Part shown: one piece after another, positions 1 to 64,000 of the stretch
Layout: every line of letters starts with the position of its first letter
How positions within the stretch are numbered: the stretch's first letter is position 1
NCBI GenBank assembly: GCA_017308515.1
Contig: JAFKEN010000007.1
Coordinates: 294,957-358,956, forward strand
Length of the DNA stretch: 64,000 bases
Direction: 5' to 3'
Origin: Actinomycetales bacterium
GTDB lineage: Bacteria > Actinomycetota > Actinomycetes > Actinomycetales > Microbacteriaceae
Translations under genes and position numbers: made by a program
Notes under the pieces: model-generated
Databases searched by the model: none
What the model was told of the DNA's origin: nothing
What the model saw: the letters and a program-made list of their open reading frames with translations, nothing else

Positions 1-117
1 GCGGCGGCGATCCACGGCGCGGCGGCGGCGCGCGCGAGCGAGATCGGGCCGTTCCCGGCCCTCGAGCTGTGCGCGCAGCTGCCGCGGGTCGTCGCCGACC
101 TGGTGTCGTCTCGGTGA
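1..117 (+). CDS. nnrD: C-terminal end of probable ADP-dependent NAD(P)H-hydrate dehydratase (partial)
   Basis: Only the last 38 codons are inside the window, in frame 1, ending at the TGA at 115-117. The peptide contains IHGAAAARASEIGPFPALEL followed by a short Leu/Val-rich helix. This resembles the end of the sugar-kinase-fold dehydratase that repairs hydrated NAD(P)H: a His-Gly-x-Ala helix, then a Gly-Pro-x-x-Ala-x-Glu segment. The call rests on that short resemblance and on memory of the family, so it is tentative. The stop overlaps the GTG of the next gene by 4 bases, so the two are probably co-transcribed. Confidence 0.5.
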   Translation, partial: AAAIHGAAAARASEIGPFPALELCAQLPRVVADLVSSR

Positions 118-1418
118 CGCGCGCCCCGCGCTCCCGGTCGGTGATCGGGGGCCTCGTCGCGGTCTTCGTCATCGTGCACGCGGTGCTCGCCGTCCTCGCG
201 CTGGCGGGGCCCGGGGATCCGCTCGGCGATGTCGTCGGCGTCTACCGGTTCTGGGTCGAGACCGGGCTGACGGAGGGGCGGTGGGTCGGCATCGACACCC
301 TGTGGGTCTACCCGATCCTCGCGCTGCCGCCGATGCTGCTCGCCTCCGTCTTCGGCACGGCGGCGATCGGCCCCACCTGGGTCGGGCTCGTCACGCTCGT
401 CGACGCGGCGCTGTTCGCGGGGCTGCTGCGTCGCGTGCGCACGCCGCGCGACGCGGTGCCGGTGGCGTGGTGGCTGGGCTTCCTGCTGGCGCTCGGCCCG
501 GTGGCGGTGGGGCGCATCGACGCGCTCGTCGCGCCGCTCGTCGCGGCCGGACTGCTCGTGCTCGCCCGCCGCCCGGCGCTGTCCGGCGTGCTGCTGACCG
601 CCGCCGCATGGATGAAGGTGTGGCCCGCCGCGCTCGTCGCGGTCGCCGCACTCGTCTCCCGCGGCCGGGCCCGCGTCGTCGCCGGCGCCGCGGGCTTCAC
701 CGCCGCCGTGCTCGTCGTCGTGATCGCGCTCGGCGGCGCGCGGAGCGTGCTCGGCTTCCTCACCGAGCAGTCGGATCGCGGGCTGCAGGTCGAGGCGCCG
801 CTCGCGACCCCGCTGCTGTGGGGGGCGGCCGCGGGGGGACCGTGGCGCGTCGCCTGGTCGCCGCGCCTGCTCACGTTCCAGATCGAGGGACCGGGCGTGA
901 CCGCGCTCGCGGCCGCCACCACACCCGCGCTCGTCGTCGCGGTGCTCGCGCTGCTCGTCCTCGGCCTCCTCGCGCTGCGCCGCGGGGCCGCCCCCGCGGC
1001 GGTGCTCGCGCCGCTCGCGCTCGGCGTGACGGTCGCGCTCATCGTGGCGAACAAGGTCGGCTCGCCGCAGTTCATCGGGTGGCTCGCCGCGCCCGTGCTG
1101 CTGGGGCTCGTGCTCGCGGCGCGGGGTCGGGGGAGCGCGGGGGCCGACACGGGGGCGGACGCGGTCGGCGGGGGAGGGTTCCGCATCCCCGCGCTGCTCG
1201 CGCTCGTGAGCGCCGCGCTCACCCAGGCGGTGTACCCCTCGAGCTACGACGCGATGCTCGCGCTGCAGCCCGCCGCGCTGCTCGCGCTGACGGCGCGCAA
1301 CCTGGTCGACCTGGCGATCCTCGCGGTCGCCGTCGCGGGGCTCGTGCGGCTGATCCGCCAGCCCGCCGCGGGCCCCGCGACCGAACTCAGAACGAGCCGG
1401 TCGGGGCGTCCTGGATGA
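114..1418 (+). CDS. GT87/DUF2029-type polytopic membrane protein (putative polyprenyl-phosphate-mannose-dependent transferase)
   Basis: Protein of 434 aa when started at GTG 114, which overlaps the upstream stop (GTGA). It is almost entirely hydrophobic, with about ten predicted membrane segments and short charged loops. A segment with TAAAWMKVWPAALV near residue 180 resembles the conserved 'K-x-x-P' loop of glycosyltransferase family 87 (DUF2029) enzymes, which use lipid-linked mannose at the outer membrane face. The first extracellular loop (DPLGDVVGVYRFWVETGL) fits the place where such enzymes carry acidic residues. The substrate cannot be read from sequence. The 3' end overlaps the convergent response-regulator gene by 32 bases. 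Confidence 0.6.
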   Translation: MTRAPRSRSVIGGLVAVFVIVHAVLAVLALAGPGDPLGDVVGVYRFWVETGLTEGRWVGIDTLWVYPILALPPMLLASVFGTAAIGPTWVGLVTLVDAALFAGLLRRVRTPRDAVPVAWWLGFLLALGPVAVGRIDALVAPLVAAGLLVLARRPALSGVLLTAAAWMKVWPAALVAVAALVSRGRARVVAGAAGFTAAVLVVVIALGGARSVLGFLTEQSDRGLQVEAPLATPLLWGAAAGGPWRVAWSPRLLTFQIEGPGVTALAAATTPALVVAVLALLVLGLLALRRGAAPAAVLAPLALGVTVALIVANKVGSPQFIGWLAAPVLLGLVLAARGRGSAGADTGADAVGGGGFRIPALLALVSAALTQAVYPSSYDAMLALQPAALLALTARNLVDLAILAVAVAGLVRLIRQPAAGPATELRTSRSGRPG

Positions 1419-2049
1419 GGATCCCGTCCTGGATCGCGCGGCGCCGCAGGGCGACCTTGGTGCCGACGTCGATGCCCGCGACGCGGTACTTCTCGCGGAT
1501 CCGCTTGAGGTAGCTCTTCGCCGTCTCCTCGGAGATGCCGAGCTGGTAGGCGACGCTCTTCACCGGCTCGCCGCCGCCGTAGAGCGCCATGACGCGGCGC
1601 TCCTGCGCGCTGAGCTTCGGCGCCCCTCCGATGTCGGAGGCGTTGAGGGCGAGGTCGAGCTCGGCCGAGACGAACTGCTCGCCCTTCGCGGCGGCGCGGA
1701 TCGCCTCGACGATCATCGCCGCGTCCTCGCTCTTGACCAGGTAGCCGAGGGCGCCGGCCGCGAGCGCCTCGCGCACGACGTTCGGCTCGGAGTAGGTGCT
1801 CATCAGCACCACGCGCACCTTCATGCTGCGCAGCTGCGCGATCTTGATCGCGACCGGAATGTTGTCCTTGAGGTCGAGGTCGAGCAGCACGACGTCGACC
1901 GGGAACTCCGGGTGCAGGGTCAGCTCGGGCCAGCTGGCGACCGCCGCGACCATGTCGATGTCGTCGGCGGCGCTGCGGATCCACTCGGTGAGCGCACCCA
2001 GCAGCATCCGGTGGTCGTCGACGAGTGCGAGGCGGATGGGAGTGGTCAC
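1387..2049 (-). CDS. NarL/FixJ-type (LuxR-HTH) response regulator
   Basis: 220 aa starting at a GTG with an AAGGA Shine-Dalgarno a few bases upstream. The receiver domain (about 1-120) has the acidic pair D11-D12, a phosphoacceptor candidate D57 (VVLLDLDL), S84 and the conserved lysine K106 (GYLVKSED). A LuxR-type HTH follows (about 155-215), with LSAQERRVMAL and VAYQLGISEETAKSYLKRIR. The usual Pro four residues after the phospho-Asp is replaced by Lys. It is the last gene of a minus-strand set with a membrane protein and a histidine kinase, and is presumably their output. Targets are unknown. Confidence 0.9.
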   Translation of the reverse strand: MTTPIRLALVDDHRMLLGALTEWIRSAADDIDMVAAVASWPELTLHPEFPVDVVLLDLDLKDNIPVAIKIAQLRSMKVRVVLMSTYSEPNVVREALAAGALGYLVKSEDAAMIVEAIRAAAKGEQFVSAELDLALNASDIGGAPKLSAQERRVMALYGGGEPVKSVAYQLGISEETAKSYLKRIREKYRVAGIDVGTKVALRRRAIQDGILIQDAPTGSF

Positions 2050-2085
2050 GGTGTCCTTCTCTCTGCGGCGATGCGGAGGTTCGCG

Positions 2086-3351
2086 CTAGTTCTCGGCCGG
2101 GTTGTCGACGAGGCACACGATGTCGACGCGCAGGCTCGAGTCGTGGGTCGAGTCAGCGTACTTCCCGACCCGCGCGATCGCGTCCCAGATGGAGGGATCG
2201 ACACGATTCCGCGCGATCCCGGTGGTGGTGATGGTGATCGGCACCGCGATCTTGCCCTCGGGCGCCGGGGTGGTGGTCGGATCCACCGGACCGAGCTGGA
2301 TCGACACGCTGCGCGCGTCGCCCGACTTGCCGGAGTCGCTCACCAGCAGCCACGCGGTCGCGAGCAGGCCGTCGCGCTGCACCGGGTCGAGCAGCCCCGC
2401 GAGGCTCGACTTGTCGGAGAGCGAGACGTGCTTGCCCAGCAGCTCCGACTCCGAGACCGCGTGGTACAGCCAGGTCTCGCGCCGACCCTCGATGAGGTGC
2501 AGGCGCAGCTCGGTCGCGAGCGAGGCCGCCACCGAGGCCGTCTTAGGATGCAGCGGCAGCTCCGTGCGCCCGTCGGCGATGCGCTCGAACAGCTCCTCCG
2601 CCGCGAGGTCGAGCCGCGCGAGCTCCTCCGAGGCGAGCATGCCCACCGCGAAGCGCGGAGCCTGGACCGTCGACTGCACGAGCACCCGGTCGAGCTCGAC
2701 CTGCACCATGCGGCGGAAGCCCTCCACCACGACGACCCCGATCACGACCGGCAGCACCGCGAGCGCGAGGGCGTCGAGCTGGGAGGCGAGCCACGCCGGG
2801 TCGGTGAGCGACTCCGGGCGTGCGTCGAGCAGCATGGCGACCACGAGGCCGAGACCGCCGACGCCGGCCGCGATGAGCAGCTCCCAGCGCCCCCGCAGCG
2901 TCACGACCGCGAGCAGCGCCATGATCGCCGTCACGCCCGCGGTCGCGTAGCTGCCGATGTCGTGCGTGCCCCACACCGCGGCGACGTCGAGGCCGACCGC
3001 GGCGACGAGGCCCGCGAGGAAGACGGCGAACATCCAGTCGGGCAGTCGATCGCCGATCACCCGAGCGGTGACGATGGCCGCGATGACGACCGCGAGCAGC
3101 ACGATCCAGGCCGCGAGCGCGAGAGCCGGCTGCGGGTAGTCGGTCTGCGGCCACAGCACGAGGAACCAGCTGAGCCCGTACACCGCGCGCAGCGCCACCA
3201 CGATGGCGGCGCCGAGGCCCAGGAACGCGGTGCCGAGGCTCGCCCGGTGCACCGTGCCGGTGCGCCCCAGCCGACGTGCGGCGGTACCGGCCGCCTTGCG
3301 GGCCCGGCCGACGACGACGCCGAGGGTGTTCTCCTCGAGGATCCCGCTCAT
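2086..3351 (-). CDS. Six-TM membrane protein with cytoplasmic kinase-like C-terminal half
   Basis: 421 aa when started at ATG 3351 (MSGILEENTL); an open frame continues upstream into the kinase gene, but this start leaves a 34-base gap after it. Six hydrophobic segments lie at about residues 40-60, 78-98, 107-127, 135-152, 158-175 and 192-212. A soluble, largely helical region of about 200 residues follows. It is placed like a dimerisation plus ATPase module, but I find no phospho-His box and no clear N or G1/G2 boxes. It sits between a genuine histidine kinase and the response regulator. Inference: a degenerate sensor or accessory partner of the kinase. No family name can be given confidently. 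Confidence 0.6.
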   Translation of the reverse strand: MSGILEENTLGVVVGRARKAAGTAARRLGRTGTVHRASLGTAFLGLGAAIVVALRAVYGLSWFLVLWPQTDYPQPALALAAWIVLLAVVIAAIVTARVIGDRLPDWMFAVFLAGLVAAVGLDVAAVWGTHDIGSYATAGVTAIMALLAVVTLRGRWELLIAAGVGGLGLVVAMLLDARPESLTDPAWLASQLDALALAVLPVVIGVVVVEGFRRMVQVELDRVLVQSTVQAPRFAVGMLASEELARLDLAAEELFERIADGRTELPLHPKTASVAASLATELRLHLIEGRRETWLYHAVSESELLGKHVSLSDKSSLAGLLDPVQRDGLLATAWLLVSDSGKSGDARSVSIQLGPVDPTTTPAPEGKIAVPITITTTGIARNRVDPSIWDAIARVGKYADSTHDSSLRVDIVCLVDNPAEN

Positions 3352-3385
3352 CTCGGAACACTCCGCTCGCTTCGTGCGGTCCCGC

Positions 3386-4549
3386 TCATCGCGGCACCTC
3401 CAACGCGACCGTCGTGCCCGCACCGGGGGTCGAGTAGAGGCGGGCGTTCCCGCCGACGTCGTGCAGGCGCGCCACGACCGACTCCTTGAAGCCGAGCTTC
3501 GCGTCGTCGACGTCGTCGAGATCGAAGCCGACCCCGGAATCGGTGACGAGCGCGCGCACGGTCGTGGCGTCCTCGGTGATCGTCACGCTCGCCTGCGTGA
3601 CCCCCGAGTGCCGGCGCACGTTCTCGAGGCACTCCGCGAGGGCGAGGAGGAACGCGTCGAGCACGTCGCTGCGCAGCAGCACCTGGCCGGTGCCGTGCCA
3701 GGCGACCTCGAGCCCCATCCGGTTGAAGCGCTGCTTGACCGACTCGAGGGTCGTGCCGAGCGGCGTCTCGTCGGTCGGCGTCGAGGGCGGGGGCGAACCC
3801 GCGGGGGCCTCCGGCGGCCCGCCGAGGCCCAGCCGCAGCTGCCGCAGCAGCGCGGCATCGTCGGCCGCCTGCTGGCGCAGCGTCTCGACCGGCACCCCGA
3901 CCCCGGAGTGCGCGAGGAGGGTGAGGGTCGCCAGGACGGTGTCGTGCAGCAGCCGCGCCGACTGTCGCCGCTGCGCCTCGAGCTCGCTCGCCTGGCGCTC
4001 GGCGCGGTGCGCGCGGCCGATGCTCGCGATGCGCTGCGAGACCTGCGGCACGCTCGCGATGATCCAGATGCCGACCAGCGTGGGAAGCGTCCAGCCGAGC
4101 AGGATGAGGCCCCCCGAGCGCAGCGGCGGCTCGACGGGGGAGAGCAGCAGCACCGTCACCGCGCCGAGGCCGAGGAAGGCGAGCACGAGCAGCGCGATCC
4201 GCCGGCCGCTCGTCGTCAGCACGATCGCGCACGCGGGCAGCGACGCCGCGGCGAGCGCCATCACGGCGGGCACCGCGCTGGCCCGCAGCTGCCCGACCGT
4301 CGTGACCACGACGATGATGCCCGCGCCGGCCGCGAGTGCGGCGAGCACCCAGCCGGGCGATGCGCTCGCGCCCATGCGCACCTGCGCGAGTCCCAGCACG
4401 AGGAAGAGCGGGAGCGTCGCGAGCAGGGTCGTGACGTCGACGGCGCCCGGGAGCACGACCATCAGCAGGGCGACGACGGCGAAGCTCAGCCCGTAGACGC
4501 GGGCGGTGCGCTGCAGCAGCCGGTTGCGTTCGCGAGTGATGAGGTTCAT
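3386..4549 (-). CDS. Sensor histidine kinase of the NarX/DesK (HisKA_3) type
   Basis: 387 aa from ATG 4549 (MNLITRERN). The N-terminal half holds about six membrane segments (residues 20-165). A HisKA_3-like helix follows with the phosphoacceptor H202 in ARLLHDTVLATLTLLA. The C-terminal HATPase domain shows an N box (LAECLENVRRHSG), a G1 box (VTDSGVGFD) and a terminal STPGAGTTVALEVPR. The DesK/NarX class pairs with LuxR-type regulators, matching the regulator two genes downstream. There is no extracytoplasmic sensor domain, so the signal is probably sensed in or near the membrane. Confidence 0.9.
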   Translation of the reverse strand: MNLITRERNRLLQRTARVYGLSFAVVALLMVVLPGAVDVTTLLATLPLFLVLGLAQVRMGASASPGWVLAALAAGAGIIVVVTTVGQLRASAVPAVMALAAASLPACAIVLTTSGRRIALLVLAFLGLGAVTVLLLSPVEPPLRSGGLILLGWTLPTLVGIWIIASVPQVSQRIASIGRAHRAERQASELEAQRRQSARLLHDTVLATLTLLAHSGVGVPVETLRQQAADDAALLRQLRLGLGGPPEAPAGSPPPSTPTDETPLGTTLESVKQRFNRMGLEVAWHGTGQVLLRSDVLDAFLLALAECLENVRRHSGVTQASVTITEDATTVRALVTDSGVGFDLDDVDDAKLGFKESVVARLHDVGGNARLYSTPGAGTTVALEVPR

Positions 4550-4618
4550 CGGCCTGATGCCGTTTCCGGGGGACGGGGGTGTGACCACATCGTGGCACAC
4601 GCCTGGCCCTGAAACGGG

Positions 4619-5836
4619 TTACATCGCCGCGGGCGTGGCGAGCAGGCGCGCGAGGTGCTCGGCGACGGCGTCGGTCTCGATGAGGAACGCGTCGTGGCCG
4701 AACTCCGAGGAGATCACGACCGGTCGATCGCCGTCGATGCTGCCCGGAAGGTGGCGGGCGATGACCTCCTGGCCGGCGACCGGGAACAGCCGGTCGGAGT
4801 CGATGCCGAGCACGAGCGCGCGCGCCGGGATCGCCTCGAGGGCCGCCGCGACGCCGCCGCGGTCGCGCCCGAGGTCGTGCGAGTTCATCGCGTCGACCAG
4901 CACGAGGTAGCTGTTCGCGTCGAAGCGCCGGGTGAAGCGGTTGCCGTGGAAGCTCAGGTAACTCTCCACCGCGAACACCCCGCCCCCGCCGAGCGGGTCG
5001 AGCCCCGACTGCCAGCTGCGGGCGAAGCGCGCGTCCAGCTCGCTGGGGGAGCGGTAGTTGAGCAGGGCCATGCGCCGTGCGAGGGCGAGGCCGCGATGGG
5101 GGCCCTGGCCGTCGGGGGCGTCGTAGTAGTCGCCGCCGGCGAAGGCGGGATCCATGCGGATCGCCTCGGTCTGCACCGAGTTGAGGGCGATCTGGTCGGC
5201 TCCCGACGCGGGCGGGGCGGCGAGCACGGCGATCCGGTCGATGCGGTCGGGGCGGCCGGCCGCGTACTCGAGCACCTGCATGCCGGCCATCGAGCCGCCG
5301 ATCACCGCCGCCCAGCGCGGCACGCCGATCGCGTCGGCGAAGAGGTCGATCGCCCGCACCTGGTCGCGGATGGTCAGGAACGGGAAGCGCGAGCCCCACT
5401 CCACCCCGTCGGGGGCGACGCTCGCGGGGCCCGTGCTGCCCTGGCAGCCGCCGAGCACGTTGGGGGCGACGACGAACCAGTCCTCCGGGTCCAGCACCCG
5501 CCCCGGCCCGACGATGCCGCTCCACCAGCCCTCGGTGGGGTGACCGGGGCCGGCGTGCCCGGTGACGTGACTGTCGCCGGTCAGGGCGTGCAGCACGAGC
5601 ACGGCGTTGGATCCGTCGGGGGCGAGCTCGCCCCAGGTCTCGTAGGCGATCGTCGCGTTCGGCAGCTCGCGCCCGCTGCCGAGCGGAACCGTGCCGATGG
5701 GGGCGAAGCGCCGGGAGCCGACCGGGTCGCCGACCCGCCACGCGCCGGAGGCGGGCGCGGCGGCGGCCACCGAGCGGCGGTTCGACTCGGTGACGAACGC
5801 GGAGGGCACCGCGTCTTCGTTGGTCTGCCAGTCCAT
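4619..5836 (-). CDS. metX: Homoserine O-acetyltransferase
   Basis: 405 aa alpha/beta-hydrolase-fold enzyme that acetylates homoserine with acetyl-CoA, the committed step of methionine synthesis. Visible marks are LHALTGDSH at about 82-90 and the nucleophile elbow GGSMAGMQ with S182. An acidic member lies in GIDSDRLFP (D346/D348) and the catalytic histidine in FGHDAF (H381). Its length is slightly above the usual 370-380 because of a 40-residue N-terminal extension. It lies downstream of metY on the same strand, but a strong hairpin separates them. A CAGAAT hexamer 7 bases before the ATG suggests its own, possibly leaderless, promoter. Confidence 0.95.
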   Translation of the reverse strand: MDWQTNEDAVPSAFVTESNRRSVAAAAPASGAWRVGDPVGSRRFAPIGTVPLGSGRELPNATIAYETWGELAPDGSNAVLVLHALTGDSHVTGHAGPGHPTEGWWSGIVGPGRVLDPEDWFVVAPNVLGGCQGSTGPASVAPDGVEWGSRFPFLTIRDQVRAIDLFADAIGVPRWAAVIGGSMAGMQVLEYAAGRPDRIDRIAVLAAPPASGADQIALNSVQTEAIRMDPAFAGGDYYDAPDGQGPHRGLALARRMALLNYRSPSELDARFARSWQSGLDPLGGGGVFAVESYLSFHGNRFTRRFDANSYLVLVDAMNSHDLGRDRGGVAAALEAIPARALVLGIDSDRLFPVAGQEVIARHLPGSIDGDRPVVISSEFGHDAFLIETDAVAEHLARLLATPAAM

Positions 5837-5928
5837 CGACTCGATTCTGTCGTGTCGTGCGGGGGTGCCGGGGCCGCGTTACGGCGCGCGAGCGCGATCG
5901 GCGCCGCAGACACCGATGCGACCGGTGG

Positions 5929-5959
5929 CCCTCCGGCCGATCGGGGATCGGTCGGAGGG
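5929..5959 (-). terminator. Rho-independent-like hairpin after metY
   Basis: A 14-base inverted repeat (5929-5942 with 5946-5959), with one G-U pair and a 3-base loop, starts 34 bases after the metY stop and before metX. There is no T-tract, as is common in high-GC actinobacteria. Confidence 0.7.
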
Positions 5960-5993
5960 CTCCGTGCCGCCGCGGGTCCTGGAGGAGGTTCGG

Positions 5994-7313
5994 TCAGGCG
6001 GTGGCGCTCGCCGTGCTCGCGGCACGGGCGGCGGCGAAGCCCGCCTCGAGGTCGGCCTTGAGGTCCTCGACGTTCTCGAGCCCGACCGAGAGGCGCACGA
6101 GACCCGGCGTGACGCCGGTCGTGAGCTGCTGCTCGGGGGTGAGCTGCGAGTGCGTCGTCGACGCCGGGTGGATGATGAGCGAGCGCACGTCGCCGATGTT
6201 CGCGAGGTGGCTGAACAGCGACACGTTCTCGACGAGCGCCTTGCCCGCGGGCACGCCGCCCTTGAGCTCGAAGCTCAGCACGGCGCCGACGCCCTGCGGG
6301 GCGTACTTGTTGGCGGCCGCGTACCACGGGCTCGACGGCAGACCCGAGTAGTTGACGCTCGCGACGTCGGGGTGGTTCTCGAGCCACTCCGCGATCTCCT
6401 GCGCGTTCTGCGTGTGCCGCTCGAGGCGCAGCGAGAGCGTCTCGATGCCCTGGATCACGGTGAACGCCGAGTCGGGCGAGAGCGCCGCCCCGGTGTCGCG
6501 CAGCAGCTGCACGCGGATCTTGATGACGTAGGCGATCGCGTCGCCGAGCACGCCCGTGTAGCTCGCCCCGTGGTACGAGGGGTCGGGCTCGGTGAGGCCG
6601 GGGAACTTGTCGACGTGCTCGCTCCATGCGAACTTGCCGCCGTCGACGATGACGCCCGCGATGACCGTGCCGTGGCCGCCGAGGAACTTGGTGGCCGAGT
6701 GCACGACGATGTCGGCGCCGTGCTCGAACGGACGGATCAGGTACGGCGTCGCGATCGTGTTGTCGAGGATGAGCGGCAGGTCGTTCTCGTGCGCGACACC
6801 CGCGACGCCCTCGATGTCGAAGACGTTGATGCGCGGGTTGCCGATGGTCTCGCCGAAGAAGGCCTTCGTGTTCGGGCGCACGGCGGCGCGCCACTCGTCG
6901 AGGTCGTCCTGGTTCTCGACGAAGGTGACCTCGATGCCGAGCTTGGGCAGCGTGTGGGCGAACAGGTTGTAGGTGCCGCCGTAGATCGAGCTCGACGAGA
7001 CGATGTGGTCGCCTGCGCCGGCGATGTTGAGGATCGCGTAGGTGATGGCCGAGGAGCCGGAGGCCACCGCGAGCGCGGCGGTGCCGCCCTCGAGCGCGGC
7101 GACGCGCTTCTCGAGCACGTCGGTCGTCGGGTTCATGAGGCGGGTGTAGATGTTGCCGAACTCGGCGAGCGCGAACAGGTTCGCCGCGTGCTCGGCGCTG
7201 TTGAAGACGTACGAGGTCGTCTTGTAGATCGGCGTCGCGCGCGAGTTGGTGGTCGGGTCCGGCGCGGCGCCCGCGTGGACCTGCTGGGTCTCGAACTTCC
7301 AGTTCTCCGACAT
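5994..7313 (-). CDS. metY: O-acetylhomoserine sulfhydrylase (PLP-dependent)
   Basis: 439 aa Cys/Met-metabolism PLP enzyme. It makes homocysteine from O-acetylhomoserine and sulfide, directly after MetX in the pathway. The PLP-binding lysine is K209 in VVHSATKFLGGHG, preceded by the cofactor aspartate in LILDNTIATP. YGGTYNLF near 111 and YTRLMNPTT near 56 are further family motifs. The length is typical of MetY (about 430) rather than of cystathionine synthases (about 390). A strong Shine-Dalgarno (GGAGGAGAC) lies immediately upstream of the ATG. I found no SAM-riboswitch-like core in the 160-base leader. Confidence 0.93.
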   Translation of the reverse strand: MSENWKFETQQVHAGAAPDPTTNSRATPIYKTTSYVFNSAEHAANLFALAEFGNIYTRLMNPTTDVLEKRVAALEGGTAALAVASGSSAITYAILNIAGAGDHIVSSSSIYGGTYNLFAHTLPKLGIEVTFVENQDDLDEWRAAVRPNTKAFFGETIGNPRINVFDIEGVAGVAHENDLPLILDNTIATPYLIRPFEHGADIVVHSATKFLGGHGTVIAGVIVDGGKFAWSEHVDKFPGLTEPDPSYHGASYTGVLGDAIAYVIKIRVQLLRDTGAALSPDSAFTVIQGIETLSLRLERHTQNAQEIAEWLENHPDVASVNYSGLPSSPWYAAANKYAPQGVGAVLSFELKGGVPAGKALVENVSLFSHLANIGDVRSLIIHPASTTHSQLTPEQQLTTGVTPGLVRLSVGLENVEDLKADLEAGFAAARAASTASATA

Positions 7314-7475
7314 GGTGTCTCCTCCGTGGTGAGCCGTCCGCGGCTCGGGCTGGTGGTCTCGGGGCGCGGCCGCGGGGCCGCGTGGGCACGACGGTACGGA
7401 GGTCGCGACGGGGCCGCAAAGACGCGCGCAACGGGGCGTAACAGAGCGCTCAGCCCGCGAGCGGGCTCGGGGGCG

Positions 7476-8582
7476 TCAGCGCCCGACGGGCTCCGTCCGG
7501 CGGAACAGCCAGCTCGCCCGCGGCTCGATCGCCCAGCGGGTCGCCCAGCGCACCGGCTTCGACGACAGGGCGAACGCGACGAGGATCGCGAACGCCATCC
7601 CGCCGAGGATCCACCAGCCGTGCGCATGGTCGCCCCGCAGGAACTCGGACTGCCGGATCGGGTAGAGCACGAAGGTGTGCAGCAGGTACACGTAGAGCGT
7701 CGCGGCGCCGAGGCTCGTGAAGAAGGTCGGCCGCCGGGGCGCGAGCAGCACGGCGCACGTGATCAGCGCGAGGGTGAGCGCCATGAGGCCCAGGCGCAGG
7801 AGCGGGGCCCACCACGCCACCGCGTCCATGTTCCGGTAGGAGTCGTCGGCGAACAGCCACAGGCGCAGCTCGAACCGATCGAACGCGCGGATGTTGACGG
7901 CGACGATCGTGATCCAGGTCGCGAACACGGCGAGCGCCCCCGCCCGCACCGGCCAGACGACCCGCGGCGGTGCCTCGAGCCAGCGCGCGGGCAGCGGGGA
8001 GTCGCGCAGCATCCAGCCCAGCAGGAAGAACGGCAGGAAGCCGATGACGCGGGTCAGAGCGAGGGTCGAGTCGACGTTGGTCCAGAAGCCGGCCGCGAGG
8101 GCGAGCACGACGGCGCCGCCGAGCGCGATCGGGCGCTTCAGCAGGGCGAGGTAGGGCAGCAGGATCCGGTACGCGGCGAGCGCGATGAGGAACCAGAGCG
8201 TCCAGTGCGCGGTCGTCCAGTTGAAGCCGAGTCGGCCTTCGACGAGCAGCTGGATGACGCTCCAGATGCCCTGCAGCAGCACGTACGGCACGAGCAGGTC
8301 GGTCACCACCCGGCGCATCCGCGAGCCGTCGGGCGCCTCGCCGCGGCTGAAGTACCCGGCGAGGAAGAGGAACAGCGGCACGTGGAAGCTGTAGATGACG
8401 AGGTAGATCGTCAGCGCCACGTCGTCGTCGAAGGCCTGCGGCTGCAGGGTGTGGCCCATCACGACGAGCACGATCGCGAGGAAGCGCAGGTTGTCCCACA
8501 GCGCGATGCGCGGCTTCGCGGCGCCCGCGGTCGGCGGGGTCGAGGACGCGACCGGAGCGTCGACGGCGGCACGGCGGGTCAT
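7476..8582 (-). CDS. Acyltransferase family 3 membrane protein
   Basis: 368 aa with about ten membrane segments. The N-terminus has the family hallmark of an Arg/Phe-rich first helix (WDNLRFLAIVLVVMGHTLQP, with the catalytic-type His), followed by YSFHVPLFLFLAGYFSR. These enzymes O-acetylate sugars or other cell-surface molecules using cytoplasmic acetyl-CoA. The acceptor is not predictable here, because no polysaccharide genes are adjacent. It is divergent from the PadR repressor gene and is preceded by a leaderless-type -10 (8589-8594). Confidence 0.85.
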   Translation of the reverse strand: MTRRAAVDAPVASSTPPTAGAAKPRIALWDNLRFLAIVLVVMGHTLQPQAFDDDVALTIYLVIYSFHVPLFLFLAGYFSRGEAPDGSRMRRVVTDLLVPYVLLQGIWSVIQLLVEGRLGFNWTTAHWTLWFLIALAAYRILLPYLALLKRPIALGGAVVLALAAGFWTNVDSTLALTRVIGFLPFFLLGWMLRDSPLPARWLEAPPRVVWPVRAGALAVFATWITIVAVNIRAFDRFELRLWLFADDSYRNMDAVAWWAPLLRLGLMALTLALITCAVLLAPRRPTFFTSLGAATLYVYLLHTFVLYPIRQSEFLRGDHAHGWWILGGMAFAILVAFALSSKPVRWATRWAIEPRASWLFRRTEPVGR

Positions 8583-8588
8583 GCCGCC

Positions 8589-8594
8589 ACTGTA
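8589..8594 (-). promoter_or_regulatory. -10 element of leaderless promoter for the acyltransferase gene
   Basis: On the minus strand the hexamer TACAGT ends exactly 6 bases before the ATG at 8582. Transcription is therefore expected to start at or next to the start codon. No Shine-Dalgarno is present. Confidence 0.55.
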
Positions 8595-8640
8595 GGCGGC
8601 GGCGCCGCCACCGGGGGCGTGCGCGGGGCCGATCGGCGGC

Positions 8641-8669
8641 TTGACATGCGCGACTAGTTGCGTGAAAGT
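8641..8669 (+). promoter_or_regulatory. padR promoter
   Basis: A perfect -35 TTGACA at 8641-8646 is followed after 17 bases by GAAAGT (8664-8669), a weak -10. That -10 ends 6 bases before GTG 8676, predicting a leaderless transcript. Confidence 0.6.
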
Positions 8670-8676
8670 AGTCGCG
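8649..8676 (+). promoter_or_regulatory. Candidate PadR operator: perfect 8-bp inverted repeat
   Basis: CGCGACTA (8649-8656) and TAGTCGCG (8669-8676) form a perfect inverted repeat with a 12-base spacer. It covers the region between -35 and -10 and reaches the first base of the chosen GTG start. A dimeric repressor bound here would block RNA polymerase. The layout suggests autoregulation of the padR-efflux operon (inference). Confidence 0.7.
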
Positions 8677-9242
8677 TGTCATCGATCCGTCTGTACATCC
8701 TCGCGGCGCTCGCCGAGCGCGGCCCGATGCACGGCCACGCCCTCGTCGGCCTCGCCGAGGAGGAGCACGTCGACGAGTGGACCGACATCTCGGTCGGCGG
8801 CGTCTACGGGGCCGTGCGGCGCCTCGCCGCCGAGGGCGCGATCGAGTCGGTGCGCGTCGAACGGCTCGGCAACTACCCCGAGCGCCAGGTCTACGCGATC
8901 ACCGAGTCGGGGCGCGCGCAGCTCGGCGAGCTGCGCGATCAGATGCTCACCGAGCTGGTCTGGCGGCACGACCCCTTCGACCTCGCGCTCACGCGCTCCG
9001 ACCCCGCGCACCTCGGCGAGCTCGAAGACGTGCTGCGCGCCCGCCGCTCGCGCATCGAGCGCCGGCTCGAGGAGCACGTCGTCCGACGCGCTCAGATCCG
9101 CCGCTACCTCAGCGAGCTCGAGTACCTGACCCTCGCCCACGGCGAGCACCGCCTGCGCGCCGAGCTCTCCTGGCTCGACGAACTGCTCGAGCACCTCGAC
9201 GACATCGTGCGCGATGAGACCGCCCGAAAGGACACCCCGTGA
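8676..9242 (+). CDS. PadR-family transcriptional repressor
   Basis: 188 aa from GTG 8676 (MSSIRLYILAALAERGPMHG); an in-frame TTG 18 bases upstream is possible but lies inside the operator. The N-terminal winged helix (about 1-90) has the typical GPMHGHALVGLAEEE and GGVYGAVRRLAAEGAIESV recognition region and the wing QVYAITESGRAQL. A C-terminal helical dimerisation arm (Vir_act_alpha_C-like) runs from about 95 to 185. It overlaps the efflux-pump gene by 4 bases, so it most likely represses that pump and itself, with release by a toxic ligand. Confidence 0.93.
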   Translation: MSSIRLYILAALAERGPMHGHALVGLAEEEHVDEWTDISVGGVYGAVRRLAAEGAIESVRVERLGNYPERQVYAITESGRAQLGELRDQMLTELVWRHDPFDLALTRSDPAHLGELEDVLRARRSRIERRLEEHVVRRAQIRRYLSELEYLTLAHGEHRLRAELSWLDELLEHLDDIVRDETARKDTP

Positions 9243-10729
9243 CCGCTCCCGAGACCGCCCGGGCCGAGACCCCCGCGCGCCCCCCGGTTCCCCGCCGCAC
9301 CTGGCTCGCCCTCGCCGTGCTGCTCGCGGGGGCGTTCATGGCGCTGCTCGACACGACGATCGTCAACGTCGCGCTGCCCGTGATCCGCGACTCGATCGAC
9401 GCCGACGAGGCGACCCTGTCGTGGATCATCTCCGGCTACGCGCTCGCCTACGGCCTCGCGCTCATCCCGGCCGGCCGCTTCGGCGACCGCTTCGGGCACA
9501 AGGGCACCTTTCTCGTCGGCATCGCGGTGTTCACCGCGGCGAGCCTGTGGTGCGCGCTCGCCCCCGACGGCACGAGCCTCATCGTCGCGCGCGTCGTGCA
9601 GGGGCTCGGCGGCGGCATCTTCTTCCCGGCGATCACCGCGCTCATCCAGCTCGAGTTCCCGCCGCAGCGACGCGGTCAGGCCTTCGCGATCATGGGCGCC
9701 GTCATCGGCGTCTCGACCGCGCTCGGCCCGATCGTCGGCGGCCTGCTGATCCAGGCCTTCGGCGAGGGCGAGGGCTGGCGCTCCATCTTCCTCGTGAACC
9801 TCCCGCTCGGCGTGCTCGCGATCGTCGCCGCCGCGCTCGTGCTCCGGCGCGGCGGGGAGAGCGACCGGCTCGCGGCCGACTGGGCGGGTCTCGCGCTGCT
9901 CGCCGGGGGCCTCGTCGCGATCCTCGTGCCGCTCATCCAGGGCGAGGACGCCGGATGGCCCGCCTGGACCTGGATCTCGATCGGCGGCGGCCTCGCGCTG
10001 ATCGTCTCGTTCGCGCTGTGGGAGATCGCGCGCGAGCGTCGCGGGCGCGTCGTGCTCGTGCCGCCGCGGCTGTTCCGCCACCCCGCCTTCGCCGGGGGAG
10101 CGCTGCTGGCCCTGGTCTACTTCGCCGCCTTCACGAGCATCTTCTTCTCGATCTCGATCCTCTGGCAGGCGGGGCTCGGCCACACGGCGCTGGAGAGCGG
10201 CCTGGTCTCGATCCCGTTCGCAATCGGCAACATCGTGGGCGCCTCGCAGAGCGACCGGCTCGCGGCGCGGCTCGGCCGCAGCGTGCTCGTGATCGGCGTC
10301 GGGCTGGTCGCGGCCTCGCTCATCGCGATCTGGCTGATCCTCGCGCTCGTACCCACCACCGAGCTCACGAACTGGGATCTGCTGGCGCCCCTCGCGCTCG
10401 GCGGCCTCGGCAGCGGCCTGTTCATCGCCCCCAACGCCCAGTTCATCGTCGCGACGGTCGACCGGGCCGACGCGGGTGCCGCGAGCGGCGTCATCGGCAC
10501 CGTGCAGCGCGTGGGCGCGGCGGTCGGCATCGCGATCATCGGGTCGATCCTGTTCGGCACCCTCGACGTCCCCGCCGCGCCGACGCCGACCGACCTCGCG
10601 AACGCGTTCGGCACGAGCGCGTCGTGGGCCCTACTGACGAGCGCCTGCTTCGCGGTCGTCGCCTTCGCGCTCGTCTTCGCCCTGCCCCGTCGTCTCGAGC
10701 GTGCGGGAGGCCGACCCGCGGAGGGCTGA
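9239..10729 (+). CDS. DHA2-family (EmrB/QacA-type) 14-TM MFS multidrug efflux transporter
   Basis: 496 aa beginning at the GTG that overlaps the padR stop. The first helix carries LLDTTIVNVALPVI, the family's motif D1. Motif A appears as GRFGDRFGHKGTF and motif C as IGVSTALGPIVGGLL near residue 160. Around 14 hydrophobic segments are visible. Drug:H+ antiporters of this family export amphiphilic toxins. The translational coupling to PadR is the classic repressor-pump arrangement. Substrate unknown. Confidence 0.93.
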   Translation: MTAPETARAETPARPPVPRRTWLALAVLLAGAFMALLDTTIVNVALPVIRDSIDADEATLSWIISGYALAYGLALIPAGRFGDRFGHKGTFLVGIAVFTAASLWCALAPDGTSLIVARVVQGLGGGIFFPAITALIQLEFPPQRRGQAFAIMGAVIGVSTALGPIVGGLLIQAFGEGEGWRSIFLVNLPLGVLAIVAAALVLRRGGESDRLAADWAGLALLAGGLVAILVPLIQGEDAGWPAWTWISIGGGLALIVSFALWEIARERRGRVVLVPPRLFRHPAFAGGALLALVYFAAFTSIFFSISILWQAGLGHTALESGLVSIPFAIGNIVGASQSDRLAARLGRSVLVIGVGLVAASLIAIWLILALVPTTELTNWDLLAPLALGGLGSGLFIAPNAQFIVATVDRADAGAASGVIGTVQRVGAAVGIAIIGSILFGTLDVPAAPTPTDLANAFGTSASWALLTSACFAVVAFALVFALPRRLERAGGRPAEG

Positions 10730-10778
10730 ACGCGCGGGCGCCGGGCGGCCGCCGCGCCGCGGCCCGGCCGCCCTCCGG

Positions 10779-10784
10779 GATACT
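10779..10784 (+). promoter_or_regulatory. -10 element of leaderless promoter for SDR gene
   Basis: GATACT ends 6 bases before ATG 10791. The six intervening bases are all G, so the run could alternatively act as a Shine-Dalgarno placed too close to the start. Confidence 0.45.
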
Positions 10785-10790
10785 GGGGGG

Positions 10791-11561
10791 ATGGCGAGGC
10801 GCGTGGTCGTGACGGGAGCGAGTTCGGGCATCGGCGAGGCGACCGCGAGGCGCTTCGCGGCCCACGGCTGGGAGGTGCTCGGCGTCGCCCGGCGCGCCGA
10901 CCGGCTCGAGGCGCTCGCCGCCGAGATCGGGATGCGCGTCGTCGTCGCCGACGTGACCGACCCGGAGGGCGTCGCGCGGGTTCGCGACGCCGTCGCGGCG
11001 TGGGGCCCGCTGCACGCGCTCGTCAACAACGCCGGCGGCGCCCTCGGCGTCGCGAGCGTCGAGAACGGTGACGTCGAGGACTGGCGCACGATGTACGAGT
11101 CGAACGTGCTCGGCACCCAGCGCATGATCGCGGCGCTGCTGCCCGCCCTGCGGGCGGGGGCCCGCGACGACCGGGTCGCCGACATCGTCGCCGTCACCTC
11201 GATCGCGGCGACGGTGCCCTACGAGGGCGGGGCGGGCTACAACGCGGCGAAGTTCGCCCAGCACGCGCTCATGGCCGTGCTGCGGCTCGAGCTCGCGGGT
11301 GAGCCGATCCGGGTCGTCGAGATCGCACCGGGCATGGTGCAGACCGACTTCTCGCTCGTGCGGTTCAAGGGCGACGCCGAGAAGGCCGACGCCGTCTACC
11401 GCGACGTGCCCGGCCCCCTCGTCGCCGAGGACGTCGCCGAGGCGATCGTGCACGCGCTCGAGCTGCCGCCGCACGTCAACCTCGACCTCGTCACCCTCAA
11501 GCCCGTCGCCCAGGCGGCCCCGCACAAGGTCGTCCGCGCGCCGCTGCGCACGCGGGACTGA
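10791..11561 (+). CDS. Short-chain dehydrogenase/reductase (YdfG-like)
   Basis: 256 aa Rossmann-fold oxidoreductase. The cofactor motif TGASSGIGEAT sits at about 9-19 and the structural NNAG at about 79-82. The catalytic Ser (VTSIAATVP) and the Tyr/Lys pair in YNAAKFAQHAL follow. The Arg residues after beta-2 (VARRADR) favour NADP(H). The C-terminal extension (VNLDLVTLKPVAQAAP) matches the serine/3-hydroxy-acid dehydrogenase YdfG group. The start is chosen at ATG 10791, where the fold begins; no upstream coding similarity is visible. It ends 6 bases from the convergent hydrolase gene. Confidence 0.88.
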   Translation: MARRVVVTGASSGIGEATARRFAAHGWEVLGVARRADRLEALAAEIGMRVVVADVTDPEGVARVRDAVAAWGPLHALVNNAGGALGVASVENGDVEDWRTMYESNVLGTQRMIAALLPALRAGARDDRVADIVAVTSIAATVPYEGGAGYNAAKFAQHALMAVLRLELAGEPIRVVEIAPGMVQTDFSLVRFKGDAEKADAVYRDVPGPLVAEDVAEAIVHALELPPHVNLDLVTLKPVAQAAPHKVVRAPLRTRD

Positions 11562-11567
11562 CGCGGC

Positions 11568-12761
11568 TCAGAGCACCTCGAACACCGCGTCGATGAGCCG
11601 ACGCGCGCGCGGGCCGTTCGTTCCGACCGCATGCATCTTGTTGACGGAGTAGCCGAAGCCGAGCCGCTCGGCGCGGTCGGCGAAGCCGATCGACCCGCCG
11701 ATGCCGTGGTGGCCGAAGGCCTCCGGGTGCGGGCCCATGTACACCGCGTCCGGGGAGTTGAGCAGCACCCCGAGGCCCTGCCGGTAGTGACGCTCCTGCA
11801 GCAGCTCGATCATGTCGTGCTGCATCGTCGTCATCGTGTCGAGCGCCTGCTCGCTGAGCAGCCGCACGCCGTCGACCTCGCCGGCGGCGAGCGCGCCGTA
11901 GATGCGCGCGACCGAGCGCGCGTTGCCGTGGCCGCTGCCGCTGGGCATCTCCATGCTGCGGAACTCGGGCGAGTTGACCATCTCGCCCCAGGTGCCGGGC
12001 GGGTTCTGGGCGAAGGCGAGAACCCGGAGGGAGTCCTCGGCCTCGCTGTTCTGGGCGTCGAGGAGCTTGGGGCCCGCACTCGGGATCAGGGGAGTGACCC
12101 GGTGGTGCTCGGCGGCGGGGAGGCCGATCCAGTAGTCCGCGCCGAGCGGGCCGGCGATCTCCTCGCGCACGAAGGGGCCGACCAGCTTGCCGGTGGTGCG
12201 CCGCATGACCTCGCCGAGCAGGTAGCCCTGGGTGTGGACGTGGTAGGCCGCGACGGTGCCCGGCTCCCACAGCGGCGCCTGGGCGGCGAGCGCCGCGACC
12301 ATCGCCTCGCGGTCGTACATGGCGCCGGGCCAGAGCTTGTCGGGGAACAGCGCCGGCAGTCCCGCCCGATGGTCGAGCAGGTAGCGCACCGGCAGATCGG
12401 CCTTGCCGTTCGCGGCGAACTCCGGCCAGTACCGCGCGACCGGGGCGTCGAGTTCGACGATCCCGCGGTCGAGGAGCATGTTGAAGGCGATCGCGGTGAT
12501 GCCCTTGGCGACCGACATCATGCCCACGAGCGTGTCGTGCTCCCACTCGCGCGTGCGCTCCGGGTCGACCCACCCACCCCAGAGGTCGACGACGGTCTCA
12601 CCGTCGATGACGACGTTCACGGCGGAGCCCAGTTCGTCCTCCACCCGGTAGTTCTCGACGAACGCGTCCACCACGGGGCGGAAGCGCTCGTCGTAGCTGC
12701 CGTGAAGAGGCAGGCGGCGGCCGTCGATCTCCACATCGTCGGGGGCGGGGCGGGAACTCAT
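11568..12761 (-). CDS. Class-C beta-lactamase-fold serine hydrolase (esterase/EstB-like)
   Basis: 397 aa from ATG 12761, preceded by a good GAGAGGA Shine-Dalgarno at 7 bases. The nucleophile motif S-x-x-K is S83-V-A-K86 (MMSVAKG). A Tyr-containing second motif lies in AAYHVHTQGYLLGEVM, and the third motif region is GHHGIGGSIGFAD. This family includes esterases, DD-peptidases and lactone/amide hydrolases. There is no signal peptide, so it is cytoplasmic and unlikely to be a beta-lactamase. It is divergent from the flavin oxidase gene across a shared operator region. It may open an ester or lactone before oxidation (inference). Confidence 0.88.
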   Translation of the reverse strand: MSSRPAPDDVEIDGRRLPLHGSYDERFRPVVDAFVENYRVEDELGSAVNVVIDGETVVDLWGGWVDPERTREWEHDTLVGMMSVAKGITAIAFNMLLDRGIVELDAPVARYWPEFAANGKADLPVRYLLDHRAGLPALFPDKLWPGAMYDREAMVAALAAQAPLWEPGTVAAYHVHTQGYLLGEVMRRTTGKLVGPFVREEIAGPLGADYWIGLPAAEHHRVTPLIPSAGPKLLDAQNSEAEDSLRVLAFAQNPPGTWGEMVNSPEFRSMEMPSGSGHGNARSVARIYGALAAGEVDGVRLLSEQALDTMTTMQHDMIELLQERHYRQGLGVLLNSPDAVYMGPHPEAFGHHGIGGSIGFADRAERLGFGYSVNKMHAVGTNGPRARRLIDAVFEVL

Positions 12762-12796
12762 CGGCGAATCCTCTCGGCTCGCGGGCCCGGCGTCGG

Positions 12797-12826
12797 TTGG
12801 ACTCGCGTTGCTGACAACTATATTAT
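12797..12826 (+). promoter_or_regulatory. Promoter for the flavin-oxidase/SDR operon
   Basis: TTGGAC at 12797-12802 with TATATT (12819-12824, 16-base spacer) or TATTAT (12821-12826, 18-base spacer). This AT-rich patch stands out in a GC-rich sequence and lies directly against the operator-like repeat at 12826-12836. Confidence 0.6.
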
Positions 12827-12836
12827 CGTCAGACAG
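12808..12836. promoter_or_regulatory. Candidate GntR operator region A (divergent hydrolase / oxidase promoters)
   Basis: On the minus strand 12826-12836 reads CTGTCTGACGA (9/11 to the consensus TTGTCTGACAA). A second, one-base-shorter copy TTGCTGACAA lies at 12808-12817. The pair brackets the -10 of the oxidase promoter and sits between the two divergent genes, so one regulator could control both. Confidence 0.65.
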
Positions 12837-12906
12837 GATACGAGCGCGAGGCGGCGCCCCTCTCGGGACCGGACGAGCGCCCCATGACACGGGAAGAAGC
12901 TCTTCG

Positions 12907-14475
12907 ATGGTGAACGCCGCCCCCTACGTACTCGACGACCGTGTGGCCGATCGCCTGATCGCCGTCGTCGGATCCGACAACGCTCTGCGCTCGCAGCCCG
13001 AACGCGACCAGTATCGCGACCCGTTCTGGCACTCCGAGGATCGCACCTACGACTCGTCCCTCGTGCTGTTCCCCGAGTCGCGGGAGCAGGTGCAGGAGAT
13101 CGTCCGCATCGCCAACGAGCACGGAGTCCCGCTGTGGACCTCCTCCCAGGGGCGCAACAACGGCTACGGAGGGCCCTCGCCGCGCGTCCGCGGCTCCGTG
13201 CTGGTGAGTCTGCGGCACATGAACAAGGTGCTCGAGATCGATCCCGAACTCGCCTACGCCGTGGTCGAGCCGGGCGTGAGCTGGTTCGAGCTGCGGGAGG
13301 CGCTCGACGCGGCCGGGCACACCGATCTGTGGTTCTCGGTGCCCGACCTCGGCTGGGGGAGCGTCGTCGGCAACTCCCTCGACAACGGGCTCACCTACGC
13401 GCCCTACGGTTCGGACTTCCAGAAGATCTGCGGCATGGAGGTCGTGCTCGCCGACGGCGACGTGCTGCGCACCGGCTTCGGGGCCCAGGAGGGCAACGGT
13501 GCCTGGCACCTGTACCCGCGCGGCTTCGGGCCCGTGCTCGATCCGATCTTCCTGCAGTCGAACTTCGGCATCGTCACCCAGGCGGGGATCTGGCTCATGC
13601 GCCGGCCGGAGGCTTACGCGCCGCTGTTCCTCACCATCCCGCGCAACGACCAGCTCGCCGCGGCGGTCGACATCTTCCGCGAGTGGCGGCTCGACGGCGT
13701 GGTCACCGGCATCCCGAGCATCCAGAACCTCGTCACGATGTCGGCCCAGTTCGACCACACCCGAGAGCTGTACCTGCGTGCCGAGCCGGCGATGAGCGAC
13801 GAGGTGCTCGACGGCTACGCCGAGCAGACCGGCCTCGGGCGCTGGGGCGCGCGCACCGCACTCTGGGGCGACCGGGTCGTCGTCGAGCACCAGCTCGAGC
13901 GGATCCGCCGCGAGTGGGGCGCGATCGAGGGCGGCACCGTCATGAACGAGCGCATCTACGCGCGCGACGAGTGGGACCAGCTCACGAAGTTCGTCGACAA
14001 GGTGCAGGCGGGCATCCCCAACATGGACATCATCCAGGCGACCCCCGCGCACATCGGGCACACCGGGTTCGCGCCGGTGCTGCCGCTGCGCGGATCCACC
14101 GTCGCCGAGAACGTCGAGCTGATCCGCGCGACGATCGAGGAGGGCTTCGGCAACAACCACGTCTGCGCGCTCTACTTCCCGAACGACCGCAGCTGCATCA
14201 TCGTCAACAGCATCACCTTCGACGTGACCGACGCCGCGGTCGCCGAGAAGGCCTACGGCACGATGAAGCGCCTGGTGCTCGAGGCCGGCCAGCGCGGCTA
14301 CACCGAGTACCGCGCGCACGTCGACCTGATGGACACCGTCTCGGACCAGCTCGACTTCAACGACCACGCCTATCGGCGCTTCACGGAGCGGATCAAGGAT
14401 GCGGTCGACCCCAAGGGCATCCTCGCCGCGGGCCGTCACGGTGTGTGGCCCACCCGGTTCCGGGAGTCCTCGTGA
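12907..14475 (+). CDS. Vanillyl-alcohol-oxidase/4-cresol-dehydrogenase-type FAD oxidoreductase
   Basis: 522 aa, two-domain VAO/PCMH fold. The FAD-binding PP domain (about 50-235) contains QGRNNGYGG (Y87), VVEPGVSWFEL, VPDLGWGSVVGN (D147) and SNFGIVTQAGIWL. The cap domain has NNHVCALYF (H418), YTEYRAH (Y468, R469) and the terminal GILAAGRHGVWP. By family alignment from memory these correspond to VAO Y108, D170, the flavin-linking H422, and Y503/R504, which bind para-substituted phenolates. Such enzymes oxidise 4-alkyl- or 4-hydroxymethyl-phenols through quinone methides. The start is the ATG/Shine-Dalgarno-proximal one (GGAAGAAGC upstream). It is followed by an SDR 19 bases downstream. Confidence 0.9.
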   Translation: MVNAAPYVLDDRVADRLIAVVGSDNALRSQPERDQYRDPFWHSEDRTYDSSLVLFPESREQVQEIVRIANEHGVPLWTSSQGRNNGYGGPSPRVRGSVLVSLRHMNKVLEIDPELAYAVVEPGVSWFELREALDAAGHTDLWFSVPDLGWGSVVGNSLDNGLTYAPYGSDFQKICGMEVVLADGDVLRTGFGAQEGNGAWHLYPRGFGPVLDPIFLQSNFGIVTQAGIWLMRRPEAYAPLFLTIPRNDQLAAAVDIFREWRLDGVVTGIPSIQNLVTMSAQFDHTRELYLRAEPAMSDEVLDGYAEQTGLGRWGARTALWGDRVVVEHQLERIRREWGAIEGGTVMNERIYARDEWDQLTKFVDKVQAGIPNMDIIQATPAHIGHTGFAPVLPLRGSTVAENVELIRATIEEGFGNNHVCALYFPNDRSCIIVNSITFDVTDAAVAEKAYGTMKRLVLEAGQRGYTEYRAHVDLMDTVSDQLDFNDHAYRRFTERIKDAVDPKGILAAGRHGVWPTRFRESS

Positions 14476-14494
14476 GCGGCGTGGGCGCGGCCCG

Positions 14495-15313
14495 ATGACC
14501 CGGGTCGCGGGATCGGTCGCGGTCGTGACCGGAGGCGCCTCCGGGATCGGGCGGGGCATCGCGGAGCAGCTCATCGCGCGTGGCGCGCGGGTCGCGATCG
14601 CCGATATCGAGGCCGGAGCGGTCGAAGCGGCCGCGGCCGAGATCGGCGCGCACCCGCTCGTCGCCGACGTGTCGCGCCTGGAGGATGTGCAGGGTGTGGC
14701 CGACCAGGTGCTCGAGCGGTTCGGCCGCGTCGACATCGTCGTCAACAACGCCGGAGTCGGTCCGTTCGCGCGCATCGCGGATCTGACGATGGACGATTGG
14801 CGCTGGATGATCGACGTCAACCTGTTCGGCGTCATCCACGGCGTGCACGTCTTCCTGCCGCTGCTCGAGGCCAACCCGGACGGCGGACATCTCGTCAACA
14901 CCTCCTCGATGTCGGCGCTCACCCCGTTCGAGACGCTCGGCTCCTACGCCGTGACGAAGTTCGGCGTGCACGCGCTCACCGAGGTGCTGCAGGCCGAGCT
15001 CGCGAGCGCCGGCAGCCAGGTGCACGCCACCCTGCTGGTGCCCGGCTCGGTGCGCACCGGGATCGCGCAGAGCACCCGCCACCGCCCCGCCGATGCCCCC
15101 GGCTCGCTGCGCGACGCCCAGATCGGTCTCGGGTTCTCGAGCAGCTCGCGCTGGCTCGATCCCGCCGACGTCGGCCGGATCACGGTGCGCGCGATCGAGA
15201 ACGACGACCCCTACGCGATCACCCATCCCGATCGGTGGCCCGCGGTCGCCGCGCGCTTCGCCGGCATCCAGGCCGCTTTCGAGAAGTACCCGCCGATCGA
15301 CGGCGAGGCCTGA
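14495..15313 (+). CDS. Short-chain dehydrogenase/reductase (island SDR 1)
   Basis: 272 aa starting at ATG 14495, 19 bases after the oxidase gene and co-directional. TGGASGIGRGIAE is the cofactor loop and the Asp after beta-2 (IADIEAG) favours NAD(H). NNAGVGPFAR, the Ser in NTSSMSALTP and the YAVTKFGVHAL Tyr-Lys pair form the active site. The C-terminus is extended (about 30 residues) and resembles SDRs that act on larger alcohol/ketone substrates. The most economical role is oxidising or reducing the product of the neighbouring flavoenzyme (inference). Confidence 0.88.
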   Translation: MTRVAGSVAVVTGGASGIGRGIAEQLIARGARVAIADIEAGAVEAAAAEIGAHPLVADVSRLEDVQGVADQVLERFGRVDIVVNNAGVGPFARIADLTMDDWRWMIDVNLFGVIHGVHVFLPLLEANPDGGHLVNTSSMSALTPFETLGSYAVTKFGVHALTEVLQAELASAGSQVHATLLVPGSVRTGIAQSTRHRPADAPGSLRDAQIGLGFSSSSRWLDPADVGRITVRAIENDDPYAITHPDRWPAVAARFAGIQAAFEKYPPIDGEA

Positions 15314-15373
15314 GCGCCGGTCGGCGGCGTGCGACGTCGTTGACGTCTCGGAACGCCGAGCGGCGCCCGCGCC

Positions 15374-16159
15374 TCAGAACGCGTAGCGGCGCTTGCCGCC
15401 GTCGACGTGCAGCACCTCGCCGGTGATGTAGCTCGCGAGGTCGGAGGCGAGGAAGGCGACGAGCGCGGCCAGCTCGGCGGGATCGCCGAAGCGGCCGAGC
15501 GGGATGTCCATCTCCCGCACGTGCCGGGCGCGATCCTCCTCGGTGGGGAAGATCCGGGCGAGCTGCTCGGTCAGCACGGTTCCGGGCGCCAGGCAGTTGA
15601 CCGTGACGCCGTCGGCGCCGACCTCGCGCGAGAGGCCCTTCGCCCAGGCGTGCACCGCCGCCTTGGCGGAGTTGGCGGCGTTGAGGGACGACTGCAGCGA
15701 CCCGTCGGCGAAGACCGGGTTGCGTGCCGGCTCGGAGGAGCCGGTCACGTTGACCACGCGCCCGTGGCCGCTCGCGCGCAGGAACGGCAGCAGCGCCTGG
15801 GTCAGCCGGCGGAGGCTGTCGAAGTTGAGCTCCATCGCCTCGGCCCAGGTGGCGTCGTCGGCGTCGATCGCGACGGTGCGCGAGCCGCCGGCGGCGTTCA
15901 CCAGGATGTCCACCCCGCCGTGCCGAGCGACCTCCTCGGCGACGTGCGCCGCAGAGGCCGGGTCGGTGAGATCGACGGGCAGCGCCCGCACCCGGTCGGT
16001 GCCGTGCTCGGCGACGAGCGCGTCGAGGGCATCGGCGCGGCGGGCGAGCACGGTCACCTGCGCCCCGGCCTCCACGAGCGCGATCGCGCTCGCGCGGCCG
16101 ATGCCGGCGCTCGCGCCCGAGACGACGGCACGCCGGCCGTCGAGGTCGATGCCGATCAC
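15374..16159 (-). CDS. Short-chain dehydrogenase/reductase (island SDR 2)
   Basis: 261 aa beginning at a GTG that overlaps the transporter ATPase stop by 4 bases, so it is the last gene of the importer operon. SGASAGIGRASAI is the cofactor loop, RRADAL after beta-2 suggests NADP(H), and the NAAGG motif is present. The usual catalytic Tyr-x-x-x-Lys appears as NSAKAAVHAW, with Asn where Tyr is expected. The Ser region reads VTGSSEPAR. The C-terminus ITGEVLHVDGG is standard. The missing Tyr makes it a divergent SDR; alignment could reveal a shifted Tyr. Co-transcription with an importer implies action on the imported compound. Confidence 0.85.
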   Translation of the reverse strand: MIGIDLDGRRAVVSGASAGIGRASAIALVEAGAQVTVLARRADALDALVAEHGTDRVRALPVDLTDPASAAHVAEEVARHGGVDILVNAAGGSRTVAIDADDATWAEAMELNFDSLRRLTQALLPFLRASGHGRVVNVTGSSEPARNPVFADGSLQSSLNAANSAKAAVHAWAKGLSREVGADGVTVNCLAPGTVLTEQLARIFPTEEDRARHVREMDIPLGRFGDPAELAALVAFLASDLASYITGEVLHVDGGKRRYAF

Positions 16160-16983
16160 GCCTCCGCTCCGGAGCCGGAGCCGGAGCCGGAGGTGGCCGC
16201 GTGGCGCACCAGACCGTGCACCTCGGCACGGATCGCGGCGAACTCGTGGGTGCCCTTGGTCTCGATCTGGTCGCGCTCGGCGCCGAGCGGCACGTCCACG
16301 ATGTCCGCGACGGTCGCGGGCGAGCCGGAGAGCGCGACGACGCGGTCGGAGAGGTAGACGGCCTCGTCGATGTCGTGGGTGACGAGCAGCACCGTGAGGT
16401 GGAGGCTGTGCTGCAGCCGCAGCACGAGGTCCTCCAGGTCGGCGCGGGTCTGGGCGTCGACGGAGGCGAAGGGCTCGTCCATGAGCAGCACCGTCGGGTT
16501 GTACGCCAGCGCGCGCGCGATCGCGACGCGCTGCTGCATGCCGCCCGAGAGCTGCCAGGGGTACTGGTGGACGACCGCCGCGGCGAGACCGACCTGGGTG
16601 AGCGCCTCGCGGGCGCGGCGGTCGGCCTCGCTCCGGGAGACGCCGTTCGCGCGCAGCGGGAGGGTGACGTTGTGCAGCACCGACGACCACGGCATGAGGG
16701 AGCGGCTGTAGTCCTGGAAGACCACCGCGACGCCCGGCTGCGGCGCGGTCACCCGCTCGCCCAGCACGAGCAGCTCGCCCTTGGTCGAGCGCTGCAGCCC
16801 CGCCAGGCAGCGCAGCAGCGTCGTCTTGCCCACGCCGGAGGGCCCGACGATGCAGACGAACTCGCCGCGGCGCACCGCGAAGTCGATCCGGCCGAGCACC
16901 TCACGGGGGCCGTAGGAGTGCCCGAGACCGCGGGCCTCGAGCGCGACGGGGGTGCTCGTGGAGTCGGATGAGGTCGGCGTCAT
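16156..16983 (-). CDS. ATPase of an NMT1/TauA/SsuA-type ABC importer
   Basis: 275 aa from ATG 16983, overlapping both neighbours by 4 bases. Walker A is GPSGVGKTT, the signature is LSGGMQQR, Walker B is VLLMDEP, and the H-loop is LLVTHDIDEAV. These place it in the nitrate/taurine/sulfonate importer ATPase group (COG1116). A Ser/Thr-rich N-terminal tail of 14 residues precedes the fold, and the C-terminus ends with a short Gly-Ser repeat (SGSGSGSG) just before the stop. It energises the two permeases encoded immediately upstream. Confidence 0.93.
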   Translation of the reverse strand: MTPTSSDSTSTPVALEARGLGHSYGPREVLGRIDFAVRRGEFVCIVGPSGVGKTTLLRCLAGLQRSTKGELLVLGERVTAPQPGVAVVFQDYSRSLMPWSSVLHNVTLPLRANGVSRSEADRRAREALTQVGLAAAVVHQYPWQLSGGMQQRVAIARALAYNPTVLLMDEPFASVDAQTRADLEDLVLRLQHSLHLTVLLVTHDIDEAVYLSDRVVALSGSPATVADIVDVPLGAERDQIETKGTHEFAAIRAEVHGLVRHAATSGSGSGSGAEA

Positions 16984-17771
16984 GAGGCCCCTCCCAGTCG
17001 GGATTGCTGAAGACGGTGCCAGCGCAGCACGTAGCGCTCGGCGATACGGAAGAGGATGTTGAGCAGGTAGCCCAGCAGGCCGAGGGCGACGATCGCGCTC
17101 CACATGTCGGAGATCCGGAACTCGCTCTTCGCCGTCATGAGGAAGTAGCCGACGCCGCCGCTGGCCCCGACCGTCTCGGCGACGACCATGATGATCAGGG
17201 TGATCGCGAGCGAGATGCGCGCACCGGCGAAGATCTGGGGGCCGGCCGACGGCAGGATCACGCGGAACAGCCGACGCACCCGCCCGACCCGGAACACCCG
17301 CCCCACATCCAGCAGCACCGGCTCGACCGCGCGCACGCCGTCGAGGGTGTTGAGCAGCACGGGCCACGCCGCGCCATAGGCGACGAGGAGGATGCGCATC
17401 TCCTGGTCGATGCCGAACAGCACGATGAACAGCGGCAGCAGCGCCACGCCGGGCACCGCGCGCGCGGCCTCGACGATCGGTCGCACCGCGCGCTCGAGCG
17501 GGGTGACGAGCCCGAGCAGGGTGCCGGCCACGATCCCGACGAGGAGCGCGGTGCCGTAGCCGACCAGGATCACCTGCAGGCTCGGACCGAGATTGTCGAG
17601 CAGGCTCATCGGGTCGAGCCAGTTCTCGACGAAGGCGGTCATGATCTTGCGCAGCGACGGGAAGTAGACGGAGTTGACCGACTCGCTGGCGAACCACCAG
17701 ATCGCGACGAGCAGGACCGGCAGCCAGATCTCCAGCGCGATGATGAGGCCGGTGCGGCGCACGGCGCTCAC
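16980..17771 (-). CDS. ABC importer permease (TauC/SsuC type), subunit 1
   Basis: 263 aa from GTG 17771, which overlaps the upstream permease stop (GTGA). About six membrane helices are visible. The cytoplasmic EAA-like loop (ALLPLFIVLFGIDQEMRILL through VLLDVGRVFRVG) couples to the ATPase. The family is BPD_transp_1. Two non-identical permeases in the operon suggest a heterodimeric channel, unlike the usual homodimer of taurine transporters. Confidence 0.9.
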   Translation of the reverse strand: MSAVRRTGLIIALEIWLPVLLVAIWWFASESVNSVYFPSLRKIMTAFVENWLDPMSLLDNLGPSLQVILVGYGTALLVGIVAGTLLGLVTPLERAVRPIVEAARAVPGVALLPLFIVLFGIDQEMRILLVAYGAAWPVLLNTLDGVRAVEPVLLDVGRVFRVGRVRRLFRVILPSAGPQIFAGARISLAITLIIMVVAETVGASGGVGYFLMTAKSEFRISDMWSAIVALGLLGYLLNILFRIAERYVLRWHRLQQSRLGGAS

Positions 17772-18607
17772 GAGTGCTGCTCCCGGCGCACGGAGGGATG
17801 CCAGCGCAGCAGGCGGCGCTGGGCGGCCCAGAAGCCGCCGTTCACGATGAGCCCGAGCACGGCCGCGACCAGGACATAGGCGTACATGCGCGTGTTGTCG
17901 TAGAAGGCCTGTGCGTTCGCGATCTCGAAGCCCACGCCGGGAGCGCCGCCCAGCAGCTCGCCCGAGACCGTCAGCAGCAGGCAGATCGTGGTTCCCAGCC
18001 GCACCCCGGTCATCACGAACGGGATCGCGCCGGGCACGAAGATGTGGCGGATGTACCAGGCACGGGGGATGCGATACGAGCGCGACATCTCGGCCAGCAG
18101 CGCCTCGCCCTGCCGCGCCGCGTAGATCGACTGGATCAGGATCGGCCAGATCGCGCCGGACACCGCCAGCACGAGCACCATCTCGAACTTGGCGCCGAAC
18201 ACCAGCAGCAGCAGCGGCAGGATCGCGATCGGAGGGATCGTGCGCAGGAAGTCGAAGAGCAGCCGAGTGCTGCCGGCGCCGATCGGATTGGCGCCGATCG
18301 CGAGACCGAGGGGGATGCCGACGACGATGCAGATCGCCAGGCCGAGCGCGAAGGTGCCCAGGGTGATCGCGATCGCGACCCAGAATCCGCCGGTGATCGC
18401 GAGTTCGCCCAGCCGCGCGATCACCTCGGCGGGCGGCGGCAGGGTGCTGGGCGGGAAGAGCGTGGAGGCGAACCACCACACCCCTCCCGCCAGCAGCACC
18501 GTGCCGGTCTGGATGAGGAGCCAGGAGAGCCGACCGAGCCGGCGCGGGGTCGAGGCGGCGTCGGGCGCCTCATCGGCCCGCGCGCTCGGCTCGGTCTGGA
18601 TCGTCAC
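17768..18607 (-). CDS. ABC importer permease (TauC/SsuC type), subunit 2
   Basis: 279 aa with a polar N-terminal tail of about 25 residues and six membrane segments. The coupling loop contains IPPIAILPLLLLVFGAKFEM and LAEMSRSYRIPRAWYIRHI. It lies 17 bases downstream of the binding-protein gene and overlaps the second permease by 4 bases, so the four transporter genes form one translationally coupled unit. Confidence 0.9.
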   Translation of the reverse strand: MTIQTEPSARADEAPDAASTPRRLGRLSWLLIQTGTVLLAGGVWWFASTLFPPSTLPPPAEVIARLGELAITGGFWVAIAITLGTFALGLAICIVVGIPLGLAIGANPIGAGSTRLLFDFLRTIPPIAILPLLLLVFGAKFEMVLVLAVSGAIWPILIQSIYAARQGEALLAEMSRSYRIPRAWYIRHIFVPGAIPFVMTGVRLGTTICLLLTVSGELLGGAPGVGFEIANAQAFYDNTRMYAYVLVAAVLGLIVNGGFWAAQRRLLRWHPSVRREQHS

Positions 18608-18624
18608 CGCTCCTCATCCTCCGA

Positions 18625-19620
18625 TCAGTTGAACTTGACGAGGAGATCCTCGCCGGTCGGCGCGGTGCTCGCGTCGAGCTGACCGGCGTCGATCATGAAC
18701 TTGATGAACTTGTCGAGGTCGGCCGCCGTGATGGGCTGGTCGCCCCAGTGCGGGAACCCGGTGACCTTGTCGAGCACGGCCGGGTCGACGGTAGTCGAGC
18801 TCTTCGCGGTCTCGATCGCGAGCGCGTGGTCGTTGTTCGCGGCGGCGTTCGCCTCCTGCAGGGCGGCCTGGAAGGCCTTCACGGCCTCCGGGTGCGCGTC
18901 GGCGTAGGCCTGCGTCGTGACGTAGATGAACGTCGGCACCCCGGGCACCGTGAGCTGCTCCGGGTTGCCCACCTGGACGAAGCCCTGCTCCTCGGCGGCC
19001 GCGAGGAGCGGCTGCGCGAGGTTGGCGGCGTCGAGCTGACCCGCGAGCAGCGCCGGGATGGTCTCCGGCTGGGCGATCTGCACCCACTGCACCGTGCTCG
19101 GGTCGGCGCCGACCGCCTTCATGGAGGCGCTGATGAGCGCGACCGGCGTGCTTCCGAGCGCGTTCACGCCGACCTTCTTGCCCTCGAGGCCGGCCCAGCC
19201 GGTGATACCCGAGTCGGGGGAGGTGACGACGCCCACGTAGCCGGCGTCGACATCCACGCCCACCATCATGGCGCCCACCGCGACGACCCCGAGGTCCTCC
19301 TTGACCGCGTTGATCGCGGTCGGGACGTCGATCGAGGTGAAGGTGAGGTCGCCGTTGAGCAGCAGCGGGATCGAGTCCGGCCCCGAGGTGATCGTCTGGA
19401 GGGTCACGTCGAGACCGTGGTCGGCGAAGATCCCCTCGTTCTGGCCGATGTAGACCGCGGCGTTCGACATCACGGGGTAGGTCGCGACCGTGATGGCCGT
19501 GGACTCGCCCGAGGTCGGGTCCGGTGCGGGGGTGTCGCCCGAGGCGCACGCCGCGAGCGCGACCGCGGCGATGGCGACGGCGCCCGTGGCGCCGAGGAGA
19601 CGAAGGTGTCGGTGATTCAT
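18625..19620 (-). CDS. NMT1/TauA-family substrate-binding lipoprotein
   Basis: 331 aa. The lipoprotein signal peptide has the lipobox LAAC (MNHRHLRLLGATGAVAIAAV followed by ALAAC), with Cys25 as the lipidated residue. The mature part is an SBP class II fold of the NMT1/SsuA type, with YPVMSNAAVYIGQNEGIF at the N-terminus and a second-lobe SASMKAVGADPSTVQWVQI. Relatives bind taurine, alkanesulfonates, thiamine precursors or aromatic acids, so the ligand is open. It is first in the operon and follows an operator-bearing promoter. Confidence 0.92.
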   Translation of the reverse strand: MNHRHLRLLGATGAVAIAAVALAACASGDTPAPDPTSGESTAITVATYPVMSNAAVYIGQNEGIFADHGLDVTLQTITSGPDSIPLLLNGDLTFTSIDVPTAINAVKEDLGVVAVGAMMVGVDVDAGYVGVVTSPDSGITGWAGLEGKKVGVNALGSTPVALISASMKAVGADPSTVQWVQIAQPETIPALLAGQLDAANLAQPLLAAAEEQGFVQVGNPEQLTVPGVPTFIYVTTQAYADAHPEAVKAFQAALQEANAAANNDHALAIETAKSSTTVDPAVLDKVTGFPHWGDQPITAADLDKFIKFMIDAGQLDASTAPTGEDLLVKFN

Positions 19621-19735
19621 GACGGTGAGCCCTCCTTTGGGTTCGGTGTCGTTGCAAGGGTGCCGGTCCGATACCGGCGGGGGGATGGTGTCCGGGGCTC
19701 CGCGGAGCCGGCGGTCAGCGTCCGGTCGGGGCCAT

Positions 19736-19763
19736 TCAATACCAGCTATCTGTTGTCAGTCAA
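19736..19763 (-). promoter_or_regulatory. Promoter of the ABC-importer operon
   Basis: On the minus strand, TTGACT (19763-19758) is separated by 16 bases from TATTGA (19741-19736). The -35 is embedded in the operator-like repeat at 19753-19763. A 6-bp inverted repeat AGCTAT/ATAGCT (19744-19749, 19768-19773) surrounds it. Confidence 0.6.
19753..19763 (-). promoter_or_regulatory. Candidate GntR operator B
   Basis: Minus strand reads TTGACTGACAA, 10/11 to the consensus TTGTCTGACAA, and covers the -35 of the importer promoter. Binding would prevent transcription of the binding protein, permeases, ATPase and SDR 2. Confidence 0.65.
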
Positions 19764-19771
19764 ACGTATAG

Positions 19772-20554
19772 CTACAACGCGCTCTCGCGGCGGTCGAGTT
19801 CCTCGGCGAGCAGCGGCATCCCGCGCTCGAGCGTCTCCAGCCCCATCGCGGCGGCCAGGGCCATGACCTCGACGATCTCCCCGACGCTCGCGCCGTGGTC
19901 GAGCGCGTTGTTCATGTGGATCCGGAGCCCCGTCATGTGCAGGTGCGTCGGGGCGGTGTCGAAGGCGAGATAGAGGAACTCGCGCACCTTGGGCTCGAGC
20001 ACGCCGACCCGCCAGGGGGCGCCCGAGAACTCGAGGTAGGTCTCGAGGAACTCGGGCGCGAGCCGCAGGGTCTCGTCGAGGAAGTCCCGCCAGTAGCCGC
20101 GCACGGCGACGTACTCGTCGCGGATGCGCACCTGGTGCTCGGCGAGCTCCGCGCTCGCCTCCGGGGATCCGCGCTCGGCGAGCACCTCGGCGAGCACATC
20201 GGCGTTCATGCCGTGCACCCCGACGGTCGCGGCGACCACGAGGACCTCGATGATCTCCTCGGGGCTCGCCCCGGCGTCGAGCGCCTCGCGCATCCGACGG
20301 CGCATCCTCTCGGTCGAGAGGTGCGTCACCGCGGCGGCCAGCACGAGGCCGACCAGGGCGCGCACCTTCGGGGAGAGCCGGCCGCCGCGCTCCGCGACGC
20401 TGTCGAGCTCCAGGCTCGCATCGAGATACTCGGGTGTGGTCTCGGCGGCGAGCTGCCAAGCCCGGTTCCACGCGCCGAAGCGCGCCTCGATCCGGGGGCG
20501 CCGAGGATCCTCGCCCGGGCCGGGCGGTGGGGGAGTGCTCGCCGGATCGGTCAC
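19772..20554 (-). CDS. Tandem carboxymuconolactone-decarboxylase (CMD/AhpD-like) domain protein
   Basis: 260 aa from GTG 20554, overlapping the dehydrogenase stop by 4 bases. Two CMD-type helical repeats are recognisable: about 55-130 (LSPKVRALVGLVLAAAVTHL, then ALDAGASPEEIIEVLVVAA) and about 170-245 (LEPKVREFLYLAFDTAPTHL, then ALDHGASVGEIVEVMALAA). I see no Cys-x-x-Cys, so peroxidase activity is unlikely. CMD-fold proteins decarboxylate or isomerise lactones and related acids, or act without a known reaction. It is last in the four-gene operon after the lactonase-like gene. Confidence 0.85.
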   Translation of the reverse strand: MTDPASTPPPPGPGEDPRRPRIEARFGAWNRAWQLAAETTPEYLDASLELDSVAERGGRLSPKVRALVGLVLAAAVTHLSTERMRRRMREALDAGASPEEIIEVLVVAATVGVHGMNADVLAEVLAERGSPEASAELAEHQVRIRDEYVAVRGYWRDFLDETLRLAPEFLETYLEFSGAPWRVGVLEPKVREFLYLAFDTAPTHLHMTGLRIHMNNALDHGASVGEIVEVMALAAAMGLETLERGMPLLAEELDRRESAL

Positions 20555-21465
20555 GGCCGCGGCTCTCCGGTGCGCGGAGGCGCCTCGGCGAAGGCGGACT
20601 CGAGCCAGCGGGCCACCTCGGTGTGGTCCGACCCCGGCGGGAGCTCGCTCGCGGCGCGCTGCCAGAGCTCGGCGACGGCGGGTCCGAGGAGCGAGGGGAC
20701 GCCGAGCTGCTCGCCGAGACCGACGGCGACGTTCGCGTCCTTGCTGAGCAGGCCGGCCTGGAAGCCCGAGCCGTAGTCGCCGGTGAGGATGAACTTCGGC
20801 CACTTGACCTCGCTCGAGACGGAGCGGCCGGTGGAGGCGTTGAGCACCTCGACCATGGTCTCGCGCGGGATCCCGAACCGCTCGGCGACGAGCACCGCCT
20901 CGGAGGTCGCCCAGAGGTGCGCGGCCGAGACGAGGTTGTTGAGCGCCTTCGCGGCATGACCCGCGCCGACGTCGCCGACGTGCCGCGGGGTGCCGAGAAC
21001 CTCGAGCAGGGGGAGGACCGTGTCGATCGCCGGGGCGGTGCCGCCGACCAGGATCGCGAGATTGCCGGCGAGCACGCCCCGCACCCCGCCCGAGACCGGC
21101 GCGTCGACGAAGCCCACCCCGCGCTCCGCCAGGCGTTCGGCGTTGGCGATCGAGCGCGTGGGCTCGGAGGAGCTCATGTCGACCACGATCGAGCCCTTCT
21201 GCAGCGCGTCGCTCGCGAGCAGGTCGTCGAGCACGGCGTCGACGATGCGGCTGTTGGGCAGCATGAGCACGTGGATGGTCGCTGCTGCTGCCGCCGCCGC
21301 GGGGCTGGCGGCCGCGACGCCGCCCGCGGAGGTCAGCTGCTCGAGAGCCGCCGGGGAGGTGTCGAACCCGTGCACCTCGACGCCGGCCTCGATCCAGCGC
21401 GCGGCCATCGGGGACCCCATGTTCCCCAGGCCGACGAGCGAGATGCGGCCCGGACGATCAGGCAC
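20551..21465 (-). CDS. 3-Hydroxyisobutyrate-dehydrogenase-family NAD(P)-dependent oxidoreductase
   Basis: 304 aa beta-hydroxyacid dehydrogenase. The N-terminal Rossmann fold has VGLGNMGSPMAARW, with D in FDTSPAAL marking NAD preference. Other motifs are DAPVSGGVRGVLAG and the catalytic lysine in GHAAKALNNLVSA, followed by the all-helical C-terminal domain. Family members reduce or oxidise 3-hydroxyacids such as hydroxyisobutyrate or tartronate semialdehyde. It overlaps the CMD gene upstream by 8 bases and the tandem-CMD gene by 4. The context makes it a late-step enzyme of the island pathway (inference). Confidence 0.9.
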   Translation of the reverse strand: MPDRPGRISLVGLGNMGSPMAARWIEAGVEVHGFDTSPAALEQLTSAGGVAAASPAAAAAAATIHVLMLPNSRIVDAVLDDLLASDALQKGSIVVDMSSSEPTRSIANAERLAERGVGFVDAPVSGGVRGVLAGNLAILVGGTAPAIDTVLPLLEVLGTPRHVGDVGAGHAAKALNNLVSAAHLWATSEAVLVAERFGIPRETMVEVLNASTGRSVSSEVKWPKFILTGDYGSGFQAGLLSKDANVAVGLGEQLGVPSLLGPAVAELWQRAASELPPGSDHTEVARWLESAFAEAPPRTGEPRP

Positions 21466-21862
21466 TCCGGCCCTCCTCGTCGAGCACGTTCTGCGCCACC
21501 CGGAACGCGTCGATCGCGGCCGGCACGCCGGCGTAGATCGCGCCCTGCAGCAGCACCTCGCGGATCTCGGCCGGCGTCAGCCCGTTGTTGAGCGCACCGC
21601 GCACATGCAGGGCGAGTTCGTGTGGGCGGTTGAGGGCGGTCATCATCGCGAGGTTGATGAGGCTGCGATCGCGCCGGGCGAGTCCGTCGCGCGTCCAGAT
21701 CGCGCCCCAGCAGTACTCCGTCACGAGCTCCTGCAACGCGCCGTTGAACTCGTTCGCGTTCTCGAGCGACCGGTCGACGTACTCGGAGCCGAGCACCTCG
21801 CGTCGGACGGCGAGACCCTCGTCGTAGGTCTGCTGGTGGGTGGGCTGGGCGTGGAACGGCAC
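21458..21862 (-). CDS. PcaC-like carboxymuconolactone decarboxylase family protein
   Basis: 134 aa from GTG 21862 with an AAAGGGG Shine-Dalgarno at 8 bases. The whole protein matches the small PcaC pattern: EYCWGAIWTRDGLARRDRSL, a His in PHELALHVRGALNNG, and TPAEIREVLLQGAIYAGVPA. In the beta-ketoadipate route PcaC decarboxylates 4-carboxymuconolactone. None of the other protocatechuate ring-cleavage genes is in the window, so a related lactone may be the substrate here. It lies 26 bases after the metallo-hydrolase gene. Confidence 0.88.
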   Translation of the reverse strand: MPFHAQPTHQQTYDEGLAVRREVLGSEYVDRSLENANEFNGALQELVTEYCWGAIWTRDGLARRDRSLINLAMMTALNRPHELALHVRGALNNGLTPAEIREVLLQGAIYAGVPAAIDAFRVAQNVLDEEGRSA

Positions 21863-21888
21863 GGCGCGTGCCCCTTTCGTGGTCGGAG

Positions 21889-22689
21889 TCAGTCGGCGGA
21901 GAGGATCACGGCGTGGTCGGGCAGCCGCGGATCGCGCGGCAGTCCGGTCATGTCGAGGTCGTGGCCCGCGACGACCCGGTGAGCGGGGTCGCCGTGGGCG
22001 AGGGCGTCGATCACGTCGTAGGTGTCGGCGCTGGCCACGAGGTCGCACATGTGGCGGAAGGGTCGGCGACGCTCGAGCTCCTCGTCGAAGTGGACGGCGT
22101 CGGCGGCGAGGAGGATCGGCCCCGCGGCGCCCTGCACGCTCACCATCAGCTCTCCGGGGGTGTGCCCCGGAGCCGGAAGCAGGCGCACCCCGGGAGCCAC
22201 CTCGAGCTCGCCCGAGACCAGCTCGAGGCGCCCGCTCGCACGCAGCCCGCGCAGGTGCTCGAGCTCTCGGTCCTCGACGAGCTGGCGGGTGAGGTGCTGA
22301 TCGCGCGGATGCGCGATCCAGAAGTCGTACTCCGCGTCGGCCATGAGCACCCGCGCGTTGCGGAACCGGTCGACATTGCCGACGTGGTCGTAATGGGCGT
22401 GGCTCAGCACGAGCACGGTGTCGTCGCGATCCTCGACCTCGAGGGCCTCGAAGGCCGCGCGCGGTTCGACGAGGGTGGTGCGACCGCGACGCCGCCCGAC
22501 CTCGGGATCGAATCCGGTGTCGACGACGACCGTGCGCCCGCCGCCCCGGACGATCCAGAAGAAGTAGTCGAGCCGGATCGGGCCGTCGACCTCGCGGTAG
22601 TCGCCGTAGTTCAGATACGTGTCGGCGCGCGTGGTGTCGAGCGATCCGTAGTGGACCGCGACCACCTGGTATCCGTCATGGACTGACAA
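21889..22689 (-). CDS. Metallo-beta-lactamase-fold hydrolase, N-acyl-homoserine-lactonase-like
   Basis: 266 aa. The zinc motif H97-A-H99-Y-D101-H102 is intact, followed by a His in PAPGHTPGEL, the bridging Asp in AADAVHFDEEL and a final His in VVAGHDLDM. Length and order resemble the AttM/AiiA lactonase group, whose members hydrolyse homoserine lactones and other gamma-lactones. The predicted start is TTG 22689, inside an operator-like repeat; no ATG is available nearby. It is first in an operon with two CMD-type proteins and a hydroxyacid dehydrogenase. A catabolic lactone is therefore as likely a substrate as a quorum signal. Confidence 0.85.
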   Translation of the reverse strand: MSVHDGYQVVAVHYGSLDTTRADTYLNYGDYREVDGPIRLDYFFWIVRGGGRTVVVDTGFDPEVGRRRGRTTLVEPRAAFEALEVEDRDDTVLVLSHAHYDHVGNVDRFRNARVLMADAEYDFWIAHPRDQHLTRQLVEDRELEHLRGLRASGRLELVSGELEVAPGVRLLPAPGHTPGELMVSVQGAAGPILLAADAVHFDEELERRRPFRHMCDLVASADTYDVIDALAHGDPAHRVVAGHDLDMTGLPRDPRLPDHAVILSAD

Positions 22690-22701
22690 GCTGAACCCAA
22701 T

Positions 22702-22712
22702 CTGTCTGACAA
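22702..22712 (-). promoter_or_regulatory. Candidate GntR operator C
   Basis: The plus strand reads CTGTCTGACAA (10/11 to consensus), with a perfect core palindrome TGTC-T-GACA at 22703-22711. It overlies the predicted transcription start of the lactonase operon. A weaker copy (TGGACTGACAA, 22679-22689) overlaps the start codon. Confidence 0.7.
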
Positions 22713-22713
22713 T

Positions 22714-22742
22714 GTTATAGCCGACATTTCAGGGCACGGCAA
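22714..22742 (-). promoter_or_regulatory. Promoter of the lactonase-CMD-dehydrogenase operon
   Basis: Minus strand: TTGCCG (22742-22737), 17-base spacer, TATAAC (22719-22714). Transcription would begin near 22707, within operator C, leaving a leader of about 18 bases. Confidence 0.65.
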
Positions 22743-22780
22743 GGCGACCGCGCCCGCGAAGGACGCGATCGGCGGCGCAC

Positions 22781-23470
22781 TCAGTGGGGAAGCAGCGGGG
22801 ATGCGGCGTCGGCGAAGGTCAGCGCCGTGCGCGCCGCCTGTTCGACGTGCACGATCGCGGCGGCTCGGGCGGCGGCGGGATCACGGTCCTCGATCGCGGC
22901 CATGATCGCCCGGATCTCGAGCAGGCTCTCCGTGGGCCGACCGGGACTCGTGAGCGTGAGAGCGCGCAGTTGGGTGACCCGGCGCTGCAGCCCGCCCAGC
23001 ATCTCGCTCAGGATGGGATTGCCCGCGCCGGCGATGAGGACGCGGTAGAGCCGGTCCTTCGCGGCGAGCATCGCCCGACCGTCGCGCAACGCCGACTCCT
23101 CAACCGATCCGAAGGCCGCGCGCAGCTCGGCGCGCTGCTGCTCGTCGGCGCGCTCGGCGAAGAGTTCGGCCGCCATGCCCTCGAGCTCCGCCCGCACCTC
23201 GTAGAGGTGCTCGGCCTGCTCACGCGTCGGGGCGGCCACGACCGTGCCGCGCCCGTTCCGCGATTCCACGAGTCCCTCGGACTCGAGCTGCCGCAGCGCC
23301 TCGCGAACCGAGGGCCGGCTCGCCGAGGTCATCTCGCAGAGTTCGCGCTCGACCAGGACCTGGCCGGGCCGGAGCTCCATGTTGACGATGGCGTCGCGCA
23401 GGATCGCGGCGACCTGCTCGCGGATCGGCGCGTGGCGCTGAACCCGGCGGTCTCCCAGGGGTATGGACAC
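22781..23470 (-). CDS. GntR-family regulator, FadR/FCD subfamily
   Basis: 229 aa from GTG 23470 with a GGGAGAAG Shine-Dalgarno. The winged HTH (about 10-80) shows REQVAAILRDAIVNMELRPG, SASRPSVREALRQLESEGLV and the wing GRGTVVAAPT. The all-helical FCD ligand domain (about 85-215) carries the metal/acid-ligand residues expected as D/N and His, including a His in AAIVHVEQAARTAL. FCD regulators usually sense hydroxy- or dicarboxylic acids and bind short palindromes of the form GT-N3-AC. Four such sites surround the island genes, one upstream of this gene, so it is the likely island repressor and autoregulator. Confidence 0.92.
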   Translation of the reverse strand: MSIPLGDRRVQRHAPIREQVAAILRDAIVNMELRPGQVLVERELCEMTSASRPSVREALRQLESEGLVESRNGRGTVVAAPTREQAEHLYEVRAELEGMAAELFAERADEQQRAELRAAFGSVEESALRDGRAMLAAKDRLYRVLIAGAGNPILSEMLGGLQRRVTQLRALTLTSPGRPTESLLEIRAIMAAIEDRDPAAARAAAIVHVEQAARTALTFADAASPLLPH

Positions 23471-23521
23471 GCGCTTCTCCCGTCCGAGGTACCTGCCGCT
23501 GCGGCACCGACGAGGGTGACT

Positions 23522-23532
23522 TTATCTGACAA
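23522..23532 (-). promoter_or_regulatory. Candidate GntR operator D (autoregulatory)
   Basis: Plus strand TTATCTGACAA, 10/11 to the consensus, 52 bases upstream of the GntR start and overlapping a GATAAA -10-like hexamer on the minus strand. No clean -35 is visible. This would give autoregulation. Confidence 0.6.
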
Positions 23533-23604
23533 TTGACGAACTGACGTGGTACGCCGCCCCGAGCGGACGTCAACTCGGTCGCGGCGCGCGGTCGGCGCCC
23601 CGGC

Positions 23605-25158
23605 TCAGGATCGGCGCGAGCCGCCGGTCGGATCGCTCGGCGCCGGCTCTGCTGCCGGCTCGGGCTCCGACGACACATAGGCCTCGAGTCCGTCGTCGAC
23701 GGGGTCGTCATCGGCGAAGGCGAGCTTGGGCACGAAGAACAGCAGCACCATGGCGACGACGGCGCCACCCGAGCAGATCGCCCACGCGGTGAGGTACCCC
23801 GAGAGGCTCGCCGCGGTTCCGGCGCCCGCCGCGATGCCCGAGGCGAGGGCGAGGCCGAACACGGCGGAGGCGAAGGCGCCGCCGATCGTCTTCGTCGTGT
23901 TGGTGAGGCCGGTCGCGATGCCGGTCTGCCCGCGGGGCGCCGCCGCCGCGGCCGCGGCCGGGAGGGCGGCGACGAGAGCGCCCGATCCGAGCCCGGCGAC
24001 GACCATGTCGAGCAGCACCTCGGTCAGGGTCGCGTGGAACGGGATGAGCAGTCCGTAGCCGACGGCGACGAGCGCGGTCGCGACGATGAGCGCGAGCCGC
24101 GGGGCGATCCGCTTTGAGAGCACCGCGAAGAGCACGGCGCCGACGATAAGCGAGAGCAGGTAGACGCCGATCACGATGGAGCGCATCCCCGAGGAGAGCC
24201 CCAGCCCGTAGCCGAGCGGGGTGCCGTCGGCCGTCAGGGCGGTCGGGTCGGTTCCGACGTAGGTGGTGAGCGGGATCTGCGCCCCGAGCACGCTGATGCC
24301 GAACAGGCCCGCCGTGATCTGCACCGGCCACATGGCGGGCTGGCGGAGCATCCGCAGGTCGATCGCGGGATCCGGGTGGCGCAGCACCCAGAAGCCGAAG
24401 GGCAGCAGCACGAGCAGGCCGAGCGCCATGAGCGCCCACACCCACCACGCCCCGAGGCCGTTGATGCGCAGCAGCATGAGCCCGGAGGTGACGAGCACGA
24501 GCGAGAGCGACAGCAGCGAGAAGCCGACCCAGTCGAGCCGGCGGCCGGGCACCCGCTCCGACTCGGGCACGCCGAAGAGGATCGCGAAGAAGACGAGCGT
24601 GACGCACGCGGCCGGCACCGAGAGGGCGAGCGGCACGCTGCCGACCGCTTCGAAGACCGCGCCGCCGCCGAGGGCTCCCGCGATCGCACCCGCCTCGAGG
24701 GCGACGACGAGGAAGCCGGCCGCGCGCCGGGTCTGCGAGGCGACGGTGCGCGTGCGCCGGCCCCGGTCGAAGATGAGCGCCACCTCGAGCGGCAGCCAGA
24801 CCGCGTAGAAGCCCTGGAAGGCCCAGGCGATCAGGAAGCTCCAGAAGTCGCCGGCGAGCACGAGCGCCCAGCTCGCCACGGCGGTGAGCGCGGTCGAGAC
24901 CAGCAGCATGCGCTTGTGGCCGTACATGTCGCCGAGCTTCGCGAGGATCGGAACGGCGAGGGCCGAGACCAGCAGCTGCGCGGCCTCGAACCAGTTGAAG
25001 TCGGCGTCGCGGATGCCCAGGTGCGTCACGAGGTCGCTCACGAGCGGCACGTAGTACCCCTGGAGGATCCCGCTGGTCAGCTCGACCAGGAACAGGAATC
25101 CGACCAGCGAGAAGGTGATCGTCCCGAGCGAACGGGGGGCGGCGACGTCGCGGCTCAT
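23605..25158 (-). CDS. 14-TM MFS transporter (DHA2-like)
   Basis: 517 aa with about 14 membrane segments. Motif A appears as AKLGDMYGHKRMLL at about 75. The protein ends in a long acidic, Pro/Glu-rich cytoplasmic tail (residues about 475-517). It lies upstream of the GntR gene on the same strand with 134 bases between them. Its own leaderless-type promoter (TAGGGT, 25165-25170) lacks the island operator. It could import or export an island compound, but its membership is uncertain. The first helix lacks the strict DHA2 D1 motif, so a metabolite permease is also possible. Confidence 0.88.
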   Translation of the reverse strand: MSRDVAAPRSLGTITFSLVGFLFLVELTSGILQGYYVPLVSDLVTHLGIRDADFNWFEAAQLLVSALAVPILAKLGDMYGHKRMLLVSTALTAVASWALVLAGDFWSFLIAWAFQGFYAVWLPLEVALIFDRGRRTRTVASQTRRAAGFLVVALEAGAIAGALGGGAVFEAVGSVPLALSVPAACVTLVFFAILFGVPESERVPGRRLDWVGFSLLSLSLVLVTSGLMLLRINGLGAWWVWALMALGLLVLLPFGFWVLRHPDPAIDLRMLRQPAMWPVQITAGLFGISVLGAQIPLTTYVGTDPTALTADGTPLGYGLGLSSGMRSIVIGVYLLSLIVGAVLFAVLSKRIAPRLALIVATALVAVGYGLLIPFHATLTEVLLDMVVAGLGSGALVAALPAAAAAAAPRGQTGIATGLTNTTKTIGGAFASAVFGLALASGIAAGAGTAASLSGYLTAWAICSGGAVVAMVLLFFVPKLAFADDDPVDDGLEAYVSSEPEPAAEPAPSDPTGGSRRS

Positions 25159-25164
25159 GCTCGC

Positions 25165-25170
25165 ACCCTA
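25165..25170 (-). promoter_or_regulatory. -10 element of leaderless promoter for MFS gene
   Basis: Minus-strand TAGGGT ends 6 bases before the ATG at 25158; no Shine-Dalgarno precedes the start. Confidence 0.55.
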
Positions 25171-25231
25171 GACCCGCGTCGGCCCGCCCCGGCGACGCCG
25201 CCGCGCGGTCACGCGGGGCCCCTGCGGGCGC

Positions 25232-25237
25232 TAGCGT
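25232..25237 (+). promoter_or_regulatory. -10 element of leaderless promoter for phosphoribosyltransferase gene
   Basis: TAGCGT ends 6 bases before GTG 25244; no Shine-Dalgarno is present. Confidence 0.55.
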
Positions 25238-25243
25238 GAGCGT

Positions 25244-25747
25244 GTGGCCGATGACCGCGAGATCCTGACCTACGAGCTGTTCGGTGTCGCGGCGCGCGAG
25301 CTCGCGCAGCGCATCGCCGACGACGGGTTCCGGCCCGACGCGATCGTCGGGATCGCCCGCGGCGGCCTCACCCTCGCGGGCGCGCTCGGCTACGCGCTCG
25401 ACGTCAAGATGCTCGGCTCGCTCAACGTCGAGTTCTACACCGGCGTCGGCGAGACGCTCGAGGCTCCCGTCGTGCTGCCGCCGACGCTCGATCAGGCCGC
25501 GCTCGAGGGCAAGAGCGTGCTCGTGACCGACGACGTCGCCGACTCGGGCCGCACCCTCGCGCTCGTCGTGCGGCTGCTGCAGGCCGGCGGCGGCGAGGTG
25601 CGCACCGTCTGCCTGTACACGAAGCCGCGCACGATCGAGGTGCCCACCTACTCCTGGCGCGAGACCGACAAGTGGATCATGTTCCCCTGGTCGAGCGAGG
25701 GCCCCGTCGCCTATCCGGGCGAGGAGTCCCGGCCCGCGGAGGGCTGA
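25244..25747 (+). CDS. Type I phosphoribosyltransferase-domain protein (COG2236)
   Basis: 167 aa. The PRPP-binding loop is [16 protein letters not shown] (about 92-107) and the hood/PPi loop is [12 protein letters not shown] (about 34-45). These are the marks of purine-salvage-type phosphoribosyltransferases. The C-terminus with [15 protein letters not shown] is typical of the archaeal/actinobacterial xanthine/hypoxanthine group. The precise base is not determinable. The next gene, ung, begins 8 bases after its stop, so they are probably one transcript. Confidence 0.85.
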
Positions 25748-25755
25748 GCCTCCCG

Positions 25756-26442
25756 ATGCCGTCGGCCCCGAAGCCGCTCGCCGAGCTCGTCGAGCCCGGC
25801 TGGGCGCGGGCGCTCGAGCCGGTCGCCGGGCGGGTCGCCGCGATGGGCGAGTTCCTGCGCGCCGAGACGGCCGCCGGGCGCCGCTACCTGCCGGAGGGAT
25901 CCCGCGTCCTGCGTGCCTTCGAGCAGCCCTTCGACGCGGTGCGGGTGCTCATCGTCGGGCAGGATCCGTACCCCACTCCGGGCCACCCGATCGGGCTGAG
26001 CTTCGCGGTGGAACGCCACGTGCGGCCGATCCCGCGCAGCCTCGCGAACATCTACGCCGAGCTGCGCGACGACCTGGGCGTCGCGCCGCCGGAGCACGGC
26101 GATCTCTCCGCCTGGAGCCGCCAGGGCGTGCTGCTGCTCAACCGCTGCCTCACGGTGCAGGCCGGGCAGTCGGGCTCGCATCGCGGCAAGGGCTGGGAGG
26201 AGGTGACGGAGGCCGCGATCCGCGCGCTCGTCGGTCGCGACCGCCCGCTCGTCGCGATCCTCTGGGGGCGGGATGCCGGGACGCTGCGCCCGATGCTCGG
26301 CGCGACCCCGGTCATCGCCTCCGCGCACCCGAGCCCCCTCTCGGCGCACGGCGGGTTCTTCGGCTCCCGCCCCTTCAGCCGCGCGAACGCGCTGTTGCAG
26401 AGCGCGGGCGCCGACCCCGTCGACTGGCGCCTCGACCCTTAG
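25756..26442 (+). CDS. ung: Uracil-DNA glycosylase (family 1)
   Basis: 228 aa from ATG 25756. Motif A with the catalytic Asp is [16 protein letters not shown], and the uracil-binding region is [12 protein letters not shown]. Motif B with the catalytic His and the DNA-intercalating Leu is [10 protein letters not shown]. The enzyme excises uracil from DNA as the first step of base-excision repair. The length matches the family. The stop codon TAG overlaps a -10-like hexamer (26440-26445) that could serve the next gene. Confidence 0.95.
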
Positions 26443-26493
26443 AGTGGCCGCATCCGCTGCGCGCGTCGCGCGTCGCGGGGAGAGGGAGAGCGC

Positions 26494-27078
26494 GTGCTGG
26501 AGGAGGAGTACAACCCGCGTCGCCGCGTTCCGCGCCGGCCGCGCCCGAGCTCGGTGCCGCCGCTCGAGGAGGAGTTCCGCTACGAGCTGCGCGCCGCGAC
26601 GGAGCGCGACATCCCCTATCTGCTCGAGATCTACAACCACTACGTCGCCAACTCGACCGTGACCTTCGACGAGGACCCGCTGACCCTCAAGGAGATGCGC
26701 GAGAAGTTCCGGCTGGTGGCGAAGCTCGGCTACCCGTGGATCGTCGCGGTGTCGCCGAGCGGCCAGGTGCTCGGCTACAGCTACGTGACCCCGTGGAAGG
26801 CGAAGGCGGCCTACCGCTTCACGGTCGAGAACTCGATCTACCTCGGGCCGGCGACGACCGGCAAGGGCCTCGGCACCGCCCTCATGGCCGCGACTCTCGA
26901 GCAGGCGAAGGCGGCGGGCATCAAGGAGGTCGTCGCGGTGATCGCCGACCGGGGCGCCGAGGCGTCGATCAAGCTGCACGAGCGCTTCGGATTCCGCCAG
27001 ATCGGCCACATGGGCAAGGTCGGCTTCAAGTTCGACCGGTGGCTCGGCACCGTGCTCATGCAGAGGTCGCTCAAGTAG
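26494..27078 (+). CDS. GNAT acetyltransferase, phosphinothricin/methionine-sulfoximine type
   Basis: 194 aa from GTG 26494, with a GAGAGGGAG Shine-Dalgarno upstream. A basic, Pro-rich N-terminal tail of about 27 residues precedes the GNAT fold. Landmarks are EIYNHYVANSTVTFDEDPLT, YSYVTPWKAKAAYRFTVENS, the acetyl-CoA loop GKGLGTALM and KLHERFGFRQIGHM. This arrangement is that of the Pat/Bar/MddA group, which acetylates methionine sulfoximine, phosphinothricin or methionine sulfone. Many members are housekeeping detoxifiers. Confidence 0.88.
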   Translation: MLEEEYNPRRRVPRRPRPSSVPPLEEEFRYELRAATERDIPYLLEIYNHYVANSTVTFDEDPLTLKEMREKFRLVAKLGYPWIVAVSPSGQVLGYSYVTPWKAKAAYRFTVENSIYLGPATTGKGLGTALMAATLEQAKAAGIKEVVAVIADRGAEASIKLHERFGFRQIGHMGKVGFKFDRWLGTVLMQRSLK

Positions 27079-27133
27079 CAAGCGGCGCGGTGCCCGGCTC
27101 TCGGCGGCGCCGGCGCGGCGGCGGGCCGCGGGC

Positions 27134-27139
27134 TAGCGT
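27134..27139 (+). promoter_or_regulatory. -10 element of leaderless promoter for VOC gene
   Basis: TAGCGT ends 6 bases before ATG 27146; no Shine-Dalgarno is present. Confidence 0.55.
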
Positions 27140-27145
27140 CGAGCC

Positions 27146-27607
27146 ATGACCGTGCGACAGCTGCGGCTCGTGCTCGAGGTCGACGACCTCGACGCCGCCC
27201 TCGACTTCTACCGCGACGCGCTCGGGTTGCCCGAGCTCGCGTCCTATCAGGCCGACGGGGGAGCGCGGGTCGCGATCCTCGAGGTGCCGAGCGCGACCCT
27301 CGAACTCGCGAACGCCGCGCAGGTCGACCACATCGACGCCGTGGAGGTCGGTCGACCCGCAGCGCGTGCCTTCCCGGCGCGGCTGCGGGTCGCCTTCGAG
27401 GTCGACGAGGGCGAGGCGGCGGCCGCGACCTCGCGTCTCGTCGCGGCGGGGGCCGAGCAGGTCGCGCCGCCGACCGAGACGCCGTGGCGCTCGCGGAACT
27501 CGCGCCTCGACGCGCCCGGCGGGCTGCAGCTCACGATCTTCGAGGAGCTCGAGGGCAGCGAGGAGCGGGCCCTGCGCGAGGGTTTCGGCACCTCCGACGA
27601 CCGCTGA
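27146..27607 (+). CDS. VOC-fold (glyoxalase/bleomycin-resistance-like) protein
   Basis: 153 aa. The paired beta-alpha-beta-beta-beta modules are seen in LRLVLEVDDLDAALDFYRDA with ALGLPELASY, and in LRVAFEVDEGEAAA followed by NSRLDAPGGLQLTIFEEL. Possible metal ligands of VOC enzymes are hard to place because the first module begins with Val rather than His. It may be a binding protein rather than an enzyme. It stands alone and is followed by a perfect 12-bp terminator hairpin. Confidence 0.8.
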   Translation: MTVRQLRLVLEVDDLDAALDFYRDALGLPELASYQADGGARVAILEVPSATLELANAAQVDHIDAVEVGRPAARAFPARLRVAFEVDEGEAAAATSRLVAAGAEQVAPPTETPWRSRNSRLDAPGGLQLTIFEELEGSEERALREGFGTSDDR

Positions 27608-27614
27608 GCGCGAG

Positions 27615-27649
27615 GGAGCGGAGCCGCGGGATCCCCTCGGCTCCGCTCC
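27615..27649. terminator. Bidirectional terminator hairpin
   Basis: A perfect 12-base inverted repeat (27615-27626 and 27638-27649) with an 11-base loop that itself contains GGGATCCC. It lies between the convergent VOC gene and the ABC permease gene and can serve both strands. Confidence 0.75.
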
Positions 27650-27681
27650 GATCGGCCCCGGCGCGCTCGCCGGCAGCCGCC

Positions 27682-28467
27682 TCAGCTGCTGCGCGGTGTC
27701 GCGCGCCGCAGCACGAGCCACCCGGCGATCCCGGCGAGGGCCGCGACGCCGAGGGCCAGCGAGTAGCCGCCCGTGAAGCCGATCGCGAGGAAGAACTCGC
27801 CGAACGCCGGCCAGTTGTCGGTGTAGGTGAGCGCCGCGGCTCCTCCCAGCAGCACCACCGTGAACACCGCGAAGAAGGCCAGCAGTCCGCGGGCCTTCCA
27901 TCGCACGTAGGTGGTCGCGATGGCGGCACCGACGAAGAAGAAGAACACGAACGCGCAGAAGATGTGGAAGGTGCGCAGCACGAACCCGGTGTCGGCGAAC
28001 CCGAAGACGGGGCTCGTGAACATCGTGCCGCCGAGTCCCCACCCTCCGGTCGCCCACTCCAGCAGCGCCATCACGGTGTAGACCGCCGTGAACAGTGCCG
28101 ACAGCCCGACGAAGGAGATCGCCGCCCCCAGGTAGAAGTCCCGGCGGGTCGAGCCGAAACCGAGGGCGAGCGGGAACGTGAGGTTCATCGCCTGGATGGC
28201 GACGACCATCATGTAGACGAAGATCCAGAACGAGGCGCCGCTGTACTGGAGGCCCTCGGAGAAGCCCTCGACGGCACCCTGGTCACCGCCGAGCGCGGAG
28301 CGGATCAGGGCCCAGACGACCCAGTTCGCCGCGAAGATGATCGCGAGGATGAGCAGCGGCGTGACGATGATCGCGAAGGGGTTCGCGACGTGCAGGCGCA
28401 CGACGTTGCCGAGTCGTCGCGACAGCGGGAATACCGGGCGGACGGGGGAGGGGGCGAGGGTGGTCAT
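27682..28467 (-). CDS. ABC exporter-type membrane subunit (YtrC/ABC-2-like)
   Basis: 261 aa with about six membrane segments starting after a short polar tail. It overlaps the ATPase stop by 4 bases (ATGA). It resembles the membrane partners of YtrABC-type operons, which respond to cell-wall-active compounds, but sequence alone does not name the substrate. The motif VVAIQAMNLTFPLALGFGSTRRDFYLGA is typical of ABC-2 permeases, in the loop entering the second TM pair. Confidence 0.8.
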   Translation of the reverse strand: MTTLAPSPVRPVFPLSRRLGNVVRLHVANPFAIIVTPLLILAIIFAANWVVWALIRSALGGDQGAVEGFSEGLQYSGASFWIFVYMMVVAIQAMNLTFPLALGFGSTRRDFYLGAAISFVGLSALFTAVYTVMALLEWATGGWGLGGTMFTSPVFGFADTGFVLRTFHIFCAFVFFFFVGAAIATTYVRWKARGLLAFFAVFTVVLLGGAAALTYTDNWPAFGEFFLAIGFTGGYSLALGVAALAGIAGWLVLRRATPRSS

Positions 28468-29357
28468 GACAGCTGCTCCTGGAGCTCGTCGGGGCGTCCG
28501 CTCGTCATGCGGACGATCATCTGCTGGAGGGAGACCGGGCCCAGTTCGAGCCCGGCCGCGGCGGCGGCGCGGCGATCGGCCTCGTCGACGCCGGTGATCG
28601 TGATCGACGCGAGACCGCCGATCCGGTCGCGGTGCAGCACGTCGCGTCCGCGCGCGAAGGCTTCGGCGGCCTCGGCGGGCCCGACGACGTTGACGGCACG
28701 GCCGCGGAGCGCCTCGGCCGACTCGTCGAGCAGGATCCGGCCCTCGTCGATCACGATGACGTGCTCGAGCAGGTCGGCGACCTCGTCGATCAGGTGCGTC
28801 GAGAGCACGACCGTGCGCGGGTGCTCCGCGTAGTCGGCGAGCAGGCGGTCGTAGAACAGCTGCCGGGCGACGGCGTCGAGGCCGAGGTACGGCTCGTCGA
28901 AGTAGGTGATCGGCGCCCGCGCGGCGAGCCCGACGATGACGCCCACGGCGGAGAACTGCCCGCGCGAGAGCTTCTTCATGCGGCGGTCGAGCGGCAGCCG
29001 GAAGTCCTTCACGAGTTCCGCGGCGAAATCGGCGTCCCAGTTCGGGAAGAACCGCTCGGCGCTGCGCAGCACGTGCTTGGCCTTGAACTCGTCGGGGTAC
29101 TTCTGGGCCTCCTTGATGAAGCAGGTGCGGCCGAGCACCGCGGCGTTCTCGAGCGGCGGCTCGCCGAACACCCGGATCTCGCCCGCGGTGGCGAACTCCT
29201 GCCCGGTCAGCAGCGACATGAGGGTCGTCTTGCCGGCCCCGTTGCGGCCGAGAAGGCCGTGGATGCCGTTCTCCTCGATGCGCAGATCGACCGCGTCCAC
29301 CGCGGTCGTCGACCCGTAGCGGCGGGTGAGCCCGCGGGTCTCGATGACGACGCTCAT
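28464..29357 (-). CDS. ABC transporter ATPase (YtrB-like)
   Basis: 297 aa from ATG 29357, overlapping the GntR stop and the permease start by 4 bases each. Walker A is GRNGAGKTT, the signature appears as LSRGQFSAVG (Arg replaces the first Gly), Walker B is ITYFDEP, and the H-loop is VVLSTHLIDEV. A C-terminal extension of about 75 residues follows the ATPase core, as in ABC-2-type export ATPases. It presumably pairs with the single membrane subunit downstream. Confidence 0.92.
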   Translation of the reverse strand: MSVVIETRGLTRRYGSTTAVDAVDLRIEENGIHGLLGRNGAGKTTLMSLLTGQEFATAGEIRVFGEPPLENAAVLGRTCFIKEAQKYPDEFKAKHVLRSAERFFPNWDADFAAELVKDFRLPLDRRMKKLSRGQFSAVGVIVGLAARAPITYFDEPYLGLDAVARQLFYDRLLADYAEHPRTVVLSTHLIDEVADLLEHVIVIDEGRILLDESAEALRGRAVNVVGPAEAAEAFARGRDVLHRDRIGGLASITITGVDEADRRAAAAAGLELGPVSLQQMIVRMTSGRPDELQEQLS

Positions 29358-29725
29358 CGGCTCGTCTCCTCTCCGACCCGCGAGTCGCGGATCATGGTGG
29401 CGAGCTGCTCGGGGTCGATGCCGAGCTTGGCGGCCTCGGCGAGCAGCGGTGCGACGTACTGGTCGCGGAATCTGTCGCGGCGCTCGGCCACGATGCGGGC
29501 GCGAGCCCCGGGGGCGACGAACATGCCGATCCCTCTCCTCTTCTCCAGGATCCCGTTGTCGACGAGCACGCCCACGCCCTTGCCGGCGGTGGCCGGGTTG
29601 ATGCGCAGGAACGCGGCGAACTCGTTGGTCGACGGGACCCGGCTGGCTTCGGGGAGCGCTCCGGAGAGGATGTCGTTCTCGATCTGCTCCGCGATCTGCA
29701 GGAAGATCGGACGGCTCTCGTCCAT
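29354..29725 (-). CDS. GntR-family regulator, YtrA subfamily
   Basis: 123 aa, the short form typical of YtrA regulators: a winged HTH (about 8-75) with IFLQIAEQIENDILSGALPE, VPSTNEFAAFLRINPATAGK and the wing RRGIGMFV, then only two helices for dimerisation. It is first in a tightly overlapping regulator-ATPase-permease operon. The perfect palindrome 61 bases upstream is the likely operator. In the family such operons are usually induced by cell-envelope antibiotics. Confidence 0.92.
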   Translation of the reverse strand: MDESRPIFLQIAEQIENDILSGALPEASRVPSTNEFAAFLRINPATAGKGVGVLVDNGILEKRRGIGMFVAPGARARIVAERRDRFRDQYVAPLLAEAAKLGIDPEQLATMIRDSRVGEETSR

Positions 29726-29785
29726 CAGTGCCCTCCTTCCGGTCTCTGGTCGTGCCTGCGAACCGGGCCCTGGTTCGTAGGTTCA

Positions 29786-29797
29786 TTAGTGCACTAA
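29786..29797 (-). promoter_or_regulatory. Candidate YtrA operator: perfect 12-bp palindrome
   Basis: TTAGTGCACTAA is a perfect palindrome in an AT-rich patch, 61 bases upstream of the ytrA-like start. It fits a dimeric YtrA-type regulator controlling its own operon. Confidence 0.7.
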
Positions 29798-29884
29798 CTA
29801 ACCAATCAGGCGGGCGGCCTCCTGTCAAGTCCGGCGGGCGCCGACGCCGCAACGAGCGCACCGGACGGCGACCGCCTCCCGCCG

Positions 29885-29890
29885 TAGGCT
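29885..29890 (+). promoter_or_regulatory. -10 element of leaderless promoter for amidase gene
   Basis: TAGGCT ends 6 bases before ATG 29897; no Shine-Dalgarno is present. Confidence 0.55.
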
Positions 29891-29896
29891 CGGGCC

Positions 29897-31330
29897 ATGT
29901 TCGAGCTGCATCACCTGACCGCCCTCGAGCAGCTCGACGGCCTGCGCCGCGGCGAGTGGAGCCCGCGCGAGCTCGCCCAGCACTACCTCGGTCGCATCGC
30001 GCGGCTGAACCCCGAACTCGGCGCGTTCGCGGAGGTCACCGGTGAGCGCGCCCTCGCGCGCGCCGACGCCCTGCTCGCCGAGGCCGAGCGCGGCGGGACC
30101 CCCGGTCGCGCGGCCGCGCTGTGGGGCCTGCCGGTGGGCGACAAGGACCTGGCTCGCCGGGCGGGGGTGCCGACGCGCTTCGGCAGCCGCGCCTTCGCCG
30201 ACTTCGTGCCCGAGGAGTCCGACGCGATCGTCGAGCACGTCGACGCCGCGGGCGCGGTGAGCCTCGGCAAGACCGCGACGCCCGAGTTCGGGTTCCCGAG
30301 CTACACCGAGCCGCTCGCCGGTCCGATCGCGCGCAATCCCTACGACCCGAGCCGGGGGCCGGGCGGCTCGAGCGGGGGCGCGGCGGTGGCCGTCGCCGCG
30401 GGGCTGCTGCCGCTCGCGCCGGGTTCCGACGGCGGGGGATCGGTGCGCATCCCCGCGGCGGCGACCGGCCTGGTCGGCATCAAGCCCAGCCGCGGGCGGG
30501 TGCCCGCCCAGTCGGGGCTGGAGGCGCTCGCGGGCCTCGTCGTCGCGGGAACACTCGGCCGCACGGTCGGCGACGCCGCCCTGCTGCTCGACGCCCTTTG
30601 CGAACCGCCGCTGCGCCGCGCGACGCGCGCGCCGCACGGCGCCGAGGAGGGCGCCTTTCTCGACGCGGCGGTGCGCGGCGAGGGGCGCTACCAGCTCGCG
30701 GTCACCCTCGACTCGCCCTGGGAGGGCTTCACCGAGCTGCCCGTGCACCCCGAGGCGCGCGCCGCGCTCGAGCTGGCGATCGCCGAGTTCAGCGCGATGG
30801 GCCACGGCGTCGACGAGGTCGCCCTGCCGCCCGCCCCCGAGTACGCGGAGGCGTTCCGCGCGGTGTGGAAGGGCGGGGCGAGCGGGGTACCGCTCACCGG
30901 GGAGCAGCTCGCCGAGGTCGAACCGCTCACCCGCTGGCTCGTCGGCGAGGGGCGCCGGATGCCCGCCGGGCAGCTCGTGGCGGCGCTCGGCGCGCTCGCG
31001 GCCTTCGAGGCGCGCCTGATCGAGCGGCTCGACCCCTTCGACGCGGTGCTCACCCCGACCCTCGCCGACACCCCGCGGCCGATCGGCTGGTGGGATCCCG
31101 AGGATGCCGAGCGCAACTTCGCGCAGCAGGTCGCCTACACGCCGTGGACGAGCATGCTCAACGCGACCGGGCTGCCGGCGATCACGCTGCCCGTGCACGT
31201 CACCCCCGAGGGACTCCCCATGGGGGTGCAGCTCATCGGCCGGCCGGGGGGCGAGCGCGTCCTGCTGGCCCTCGGCGCCCAGCTCGAGCGGCGGATCCGC
31301 TGGCAGCTGCGGCATCCTCCGCAGTGGTAG
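29897..31330 (+). CDS. Amidase-signature family hydrolase
   Basis: 477 aa. The Ser-cisSer-Lys triad is visible: K83 in LPVGDKDLA, the cis-Ser in GPGGSSGGAA (S158/S159), and the nucleophile S182 in SDGGGSVRIPA. The region KTATPEFGF and the C-terminal INATGLPAITLP-like segment (MLNATGLPAITLPVHV) are standard. The enzyme hydrolyses an amide. It is not GatA, because no gatB/gatC neighbours exist and the length and sequence lean to 6-aminohexanoate-type or general amidases. The 3' end overlaps a convergent gene by 98 bases. Confidence 0.9.
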   Translation: MFELHHLTALEQLDGLRRGEWSPRELAQHYLGRIARLNPELGAFAEVTGERALARADALLAEAERGGTPGRAAALWGLPVGDKDLARRAGVPTRFGSRAFADFVPEESDAIVEHVDAAGAVSLGKTATPEFGFPSYTEPLAGPIARNPYDPSRGPGGSSGGAAVAVAAGLLPLAPGSDGGGSVRIPAAATGLVGIKPSRGRVPAQSGLEALAGLVVAGTLGRTVGDAALLLDALCEPPLRRATRAPHGAEEGAFLDAAVRGEGRYQLAVTLDSPWEGFTELPVHPEARAALELAIAEFSAMGHGVDEVALPPAPEYAEAFRAVWKGGASGVPLTGEQLAEVEPLTRWLVGEGRRMPAGQLVAALGALAAFEARLIERLDPFDAVLTPTLADTPRPIGWWDPEDAERNFAQQVAYTPWTSMLNATGLPAITLPVHVTPEGLPMGVQLIGRPGGERVLLALGAQLERRIRWQLRHPPQW

Positions 31331-31739
31331 GCGGCACCGTGGGCGCCCGCCGGCCCGTGCCGCTCGGCGTCGCGCGCCGATAGCCGCCGTCCTCGAGCCC
31401 CGCCTCCACCTCGAAGCGGTTGGTGAGCGCGTCGCGCCCGGCGAGCACGTAGAGCGGGATCATCGCGAGCCCGTACCGCTTCCACTGCGTCGTGTGCACC
31501 TTCTCGTGCCGGAGCACGCGCGGCGCCGTCGCCGTGCGGGTCAGGTAGATCGCGCCGACCGTCGTGCCCCCGCGCGCGAAGGCCCAGCGCGGCAGGTTCT
31601 GGAAGAACACCAGCCCGTCGCGCTTCTGCAGGTGCCCGAGCCAGAGGCAGCCCCAGAGGAAGGCGAGCAGCGTCGCGAGCCAGTAGCCGGGCCGCGCGAC
31701 GACCGGGTGCAGCAGCACCGCCCGCACGACGCGCCTCAT
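31233..31739 (-). CDS. Small membrane protein with HExxH-like motif, function unknown
   Basis: 168 aa. One hydrophobic segment (about 15-35) is followed by RVLRHEKVHTTQWKRYGLAM and a downstream NRFEVEAGL. A His-Glu-x-x-His pair plus a distal Glu is the pattern of gluzincin-type zinc proteases, but no family is recognised. The C-terminal 45 residues are Ala/Arg-rich and overlap the 3' end of the amidase gene on the opposite strand. The TAGGCT hexamer 7 bases before the ATG supports expression. Confidence 0.6.
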   Translation of the reverse strand: MRRVVRAVLLHPVVARPGYWLATLLAFLWGCLWLGHLQKRDGLVFFQNLPRWAFARGGTTVGAIYLTRTATAPRVLRHEKVHTTQWKRYGLAMIPLYVLAGRDALTNRFEVEAGLEDGGYRRATPSGTGRRAPTVPPTTAEDAAAASGSAARAGRRGPAGRARPPAGR

Positions 31740-31746
31740 GCCCGGC

Positions 31747-31752
31747 AGCCTA
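31747..31752 (-). promoter_or_regulatory. -10 element of leaderless promoter for the HExxH-motif gene
   Basis: Minus-strand TAGGCT ends 7 bases before the ATG at 31739. Confidence 0.5.
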
Positions 31753-31778
31753 GGGTCCGCGGAGCGCGCGAGCCGCCG

Positions 31779-33236
31779 TCAGACGCGGGAGCCGGGAGCG
31801 GTGCGCGTGTCGGCGCTGTCGCGCCCGTACTCCTCGAGGAACCGCAGCCACACCTCGCTCACCGTCGGGTAGGCCGGCACGGCGTGCCAGAGCCGGTGCA
31901 GCGGCACCTCGCCGACCACGGCGATCGTCGCGGCCTGGATCATCTCGCCCACGTCGGGTCCGACGAAGGTGACGCCGACGAGCACCCCGCGGTCCTCGTC
32001 GATCACCGCGCGCCCGCGGCCCGCGTAGTCGTCGCTGCGGGCGGAGGCGCCCGCCACCCAGGCGAGGTCGTAGTCGACGACCCGGGTGCGCAGGCCCGCC
32101 TTCTCCGCCGCGGCGGCCGTCATCCCGACCGAGGCGACCTCCGGATCGGTGAAGGTCACCTGAGGCACGTGCGCGTGATCCGCCGTCGCGACGTGCCGGC
32201 CCCAGGGCGCGTCGTCGAGCTCCTCGCCGCGGGCGCGGGCGGCGATCGCGTCGCCCGCGGCGCGCGCCTGGTACTTGCCCTGGTGGGTGAGCAGCACACG
32301 GTGGTTCACGTCGCCGGTGGCGTAGAGCCAGTCGACCCCGTCGACGCGCAGCGTGTCGTCGACGTCGAGCCATCCGCCCGGCTCGAGGCCGACCGTCTCG
32401 AGACCCACGTCCTGCGTGCGCGGGGTGCGCCCGACCGCGACGAGCAGCTCGTCGGTGACCAGGGTGGATCCGTCGCTCAGCTCCATCGCGACGGCACCGT
32501 CGCGACGCTCGGCTCGCGCGAGCTCGACTCCCGAGCGGACCTCGACGCCGCGCTCGGCGAGGGCGGCGCCGACCATCTCGCCGGCGAACGGCTCCTGCCC
32601 GCCGAGCAGCCCGCCGCGCACGAGCATCGTGACCTCGCTGCCGAGGTCGGCGTACGCGCTCGCCATCTCGCACGCCACGACCCCGCCGCCGAGGATCGCC
32701 AACCGCCCCGGCACCGAACTCGCGCTTGTCGCCTCCCGGCTGGTCCACGGCGCGGCCTGCGCGAGGCCGGGGACGTCGGGCAGCAGCGCCGCGCTGCCGG
32801 TGCTGACGACGACCGCGTGCGCGGCCGTGAGCACGGTCTGCGTGCCGTCCGAGGCCGTCACGACGACGCGGCGCTCGCCGTCGAGCCGCGCGTGGCCGCG
32901 CACGAGATCGATGCCCGCGCCCTCCAGCCAGCGCACCTGCGAGGCGTCGTCGCGGTCGTGGGTGATCCGATCGCGGCGGGCGAACACGCCGGCGGGGTCG
33001 AGCTCGCCGGTGATCGCCGCGGCGGCCCCCTCGACGGCGCGCGCCTCGCGCAGCACCGAGCCCGCGCGCAGCAGCGCCTTCGAGGGCATGCACGCCCAGT
33101 AGGAGCACTCGCCGCCGACCAGCTCGGCCTCGACGATGACGGTGCGCAGCCCGCCCTGCACGGTGCGGTCGGCGACGTTCTCGCCCACCGCGCCGGCGCC
33201 GATCACGATGACGTCGTACGCGCGCTGCTCGGTCAT
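31779..33236 (-). CDS. FAD-dependent pyridine-nucleotide disulfide oxidoreductase
   Basis: 485 aa, class I flavin disulfide reductase. It has an N-terminal GAGAVGENVADR dinucleotide fold and a redox pair C-x4-C in GGECSYWACMPSKAL. A second GGGVVACEMASAYADLG NAD(P)-binding fold follows, then the FAD Asp in WLYATGDVNHR. The C-terminal dimerisation domain has a histidine/Glu pair (HAVPAYPTVSEV) in place of the usual HxHPTxSE. It resembles mercuric reductase or lipoamide dehydrogenase, but no mer genes or dehydrogenase-complex genes are adjacent. The substrate is unknown. Confidence 0.9.
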   Translation of the reverse strand: MTEQRAYDVIVIGAGAVGENVADRTVQGGLRTVIVEAELVGGECSYWACMPSKALLRAGSVLREARAVEGAAAAITGELDPAGVFARRDRITHDRDDASQVRWLEGAGIDLVRGHARLDGERRVVVTASDGTQTVLTAAHAVVVSTGSAALLPDVPGLAQAAPWTSREATSASSVPGRLAILGGGVVACEMASAYADLGSEVTMLVRGGLLGGQEPFAGEMVGAALAERGVEVRSGVELARAERRDGAVAMELSDGSTLVTDELLVAVGRTPRTQDVGLETVGLEPGGWLDVDDTLRVDGVDWLYATGDVNHRVLLTHQGKYQARAAGDAIAARARGEELDDAPWGRHVATADHAHVPQVTFTDPEVASVGMTAAAAEKAGLRTRVVDYDLAWVAGASARSDDYAGRGRAVIDEDRGVLVGVTFVGPDVGEMIQAATIAVVGEVPLHRLWHAVPAYPTVSEVWLRFLEEYGRDSADTRTAPGSRV

Positions 33237-33242
33237 GACCCG

Positions 33243-33248
33243 AGGCTA
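33243..33248 (-). promoter_or_regulatory. -10 element of leaderless promoter for the disulfide oxidoreductase
   Basis: Minus-strand TAGCCT ends 6 bases before the ATG at 33236. Confidence 0.55.
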
Positions 33249-33298
33249 CGGTGCGCACGGCGCGCCGTGCCGGAACCACCCGCGACGTCCGCGGGCCG

Positions 33299-34102
33299 TC
33301 AGATCCCGGAGGTGAGCGCCCCCACGACGCGCAGGATCGTCGGCATGTCGTCGGTGACCGCCTCCGCGTCGCCCGGCGCGTACTCCATGACGCCCGCCCC
33401 GGCGAGGGGCAGGCGCTCGCGCACCGCGCGGATCGCGGCCAGCAGTTCGGCGACCGTGACGCCGAAGGGCTCCGGGTAGCCGAGCCCGCGGATCTCGGCC
33501 GGGTCGAGCACGTCGAGGTCGACGTGCAGGTAGACCGCGTCGGCCCCCGTGGCGGCGACCGCATCGGCGAGGGTGGCGGGCTCGCGCAGCGCGTCGACGT
33601 CGAGGCTCGCGACGCCCTCGGCCGCGACCCAGCGCTCCTCCTCCGGATCCCACGCGCGCGCTCCCGCGATCACCACCGAGCTCGCGTCGACCACGCGGTC
33701 GTCGACGAGGGCGCGCAGCACCATGCCGTTGAAGGCGCCCGAGGGCGAGGTCGACGGGGTGTTCGCGTCGGGGTGCGCATCGAGCCACAGCACCGCCAGC
33801 CGGTGCCGCGCGGCGGCGTGGGCGATCGCGGCGTACTCCGCCGCGCAGTCCCCGCCGATCGCGACGACCGGCCCGTCGACGTGCTCGAGGGCCTGCGCGA
33901 TGCGCTGCCGCACGATGCGCAGCGAGCTGAAGCGGTGGATCCCCGTGCCCTCGTCGTCGCCCGCCTCGAGCGGCACCTCGACCTCGATCGTGGATGCCGC
34001 CGGCAGGTCGCCCGCGATCGCGCGCGCCCCGTCGACCACCTGCAGGGCGCGCGCGGACCCGCTGCCCTGCCACTGCGGCACGACCAGGAAGGTGACCGCC
34101 AC
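33299..34102 (-). CDS. Arginase/agmatinase-fold protein with altered first metal motif
   Basis: 267 aa from GTG 34102. The fold's three manganese motifs are present in order: GGDC at 83-86 (canonical GGDH), DAHPDANTP at 108-116, and HVDLDVLDP in the C-terminal third. The substitution of Cys for the first His ligand recurs in some arginase-fold enzymes of uncertain function, so ureohydrolase activity is not assured. Substrate-loop residues typical of arginase are not obvious. There are no arginine-catabolism genes nearby. It precedes none of its neighbours in an obvious operon, though pspA ends only 24 bases away upstream of it on the same strand. Confidence 0.8.
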   Translation of the reverse strand: MAVTFLVVPQWQGSGSARALQVVDGARAIAGDLPAASTIEVEVPLEAGDDEGTGIHRFSSLRIVRQRIAQALEHVDGPVVAIGGDCAAEYAAIAHAAARHRLAVLWLDAHPDANTPSTSPSGAFNGMVLRALVDDRVVDASSVVIAGARAWDPEEERWVAAEGVASLDVDALREPATLADAVAATGADAVYLHVDLDVLDPAEIRGLGYPEPFGVTVAELLAAIRAVRERLPLAGAGVMEYAPGDAEAVTDDMPTILRVVGALTSGI

Positions 34103-34126
34103 GGCTCGCCCCCGCGCCCGGCCGGA

Positions 34127-34858
34127 CTACTGCGTGATCGCCTGCTGGCCGCCCGACTTGATCGCGGCGAGCCGCGCCTCGATCTCGGTCTGCTCGTCGA
34201 GGTCGTCGAGGCTCTCGAACTGCGCGTCGAGGCTCGAGGCGGCCAGCTCCTGCTGGCCCATGACCTTCGCCTCCTCGCGGCGCACCTTCTCCTCGAAGCG
34301 GCCGAGCTCGCTCGTCGGGTCCATGACGTCGATGCTCTTGACCGCGTCCATCACCTGCGACTGGGCCGAGGCGATCTTCGAGCGCGACACCAGCTCGTTG
34401 CGCTTCGCGGTGAGCGACTCGAGCTTGCCGCGCATCCCCTCGAGGCCCGCCTTGAGCTTGTCGACGACCTCGTTCTGGCTCGCGATGGTCGGCTCGGCGT
34501 CCTTCGCCTCCTTCTCGGCGGCCATCTGCTTGCCGATGGCGACCTTGGCGAGCTTGTCGAACTTGTCGGCGTCCGCGGTGTTGCCGGCGGCGCGGAACTC
34601 GTCGGCCTTCGCGCTCGCGGCGAGCGCCTTGCGGCCCCAGTCCTGCGCGGCCGCGACGTCCTCGTCGTGGTCCTGCTCCATGAGGCGCAGGTTGCCGATG
34701 GTCTGCGCGACGGCGCTCTCCGCCTCGGCGATCGAGTTGGTGAAGTCGCGGATCAGCTGATCGAGCATCAGCTCCGGGTCCTCCGCCTGGTCGAGCAGCG
34801 CGTTGATGTTCGCGCGCAGGAGGGTCGAGATGCGTCCGAGGATCGACTGCTTGGCCAT
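34127..34858 (-). CDS. pspA: PspA/IM30-family membrane-stress protein
   Basis: 243 aa, almost wholly helical and rich in Ala, Glu and Lys, with long coiled coils (about 25-215). The conserved N-terminus is ILGRISTLLRANINALLDQAEDPELMLDQLIRDF-like (visible in parts at residues 6-40). PspA proteins bind stressed membranes and form scaffolds. The AAGGG Shine-Dalgarno lies upstream of ATG 34858. The neighbouring TPM-domain gene upstream is often associated with PspA in actinobacteria, so a joint envelope-stress role is likely. Confidence 0.92.
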   Translation of the reverse strand: MAKQSILGRISTLLRANINALLDQAEDPELMLDQLIRDFTNSIAEAESAVAQTIGNLRLMEQDHDEDVAAAQDWGRKALAASAKADEFRAAGNTADADKFDKLAKVAIGKQMAAEKEAKDAEPTIASQNEVVDKLKAGLEGMRGKLESLTAKRNELVSRSKIASAQSQVMDAVKSIDVMDPTSELGRFEEKVRREEAKVMGQQELAASSLDAQFESLDDLDEQTEIEARLAAIKSGGQQAITQ

Positions 34859-34964
34859 GGGAGGAACCCTTCAGGTCTCTACTGCGACCGGCGTCGGCAC
34901 CGGTCGTCGCGAGGCCGATCCTATCGACGCCGCGCGGGAGCGCCAGGGACGAAATCCCCGGAGC

Positions 34965-35003
34965 CGTCGGCCCGCGCGCGGAGCCGGGCGGTGCCCGCCG
35001 ACG
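34965..35003 (-). terminator. Hairpin after the TPM-domain gene
   Basis: Inverted repeat CGTCGGC/GCCGACG (34965-34971 and 34997-35003) with an inner CGGGC/GCCCG arm. It lies 4 bases beyond the stop at 35007, before pspA. The two arms overlap slightly, so the exact fold is uncertain. Confidence 0.4.
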
Positions 35004-35006
35004 AGC

Positions 35007-36902
35007 TCAGAACCGTCCGCTGCCGCCGCGGCGCCCGCCGCTGCGCGAACCGCCGCTCGAGGCACGGCGGATCGAGCCGCCGGAGCGCGAGGACGAGCCC
35101 CACGACGAGCGGCTCGAGCCGCCGCCGAACAGGCCCCCGCTGCGCGACGAGCCGCCGAATCCGCCGCGCGGCGAGCCGCCCGAGGAGGAGCCGATGAGGC
35201 CGCCGAGCACGCCGCCCATGAACGAGCCGTCGCCGCCGGAGCGTCCGCCGACGATCGCGCCGCCGTAGCCCGTGGAGCTGTTCGCGCGGGCGAGCTCGCG
35301 CTGCGCCTGCTCGACGTCGGAGCGCGCGCTCTCGAGCGCGGAGGCCGCCAGATCGCGCGCCTGGTTCGCCTCCGCGAGGGCCTTCTCGGGATCCGAGCTC
35401 GCCAGCGAGGTCGCCGTCGCCAGGTGCCGCTCGGCCTCCGCGACGCGGGTGCGCGCGGTCGCGCCGATGCCGCCGCGCCGGGCGGAGATGTAGTCGTTGG
35501 TCGCGGCGATGCTCGCTCGCGCGTCGGAGATCGCCGCCTGCAGCGCCGTGGCGGCCTTCGCCTTCCGCTTCGCGCGGGCGTCGAGCTCGGCACCGAGCGC
35601 GCCGATCGAGGCGACGAGCTGCTGGGCCTGCGCGATCGCCTGCTGCGCGCCGCGCACGGCAACCGCCGCGGCGGCGCTGTCGCCGCCCGTCACGGCGGCG
35701 CGCGCCTTGTCGAGGGACTCGGCCGCGAAGTCGGCGCGCGCGCGGGCCTGGTCGGGGGCGTCGTCGACGGCGTCGAGATCCTTCGCCGAGAACCGCGTCT
35801 GCAGCCCGGCGAGCTCCTTCTCACCCGCCGCGATCGTGGCGGCGAGCGCGGCCTGCGCCGTGGCGAGCTCGTCGATGAGGGCGGGGGCGTTCTGCTCGAT
35901 CTTGCGCAGCTCGTCGAACGCGTCGGCCTGCGCGTCGAGGGTCGCGTCGGCGGCGGTCGCGAGCTCGATCACCTGCTGCAGCATGGTGCGGCGCTGCTCG
36001 GGCGTCTCCGGCACGGCGTCGTCGAGCTTCTGCTGCAGCTCGAAGGCCTGCTTCGCCTGGGCCTGCGCCGACTCGAGCGCGGCGCGGAAGTCCTGGGTGA
36101 GCTTCTCGCCGAACTGGGCCTCGGCGAATCCCAGCTCCTCCCGACTCGTCTTCAGCTGGTCGTCGAGGGCGACGAGCGCGGAGCCCGCCTTCGTCGCGAG
36201 GGCCTCGTCGGAGTCCGCCTGGGCCCGCTTCCTGCGTCGGTTCGAGACGACGACCGCGGTCGCGATGCCGCCGACGCCGACCAGGGCGACGCCGCCGACG
36301 ACCCACGGCACGGGGGAGGGGGCGAGCGCCCCGTTCAGGGAGTCGACGAAGGCGAGGATGCCGCTCGCGTAGTCGTCCGAGCCGCGCATGGCCGCCACGA
36401 AGGCCGCACTCGCCTGCTCGATCTGCGCGTCGGTGACGGGGGCCGCGGGGCCGAAGGAGGTCGCGTAGGAGCGCGCGTCGGCGTCGGTCGCGATCGCGAG
36501 GAGGTTGTCGGCGTCGCCGAGGGAGCTGAGGTTCGCGGTCTGGTCGGCCCAGGCGGTGTCGGAGGGGGCGCCCGTGAACGCCGGGACGAGCACGACGTAC
36601 AGCGCCACGGCGTGGTCGGCGTACAGCCGGTCGAGGGCGCCCTGCACGCGGGCCGCGTCGCTGCCGAGCACGCCCGACTCGTCGGCGAGGTAGGCGCCGC
36701 CGATGTCGAAAGGGTCCTCGAGCGGCGCGGTGGGAGCGGCGACCGGGGGCGCGGCGGGGGCGGTGGGCGCGGCGGAGGAGGCGAGCGCGGCGGAGGCGGG
36801 GGCGACCGCGAGCAGTCCGGCGCCCGCGAGTGCGGCCACCGCGGCGGCGCGGGCGAAGGGGTTCGTTCCCGGACGGGCGGGGTGACGTCGGGCGCGGCGC
36901 AT
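35007..36902 (-). CDS. TPM-domain membrane protein with coiled-coil and Gly/Ser tail
   Basis: 631 aa from ATG 36902 with a GGAGG Shine-Dalgarno. A signal/anchor helix at about 16-40 is followed by an Ala/Pro linker. A TPM domain (about 68-185) has GGAYLADESGVLGSDAARVQ and a phosphatase-like acid pattern. A membrane segment lies at about 199-222. A long helical region (about 230-540) follows, with repeated Ala/Lys/Asp heptads, and then a Gly/Ser/Arg-rich tail. Such proteins are cell-surface, actinobacterial relatives of the TLP18.3/YgcG group. It lies directly upstream of pspA. Confidence 0.85.
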   Translation of the reverse strand: MRRARRHPARPGTNPFARAAAVAALAGAGLLAVAPASAALASSAAPTAPAAPPVAAPTAPLEDPFDIGGAYLADESGVLGSDAARVQGALDRLYADHAVALYVVLVPAFTGAPSDTAWADQTANLSSLGDADNLLAIATDADARSYATSFGPAAPVTDAQIEQASAAFVAAMRGSDDYASGILAFVDSLNGALAPSPVPWVVGGVALVGVGGIATAVVVSNRRRKRAQADSDEALATKAGSALVALDDQLKTSREELGFAEAQFGEKLTQDFRAALESAQAQAKQAFELQQKLDDAVPETPEQRRTMLQQVIELATAADATLDAQADAFDELRKIEQNAPALIDELATAQAALAATIAAGEKELAGLQTRFSAKDLDAVDDAPDQARARADFAAESLDKARAAVTGGDSAAAAVAVRGAQQAIAQAQQLVASIGALGAELDARAKRKAKAATALQAAISDARASIAATNDYISARRGGIGATARTRVAEAERHLATATSLASSDPEKALAEANQARDLAASALESARSDVEQAQRELARANSSTGYGGAIVGGRSGGDGSFMGGVLGGLIGSSSGGSPRGGFGGSSRSGGLFGGGSSRSSWGSSSRSGGSIRRASSGGSRSGGRRGGSGRF

Positions 36903-36951
36903 GGGATCCTCCGGGGCGGTGTCGGGGGAATCCTAGCGACGGGGGTCGACG

Positions 36952-36976
36952 GGGCGGGAGGGGCGCGGCCCCGCCC
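36952..36976 (-). terminator. Hairpin after the sigma-factor-linked gene
   Basis: GGGCGGG (36952-36958) pairs with CCCGCCC (36970-36976) across an 11-base loop, 7 bases beyond the stop at 36983. No T-tract is present. Confidence 0.4.
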
Positions 36977-36982
36977 GCGGGG

Positions 36983-37543
36983 TCAGTTCCCGGTGAGGGG
37001 GATCGGGGTGCCGTCGTCGAGCACGGCCGTCACGCGCGGCGGTCCTCCGGTCGCGGCCGCGAGATCGCAGACGGCGGCGTAACTCTCGGCGGGCAGATCC
37101 GCCACGCCCTCCGTCACCGCGTCGCGATGAGAGGCGTCGGCGAGCTCCATGAGCTCGCCCACCGTCGCGTCGCGGGCGCCGACCAGTTCGAGGCCCCCGG
37201 TCGCGAGCGGTTCGCAGAGCTCGACCGCCCGCGCGTCGCGGGAGGAGCTGAACGCGTCCGGCGGCGTCGTGCCGCTCTCGGCGGAATCGGCCGCGCCCCC
37301 CGCGACCTGCGAGCTCGCGGTGTCGGCCGCCCCGCCCCCGACCCCGTTCGCGACGACGAGCGTCGCCGGGGCGATCACGACCGCGGCGGCGAGCAGCGCA
37401 CCGCCCGCGACCGCCGCGACCTTCGGCCGCCGTCGGCGCCGGGCCCGCGTCAGCACGGCCTCGACGTCGATCGCCGCCGGCTCGCCCTGGCCGCCGCCCG
37501 CGGCGTCGTCGAGCAGGGCGCGGATCAGCGCGTCATCGGGCAC
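36983..37543 (-). CDS. Single-pass membrane protein, candidate anti-sigma factor
   Basis: 186 aa from GTG 37543, overlapping the sigma-factor stop by 11 bases. About 48 cytoplasmic residues with a basic patch (TRARRRRRPKV) precede one membrane segment (about 50-72). An extracytoplasmic domain follows with two Cys residues. The topology and the overlap with the sigma gene fit an anti-sigma factor. The zinc-binding HxxxCxxC motif of ZAS anti-sigmas is absent, so the assignment is inference from context. Confidence 0.6.
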   Translation of the reverse strand: MPDDALIRALLDDAAGGGQGEPAAIDVEAVLTRARRRRRPKVAAVAGGALLAAAVVIAPATLVVANGVGGGAADTASSQVAGGAADSAESGTTPPDAFSSSRDARAVELCEPLATGGLELVGARDATVGELMELADASHRDAVTEGVADLPAESYAAVCDLAAATGGPPRVTAVLDDGTPIPLTGN

Positions 37544-38168
37544 GAGCGGCCCCCTTCCGTCGGGCGGGCGGCGCCCCGCCGGGCGTGCGGGCCGCGCCGG
37601 TCGCGCGCCGCGCATCCGCCGCCGTTGCCGCCGGAGCGCGCCCCGCGGGGCCGAGCCGACCCTCGACCGTGCCGTCGTCGGCGAGGGCGAGGGACATCTT
37701 CGCGAGCGCGTCGCTCAGGTAGCGCTTCACCGTGCCGGGGCTCAGCTCGAGGGCGGCGGCGATGTCGTCGACCTTGAGGTCGTCCCAGTAGCGCAGCACG
37801 AGGCAGGCCCGTTCGCGCGGACTCAGGCGGCGCAGCTCCTCGTGCAGGTCGAGGCGCAGCTGCGTCGCTTCCGCCGCGTCGTCGACCTCCTCGGGGCGGT
37901 ACTCGAGAGGCGCGACCCGTCGCCAGCGGGTGGTGCGCCGGCCGCGGTCGAGGGCCGCGTTGAGGATCGCGCGGCGCACGTACGACTCCGCGCTGTCGAT
38001 CGTGAAGCCGTTGCGCAGCCGGCCGAAGGTGCGCACGAGCGCGTCCTGCACGAGATCCGCCGCCTCGTCGGGATCACCGCCGACGAACCGCGCATACCGC
38101 AGCAGGGCGTCGCCGCGTTCGCGCACCAGCTCGGTGACGACGCGCTCCCACGCGGGCGACTCGGCCAC
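37533..38168 (-). CDS. SigE-family ECF RNA polymerase sigma factor
   Basis: 211 aa from GTG 38168 with a strong AGGAGG Shine-Dalgarno. Region 2 (about 20-85) contains GDPDEAADLVQDALVRTF and SAESYVRRAILNAALD. Region 4 (about 105-160) contains LSPRERACLVLRYWDDLKVDDIAAALELSPGTVKRYL-type elements, visible as an HTH. The C-terminal 45 residues are Ala/Arg/Gly-rich and outside the fold. It belongs to the SigE (SACE_1776-like) actinobacterial subgroup. Its partner membrane protein follows with overlapping translation. Confidence 0.9.
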   Translation of the reverse strand: MAESPAWERVVTELVRERGDALLRYARFVGGDPDEAADLVQDALVRTFGRLRNGFTIDSAESYVRRAILNAALDRGRRTTRWRRVAPLEYRPEEVDDAAEATQLRLDLHEELRRLSPRERACLVLRYWDDLKVDDIAAALELSPGTVKRYLSDALAKMSLALADDGTVEGRLGPAGRAPAATAADARRATGAARTPGGAPPARRKGAARAR

Positions 38169-38223
38169 GGCATCCTCCTGCCCTCACCCTTCCAGACGAC
38201 GCGGTCGCGCAAAGGGTTGGGGG

Positions 38224-38264
38224 CCGACGGCCGGCGCGGGGTGCGCCTCCCGGCCGGCCGTCGG
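38224..38264 (-). terminator. Terminator hairpin after pckG
   Basis: A perfect 12-base inverted repeat (38224-38235 and 38253-38264) with a 17-base loop, beginning 25 bases after the pckG stop at 38289 on the minus strand. Confidence 0.65.
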
Positions 38265-38288
38265 GGGTCCGGGCTCGGATCTCCGGGC

Positions 38289-40196
38289 TCAGAACTCCGT
38301 GCGCAGGCGCGAGCGGAGGTCGTCGAGCTGGTGCTGCAGCGCGCGCGGCAGCCGGTCGCCGAACTGGGCGAAGAACCGCTCGGCGTCGTCGGCCTCCGCG
38401 AGGTGCGCGTCGACGTCGAGGGCGAACAGCTCGGCCCAGTCCTCGTCGCTCACGCCGGCGTCGGCGTGGTCGATCGCGCCCTCCGCGGGCAGCCAGCCGA
38501 GCGGGCTCGCCTGCGCGGGAGCGCCGCCCTCGACACGGGCGAGGATCCACTCCAGCACGCGCGCGTTCTCGCCGAAGCCCGGCCAGAGGAAGCGGCCGTC
38601 GGCGCCCTTGCGGAACCAGTTCACCTGGAAGATGCGCGGCGGCCGGCCCGCGCCGCGCAGGGTGCGGCCCACCGACAGCCAGTGGTCCCAGTGGTCGGCC
38701 ATGTTGTAGCCGCAGAAGGGGAGCATCGCGAAGGGGTCGCGACGCAGCTCCCCGACGGTGCCCTCGGCGGCCGCCGTGCGCTCGGATGCGATCGTGGCGC
38801 CCAGGAAGACGCCGTGATCCCAATCCCGTGCCTCCGCCACCAGAGGCACGTTGCCGGCACGACGGCCGCCGAAGATGATCGCGTCGATGACGACGCCCCG
38901 CGGGTCCTGCCAGTCGTCCGAGATGATCGGGCACTGGTCGGCGGCCACGGTGAAGCGGGAGTTGGGGTGCGCGGCCGGGCGGCCCGCGTCGGGCGTCCAG
39001 TCGTTGCCCTGCCAGTCGACGAGGTGGGCCGGGGGCGTGTCGGTGAGCCCCTCCCACCAGACGTCGCCCTCGTCGTCGAGCGCGACGTTCGTGAAGATCG
39101 TGTTGCCCCACAGGGTGTCGATCGCGGTCGCGTTCGTGCCGCGGCCGGTGCCGGGCGCGACGCCGAAGAACCCCGCCTCGGGGTTGATCGCGCGCAGGCG
39201 CCCCTCCTCGTCGGGGGCGAGCCAGGCGATGTCGTCGCCGATGGTCTCGACCTGCCAGCCGGGGATCGACGGCTTCAGCATCGCGAAGTTCGTCTTGCCG
39301 CACGCGCTCGGGAAGGCCGCCGCGACGTGGAACACCCGGCCCTCGGGGTTGGTCACCTTGAGCAGCAGCATGTGCTCGGCCAGCCAGCCCTCGTCCTTCG
39401 CGATCGCCGAGGCGATCCGCAGCGCGAAGGCCTTCTTGGCGAGGATCGCGTTGCCCCCGTAGGCGGACCCGAACGACCAGATCTCGCGGCTCTCGGGGAA
39501 GTGGGTGATGTACTTCGTGTCGTTGCAGGGCCAGGGCACGTCGGCCTGGCCGGGCTCGAGCGGAGCGCCGACCGAGTGCACGCACGGCACCCAGTCGGAG
39601 CCGGGCGTGATCCGCGCGAGGGCCTCGGCGCCCATGCGGGTCATGGTGCCCATGCTGACGACGACGTAGGGGGAGTCGGTGAGCTGCACGCCGCGGCGCG
39701 CGAGCGGCGAGTCGAGCGGGCCCATCGAGAAGGGCACGACGTAGAGGGTGCGCCCGTGCATGCTGCCGCGGAAGAGGCCCGTCAGGGTCTCGCGCATCTC
39801 GGCCGGCGCGACCCAGTTGTTGGTGGGGCCGGCGTCCTCCTCCTGCTCGCTGCACACGAAGGTGCGGCTCTCGACGCGGGCCACGTCGGCCGGGTCGGAG
39901 CGGGCGAGGAAGCTGTAGGGGCGCAGCTCGGCGTTGAGGCGCAGGAGCGTGCCGGCGTCGACGAGCTCGCGCAGCATCGCGTCGCGCTCGGCGCGGCTGC
40001 CGTCGCACCAGTGGATGCGCGCGGGCTCGGTGAGCGCCGCCATCCGCGCGACCCACTCGACGATCTCGGGCGCGGCGCCCTCCGGGGCGCCGACCTCGCG
40101 GCGCCGATCGGCGGGCGAGGCGGCGGCGGTGCGGGCGGGCGAGCCGGTCTCGTCCTCGGCGCGGGTGCGGGCGGGTGCGTCCTCGATGATCGTCAT
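38289..40196 (-). CDS. pckG: Phosphoenolpyruvate carboxykinase (GTP)
   Basis: 635 aa. The enzyme converts oxaloacetate and GTP to PEP, the entry to gluconeogenesis. Motifs of the GTP family are present: the kinase-1 loop [13 protein letters not shown] with the reactive Cys, the metal-site DDIAWL, and the guanine-binding region [12 protein letters not shown]. An N-terminal extension of about 30 Ala/Thr/Arg-rich residues precedes the fold. The start is ATG 40196 with a GAGGAGG Shine-Dalgarno. It is divergent from a RamB-like regulator gene, which is a plausible controller since RamB regulates acetate and gluconeogenic genes in Corynebacterium. Confidence 0.97.
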
Positions 40197-40330
40197 GTCG
40201 GCCTCCTCGTCTCCGGGATCCTCGCGCTCCGACCGGTCGGCCGGGGTGAAATCTCGTTGTGCTTTCGATCATGTGCGGTCGTCGCGCGATAGACCGCCTC
40301 CGCGCGTGAGAATTTCCGCCGAAGTTTCGC

Positions 40331-40336
40331 TATGGT
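40331..40336 (+). promoter_or_regulatory. -10 element of leaderless promoter for the RamB-like gene
   Basis: TATGGT ends 6 bases before ATG 40343. The two upstream motifs ATTTCCGC (40311-40318) and GTTTCGC (40324-40330) form a direct repeat that resembles the short AAAGTTTGCAAA-like RamB target, so autoregulation and regulation of pckG are possible. Confidence 0.5.
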
Positions 40337-40342
40337 GAACGG

Positions 40343-41776
40343 ATGCGCGATCTCGCCACGCTCGGGCAGCGGATCCGGCACTTCCGCACCGCCGCCGACC
40401 TCACCCTCGATCAACTCGGCGGCGCCGTCGGCACCGCCGCGAGCCAGCTCTCGCTCATGGAGAACGGCAAGCGCGAGCCGCGGCTGTCGCTGCTGACGGC
40501 GATCGCCGAGCAGCTCGGGGTGAGCGTCGCCGACCTCCTCGACGAGCGGCCGCCGACCGAGCGCGCCGCGCTCGAGATCGAGCTCGACCGCGCGCAGGAG
40601 GCCCCCGCCTACGCGGCCCTCGGGCTGCCGACCGTGCGGGCCGGGCGCACGATGCCCGACGACACCCTCAAGGCGCTCGTGGGGCTGCACCGCGAACTCG
40701 ACCGGCGCGCGCGCGAGGCGATCGCCACCCCGGAGGAGGCGCGGCGGGCGAACACCGAACTGCGTTCGTGGATGCGCGCGCGCGACCACCACATCCCCGA
40801 GATCGAGACGCTCGCGCAGGACGCGATCGACGGCGTCGGCCACGGCGGCGGCGCCATCACCCACCGCGAGGTGAGCCGGCTCGCCGAGCGGCTCGGGTTC
40901 GAGCTCGTCTACGTGCACGACCTGCCGCATTCGGCCCGCTCGGTTACCGACCTCGAGCACGGGCGGATCTACCTGCCGCCCGCCTCGATCCCCGGCGGTC
41001 ACGGGCTGCGCTCGATGGCGCTGCAGGCGATGGCGCACGTGCTGCTCGAGCACGAGGCGCCCACGAGCTACGCGGAGTTCCTGCGGCAGCGACTGGAGAT
41101 CAACTACTTCGCGGCCGCCGCGCTCATGCCGATGCGGCAGTCGCTCGAGTTCCTGCGCGCCGCGAAGGACGACCGCAACATCGCCGTCGAGGACTTCCGC
41201 GACGCGTTCGGGGTGACGCACGAGGCCGCGGCGCTGCGGTTCATGAACCTCGCGACCGTGCACCTCGACATGCCCGTGCACTTCCTCCGCGTGAGCGACG
41301 ACGGCGCGATCGCGAAGGCGTACGAGAACGACGGGCTGCCGCTGCCGGTCGACGTCACGGGATCCATCGAGGGAGAGATCGTGTGCCGCCAGTGGTCGGC
41401 GCGCGCCGCCTTCGCCCGCACCGCGCGGACGACGGAGTACTACCAGTACACCGACACCCCGGCGGGCACCTTCTTCGAGTCGACCCAGACCGGCACCTCG
41501 TCGAGCGAGGAGTTCTCGATCACGATCGGGGTGCCGTTCGCGCAGTCGAAGTGGTTCCGGGGCCGGGAGACGACGGTGCGGCTGTCGTCACGCTGCCCCG
41601 CACCCGACTGCTGCACGAGCCCGCCCGGTGACCTGGCGACCCAGTGGCGCGGCAAGGCGTGGTCGAGCGCCAAGGTGCACGCGCACATCTTCTCGCCGCT
41701 GCCCTCGGGCACCTTCCCGGGCGTCGACGACCGGGAGCTGTTCGAGTTCCTCGAGGCGCACGCGCCGCGCGCCTGA
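40343..41776 (+). CDS. XRE-family regulator of the RamB/ScfR (short-chain fatty acid) type
   Basis: 477 aa. An N-terminal HTH_3 domain (about 8-66) has LDQLGGAVGTAASQLSLMENG and REPRLSLLTAIAEQLGVSV. A central IrrE-like (DUF955) region (about 180-310) has the zinc-peptidase helix appearing as LQAMAHVLLEHEAP, where the canonical HExxH is not intact. The C-terminal DUF2083 region (about 320-470) carries four Cys (SRCPAPDCC) and a PFAQSKWFRGR segment. This architecture is that of Corynebacterium RamB and Mycobacterium homologues, which sense acetyl-CoA/propionyl-CoA-type intermediates. It is adjacent to and divergent from pckG. Confidence 0.88.
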   Translation: MRDLATLGQRIRHFRTAADLTLDQLGGAVGTAASQLSLMENGKREPRLSLLTAIAEQLGVSVADLLDERPPTERAALEIELDRAQEAPAYAALGLPTVRAGRTMPDDTLKALVGLHRELDRRAREAIATPEEARRANTELRSWMRARDHHIPEIETLAQDAIDGVGHGGGAITHREVSRLAERLGFELVYVHDLPHSARSVTDLEHGRIYLPPASIPGGHGLRSMALQAMAHVLLEHEAPTSYAEFLRQRLEINYFAAAALMPMRQSLEFLRAAKDDRNIAVEDFRDAFGVTHEAAALRFMNLATVHLDMPVHFLRVSDDGAIAKAYENDGLPLPVDVTGSIEGEIVCRQWSARAAFARTARTTEYYQYTDTPAGTFFESTQTGTSSSEEFSITIGVPFAQSKWFRGRETTVRLSSRCPAPDCCTSPPGDLATQWRGKAWSSAKVHAHIFSPLPSGTFPGVDDRELFEFLEAHAPRA

Positions 41777-41796
41777 CGTGCGGGGCGGTGCCCCGT

Positions 41797-41880
41797 GGCG
41801 TGCGGTGGCCCGTGGCGGGCGGCGCTCCGTGGCGTGCGGCGCTCCGCGGCGTGCGGTGGCCCATGGCGGGCGAGGCTCCG
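41797..41880 (+). repeat. Pair of 33-bp direct repeats (51-bp period)
   Basis: Copies at 41797-41829 and 41848-41880 are identical at 30 of 33 positions. A truncated copy starting GGCGTGCGG with the CGCTCCG end lies between them at 41831-41846. The unit is purely GC-rich. Confidence 0.7.
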
Positions 41881-41934
41881 CGGCGGGGCGCCCCGCAGCG
41901 GGTGGCGCCCCGGGGTGGGGTCCCTTTCTGACGA

Positions 41935-42028
41935 TGTCGAACGATCTCGACACCCGAGGCCCGGTCGTGTCGAATGATCTCGACACCGGAGCGCGACCTC
42001 GGTGCCCCGCGGTGTCGAGATCGTTCGA
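41935..42028. repeat. Three copies of a palindromic element (TGTCGA-N6-TCGACA type)
   Basis: Two direct copies at 41935-41954 and 41968-41987 differ at one base (AAC versus AAT in the centre). A third copy, matching the first, is inverted at 42011-42028. Each is an imperfect palindrome with arms TGTCGA/TCGACA. It lies between convergent genes, so it could act as a folded 3' end or a binding site. Confidence 0.75.
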
Positions 42029-42115
42029 CGTCGTCGAATGAGTACCCGTCGGAGGGGGCGCCAGGAACACGCGCTCCGGCGTCCGCCGCACGCGACCGTC
42101 GCGCGGCCGCCGCGC

Positions 42116-42187
42116 CGCACGCAGAGCGCCGGGCGCCGAGCGCCGGGCACCGCACGCCGAGCGCCGAGCGCCGCACGCCGAGCGCCG
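42116..42187 (+). repeat. Three copies of a 16-bp GC-rich repeat
   Basis: CGCACGCCGAGCGCCG occurs at 42151-42166 and 42172-42187 (21-base period), with a one-mismatch copy at 42116-42131. Low-complexity spacing between them is also built of GCCGAGC units. Confidence 0.65.
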
Positions 42188-42193
42188 TCGGAT

Positions 42194-43387
42194 CTAGCTC
42201 TCGCCCGCCTCCGCGGCCGGCTTCGGCAGCCGCCGCACGCGCGCCCGGCGCTTGCGGGTGGGCACCATCGAGCGCATCTCGTCGAGTTTGCCGAAGCAGA
42301 GCAGGCGGTCGCCATCCTGCAGCACCTGGGAGCGGCGCGGGTTGGGGATCACCGTCGAGCCGCGGTTGAGCGTGAGGACCGTGATGTCGCGCTCGAGCAG
42401 GCCCGAGTCCCCGATCGACGTGCCGACGATGCCCGCGCCGGGCTGTACGAGCAGCTCCGCGACGCCGTAGCCGGTCGAGACGGCGAGCCGCTGGCGCACG
42501 TCGATGTCGGGGAAGGCGACCTCGCCCTGGATGTAGTCGATGATCGCGCCCGCGACGTCGAGGCCGGTCGCGAGCTCGATCCCCTGCAGACCGGGCGTCG
42601 AGTTGACCTCCATGACGAGCGGGCCCTCGTCGCTCTCGAGCATGTCGACGCCCGCGACCCGCAGGCCCATGATCTGCGCCGAGCGCACGGCGACCCGCTC
42701 GTACTCCGCCGAGAGGGCGACCCGCTCGACCGTGCCGCCGCGGTGCACGTTGGAGCGGAACTCGTCGCCCACCGCCTGGCGGCGCATCGCGGCGACGACG
42801 CGATCCCCGACGACGAGGGCGCGGATGTCCTTGCCGCGGCTCTCCGCGATGAACTTCTGGATCAGCACGTTCTGGTTCGTCGAATGCAGGGTCTCGATGA
42901 TCGCCTCGGCGACCTTCGCCTGCGGCGCGAGGATCACCCCGATGCCCTGCGTGCCCTCGAGCAGCTTGATCACGACGGGCGCCCCGCCGACGGCCTCGAT
43001 CGCGGGCCGCACGTCGGCGCGGTTGCGCACGAAGGCCGTCGGCGGCATCGCGATGTCGTGCCGCGACAGGATCTGCAGCGCTCGCAGCTTGTCGCGCGCG
43101 TTGCCGATGCCGCTCGCGGTGTTCGGGGTGTAGACGTCCATCTGCTCGAACTGCCGCACCACGGCGGTGCCGTAGTAGGTGATCGAGTTGCCGATGCGGG
43201 GCAGGATCGCGTCGTAGCTCGACAGCGGCTGGCCCCGGAAGCGCAGGTCGGGTTCCGGCCCGGCGAGGTCGATCGCGAAGCGCAGCGTGTTGAGCACCTT
43301 GACCTCGTGGCCGCGGTCGATCGCGGCCTCGCGCAGACGGATCGTCGAGTACGCGCGCGGGGCGCGGGAGAGGATCGCGAGCTTCAT
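42194..43387 (-). CDS. rimK: RimK-type ATP-grasp glutamate ligase fused to a TrkA-C domain
   Basis: 397 aa from ATG 43387. Residues 1-290 match RimK: the N-terminal ILSRAPRAYSTIRL, FRGQPLSSYDAILPRIG, the ATP-grasp lysine/Gly loop VVIKLLEGTQGIGVI, DIRALVVGDRVVAAMRR and the metal motif LVMEVNSTPGLQGIE. RimK adds glutamates to ribosomal protein S6 or makes poly-glutamate. Residues about 305-368 look like a TrkA-C (RCK_C) domain (AELLVQPGAGIVGTSIGDSG then VLQDGDRLLCFG), normally a ligand-sensing part of K+ channel regulators. The usual RimK is about 300 aa. It is divergent from the rimB-like gene. Confidence 0.88.
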   Translation of the reverse strand: MKLAILSRAPRAYSTIRLREAAIDRGHEVKVLNTLRFAIDLAGPEPDLRFRGQPLSSYDAILPRIGNSITYYGTAVVRQFEQMDVYTPNTASGIGNARDKLRALQILSRHDIAMPPTAFVRNRADVRPAIEAVGGAPVVIKLLEGTQGIGVILAPQAKVAEAIIETLHSTNQNVLIQKFIAESRGKDIRALVVGDRVVAAMRRQAVGDEFRSNVHRGGTVERVALSAEYERVAVRSAQIMGLRVAGVDMLESDEGPLVMEVNSTPGLQGIELATGLDVAGAIIDYIQGEVAFPDIDVRQRLAVSTGYGVAELLVQPGAGIVGTSIGDSGLLERDITVLTLNRGSTVIPNPRRSQVLQDGDRLLCFGKLDEMRSMVPTRKRRARVRRLPKPAAEAGES

Positions 43388-43435
43388 CGCTGCGCCGCTC
43401 GCCGCGGACGGAGCCGAGGTGCTCTCGAGGCCTGA

Positions 43436-43441
43436 CAGACT
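43436..43441 (+). promoter_or_regulatory. -10-like element of leaderless promoter for the rimB-like gene
   Basis: CAGACT ends 6 bases before GTG 43448. Only two of the three most conserved -10 positions match, so it is weaker than the others. Confidence 0.4.
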
Positions 43442-43447
43442 GACGGG

Positions 43448-43924
43448 GTGGAGCGCACGGCTCATTCCAGCACACCCGTCGGGTGGCGCGAATGGGTGGG
43501 GCTGCCCGGCGTCGGGGTGCCGTGGATCAAGGCCAAGCTCGACACCGGGGCGCGCAGCTCGACGGTGCACGCCTTCGACGTCGAGGAGTTCACCGAGGGC
43601 GGCGTCGACCGGGTGCGGTTCCGCATCCGGCCTTGGCAGGACAGCGCCGAGGACATCGTCGAGACCGTCTGCGACGTGCACGACCGCCGGCGCATCCGCA
43701 GTTCCTCCGGGCACGCCGAGCACCGCGTCGTCGTGCTGCTCGACGTCGCGCTCGCGGGGCGCACCGTGAGCGCCGAGGTCACCCTCACCAACCGCGACGC
43801 GATGGGCTTCCGCATGCTCATCGGACGTCAGGCGCTGCGGCAGGGCTTCGTCGTCGATCCCGGCCGCTCGTTCCTGGGCGGTCGCGCGCCGAAGGACGTG
43901 CGGCGGCTCAACCGCGGCCGCTGA
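43448..43924 (+). CDS. rimB: RimB-like retropepsin-fold protease (RimK partner)
   Basis: 158 aa from GTG 43448. The single aspartic-protease motif D32-T-G-A is in AKLDTGARSST, followed by flap-like strands. The conserved FRMLIGRQALRQGFVVDP at about 121-138 matches the COG4067/RimB family. In Pseudomonas the partner of RimK removes or trims the glutamate tails (published family knowledge, not seen here). The divergent arrangement with rimK across 60 bases suggests co-regulation. Confidence 0.85.
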   Translation: MERTAHSSTPVGWREWVGLPGVGVPWIKAKLDTGARSSTVHAFDVEEFTEGGVDRVRFRIRPWQDSAEDIVETVCDVHDRRRIRSSSGHAEHRVVVLLDVALAGRTVSAEVTLTNRDAMGFRMLIGRQALRQGFVVDPGRSFLGGRAPKDVRRLNRGR

Positions 43925-43956
43925 GGCGCGGGCACGGAGACGGGCGCCGAGGTGGG

Positions 43957-44032
43957 TGGTGCGTCTGAGAGGATTCGAACCTCCGACACCTGCCTCCGGA
44001 GGGCAGTGCTCTATCCACTGAGCTACAGACGC
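43957..44032 (-). tRNA. tRNA-Arg (anticodon CCG)
   Basis: On the minus strand the 76-base molecule folds fully. The 7-bp acceptor stem is GCGTCTG with CAGACGC. The D-arm is GCTC-AGTGGATA-GAGC, and the anticodon stem CTGCC/GGCAG has loop CTCCGGA and anticodon CCG (reads CGG, Arg). The T-arm loop is TTCGAAT. The discriminator A and CCA are encoded (43957-43960). It lies between the rimB-like gene and a transglutaminase-like gene. Confidence 0.97.
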
Positions 44033-44089
44033 GGACGGCTCCCAGGGTATCCCATGCCGCCGGGACTGCCCCGCGGATCCGCACGCCGG

Positions 44090-44095
44090 TAGCGT
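44090..44095 (+). promoter_or_regulatory. -10 element of leaderless promoter for the transglutaminase-like gene
   Basis: TAGCGT ends 7 bases before ATG 44103; no Shine-Dalgarno. Confidence 0.5.
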
Positions 44096-44102
44096 TCGCC
44101 CC

Positions 44103-44921
44103 ATGAGCGAGCCCGCCGACCCGCCCCGTCGTGAGGTCGGCGCGCACATCGCGTTCCGCGTCGAGGACCCGACCGAGTTCGTGCTCGCGATCGAGACCGC
44201 CGACGGCGTGCCGCTCGTCGCCGAGACCTTCGAGGTCCGGCACGGGGGATCCCCGCTCGCCACCCGCGAGGAACGCGACGAGGCCGGCACCCGGCTGCGC
44301 GTCTTCGCCGCCGCCACCGGCACCGTCGAGATCACCTACTCGGCGGTCGCGGAGGGGCGGGCGCGCCCGCTGCCGGCGACCGCCATCGAGCTCGTGCGCG
44401 CGCTCCGCCCGAGCCGGTACGTGCCCTCCGACGCGCTCACCGACCTCGCGCGCGGCGAGTTCCCCGGCCTCGACGGCGCCGCGCTCGTGCGGGCGGTCGG
44501 CGCGTGGGTGCACGAGCGGCTCGAGTACCGCGCCGAGGCGAGCGCGCCGACCGGGGGAGCGCTCGAGACGCTCGACGCGGGCGCGGGCGTGTGCCGCGAC
44601 TTCGCGCACGTCACGGCGGGGCTGCTGCGCGCCCTCGACGTGCCGGCGCGCCTGGTCTCCGTCTACGCGCCCGAGCTCGAGCCGATGGACTTCCACGCGG
44701 TCGTCGAGGCGTGGATCGAGCAGCGCTGGGTCGTGGTCGACTCCACCCGGCTCGCCCCGCGATCCGGCCTGCTCCGGGTCGCCACGGGACGCGACGCCGC
44801 CGACACCGCCTGGGCGACCAACACGCTCGCCGACGTCGAGCTCCTGAGCCTCGAGGTGGAGGCGCGCGCGGCCGCTCCGCTGACGCCCGACGACCCCGAG
44901 GAGCTCGTCGAGCTCGGGTGA
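44103..44921 (+). CDS. Transglutaminase-like cysteine hydrolase
   Basis: 272 aa. The first about 110 residues form a beta-rich N-terminal domain (BTG_N-like). The catalytic triad is C164 in [12 protein letters not shown]198 in [10 protein letters not shown] and D213 in WVVVDSTRL. The family contains peptidases and amidases; circularly permuted protein cross-linkers are a minority. There is no signal peptide, so it is cytoplasmic. It is followed by argS after 35 bases, but argS has its own -10. Confidence 0.88.
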
Positions 44922-44942
44922 GCCGGCCGCCCGGCCAGCGCC

Positions 44943-44948
44943 TACGCT
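44943..44948 (+). promoter_or_regulatory. -10 element of leaderless promoter for argS
   Basis: TACGCT ends 8 bases before GTG 44957; no Shine-Dalgarno. Confidence 0.45.
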
Positions 44949-44956
44949 TGAGGCTC

Positions 44957-46618
44957 GTGGACCCCGCCGAACTCGCCGCCCAGCTTCTCGACGTCGTGCG
45001 CGCCGAGGCGGCCGCGGCGGGGGCCGACCCGGAGTCGATCGTCCCGGAAGACGTGCCCGTCGAGCGCCCGCGCGACCGTGACCACGGCGACTGGGCCACG
45101 AGCGCCGCGCTCAAGCTCGGCAAGCGGATCGGGCGGAACCCGCGCGAGTTCGCGCAGGCGATCGCCGAGGCGCTGGCGAGCCGCGAGGGGATCGCCGAGG
45201 CGAGCGTCGCGGGCCCCGGCTTCGTGAACATCCGCCTCGAGGCCGCGGCCGCGGGGGCGCTCGCCGCGCGCATCCTCGAGGAGGGCGAGCACTACGGCCG
45301 CGGCACGCTCTTCGACGGCGTGACCATCAACCTCGAGTTCGTCTCGGCCAACCCGACCGGCCCGATGCACCTCGGCGGGGCGCGCTGGGCCGCCGTCGGC
45401 GACTCGCTCGCCCGCGTGCTCGACGCGCAGGGCGCCCTCGTCACGCGCGAGTACTACTTCAACGACCACGGCGCGCAGATCGACCGGTTCGCGCGTTCGC
45501 TCGTCGCCGCCCACCGCGGGGAGCCGACCCCGGAGGACGGCTACGGCGGCAGCTACATCCTCGACATCGCGGCGCGCGTCGAGGTCGACTACCCCGGCGA
45601 CCTCGACGCGCTGCCGCGCGAACAGCAGCAGGAGACCTTCCGCGAGCTCGGCGTCGGCCTCATGTTCGACGAGATCAAGGCGAGCCTGCACGAGTTCGGC
45701 GTCGACTTCGACGTCTACTTCCACGAGGACTCGCTGCACGAGTCCGGCAAGGTGCAGCACGCCGTCGACCGCCTGCGCGAGCTCGGCCACATCTTCGAGG
45801 CCGACGGGGCCACCTGGCTGCGCACCACCGACTTCGGCGACGACAAGGACCGCGTCGTCATCAAGAGCGACGGCGAGGGCGCCTACATCTCGGGCGATCT
45901 CGCCTACTACCTCGACAAGCGCGAGCGCGGCTTCGACCGCTGTCTCATCATCCTCGGCGCCGACCACCACGGCTACGTGCAGCGCATGATGGCGATGTGC
46001 GCCGCCTTCGGCGACACCCCGCACGTCAACCTCGAGATCCTCATCGGCCAGCTCGTCAATCTCGTGCGCGAGGGGGAGCCGGTGCGCATGAGCAAGCGCG
46101 CCGGCACCATCGTGACGATGGAGGATCTCGTCGACGCGGTCGGCGTCGACGCCGCGCGCTATGCGCTCGTGCGCAGCCCGATCGACACGAGCATCGACAT
46201 CGACCTCGACCTGCTCGCCAAGCGGACGAACGACAACCCCGTCTTCTACGTGCAGTACGCGCACGCCCGCACCCGCGCCGTCGCGCGCAACGCGGCCGAG
46301 GCCGGTGTCGACCGCAGCGCCTTCGAGCCGGCGCTGCTGGATCACCCGACCGAGACCGCGCTGCTCGGCCGGCTCGCCGACTACCCGCGGGTCGCGCTCC
46401 AGGCCGCCGAGCTGCGCGAGCCGCACCGGATCGCCCGCTCCCTCGAGGAGCTCGCCGGCGACTACCACCGCTGGTACGACGCGTGCCGCGTGATCCCGCT
46501 CGGCGAGGAGCCGATCGGCGACGTGCACCGCACCCGTCTCGCCCTCAACGAGGCGACCTCCCAGGTGCTGCGCAACGGTCTCGGCCTGCTCGGCGTCGCC
46601 GCGCCGGAGAGGATGTGA
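44957..46618 (+). CDS. argS: Arginyl-tRNA synthetase
   Basis: 553 aa from GTG 44957. The class I signature HIGH appears as HLGG in [16 protein letters not shown], and KMSKS as VRMSKRAGT. The N-terminal add-1 domain (about 1-100) has [13 protein letters not shown], and the C-terminal anticodon-binding domain includes [11 protein letters not shown]. Length is typical (550-560). It charges tRNA-Arg; one such tRNA (CCG) is encoded 0.9 kb away. Confidence 0.97.
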
Positions 46619-46620
46619 CG

Positions 46621-47505
46621 GTGCCCGACTCCGCCGCGCCGACCCCCGAGCCCTCGCCCGAGGCACCGGTGACCGGAACCGTCGCGAGCTCCACCGAGCC
46701 CGAGCCGCTGATGCCGCCGCGACGGCGGCGCAGCACCGCGCGGCGCGTGCTCATCGCGGTGATCGTGGTCGGGGTCGTGCTCGTGCTGCTGCTCATCGCG
46801 GCCGTCGTCGCGGAGGGTCTGGCGCGCAGCCGGGCCGCCGGCGAGGTGGAGGACCGGATGCGCACCGCCCTCGGGCTGTCCGCCGACGCCGAGATCGACA
46901 CCCGTATCGCGGCCGACCGCCCGCTGCTGCTGCAGCTCGCCGGCGGTGCGCTCGACCGCGTCGACGTCGACGTGCCGCGCTACGGCGCGCAGGGACTCGT
47001 CGGCGATCTCGCCCTGACCGCCGAGGGAGTGCCGCTCTCCGAGACCGGATCGATCACGCGTCTCGACCTCGAGTACCGCGTCGCCGAGGCCGACCTCGAC
47101 GCGATCGCGGGCTCGCTGACCGGGCTCGACACCGACTCGGTGACGCTCGAGGCCCCGGAGATCCGGGTCGGCACCTCGCTCACCGTGCTCGGGCTCGAGA
47201 TCCCGCTCGTGGTCGGGCTGGAGCCCGGCGTCGACGACGGCGCGCTGACCTTCGACCCGACGACGCTGCGCTTCGGTGCGGACGAGATCTCGGTCGCCGA
47301 CCTGCGGGCCAACCCGCTGTTCTCGGGGCTGGCCTCAGCGGTGCTGCAGCAGCAGGAGGTCTGCGTCGCCTCGGGTCTGCCGGCCGCGCTGACGGTGCGC
47401 GAGGCGCGCGTCGACGGCGACGAGCTCGTCATCACGGCCGACGGCGACGACGTCGTGCTGGCCGATCTCGGCACGCCCGGATCCTGCCCCTCGATCGCGC
47501 GCTGA
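46621..47505 (+). CDS. DUF2993 (LmeA-like) membrane-anchored protein
   Basis: 294 aa from GTG 46621, with a GAGAGG Shine-Dalgarno 8 bases upstream inside argS; an alternative GTG at 46615 is closer than the SD allows. A Pro-rich cytoplasmic tail of about 40 residues and one membrane helix (about 44-66) precede the DUF2993 domain. Relatives include Mycobacterium LmeA, which binds phospholipids and affects mannan synthesis. The two cysteines in the C-terminus (EVCVASGL, GSCPS) may pair. Confidence 0.75.
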   Translation: MPDSAAPTPEPSPEAPVTGTVASSTEPEPLMPPRRRRSTARRVLIAVIVVGVVLVLLLIAAVVAEGLARSRAAGEVEDRMRTALGLSADAEIDTRIAADRPLLLQLAGGALDRVDVDVPRYGAQGLVGDLALTAEGVPLSETGSITRLDLEYRVAEADLDAIAGSLTGLDTDSVTLEAPEIRVGTSLTVLGLEIPLVVGLEPGVDDGALTFDPTTLRFGADEISVADLRANPLFSGLASAVLQQQEVCVASGLPAALTVREARVDGDELVITADGDDVVLADLGTPGSCPSIAR

Positions 47506-47525
47506 TCGGCTCGGCGCCGCCCGGC

Positions 47526-47531
47526 TAGCAT
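47526..47531 (+). promoter_or_regulatory. -10 element of lysA-hom-thrCB operon promoter
   Basis: TAGCAT, preceded by GGC, gives a predicted transcription start near 47538 and a leader of about 63 bases to the chosen lysA start. No leader-peptide or attenuator structure was seen. Confidence 0.4.
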
Positions 47532-47600
47532 GGGGGTCGGCTTCAGGGGCCAATCCGGGTCCGCTCGCCCTCAACCGTGACCGTCCTGCACGAGGCCGCT

Positions 47601-49085
47601 GTGACCGCGAACCCGCTCGCCCCCGCGTGGCTGCGCCACCCGGACGATGCGAACGCGCTCGCGACCGGCGTCTGGCCGGCGCGCGCCGAGCGCGGGCAGG
47701 ACGGCGCGCTGCGCCTCGCGGGCGTCGACGTCCGCGCCCTCGCCCGCGAGTACGGCACCCCGCTCGTCGTGATCGACGAGGACGAGGTGCGCGAGCGCGC
47801 GCGCCGCATCCGTGATGCTTTCGCAACCGTCTTCGCCCCTCTCGGCGCCGCGACGCGCGTCTACTATGCCGGGAAGGCGTTCCTCTGCACCGAGGTCGCA
47901 CGCTGGGTCGGCTCGGAAGGGCTGCACCTCGACGTGGCCAGCGGGGGAGAGCTCGCGGTCGCCCGGGCCGCGGGCGTCGACCCCGGCCTGCTGGGGTTCC
48001 ACGGCAACAACAAGAGCCGCGCCGAGATCGCACGTGGTGTCGAGCTCGGCGTGGGCGCGATCGTTCTCGACAGCGTCGTCGAGATCGGTCGCGTTGCCGA
48101 AGCCGCGACCGCCGCGGGTCGCGTGCAGCCGGTGCGGCTGCGGGTCAACTCCGGCGTGCACGCCTCCACCCACGAGTACCTCGCGACCGCGCGCGAGGAC
48201 CAGAAATTCGGGATCGCCCTCGACGCCGCCGAGCAGGCCGTCGCCCTGATCCGCGCCGAGCCCTCGCTGCGCTTCCTGGGCCTGCACTCGCACATCGGTT
48301 CGCAGATCTTCGACGACGCGGGATTCGGCGAGGCCGCCCGCCGGCTGCTCGGCCTGCACGCCCGGTTGCGGGCGGGCGGCGAGGTGCCCGAGCTCAACCT
48401 CGGCGGCGGCTTCGGCATCGCCTACACCGCCGCCGACGATCCCGCCCCGATCGAGGAGATCGCGGCGGGGCTCGCCCGCGTCGTGGGGGAGACCTGCGCC
48501 GAGCTCGGCATCCCGGTGCCCGCGATCTCGATCGAGCCGGGCCGCTGGATCGTCGGCACCGCGGGGGTCACGCTCTACGCGGTCGGCACGACGAAGGACG
48601 TCGAGGTGCCGCTCGCGGCCCCCGACGGCGAGGCCGCGGCCGGCGGGGGCGAGCCCGCGCGCGCGGCCGGCTCGGCGATCCGCCGTTACGTGAGCGTCGA
48701 CGGCGGGATGAGCGACAACATCCGCCCCGCCCTCTACGGCGCCGACTACGCGGCCCGCGTCGCCGATCGCGCGAGCGCCGCCGAGCCCGCCCTGGTGCGC
48801 GTCGTCGGCAGCCACTGCGAGTCGGGCGACATCGTCGTGCGCGCGGAGTACCTCCCCGGCGACGTCGCCCCCGGCGACCTGCTCGCGGTGCCGGTCACGG
48901 GCGCGTACTCGGTGTCGCTCGCGAGCACCTACAACTACCTGCCCCGCCCCGCCGTCGTCGCCGTGCGCGACGGCGCCGCGCGGGTGCTCATCCGTCGCGA
49001 GACCCTGGACGACCTCCTCGCCCGCGACCTCGGGGCGGGGGCCCACGAGGCCCCCGCCGACCCCACGAGAGGAGCTCCCGCATGA
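47601..49085 (+). CDS. lysA: Diaminopimelate decarboxylase
   Basis: 494 aa from GTG 47601, which has a GAGG Shine-Dalgarno 5 bases before it and matches the family's usual beginning (TANPLAPAWL). A GTG at 47577 would add 8 residues but has no Shine-Dalgarno. PLP lysine in YYAGKAFLC, the HSHIGSQI histidine segment, NLGGGFGIAY and the C-terminal catalytic CESGDIV are all present. It makes L-lysine from meso-DAP. The next gene hom overlaps it by 4 bases, so lysine and threonine branches are co-expressed. Confidence 0.95.
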   Translation: MTANPLAPAWLRHPDDANALATGVWPARAERGQDGALRLAGVDVRALAREYGTPLVVIDEDEVRERARRIRDAFATVFAPLGAATRVYYAGKAFLCTEVARWVGSEGLHLDVASGGELAVARAAGVDPGLLGFHGNNKSRAEIARGVELGVGAIVLDSVVEIGRVAEAATAAGRVQPVRLRVNSGVHASTHEYLATAREDQKFGIALDAAEQAVALIRAEPSLRFLGLHSHIGSQIFDDAGFGEAARRLLGLHARLRAGGEVPELNLGGGFGIAYTAADDPAPIEEIAAGLARVVGETCAELGIPVPAISIEPGRWIVGTAGVTLYAVGTTKDVEVPLAAPDGEAAAGGGEPARAAGSAIRRYVSVDGGMSDNIRPALYGADYAARVADRASAAEPALVRVVGSHCESGDIVVRAEYLPGDVAPGDLLAVPVTGAYSVSLASTYNYLPRPAVVAVRDGAARVLIRRETLDDLLARDLGAGAHEAPADPTRGAPA

Positions 49086-50422
49086 TGGAGTACCGCGACC
49101 TGCGCGTCGCCCTGCTGGGCGCCGGCAGCGTCGGATCCCAGGTGGCGGCGCTGCTGCTCGAGCACCGCGAGGAGCTCGCCGGCCGCATCGGCGCCGGCAT
49201 CGACCTGATCGGGGTGGCGGTGCGCGATCTCGACGCGCCGCGCGACGCCGAGATCCCCGCCGAGCTGCTCACCACCGACGCCGAGTCGCTCATCCTCGGG
49301 GCCGACATCGTCGTCGAGATGATCGGCGGCCTCGAGCCCGCGCGCGAGCTCATCCGGCTCGCCCTCACCTCGGGAGCCGACGTCATCACGGCCAACAAGG
49401 CGCTGCTGGCGACCCACGGTCCCGAGCTGTTCGAGCTCGCGGGCCAGGTCGGCGCGCAGCTCTACTACGAGGCGGCGGTCGGCGGGGCGATCCCCATCAT
49501 CCGCCCGCTGCGCGACAGCCTCGCCGGCGACCGGGTCGTGCGCATCCTGGGCATCGTCAACGGCACCACCAACTACATCCTCGACCGCATGGATCGCGAG
49601 GGCGACAGCCTCGAGTCCGCGCTCGCGATCGCGCAGCAGCTCGGTTACGCCGAAGCCGACCCGACCGCCGACGTCGAGGGTCACGACGCGGCTCAGAAGG
49701 CCGCGATCCTCGCGAGCCTCGCGTTCCACACCGCCGTGCCGCTCGAGGCGGTGCACCGCGAGGGGATCACCGCCGTCACCCACGCGCAGGTCGTCGCCGC
49801 GCGCGAGGCCGGCTTCGTCGTCAAGCTGCTCGCGGTCTGCGAGCGGCTCGCGGATCCGGAGACCGGCGAGGAGGGCGTCGCCGCCCGCGTGCACCCCGCC
49901 CTCGTGCCGGCCACCCATCCGCTCGCCTCGGTGCGCGGCGCCAACAACGCGGTGTTCCTGCAGGCGGAAGCGGCGGGCGACCTCATGTTCTACGGCGCCG
50001 GCGCCGGCGGGGTGCAGACCGCCTCCGCGGTGCTCGGCGACCTCGTGTCGGCCGCGCGCCGCCACGTGATCGGCGGACCGGGCGTCGCCGAGTCGACCCA
50101 CGCCGACCTGCCGGTGCTGCCGATGTCGGCCGTGACGACCCGCTACCAGGTGACGCTGCAGGTCGCCGACCGGCCGGGCGTGCTGGCGGCGATCGCGACC
50201 CTGTTCAGCGAGCACGGGGTGAGCGTCGAGGCGGTGCAGCAGTCGGTGCCGACCGTCACCGTCGACGACGGTCGGGAGGTGGCTCTGCCCACGGCTACCC
50301 TGGTCATCGGCACCCACGCCGCGACGGAGGCCGCGCTCGCCGCGACGGTCGACGCGCTCGCGGCCAGCGACTCCGTCGCCGAGGTGTCGAGCGTTCTGCG
50401 AGTGGAAGGCGTGGCCTCATGA
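49082..50422 (+). CDS. hom: Homoserine dehydrogenase with ACT domain
   Basis: 446 aa. The start ATG 49082 overlaps the lysA stop, with an AGAGGAG Shine-Dalgarno at 7 bases. The NAD(P) fold has [15 protein letters not shown], then [22 protein letters not shown] and the substrate-binding [29 protein letters not shown]. The C-terminal ACT domain (about 350-430, [20 protein letters not shown]) is the usual threonine-feedback site. It reduces aspartate semialdehyde to homoserine, feeding both thrB/C and metX. Confidence 0.97.
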
Positions 50423-50453
50423 GGGCCGTCGCCCGTGTGATCCGGGAGTCCCG

Positions 50454-51539
50454 ATGAGCCAGTGGAAGGGCGTCATCCGCGAGTACGCGGATCGCCTCGA
50501 CGTCAGCGAGGCGACGCCGGTCGTCACCCTCGGCGAGGGCGGCACGCCGCTCATCCCCGCGCCCGCGCTGTCGGCGCGCACCGGGGCCGAGGTGTGGGTC
50601 AAGTACGAGGGCATGAACCCGACCGGCTCCTTCAAGGACCGCGGCATGACCATGGCCGTGAGCAAGGCCGTCGAGCACGGCGCGCAGGCGGTCATCTGCG
50701 CCTCGACCGGCAACACCTCCGCCTCCGCGGCCGCCTACGCCACGCACGCCGGGATCACCGCGGCCGTGCTCGTGCCCGAGGGCAAGATCGCGATGGGCAA
50801 GCTCGCCCAGGCGATCGCGCACGGCGCCGAGCTGCTGCAGATCCAGGGCAACTTCGACGACTGCCTGGAGATCGCGCGCGAACTCGCGGAGAGCTACCCC
50901 GTGCACCTCGTGAACTCGGTCAACAACGACCGCATCGAGGGGCAGAAGACCGCGGCCTTCGAGGTCGTCGAGGTGCTCGGCGACGCGCCCGCGTTCCACT
51001 TCATCCCGGTCGGCAACGCCGGCAACTACACCGCCTACACCCGCGGCTACCGCGAGGAGGCCGAGCGCGGGGTCGCCACCCGGCGCCCGCGCATGTTCGG
51101 CTTCCAGGCCGCCGGCTCGGCGCCGATCGTGCGCGGCGAGATCGTGCGCGATCCCGACACGATCGCGAGCGCGATCCGCATCGGCAACCCCGCCTCCTGG
51201 CAGCTCGCGCTCGAGGCGCGCGACCAGACCGACGGCTACTTCGGCGCGATCGAGGACGACGCGATCCTCGAGGCGCACCGCATCCTCTCCTCCGAGGTCG
51301 GCATCTTCGTCGAGCCCGCCTCGGCGATCAGCGTCGCGGGGCTGCTCGAGCGCGCGGAGGCGGGCGTGATCCCCGCCGGCGCCCCCGTCGTGCTGACCGT
51401 CACCGGCCACGGCCTCAAGGACCCGCAGTGGGCGCTGCGCGGACCCGACGGCGCGGAGGTCGCGCCCACCTCGGTGCCGGCGGATGTCGCCGGGGTCGCC
51501 GACGTGCTCGGCCTGCAGCGCTCCGCGGTCGCGCCATGA
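50454..51539 (+). CDS. thrC: Threonine synthase
   Basis: 361 aa from ATG 50454 with a GGGAG Shine-Dalgarno. PLP fold type II: the internal Lys is in [28 protein letters not shown] binds phosphate/PLP, and [14 protein letters not shown] follows. It is the short class of bacterial threonine synthase (about 360 aa), converting O-phosphohomoserine to threonine. The stop overlaps thrB by 4 bases. Confidence 0.97.
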
Positions 51540-52474
51540 TCCCGCTCGGGCGCCGCGTCACGGTGAAGGTGCCCGCGACCACCGCCAACCTCGGGCCGGG
51601 CTTCGACACCCTCGGCCTCGCGCTCTCGCTCTACGACGAGATCGAGGCGACGGTGCGCGAGGCGCCCGGCGCGACGGTCACCGTCGAGGGCGTCGGCGCG
51701 CAGGAGGTGCCCACCGACGCGTCGAACCTCGTCGTGCGCGCGGCCGCGCACGCGTTCGCGGCGGTCGGTCAGCCGATGCCGGGCCTCGACCTGGTGGCGC
51801 GCAACCGCATCCCGCACGGGCGGGGGATGGGCTCCTCCGGCGCCGCGATCGTCGCCGGCATCATGACCGCCAAGGGCCTGCTCGAGGGGATCGTCGACTT
51901 CGACGCCGATCTGCTGCTGCGGCTCGCGACCGAGCTCGAGGGCCACCCCGACAACGTCGCCCCCGCCCTGTTCGGCGGCCTCACCATCGCGTGGATGACC
52001 CCCGAGGGCCCGCGGCACAAGAAGCTCATCGTGCACCGCGGCGTCTCGCCGCTCGTCGGGGTGCCCACCGCGTCGACGATGTCGACCGCGCTCGCGCGCA
52101 GCCTGCAGCCGCAGTCGGTGCCGCACGAGGACGCGATCTTCAACGTCTCGCGCTCGGCGCTGCTGATCGCGGCGCTCATCCAGAGCCCCGAGCTGCTGCT
52201 GCAGGCCACCGAGGACAAGCTGCACCAGAGCTACCGAGCGAGCGCCATGCCCGAGACCGACGCGCTCATCCGGATGCTGCGCGAGCACGACATGGCGGCG
52301 GTCGTCTCCGGCGCCGGACCGTCGATCCTCGTCCTCGGCAGCGACCCCGCGCAGCGCCTCACGGCGGCCGATCTCATCGCCCGGCACGCGACCACCCCGT
52401 GGGAGTGCCTGCTGCTGGCCGTCGACTTCCGGGGTGCTACAGTGGTGCCGCACTCGCAGGACGCGGCCGCCTAG
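51536..52474 (+). CDS. thrB: Homoserine kinase (GHMP family)
   Basis: 312 aa. It starts at the ATG overlapping the thrC stop. GHMP motif 1 appears in [18 protein letters not shown], and motif 2 (ATP-binding) in [19 protein letters not shown]. Motif 3 is [13 protein letters not shown]. It phosphorylates homoserine before ThrC. The pathway order lysA-hom-thrC-thrB is complete. Downstream, a hairpin separates it from rho. Confidence 0.97.
52438..52443 (+). promoter_or_regulatory. Candidate -10 of a rho promoter inside the thrB 3' end
   Basis: TACAGT within the last codons of thrB. It would give rho a leader of roughly 280 bases that includes a hairpin and an upstream reading frame. No strong -35 is visible. 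Confidence 0.3.
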
Positions 52475-52517
52475 CCGCGCGGAGTGCGAATCCCCGCACC
52501 GCCTCGACCGGCCCTCT

Positions 52518-52538
52518 CGGCGCACCTCCCGTGCGCCG
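52518..52538 (+). terminator. Terminator/attenuator hairpin between thrB and rho
   Basis: CGGCGCAC (52518-52525) and GTGCGCCG (52531-52538) pair perfectly around a CTCCC loop, 43 bases after thrB. With transcription from the preceding promoter it lies in the rho leader. Confidence 0.6.
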
Positions 52539-52607
52539 CGCTCCGGTCCGACGCGGGGCGCCGAGCCCGGGCGATCCGCTCCGGGCCGAAAGGAAGCTCT
52601 TCCCGCC

Positions 52608-52724
52608 GTGACACCCGACCCCGACGTGGTGAGCCCGCGCCCGCGCTCTGACGCGCGCGTCGCGACGGCCCCGTCGGCGTCCGCCGCCCCGCGCGGCCGC
52701 CGGGCGACGGCGGAGCGCCGATAA
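52608..52724 (+). CDS. Small upstream reading frame in the rho leader (38 codons)
   Basis: Begins GTG 52608 with an AAGGAAG Shine-Dalgarno 11 bases upstream, and ends at TAA 52722-52724. That TAA is also part of the Shine-Dalgarno (TAAGGAG) of rho, which starts at GTG 52733. The peptide is Pro/Arg/Ala-rich and basic, with no family. Its stop lies so close to the rho start that ribosomes could reinitiate, giving translational coupling. Whether it is translated is not shown by the sequence. Confidence 0.4.
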
Positions 52725-52732
52725 GGAGAACC

Positions 52733-54556
52733 GTGGACACCGAGAACGACACGCCCGAGACCGAGGCCGCGCCCCAGGAGCCGGCGACCGCCGAGCAGGC
52801 CGCGCCCGCCGCCGAGGCGCCCGCGCCGCAGGAGTCGCCCGCCGAGTCGGCCGACACCGCGGCCGCCGACACCGAGGCGGCCGAGGCTCCGGCCGCCGAG
52901 ACGGCGCCCCCCGCCAAGGCCCCCGCGCGTCGCAGCCGCCGCGTGACCGCCTCGAGCGAGGAGGCCGCGACCCTCGCCCAGACGATCGCCGAGGGCGACG
53001 CGCCGGCCGCGACCGAGTCGGCAGAGTCCACGTCGGCAGAGTCCGAGTCGGCGGAGACCTCGAAGAGCGGCTCCTCGAGCCGCGCCATGACCGAGATCGG
53101 CGCGGAGCTGGACAAGCTCCTGCCCGCCGACGAGAACGGCGGCGGCCGCAGCCGCTCCCGCAACCGCCGCGACGGCGGCCGGTCGGAGAACGCCAAGGCC
53201 GACGGCGGCGCCGACGAGGCGCGCGACGAGGACTCCGCGAACGACGGCGGCAACGGCCGCTCCGGCGGATCCGACGACGACGGCGACGGCCAGGGCGGCT
53301 CGAGCCGCCGGGGCCGCTACCGCGACCGCAAGCGCGGCCGCGGCGGACAGAACGACGACCTCGAGCCGGAGATCCGCGAGGACGACGTGCTCATCCCGAT
53401 CGCCGGCATCCTCGACGTGCTCGACAACTACGCCTTCGTGCGTACCACCGGCTACCTCGCCGGCCCCTCCGACGTGTACGTCTCGCTCGGCCAGGTGAAG
53501 AAGTACCACCTGCGCAAGGGCGACGCGGTCGTCGGCGCGATCCGCCAGCCGCGCGAGGGCGAGCAGCAGAACTCGCGCCAGAAGTACAACGCGATCGTCA
53601 AGATCGACTCGATCAACGGCTTCCCGGTCGACCAGGCCGAGCACCGCGTCGAGTTCGGATCGCTCACCCCGATCTACCCGAACGAGCGCCTCCGCCTCGA
53701 GACGACCCCCGAGAAGCTCTCGACCCGGATCATCGACCTCATCGCCCCGATCGGCAAGGGCCAGCGCGGCCTCATCGTCGCGCCGCCCAAGGCCGGCAAG
53801 ACGCTCATCCTGCAGAACATCGCGAAGGCGATCGCGGAGAACAACCCCGAGGTGCACATCATGGTGGTGCTCGTCGACGAGCGCCCCGAAGAGGTCACCG
53901 ACATGCAGCGCTCGGTCAAGGGCGAGGTCATCGCGTCGACCTTCGACCGCCCCGCCGAGGACCACACCACGGTCGCCGAGCTCGCGATCGAGCGCGCGAA
54001 GCGCCTCGTCGAGCTCGGCAACGACGTCGTCGTGCTGCTCGACTCGATCACCCGCCTGGGTCGCGCCTACAACCTCGCCTCCCCGGCGAGCGGGCGCATC
54101 CTCTCCGGGGGGGTGGACGCCTCGGCCCTCTACCCGCCGAAGCGCTTCTTCGGGGCGGCCCGCAACATCGAGGGCGGCGGCTCGCTGACGATCCTCGCGA
54201 CCGCGCTCGTCGAGACCGGCTCGAAGATGGACGAGGTGATCTTCGAGGAGTTCAAGGGCACCGGCAACATGGAGCTGCGCCTGTCGCGGCAGCTCGCCGA
54301 CAAGCGCATCTTCCCGGCCGTCGACATCTACGCCTCGAGCACCCGCCGCGAGGAGGAGCTGCTGAGCCCCGACGAGGTCAAGATCACCTGGAAGCTGCGC
54401 CGTGCGCTCGCCGGTCTCGAGCTCCAGCAGCAGCTGGAGACGGTGCTGAGCAAGCTCAAGGAGACCGGATCGAACACCGAGTTCCTGGTGCAGATCCAGA
54501 ATGCGCTCCCCGCGGCGAACGGCACCGGCGCGAACGGTCACGGCCGCAAGGAGTAA
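52733..54556 (+). CDS. rho: Transcription termination factor Rho with long N-terminal insert
   Basis: 607 aa from GTG 52733. Residues 1-205 are low complexity: Glu/Ala-rich first, then Arg/Gly/Ser/Asp-rich (including [16 protein letters not shown]), as in other actinobacterial Rho proteins. The cold-shock-type primary RNA site runs about 215-290 ([20 protein letters not shown]). The ATPase core follows, with Walker A PPKAGKT, Walker [16 protein letters not shown], the Q/R-loop region and RFFGAARN. The arginine finger region is STRREEELL. It is a hexameric RNA helicase ending transcription. The usual length without the insert is about 420. Confidence 0.97.
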
Positions 54557-54558
54557 CG

Positions 54559-55643
<1,085 letters not shown>

Positions 55644-55647
<4 letters not shown>

Positions 55648-56558
55648 CGAGCTCCCCGCCCGTCGACGTCGCCGCGGGCACCCGGCCGGAGTCCTCGGAT
55701 CCCCGACTGCTCTCCGCCGTGCTCGGCCGCGCCGCCGCGACGCTGGCCCGCGCCGGCGTGCCGAGCCCCCGGGCCGACGCGGAGCAGCTGCTCGCCCACC
55801 TCACCGGTCTCGAACGGGGGCGCCTGCTGGCGCGCGCCGTCGCCGGGGGAGCGCTCGACGCCGAGCAGCTGCTCGCCGCCGAGGAGCTCGTCGCCCGCCG
55901 CGCCGCGCGCGAGCCGCTGCAGCACATCACCGGGCGGGCCGGGTTCCGCCGGCTCGAGCTCGCGGTCGGTCCGGGCGTGTTCGTGCCGCGCCCCGAGACC
56001 GAGGTGACGGCGCAGATCGCGATCGACCTGCTGCTGGCCGTGCCCTCCTCCGCGCCGCGCGCGGTCGATCTCGGCACCGGCAGCGGTGCGATCGCCCTCG
56101 CGCTCGCGACCGAGGTGCCGCATGCCGAGGTCGCCGCGGTCGAGAACTCGGTCGCCGCCTTCGTCTGGGCCAAGCAGAACGCCCGCGAGACCGGCACCGC
56201 CAACCTCCGGCTCGTCTTCGACGACCTCGCGATCGCGCTGCCGGAGTGGGAGGGCAGCGTCGACGTGCTCGTCTCCAATCCGCCCTACGTTCCCGACGAC
56301 GCGATCCCGCGCGACCCCGAGGTGCAGCGCCACGACCCGCCGGCGGCCCTCTACGGCGGGCCGGACGGGCTCGACGTGGTGCGGGCACTGTCGCGGCGCG
56401 GCCGGGCGCTCGTGCGGGAGGGCGGATCGCTCGTGCTCGAGCACGGCGAGGAGCAGGGCCGCGCGATCCGCGCGCTGCTCGAGGCCGACGGCTGGCGCGC
56501 GACGGCGACCCACCCCGACCTCGTCGGTCGCGACCGGGTCACGACCGCCCTGCGCTGA
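55644..56558 (+). CDS. prmC: Release-factor glutamine methyltransferase
   Basis: 304 aa from ATG 55644, overlapping the prfA stop. The N-terminal helical domain (about 10-95) precedes the SAM-binding fold with [18 protein letters not shown] and the substrate motif SNPPYVPDD (NPPY). Earlier family segments [15 protein letters not shown] and [13 protein letters not shown] are typical. It methylates the GGQ glutamine of RF1/RF2. The order prfA-prmC is the common one. Confidence 0.97.
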
Positions 56559-56592
56559 ACTGGCGCGCCGCCGCTCCGCGGGACGAGCGCGG

Positions 56593-57222
56593 TCAGTCCC
56601 GCCGCGCGGTCGCGAACTCCTCGATCGCCGCGCGCAGCGCGTCGGCGTCGGTGAAGCGGTGCGCCGTGATGCCCAGCGCCGCCGCGCCGGCGACGTTCTC
56701 CGGCAGGTCGTCGGCGAAGAACACCTCCGCGGGGTCGGCCTCGTACGACGCCAGCAGCGCGGCGAACACCGCGCGATCGGGCTTGCGGGCGCCGTAGCGG
56801 CTCGAGGCGCGCAGGTCGGCGTCGGCGATCCACGGGCGCAGCTCCGGCGCGAGCTCGGGCAGGTGCTCGTCGACGAGCGCCCCGTTGTTCGTGAGCAGCG
56901 AGGTCGCGCCGAGCTCGGCGGCGCGGGCGACGCACGCGATCGAGTCCGGCCAGGGCGTCATACCCGAGCGGCGGATCGCGAGCCACTCCTCGACGTCGAG
57001 GTCGCTGCCGAGGGCCGCGTTGACGGCCGCGAGGTAGGAGGCTCCGTCGCGATACGCGCCGGCCTCGGCGCGCCACTCGCCCTCGCGGTTCCACCACCTC
57101 TCGCGCAGCTCGGCGAAGGGGAGGCCGGTGCGCCGGCTGAGCGCATCCATGCGCACCCGGTAGTCGTAGTCGTAGAGCACGTCGTCCATGTCGAACACGA
57201 AGAGCAGGCTCACCGGCTCCAT
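56593..57222 (-). CDS. HAD-family hydrolase
   Basis: 209 aa. The DxD motif appears as FVFDMDDVLYDYDYRVR, motif II as a Thr/Asn (SLLTNNGAL), motif III Lys near GARKPDRAVFAALL, and motif IV as FFADDLPENVAGAAALG. The cap is helical. These are haloacid-dehalogenase/beta-phosphoglucomutase-type phosphatases; substrate unknown. The start could also be the GTG at codon 4. It is convergent with prmC and divergent from the sua5-like gene. Confidence 0.85.
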   Translation of the reverse strand: MEPVSLLFVFDMDDVLYDYDYRVRMDALSRRTGLPFAELRERWWNREGEWRAEAGAYRDGASYLAAVNAALGSDLDVEEWLAIRRSGMTPWPDSIACVARAAELGATSLLTNNGALVDEHLPELAPELRPWIADADLRASSRYGARKPDRAVFAALLASYEADPAEVFFADDLPENVAGAAALGITAHRFTDADALRAAIEEFATARRD

Positions 57223-57277
57223 CCTTCCGCATCGCGCGGGTTCCGCCGCGCGCGGCCGACGCCCATCGCGCGCCGCC

Positions 57278-57283
57278 TAGGAT
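57278..57283 (+). promoter_or_regulatory. -10 element upstream of the Sua5-like gene
   Basis: TAGGAT ends 9 bases before ATG 57293, giving a leader of at most a few bases. Confidence 0.4.
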
Positions 57284-57292
57284 GGGCCCGAC

Positions 57293-57970
57293 ATGGCGCG
57301 CTACGACACCTCCGTCCCGGCCGAGCTCCTCACCGGCATGCGCCTCGCCCGCACCGCGATCGGGCGGGGTGAGCTCGTCGTCATCCCGACCGACACGGTC
57401 TACGGGGTGGCGGCCGACGCCTTCCAGCCCGAGGCCGTGCAGCGCCTGCTCGACGCGAAGGGCCGAGGCCGCCAGGCGCCGCCGCCCGTGCTCGTCCCCG
57501 GCATCCCGACCCTCGACGCGCTCGCCGAGGTCGTGCCGGAGGAGGTGCGCGCGCTCGTGGCCGAGTTCTGGCCGGGCGGGCTGACCGTGATCCTCCGGGC
57601 CCGCACGAGCCTGCAGTGGGATCTCGGCGAGACCCGCGGCACCGTCGCGCTGCGCATGCCCCGCGACCCGATCGCGCTCGAGCTGCTCTCCGAGACGGGC
57701 CCGCTCGCCGTGTCGAGCGCCAACCGCACGGGGGAGCCAGCCGCGCTCACCGCCGAGGCCGCCGAGGCGATGCTCGGCGACTCGGTCGCGGTCTACCTCG
57801 AGTCCGGTGCGGTCGGCGACGCGTATCCCGAGGCCGAGGCGCACACCGGCTCGACGATCGTCGACGCGACGGCGCTCGAGCACCCGGAGGGCAGGGCGCG
57901 CATCGTGCGTCACGGCGTGATCCCCGACGAGGAGATCGTCCGCGTGATCGGTGCCGAGCGGTGCGCCTGA
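57293..57970 (+). CDS. Threonylcarbamoyl-AMP synthase (Sua5/YrdC)
   Basis: 225 aa. The YrdC fold is recognised from ELVVIPTDTVYGVAADAF, KGRGRQAPPPVLV, WPGGLTVILRA, TVALRMPRDPIAL and SSANRTGEPA, followed by ESGAVGDAYPEAEAH. It makes the L-threonylcarbamoyl adenylate used for t6A at position 37 of ANN-reading tRNAs. It is the shorter YrdC-plus-tail form rather than full Sua5. The stop overlaps the start of the next gene by 10 bases. Confidence 0.95.
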   Translation: MARYDTSVPAELLTGMRLARTAIGRGELVVIPTDTVYGVAADAFQPEAVQRLLDAKGRGRQAPPPVLVPGIPTLDALAEVVPEEVRALVAEFWPGGLTVILRARTSLQWDLGETRGTVALRMPRDPIALELLSETGPLAVSSANRTGEPAALTAEAAEAMLGDSVAVYLESGAVGDAYPEAEAHTGSTIVDATALEHPEGRARIVRHGVIPDEEIVRVIGAERCA

Positions 57971-59268
57971 TCGTCTACCTCGGCCTGGCGGTCGCCGCCG
58001 GGCTGGTCTCCTTCGCGCTGTCGTGGGTGATCGTGAAGCTGAGCCACCGCTACCGGCTGTACCCCGGCATCCGCGACCGGGACGTGCACACCCGGCCGAC
58101 GCCGCGGCTCGGCGGGGTGGCGCTCTTCCTCGCGATCGCGGTCGCGTTCACGATCGGCGCCTTCGTCCCGCAGCTGTCACTGGTGTACTCCGAACCCGGC
58201 AAGGTGCTCGCCGTGGTCGGCTCGGCCGCGCTCATCGTGCTGCTCGGCGTCGCCGACGACCTGTGGGATCTCGACTGGCTCACCAAGCTCGCCGGCCAGT
58301 TCCTGGTCGCCGGCCTGCTCGCCTGGCAGGGCGTGCAGATCGGCGCCCTCCCGATGCCGGGCGGATCGCTCGTGCTGCTGTCGCCGTACCTCTCGCTCGC
58401 GATCACCGCGCTCGTCGTCGTGCTCGTCATGAACGCGATCAACTTCATCGACGGCCTCGACGGCCTCGTCGCCGGCTTCGCGATCATCACCAACGGCGTC
58501 TTCGCCGTCTACGTCTACCTGATCTCCTACGGCCCCACCGAGCAGAGCGACTACTTCAACCTCGCGCAGCTCGTCACCGTCGTGCTCGTCGGCGCGTGCC
58601 TGGGCTTCCTGCCCTGGAACGCCCGGCTGCGCGACGACCGCCCCGCGCGGCTGTTCATGGGCGACGGCGGGTCGATGCTCGTGGGTCTGCTCATGGCGGC
58701 CTCGACGCTGCTCGTGACGGGGCAGATCGATCCCGGCCGGATCACCGGCGATCCCGACGCCGGCAGCGTCATCGGCGCCCAGGGCCTCGTGCCGGCCTTC
58801 ATCCCGTTCCTGCTGCCCTTCGCCGTGCTCACGGTGCCGCTCGTCGACTTCGGCCTCGCGGTGCTGCGCCGCATGCGCGCCGGCAAGTCGCCCTTCAGCG
58901 CCGACCGCCAGCACCTGCACCACCGGCTGCTCGACATGGGGCACAGCCACCGGCACGCGGTGTGGCTGCTCTACGGCTGGACGGCCGCCGCGGCCGTCGG
59001 CTGCCTGCTGTTCCTGCTCGTCGACTGGTGGTGGGCGCTCGGCTTCGCGCTCGCCGCCCTCGTGGGCTGCACCCTCCTCACGCTCGCGCCGCTCAGCCGC
59101 CGCAAGCGCATCGAGGCGACCGCCCAGCTGACCGCCACCGACGCCGAGACCGGCGCGGTGCTCGCCCCCTTCGACCCGCTCGACGCCGCGGCCGACGAGC
59201 TGCCCCTCGACGTCGAACCGCACCTCGACACGGCCGAGACCGGATCCCACCCGGCGGTCGAGCGATGA
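57961..59268 (+). CDS. wecA: UDP-GlcNAc:undecaprenyl-phosphate GlcNAc-1-phosphate transferase
   Basis: 435 aa from GTG 57961. About eleven membrane segments. The family's cytoplasmic acid motifs are present: DDLWDLDWLTK, NAINFIDGLDGLVAGF (the DGLDGL motif) and the HRLLDMGHSHRHAV His-rich loop, plus RLFMGDGGSM. A soluble tail of about 50 residues is rich in Asp/Glu/Pro. The enzyme starts teichoic-acid/arabinogalactan-type lipid-linked polymers. It typically lies just upstream of atpI/atpB in actinobacteria, as here. Confidence 0.93.
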   Translation: MRLIVYLGLAVAAGLVSFALSWVIVKLSHRYRLYPGIRDRDVHTRPTPRLGGVALFLAIAVAFTIGAFVPQLSLVYSEPGKVLAVVGSAALIVLLGVADDLWDLDWLTKLAGQFLVAGLLAWQGVQIGALPMPGGSLVLLSPYLSLAITALVVVLVMNAINFIDGLDGLVAGFAIITNGVFAVYVYLISYGPTEQSDYFNLAQLVTVVLVGACLGFLPWNARLRDDRPARLFMGDGGSMLVGLLMAASTLLVTGQIDPGRITGDPDAGSVIGAQGLVPAFIPFLLPFAVLTVPLVDFGLAVLRRMRAGKSPFSADRQHLHHRLLDMGHSHRHAVWLLYGWTAAAAVGCLLFLLVDWWWALGFALAALVGCTLLTLAPLSRRKRIEATAQLTATDAETGAVLAPFDPLDAAADELPLDVEPHLDTAETGSHPAVER

Positions 59269-59747
59269 GCTCGGCCCCGGTGCTGCGCCGCTCGCTCGTC
59301 GCGGGCGGGATCGTCGCGCTCGTCGTCGGCGGCGTCGCGGCCCTGCTCGGCGGCCTGCTCTCCGGCGGTGCGGGCGTCGTCGCGGCCGTGCTCGCGGCGG
59401 TCGTCTCGGCGCTGTTCCTCGGGCTGACGGCGGCGAGCATGCTGCTCGGCGGCCGCCTCGCGCACGGCGACGGCACGCATCCGGTGTTCTGGGGCGTCGT
59501 ACTCGGGGGCTGGCTCGTGAAGCTCCTCGTCTTCGTCGGGCTGCTCATCGCACTGCGCACGGTGTCGTGGCTCGATCCGACGGTGTTCGGGCTGACCCTC
59601 GTCGCGGTCGTCACGCTGACGCTCGTGAGCGACGTCGTCGTGCTCGCGCGCGCCCGGATCCCGATCGACGAGCACCTGCGCCGGCGCCCGCCCGGCGCCC
59701 CGGCCTCCCCGCCCCCGGCCGCCGGTGACCCGCGCACGGGGGAATGA
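59265..59747 (+). CDS. AtpI-like membrane protein of the ATP synthase operon
   Basis: 160 aa, overlapping the wecA-like stop by 4 bases. Four membrane segments lie at about 12-32, 38-60, 76-96 and 101-121, followed by a Pro-rich tail. The position directly before atpB is where the poorly conserved AtpI usually lies. Similarity cannot be asserted beyond topology and place. Confidence 0.7.
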   Translation: MSSAPVLRRSLVAGGIVALVVGGVAALLGGLLSGGAGVVAAVLAAVVSALFLGLTAASMLLGGRLAHGDGTHPVFWGVVLGGWLVKLLVFVGLLIALRTVSWLDPTVFGLTLVAVVTLTLVSDVVVLARARIPIDEHLRRRPPGAPASPPPAAGDPRTGE

Positions 59748-59763
59748 CCCCCAGAAGTATTGA

Positions 59764-59769
59764 TAGGCT
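59764..59769 (+). promoter_or_regulatory. Candidate -10 for atpB
   Basis: TAGGCT gives a start near 59776 and a leader of about 55 bases to the atpB start. The -35 is not clear. Confidence 0.35.
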
Positions 59770-59829
59770 GATCACGACCTCCCCCCATTGCTCGCCGCGC
59801 GTCGCTGCGCCCCGAAGCAGGAGAAAGCA

Positions 59830-61495
<1,666 letters not shown>

Positions 61496-61496
<1 letters not shown>

Positions 61497-62287
61497 TGGG
61501 ATCCGCCTCGCGCCAGGCGCTCGACGCCGCGTCCGCGACCCTCGCCTCCACCTCGGGGGTGACGGTCCAGACCGGCGAAGAGCTGCTCGCCGCCGCGCGC
61601 GCGCTCGAGGGCTCGGCGCAGCTGCGCACGATCCTCAGCGACCCGACCGTTCCCGCGGCCGACAAGTCGCGGCTCGCCGCGACGGTGCTGCCGGGGCTCG
61701 GAAAGGCCGCGAGCTCGGTGCTCGCCGCCGCGGTCGAGCCGCGTTGGTCCTCGGGCGACGAGCTCGTCGACGGCGTCGAGGATCTCGGCATCCGCGCCGT
61801 GGCGCGCGGGGCCGGTGCGACGGCGCCGCTCGAGAGCGAGCTCTTCGCGTTCTCGCGCGCGGTCGCGTCCGACGCCGAACTGGAGCTCGCGCTCGGCAGC
61901 AAGCTCGCCGACCCGGCGCGCAAGGCCCAGCTCGCGGGCGGCCTGCTCGCGAAGAAGGCCGACGCCGGCACGATCGCGATCGTGCGGCACCTGGTGCAGA
62001 GCCCGCGCGGGCGCCGCGTGGGCGAGATGCTCCGGCACGCGGCCGACGTCGTCGCGGCCGCGCACGACCGTCGCATCGCGACGGTGACCTCCGCGAGCGA
62101 GTTGCCGGCGAAGCAGGCGACCCGCCTCGCCAACGCGCTGTCGGCGCGCTACGGCGTCGACATCCAGCTCCAGCAGATCGTCGACCCCCAGGTGGTCGGC
62201 GGACTGCGGGTGCAGGTCGGCGACGACGTCATCGACGGCACGATCGCCGCGCGCCTGCACGACCTCCGACTCCAGCTCGCCGGCTGA
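61496..62287 (+). CDS. atpH: ATP synthase F1 subunit delta
   Basis: 263 aa from ATG 61496, overlapping atpF by one base. The N-terminal helical domain and the C-terminal [21 protein letters not shown] signature (ATPase delta pattern) are seen. The length (263) exceeds the usual 180, as in other actinobacterial AtpH proteins. It joins the peripheral stalk to the F1 head. Confidence 0.93.
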
Positions 62288-62336
62288 CCCGGCCCCGATC
62301 TCGATCACGAGACAGACCCACACAAGGGATACCCCC

Positions 62337-63974
<1,638 letters not shown>

Positions 63975-64000
63975 GCGCCCTCGGCGTGAGCACTGCAGCT

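Follow-up and report, generated by a model that had tools for sequence, protein, structure and literature searches.

Introduction

AlkR, a GntR/FCD repressor of a catabolic gene, is bound at a footprint, ATTGTCAGACAAT, that lies over the -10 region; acyl-CoAs of the pathway release it, and its residues R45 and R49 are required for binding (PMC12042122). AlkR belongs to the VanR subgroup, whose C-terminal domain has six helices as against seven in the FadR subgroup (PMC12042122, PMC7797058). A second member of the GntR family, LhgR, gave the footprints TAGTCTGACAA and, at the promoter of its own gene, TTGTCTGACAA (PMC8206213). In Agrobacterium fabrum, the VanR-type repressor Atu1419 serves a hydroxycinnamate-degradation region through several palindromes, some of which overlap the -10 (PMC7797058).

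Here, we analysed a stretch of 64 kb (hereafter, the window), which carries an island of about 12 kb with nutrient-degradation (catabolic) genes. We conclude, with high though not complete confidence, that four palindromes in the island are the predicted operators of its own VanR-type GntR/FCD regulator, which would control five transcription units. The literature was searched for this gene set and for a eugenol-oxidase regulon, and nothing relevant was found. The island comprises the following features:

11562-23604, no strand: the whole island, which a genome of the same genus lacks
11568-12734, minus strand: carboxylesterase-like serine hydrolase with the EstB / class C beta-lactamase fold (Pfam Beta-lactamase, PF00144); unit 1
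12907-14475, plus strand: FAD-dependent 4-phenol oxidase of the vanillyl-alcohol/eugenol oxidase family (FAD_binding_4); unit 2
14495-15313, plus strand: short-chain dehydrogenase (SDR) of the oxidase operon (adh_short; gene call)
15374-16159, minus strand: second short-chain dehydrogenase, encoded at the end of the importer operon (adh_short_C2; gene call); unit 3
16156-18607, minus strand: ABC importer, with the ATPase at 16156-16983 and permeases at 16980-17771 and 17768-18607 (gene calls; homologous operon in the related locus L046)
18625-19620, minus strand: NMT1/SsuA-type substrate-binding protein, encoded at the head of the importer operon (NMT1, PF09084)
19772-22689, minus strand: lactonase operon of four genes (Pfam and gene calls); unit 4
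19772-20554, minus strand: two-domain CMD protein, unit 4
20551-21465, minus strand: 3-hydroxyisobutyrate-dehydrogenase-like protein, unit 4
21458-21862, minus strand: small CMD protein, unit 4
21889-22689 (or from 22665), minus strand: MBL-fold lactonase-like hydrolase, unit 4
22781-23470, minus strand: GntR/FCD regulator (gntR), assigned to the VanR subgroup (Pfam GntR and FCD; AF2 model; fold matches)

Results and Discussion

The island and its regulator

The island is missing cleanly from the sister genome of the same genus, where the flanking convergent genes touch. A further candidate member, the MFS transporter at 23605-25158, was placed outside the island, because the island-less sister genome has it. 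The hydrolase and oxidase genes are divergent. Carboxylesterases are the nearest solved structures to the hydrolase, which has a 74% homologue in the related locus L038; the oxidase matches eugenol oxidase and its relatives with E values of 1e-100 to 1e-103. Its YGG, VPD, GHxGF and EYR motifs align with those of solved members, which places it among the VAO-type 4-phenol oxidases; we take these motifs to provide the phenolate-binding Tyr and Tyr-Arg, the catalytic Asp and the FAD-linking His. Since the active-site motifs of vanillyl-alcohol/eugenol oxidases are kept, the island is probably induced by a para-substituted phenol or by a product of one.

The assignment of the regulator to the GntR/FCD family, made in the first-pass annotation, was borne out by Pfam: a GntR winged helix-turn-helix (PF00392, 69.2 bits; cut-off 27) forms the N-terminus and an FCD effector domain (PF07729, 88.9 bits; cut-off 24.3) the C-terminus. 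It could be sharpened to the VanR subgroup from the AF2 model (pLDDT 88.5), in which the C-terminal domain has six helices, from H83-107 to H198-223. A fold search with this model matched AlkR, PmiR and Atu1419, and the TM scores are nearer to VanR members (0.78/0.85 for AlkR, which ranked third; 0.80/0.85 for 7u5q; 0.69/0.78 for PmiR) than to FadR (0.49-0.54). PmiR of Pseudomonas aeruginosa (7xp0/7xp1) is the best sequence match among solved structures (E 1e-19) and the best fold match. Metal-binding FCD proteins have Asp/Asn and three His as ligands; here, the first His of PmiR aligns with L141 and the second with I186 or R187, only H208 being kept. With one His kept, the protein was not assigned to the metal-binding FCD regulators (TM0439, Atu1419, LldR). 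Residues R52 and R56 are invariant in 26 homologues and correspond, by alignment offset, to R45 and R49 of AlkR.

AlkR shares subfamily and subgroup with the island regulator, and its operator contains the exact 11-mer (PMC12042122); the two proteins, however, are only about 25% identical, and the target of AlkR is an alkane monooxygenase whereas the island regulator sits with genes for a VAO-type phenol oxidase, an importer, a lactonase-like protein and CMD proteins. With so different a gene setting, the effector is probably different as well. The likeness to LhgR lies in the operators; LhgR controls lhgO, in L-2-hydroxyglutarate metabolism, and responds to L-2-hydroxyglutarate (PMC8206213). 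Atu1419 resembles the island regulator in subgroup, fold and multiplicity of palindromes but differs in the palindrome itself (ATGTATACAT), in being a tetramer and in its three-His metal site (PMC7797058).

Position of the sites at the island promoters

A mismatch scan reproduced the four 11-mers of the first-pass annotation, strand and position included, with 9, 10, 10 and 10 of the 11 positions matched (S1 to S4 below); two weaker sequences were also considered:

12826-12836, minus strand: S1, CTGTCTGACGA (TCGTCAGACAG on plus), 2 mismatches, between the divergent hydrolase and oxidase genes
19753-19763, minus strand: S2, TTGACTGACAA (TTGTCAGTCAA on plus), 1 mismatch, importer promoter
22702-22712, plus strand: S3, CTGTCTGACAA (TTGTCAGACAG in gene direction), 1 mismatch, lactonase operon
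23522-23532, plus strand: S4, TTATCTGACAA (TTGTCAGATAA in gene direction, minus), 1 mismatch, before gntR
22679-22689, plus strand: fifth, weaker site, TGGACTGACAA (TTGTCAGTCCA in gene direction), sixth best of the window with a matrix built from relatives only (see below)
12807-12817, plus strand: possible extra site, GTTGCTGACAA, across the shared TATATTA from S1, scoring 4.67 with the same matrix

All four sites are at island promoters, as had been claimed; the units that they serve number five, because S1 is common to two divergent ones. One site had also been said to overlie the predicted start of the lactonase operon; the site at 22702 in fact lies 13 bp ahead of the outermost candidate start codon of the lactonase gene (TTG, 22689; the gene caller prefers 22665), and it is the weak site at 22679-22689, 23 bp from S3 and absent from the earlier list, that overlaps this TTG. 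The sequence at 12807-12817, a candidate for an additional operator at the hydrolase promoter, was dropped, being weak and not conserved in L038.

S1 directly follows CTATATTA, read in the oxidase direction, S2 is preceded by GCTATACGT in the importer direction and S3 by GCTATAACA; in each case a TATA-like element ends no more than a few bases before the site. Among 30 oriented sites, 17 have TAT or TAGT within 14 bp upstream; the count is 6 on the downstream side and 2 for a control stretch. To judge from these sequences, the operators would adjoin or cover the transcription start, and the frequent -10-like element before the site makes repression by blocking of transcription initiation likely. 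It is improbable, though the least so of the alternatives, that the sites are real operators from which the GntR protein activates, or acts as a dual regulator, at some promoters. FadR, an FCD protein, both represses and activates, and S4, like some of the sites in relatives, has no obvious -10 directly upstream. The location of S1, S2 and S3 just after a TATA-like element and over the expected start nevertheless fits repression, and for both AlkR and Atu1419 the sites of repression lie over the -10 (PMC12042122, PMC7797058).

Under repression, a dimer of the regulator would read TTGTC on each strand through its winged helix-turn-helix. Placed alongside the -10 element and the transcription start, or on top of them, it would deny RNA polymerase access to the hydrolase, oxidase-SDR, importer-SDR, lactonase-CMD-dehydrogenase and gntR units. 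A small molecule that the pathway produces or imports would free the regulator from the DNA and so switch on the whole island at once.

Conservation of the sites with the regulator

Sites were expected at equivalent positions in relatives, and were found there, at promoters in other genera. S1 is conserved at the same divergent hydrolase/oxidase promoter in L038 (14286-14296); L082 has an equivalent site at 5526, upstream of the lactonase operon, and another at gntR; in L046 an exact site (9670-9680) accompanies the homologous importer operon, and the lactonase-oxidase operon has a site too. The clusters of the closest relatives hold 13 palindrome matches against 0.2 expected, nearly all outside genes, and in genomes with a homologue of the regulator 11 of 16 exact sites are no more than 20 kb away from it, where 0.42 would be expected. 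Autoregulation of gntR is supported, on the pattern of sites, here and in a Subtercola MAG. No site with one mismatch or fewer precedes gntR in L038, which has the closest regulator homologue (70%), and no clear site was found by the regulators of L051, L098 and the Pseudomonas relatives, the last of which (about 40% identity) lack the motif. When only 350 bp ahead of gntR were tested in the relatives, the result was uninformative, since this gene is often internal to an operon. A search of 396 genomes at the level of the order revealed no further close regulator. Genome G018 has several paralogues of the regulator and sites on three contigs, one of them before an HpaB-type hydroxylase gene.

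The motif alone cannot name its binder, since an FCD-type paralogue in the same genome (the C4 paralogue) has closely similar tandem palindromes at its own promoter (TTGTCACACAA and TTGTCGAACAA, at C4:284741 and 284761, 20 bp apart), as though related proteins read related palindromes. Binding of the island sites by another regulator, such as a second GntR paralogue, is still very improbable: across genera, the sites accompany homologues of the island regulator, the identity of the C4 paralogue is just 33% in the aligned part, and the nearest paralogue in the genome (C5, 40%) has no match with two mismatches or fewer around it.

Specificity of the motif

The consensus of the 30 sites, TTGTCNGACAA, is a palindrome with the GT-N3-AC core of FCD operators: G is found at position 3 in all 30 sites, and A at position 8 and C at position 9 in 28 each, single sites such as S2 (TTGTCAGTCAA on plus) and S4 (TTGTCAGATAA on minus) deviating from the core. 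Over the four island promoters TTGTC-N-GACAA ranks first of the 1024 palindromes of that form; only fold enrichment is quoted for whole loci, because the raw Poisson ranking there is headed by GC-rich, codon-periodic words (CGTCG, CGACG). In the window, 8 strand-matches with two mismatches or fewer were counted, against 2.17 expected, a number reached in none of 100 shuffles.

The first-pass annotation had stated that an equal frequency of the motif elsewhere in the genome would refute the regulon. When the motif was scanned across the genome (2.85 Mb) by pattern search, 3 of the 5 strand-matches with at most one mismatch fell inside the 12-kb island, and in relatives the motif was enriched near homologous regulators; with at most two mismatches, the frequency is that of chance (44 matches, 53 in a reversed control). 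Lone weak matches, S1 among them, therefore mean little by sequence alone, and the case for S1 is carried by its conservation and by the relatives-only matrix. Trained on 26 sites, all from other genomes, this matrix ranks S3 (21.6), S4 (20.8), S2 (16.5) and S1 (13.0) as the top four of the window, the next scoring 9.4. That loosely matching 11-mers were chosen by eye, post hoc, from a motif taken from the island itself, a suspicion to which the chance-level count also lends itself, can be rejected, as the same four are put first by the relatives-only matrix, which in effect refutes it, and the motif is enriched and conserved in relatives. The single GntR/FCD regulon proposed earlier, gntR included, is strongly supported by that matrix, by conservation, by enrichment near regulators and by the same-sequence footprints of AlkR and LhgR.

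Significance

As a mechanism, a switch of this type is already known and ordinary, and the island is a well-supported further example. More tentatively, and a little short of an even chance in our estimate, the regulator may stand for an undescribed VanR-type clade without the usual metal site, which uses one operator, TTGTCNGACAA, to switch modular para-substituted-phenol cassettes across Microbacteriaceae-like actinomycetes, in which case the G018 paralogues and the sites on three contigs would form one combined regulon for an aromatic signal. A computationally well-supported regulon allows the substrate to be sought through the compound that releases the repressor; it also provides a consensus for locating other catabolic clusters of this kind in actinomycetes, and a likely part for a biosensor.

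The four sites in the window and in the genome

All four near-palindromes noted by the first-pass annotation in the catabolic island (11562-23604) are present at the promoters named there:

S1: 12826-12836, minus strand, 2 mismatches to TTGTCTGACAA
S2: 19753-19763, minus strand, 1 mismatch to TTGTCTGACAA
S3: 22702-22712, plus strand, 1 mismatch to TTGTCTGACAA
S4: 23522-23532, plus strand, 1 mismatch to TTGTCTGACAA

The window has 8 strand-matches with ≤2 mismatches where 2.17 would be expected, and 0 of 100 shuffles reached 8; genome-wide, such matches showed no excess over the reversed pattern, so weak matches alone cannot carry the regulon claim. At ≤1 mismatch, three of the five strand-matches in the whole 2.85-Mb genome lie inside the island. 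The other two are on contig C13, in a stretch without called genes, and on contig C4, in the promoter of a further GntR paralogue. Just upstream of that paralogue's gene (L047:6742-6772; G000:C4:284741-284771), TTGTCACACAA and TTGTCGAACAA stand 20 bp apart and are probably its own autoregulatory operators.

Since the motif had been derived from the island itself, three further tests were run. Among 1024 palindromes of the same form, TTGTC-N-GACAA ranked first in the four island promoter regions (5 mismatches in total), the runners-up being GC-rich with 7. Near the regulator homologues of G018, G014 and a Subtercola MAG, matches with ≤1 mismatch numbered 13 (0.2 expected), and near more distant homologues, mostly of Micrococcales, 12 (1.4 expected); the window outside the island had none. 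In family genomes with such a homologue, 11/16 exact sites lay ≤20 kb from it (0.42 expected). Finally, a palindromic matrix trained on 26 sites of relatives, none from the window, placed S3 (21.6), S4 (20.8), S2 (16.5) and S1 (13.0) first in the window, the fifth position scoring 9.4; because the 26 sites were chosen by likeness to the same consensus, the matrix is independent of the window sequence and not of the hypothesis, and its contribution is to set the four sites apart from every other window position. Sixth (8.5) came an additional site, 22679-22689, which lies 23 bp from S3. The window's best matches to the operator matrix outside the island were two adjoining weak ones in non-coding DNA at 41924-41944 (CTTTCTGACGA, ATGTCGAACGA).

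Conservation of the block and its sites

In the same-genus genome G032, window segments 10780-11536 and 23753-27556 adjoin (contig C28, L192), and the convergent SDR and MFS flank genes overlap by a few bases. The island is cleanly absent, and the ~12-kb block (11562-23604), which includes every operon, the four sites and gntR, is thus gained or lost whole. Its GC is 71.2% against 73.4% in the remainder of the window. No regulator homologue was found in G032 at E <= 1e-20. A second block, 8330-10780, with PadR-like regulator and DHA2-type MFS transporter ORFs, is likewise missing from the syntenic position in G032.

Relatives with the cluster keep sites at equivalent promoters. G018 has TTGTCTGACAT between its counterparts of the divergent hydrolase (74%) and oxidase (70%) genes, in a cluster (L038) with SDR (76%) and regulator (70%) counterparts; in the Subtercola MAG (L082), sites precede the lactonase operon, the regulator and the oxidase/SDR pair; and G093 (L046; regulator 47% identical) has two exact palindromes, one each side of gntR, before an importer operon homologous to that of the island and before an operon encoding homologues of the lactonase, CMD, dehydrogenase and oxidase. 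Microbacterium sp. BR1 (L083; regulator 54%) has degenerate sites only, the best two in the CMD-regulator intergenic stretch.

G018 carries two regulators (70% and 57%) on one contig and a third homologue elsewhere, and a far more extensive array of related clusters with repeated oxidase-SDR pairs (L039-L040, L044, L170-L171); its five exact palindromes are spread over three contigs, one preceding an HpaB-type hydroxylase gene and others preceding other enzyme genes. Palindrome pairs ~18-31 bp apart are frequent (L082, L039, L041; several genomes, e.g. G126, G228, G180, G201, G168), a spacing that suggests cooperative binding of two dimers.

The regulator and its probable mode of action

The regulator (22781-23470, minus strand) has GntR and FCD domains. 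In its AlphaFold model (pLDDT 88.5) the C domain comprises six helices, the definition of the VanR subgroup (PMC7797058, PMC12042122), to which the modelled fold thus assigns it. PmiR, AlkR and Atu1419 are among its best Foldseek matches. R52 and R56, equivalent by alignment offset to AlkR R45/R49, are invariant in 26 homologues; the regulator departs from other FCD proteins at their metal site, where 2/3 His are replaced. The AlkR footprint is ATTGTCAGACAAT, spanning the -10 (PMC12042122), and LhgR protects TTGTCTGACAA and TAGTCTGACAA (PMC8206213); the island consensus is therefore an operator already known from experiment in the GntR superfamily.

Read in gene direction, CTATATTA, GCTATACGT and GCTATAACA precede S1, S2 and S3; no clear -10 was found directly upstream of S4. 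TAT/TAGT occurs ≤14 bp upstream in 17/30 sites (downstream, 6; control stretch, 2). This is most naturally read as a -10 element with the operator immediately after it, covering the transcription start, where the regulator would shut out RNA polymerase; binding and the sign of regulation are inferred. S2 can alternatively be read with a -35 (TTGACT) lying within the operator, the placement of the first-pass annotation, and repression would follow under either placement. One GntR regulon over the island is supported, and refined by the VanR assignment and the likely position of the sites next to or over the transcription start.

The oxidase is a flavoprotein of the vanillyl-alcohol/eugenol-oxidase type with intact substrate-binding and FAD-linking motifs, which make a para-substituted phenol its likely substrate. 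The hydrolase resembles carboxylesterases, and the lactonase-like, CMD and 3-hydroxyisobutyrate-dehydrogenase-like proteins suggest additional steps, not assignable individually. A substrate or intermediate of the pathway is probably the inducer.

The island regulon belongs to an already known kind. Across Actinobacteria and Proteobacteria, regulator homologues lie near a small CMD gene, often also a 3-hydroxyisobutyrate-dehydrogenase-like gene (L085-L119). These genes form a widespread cassette.
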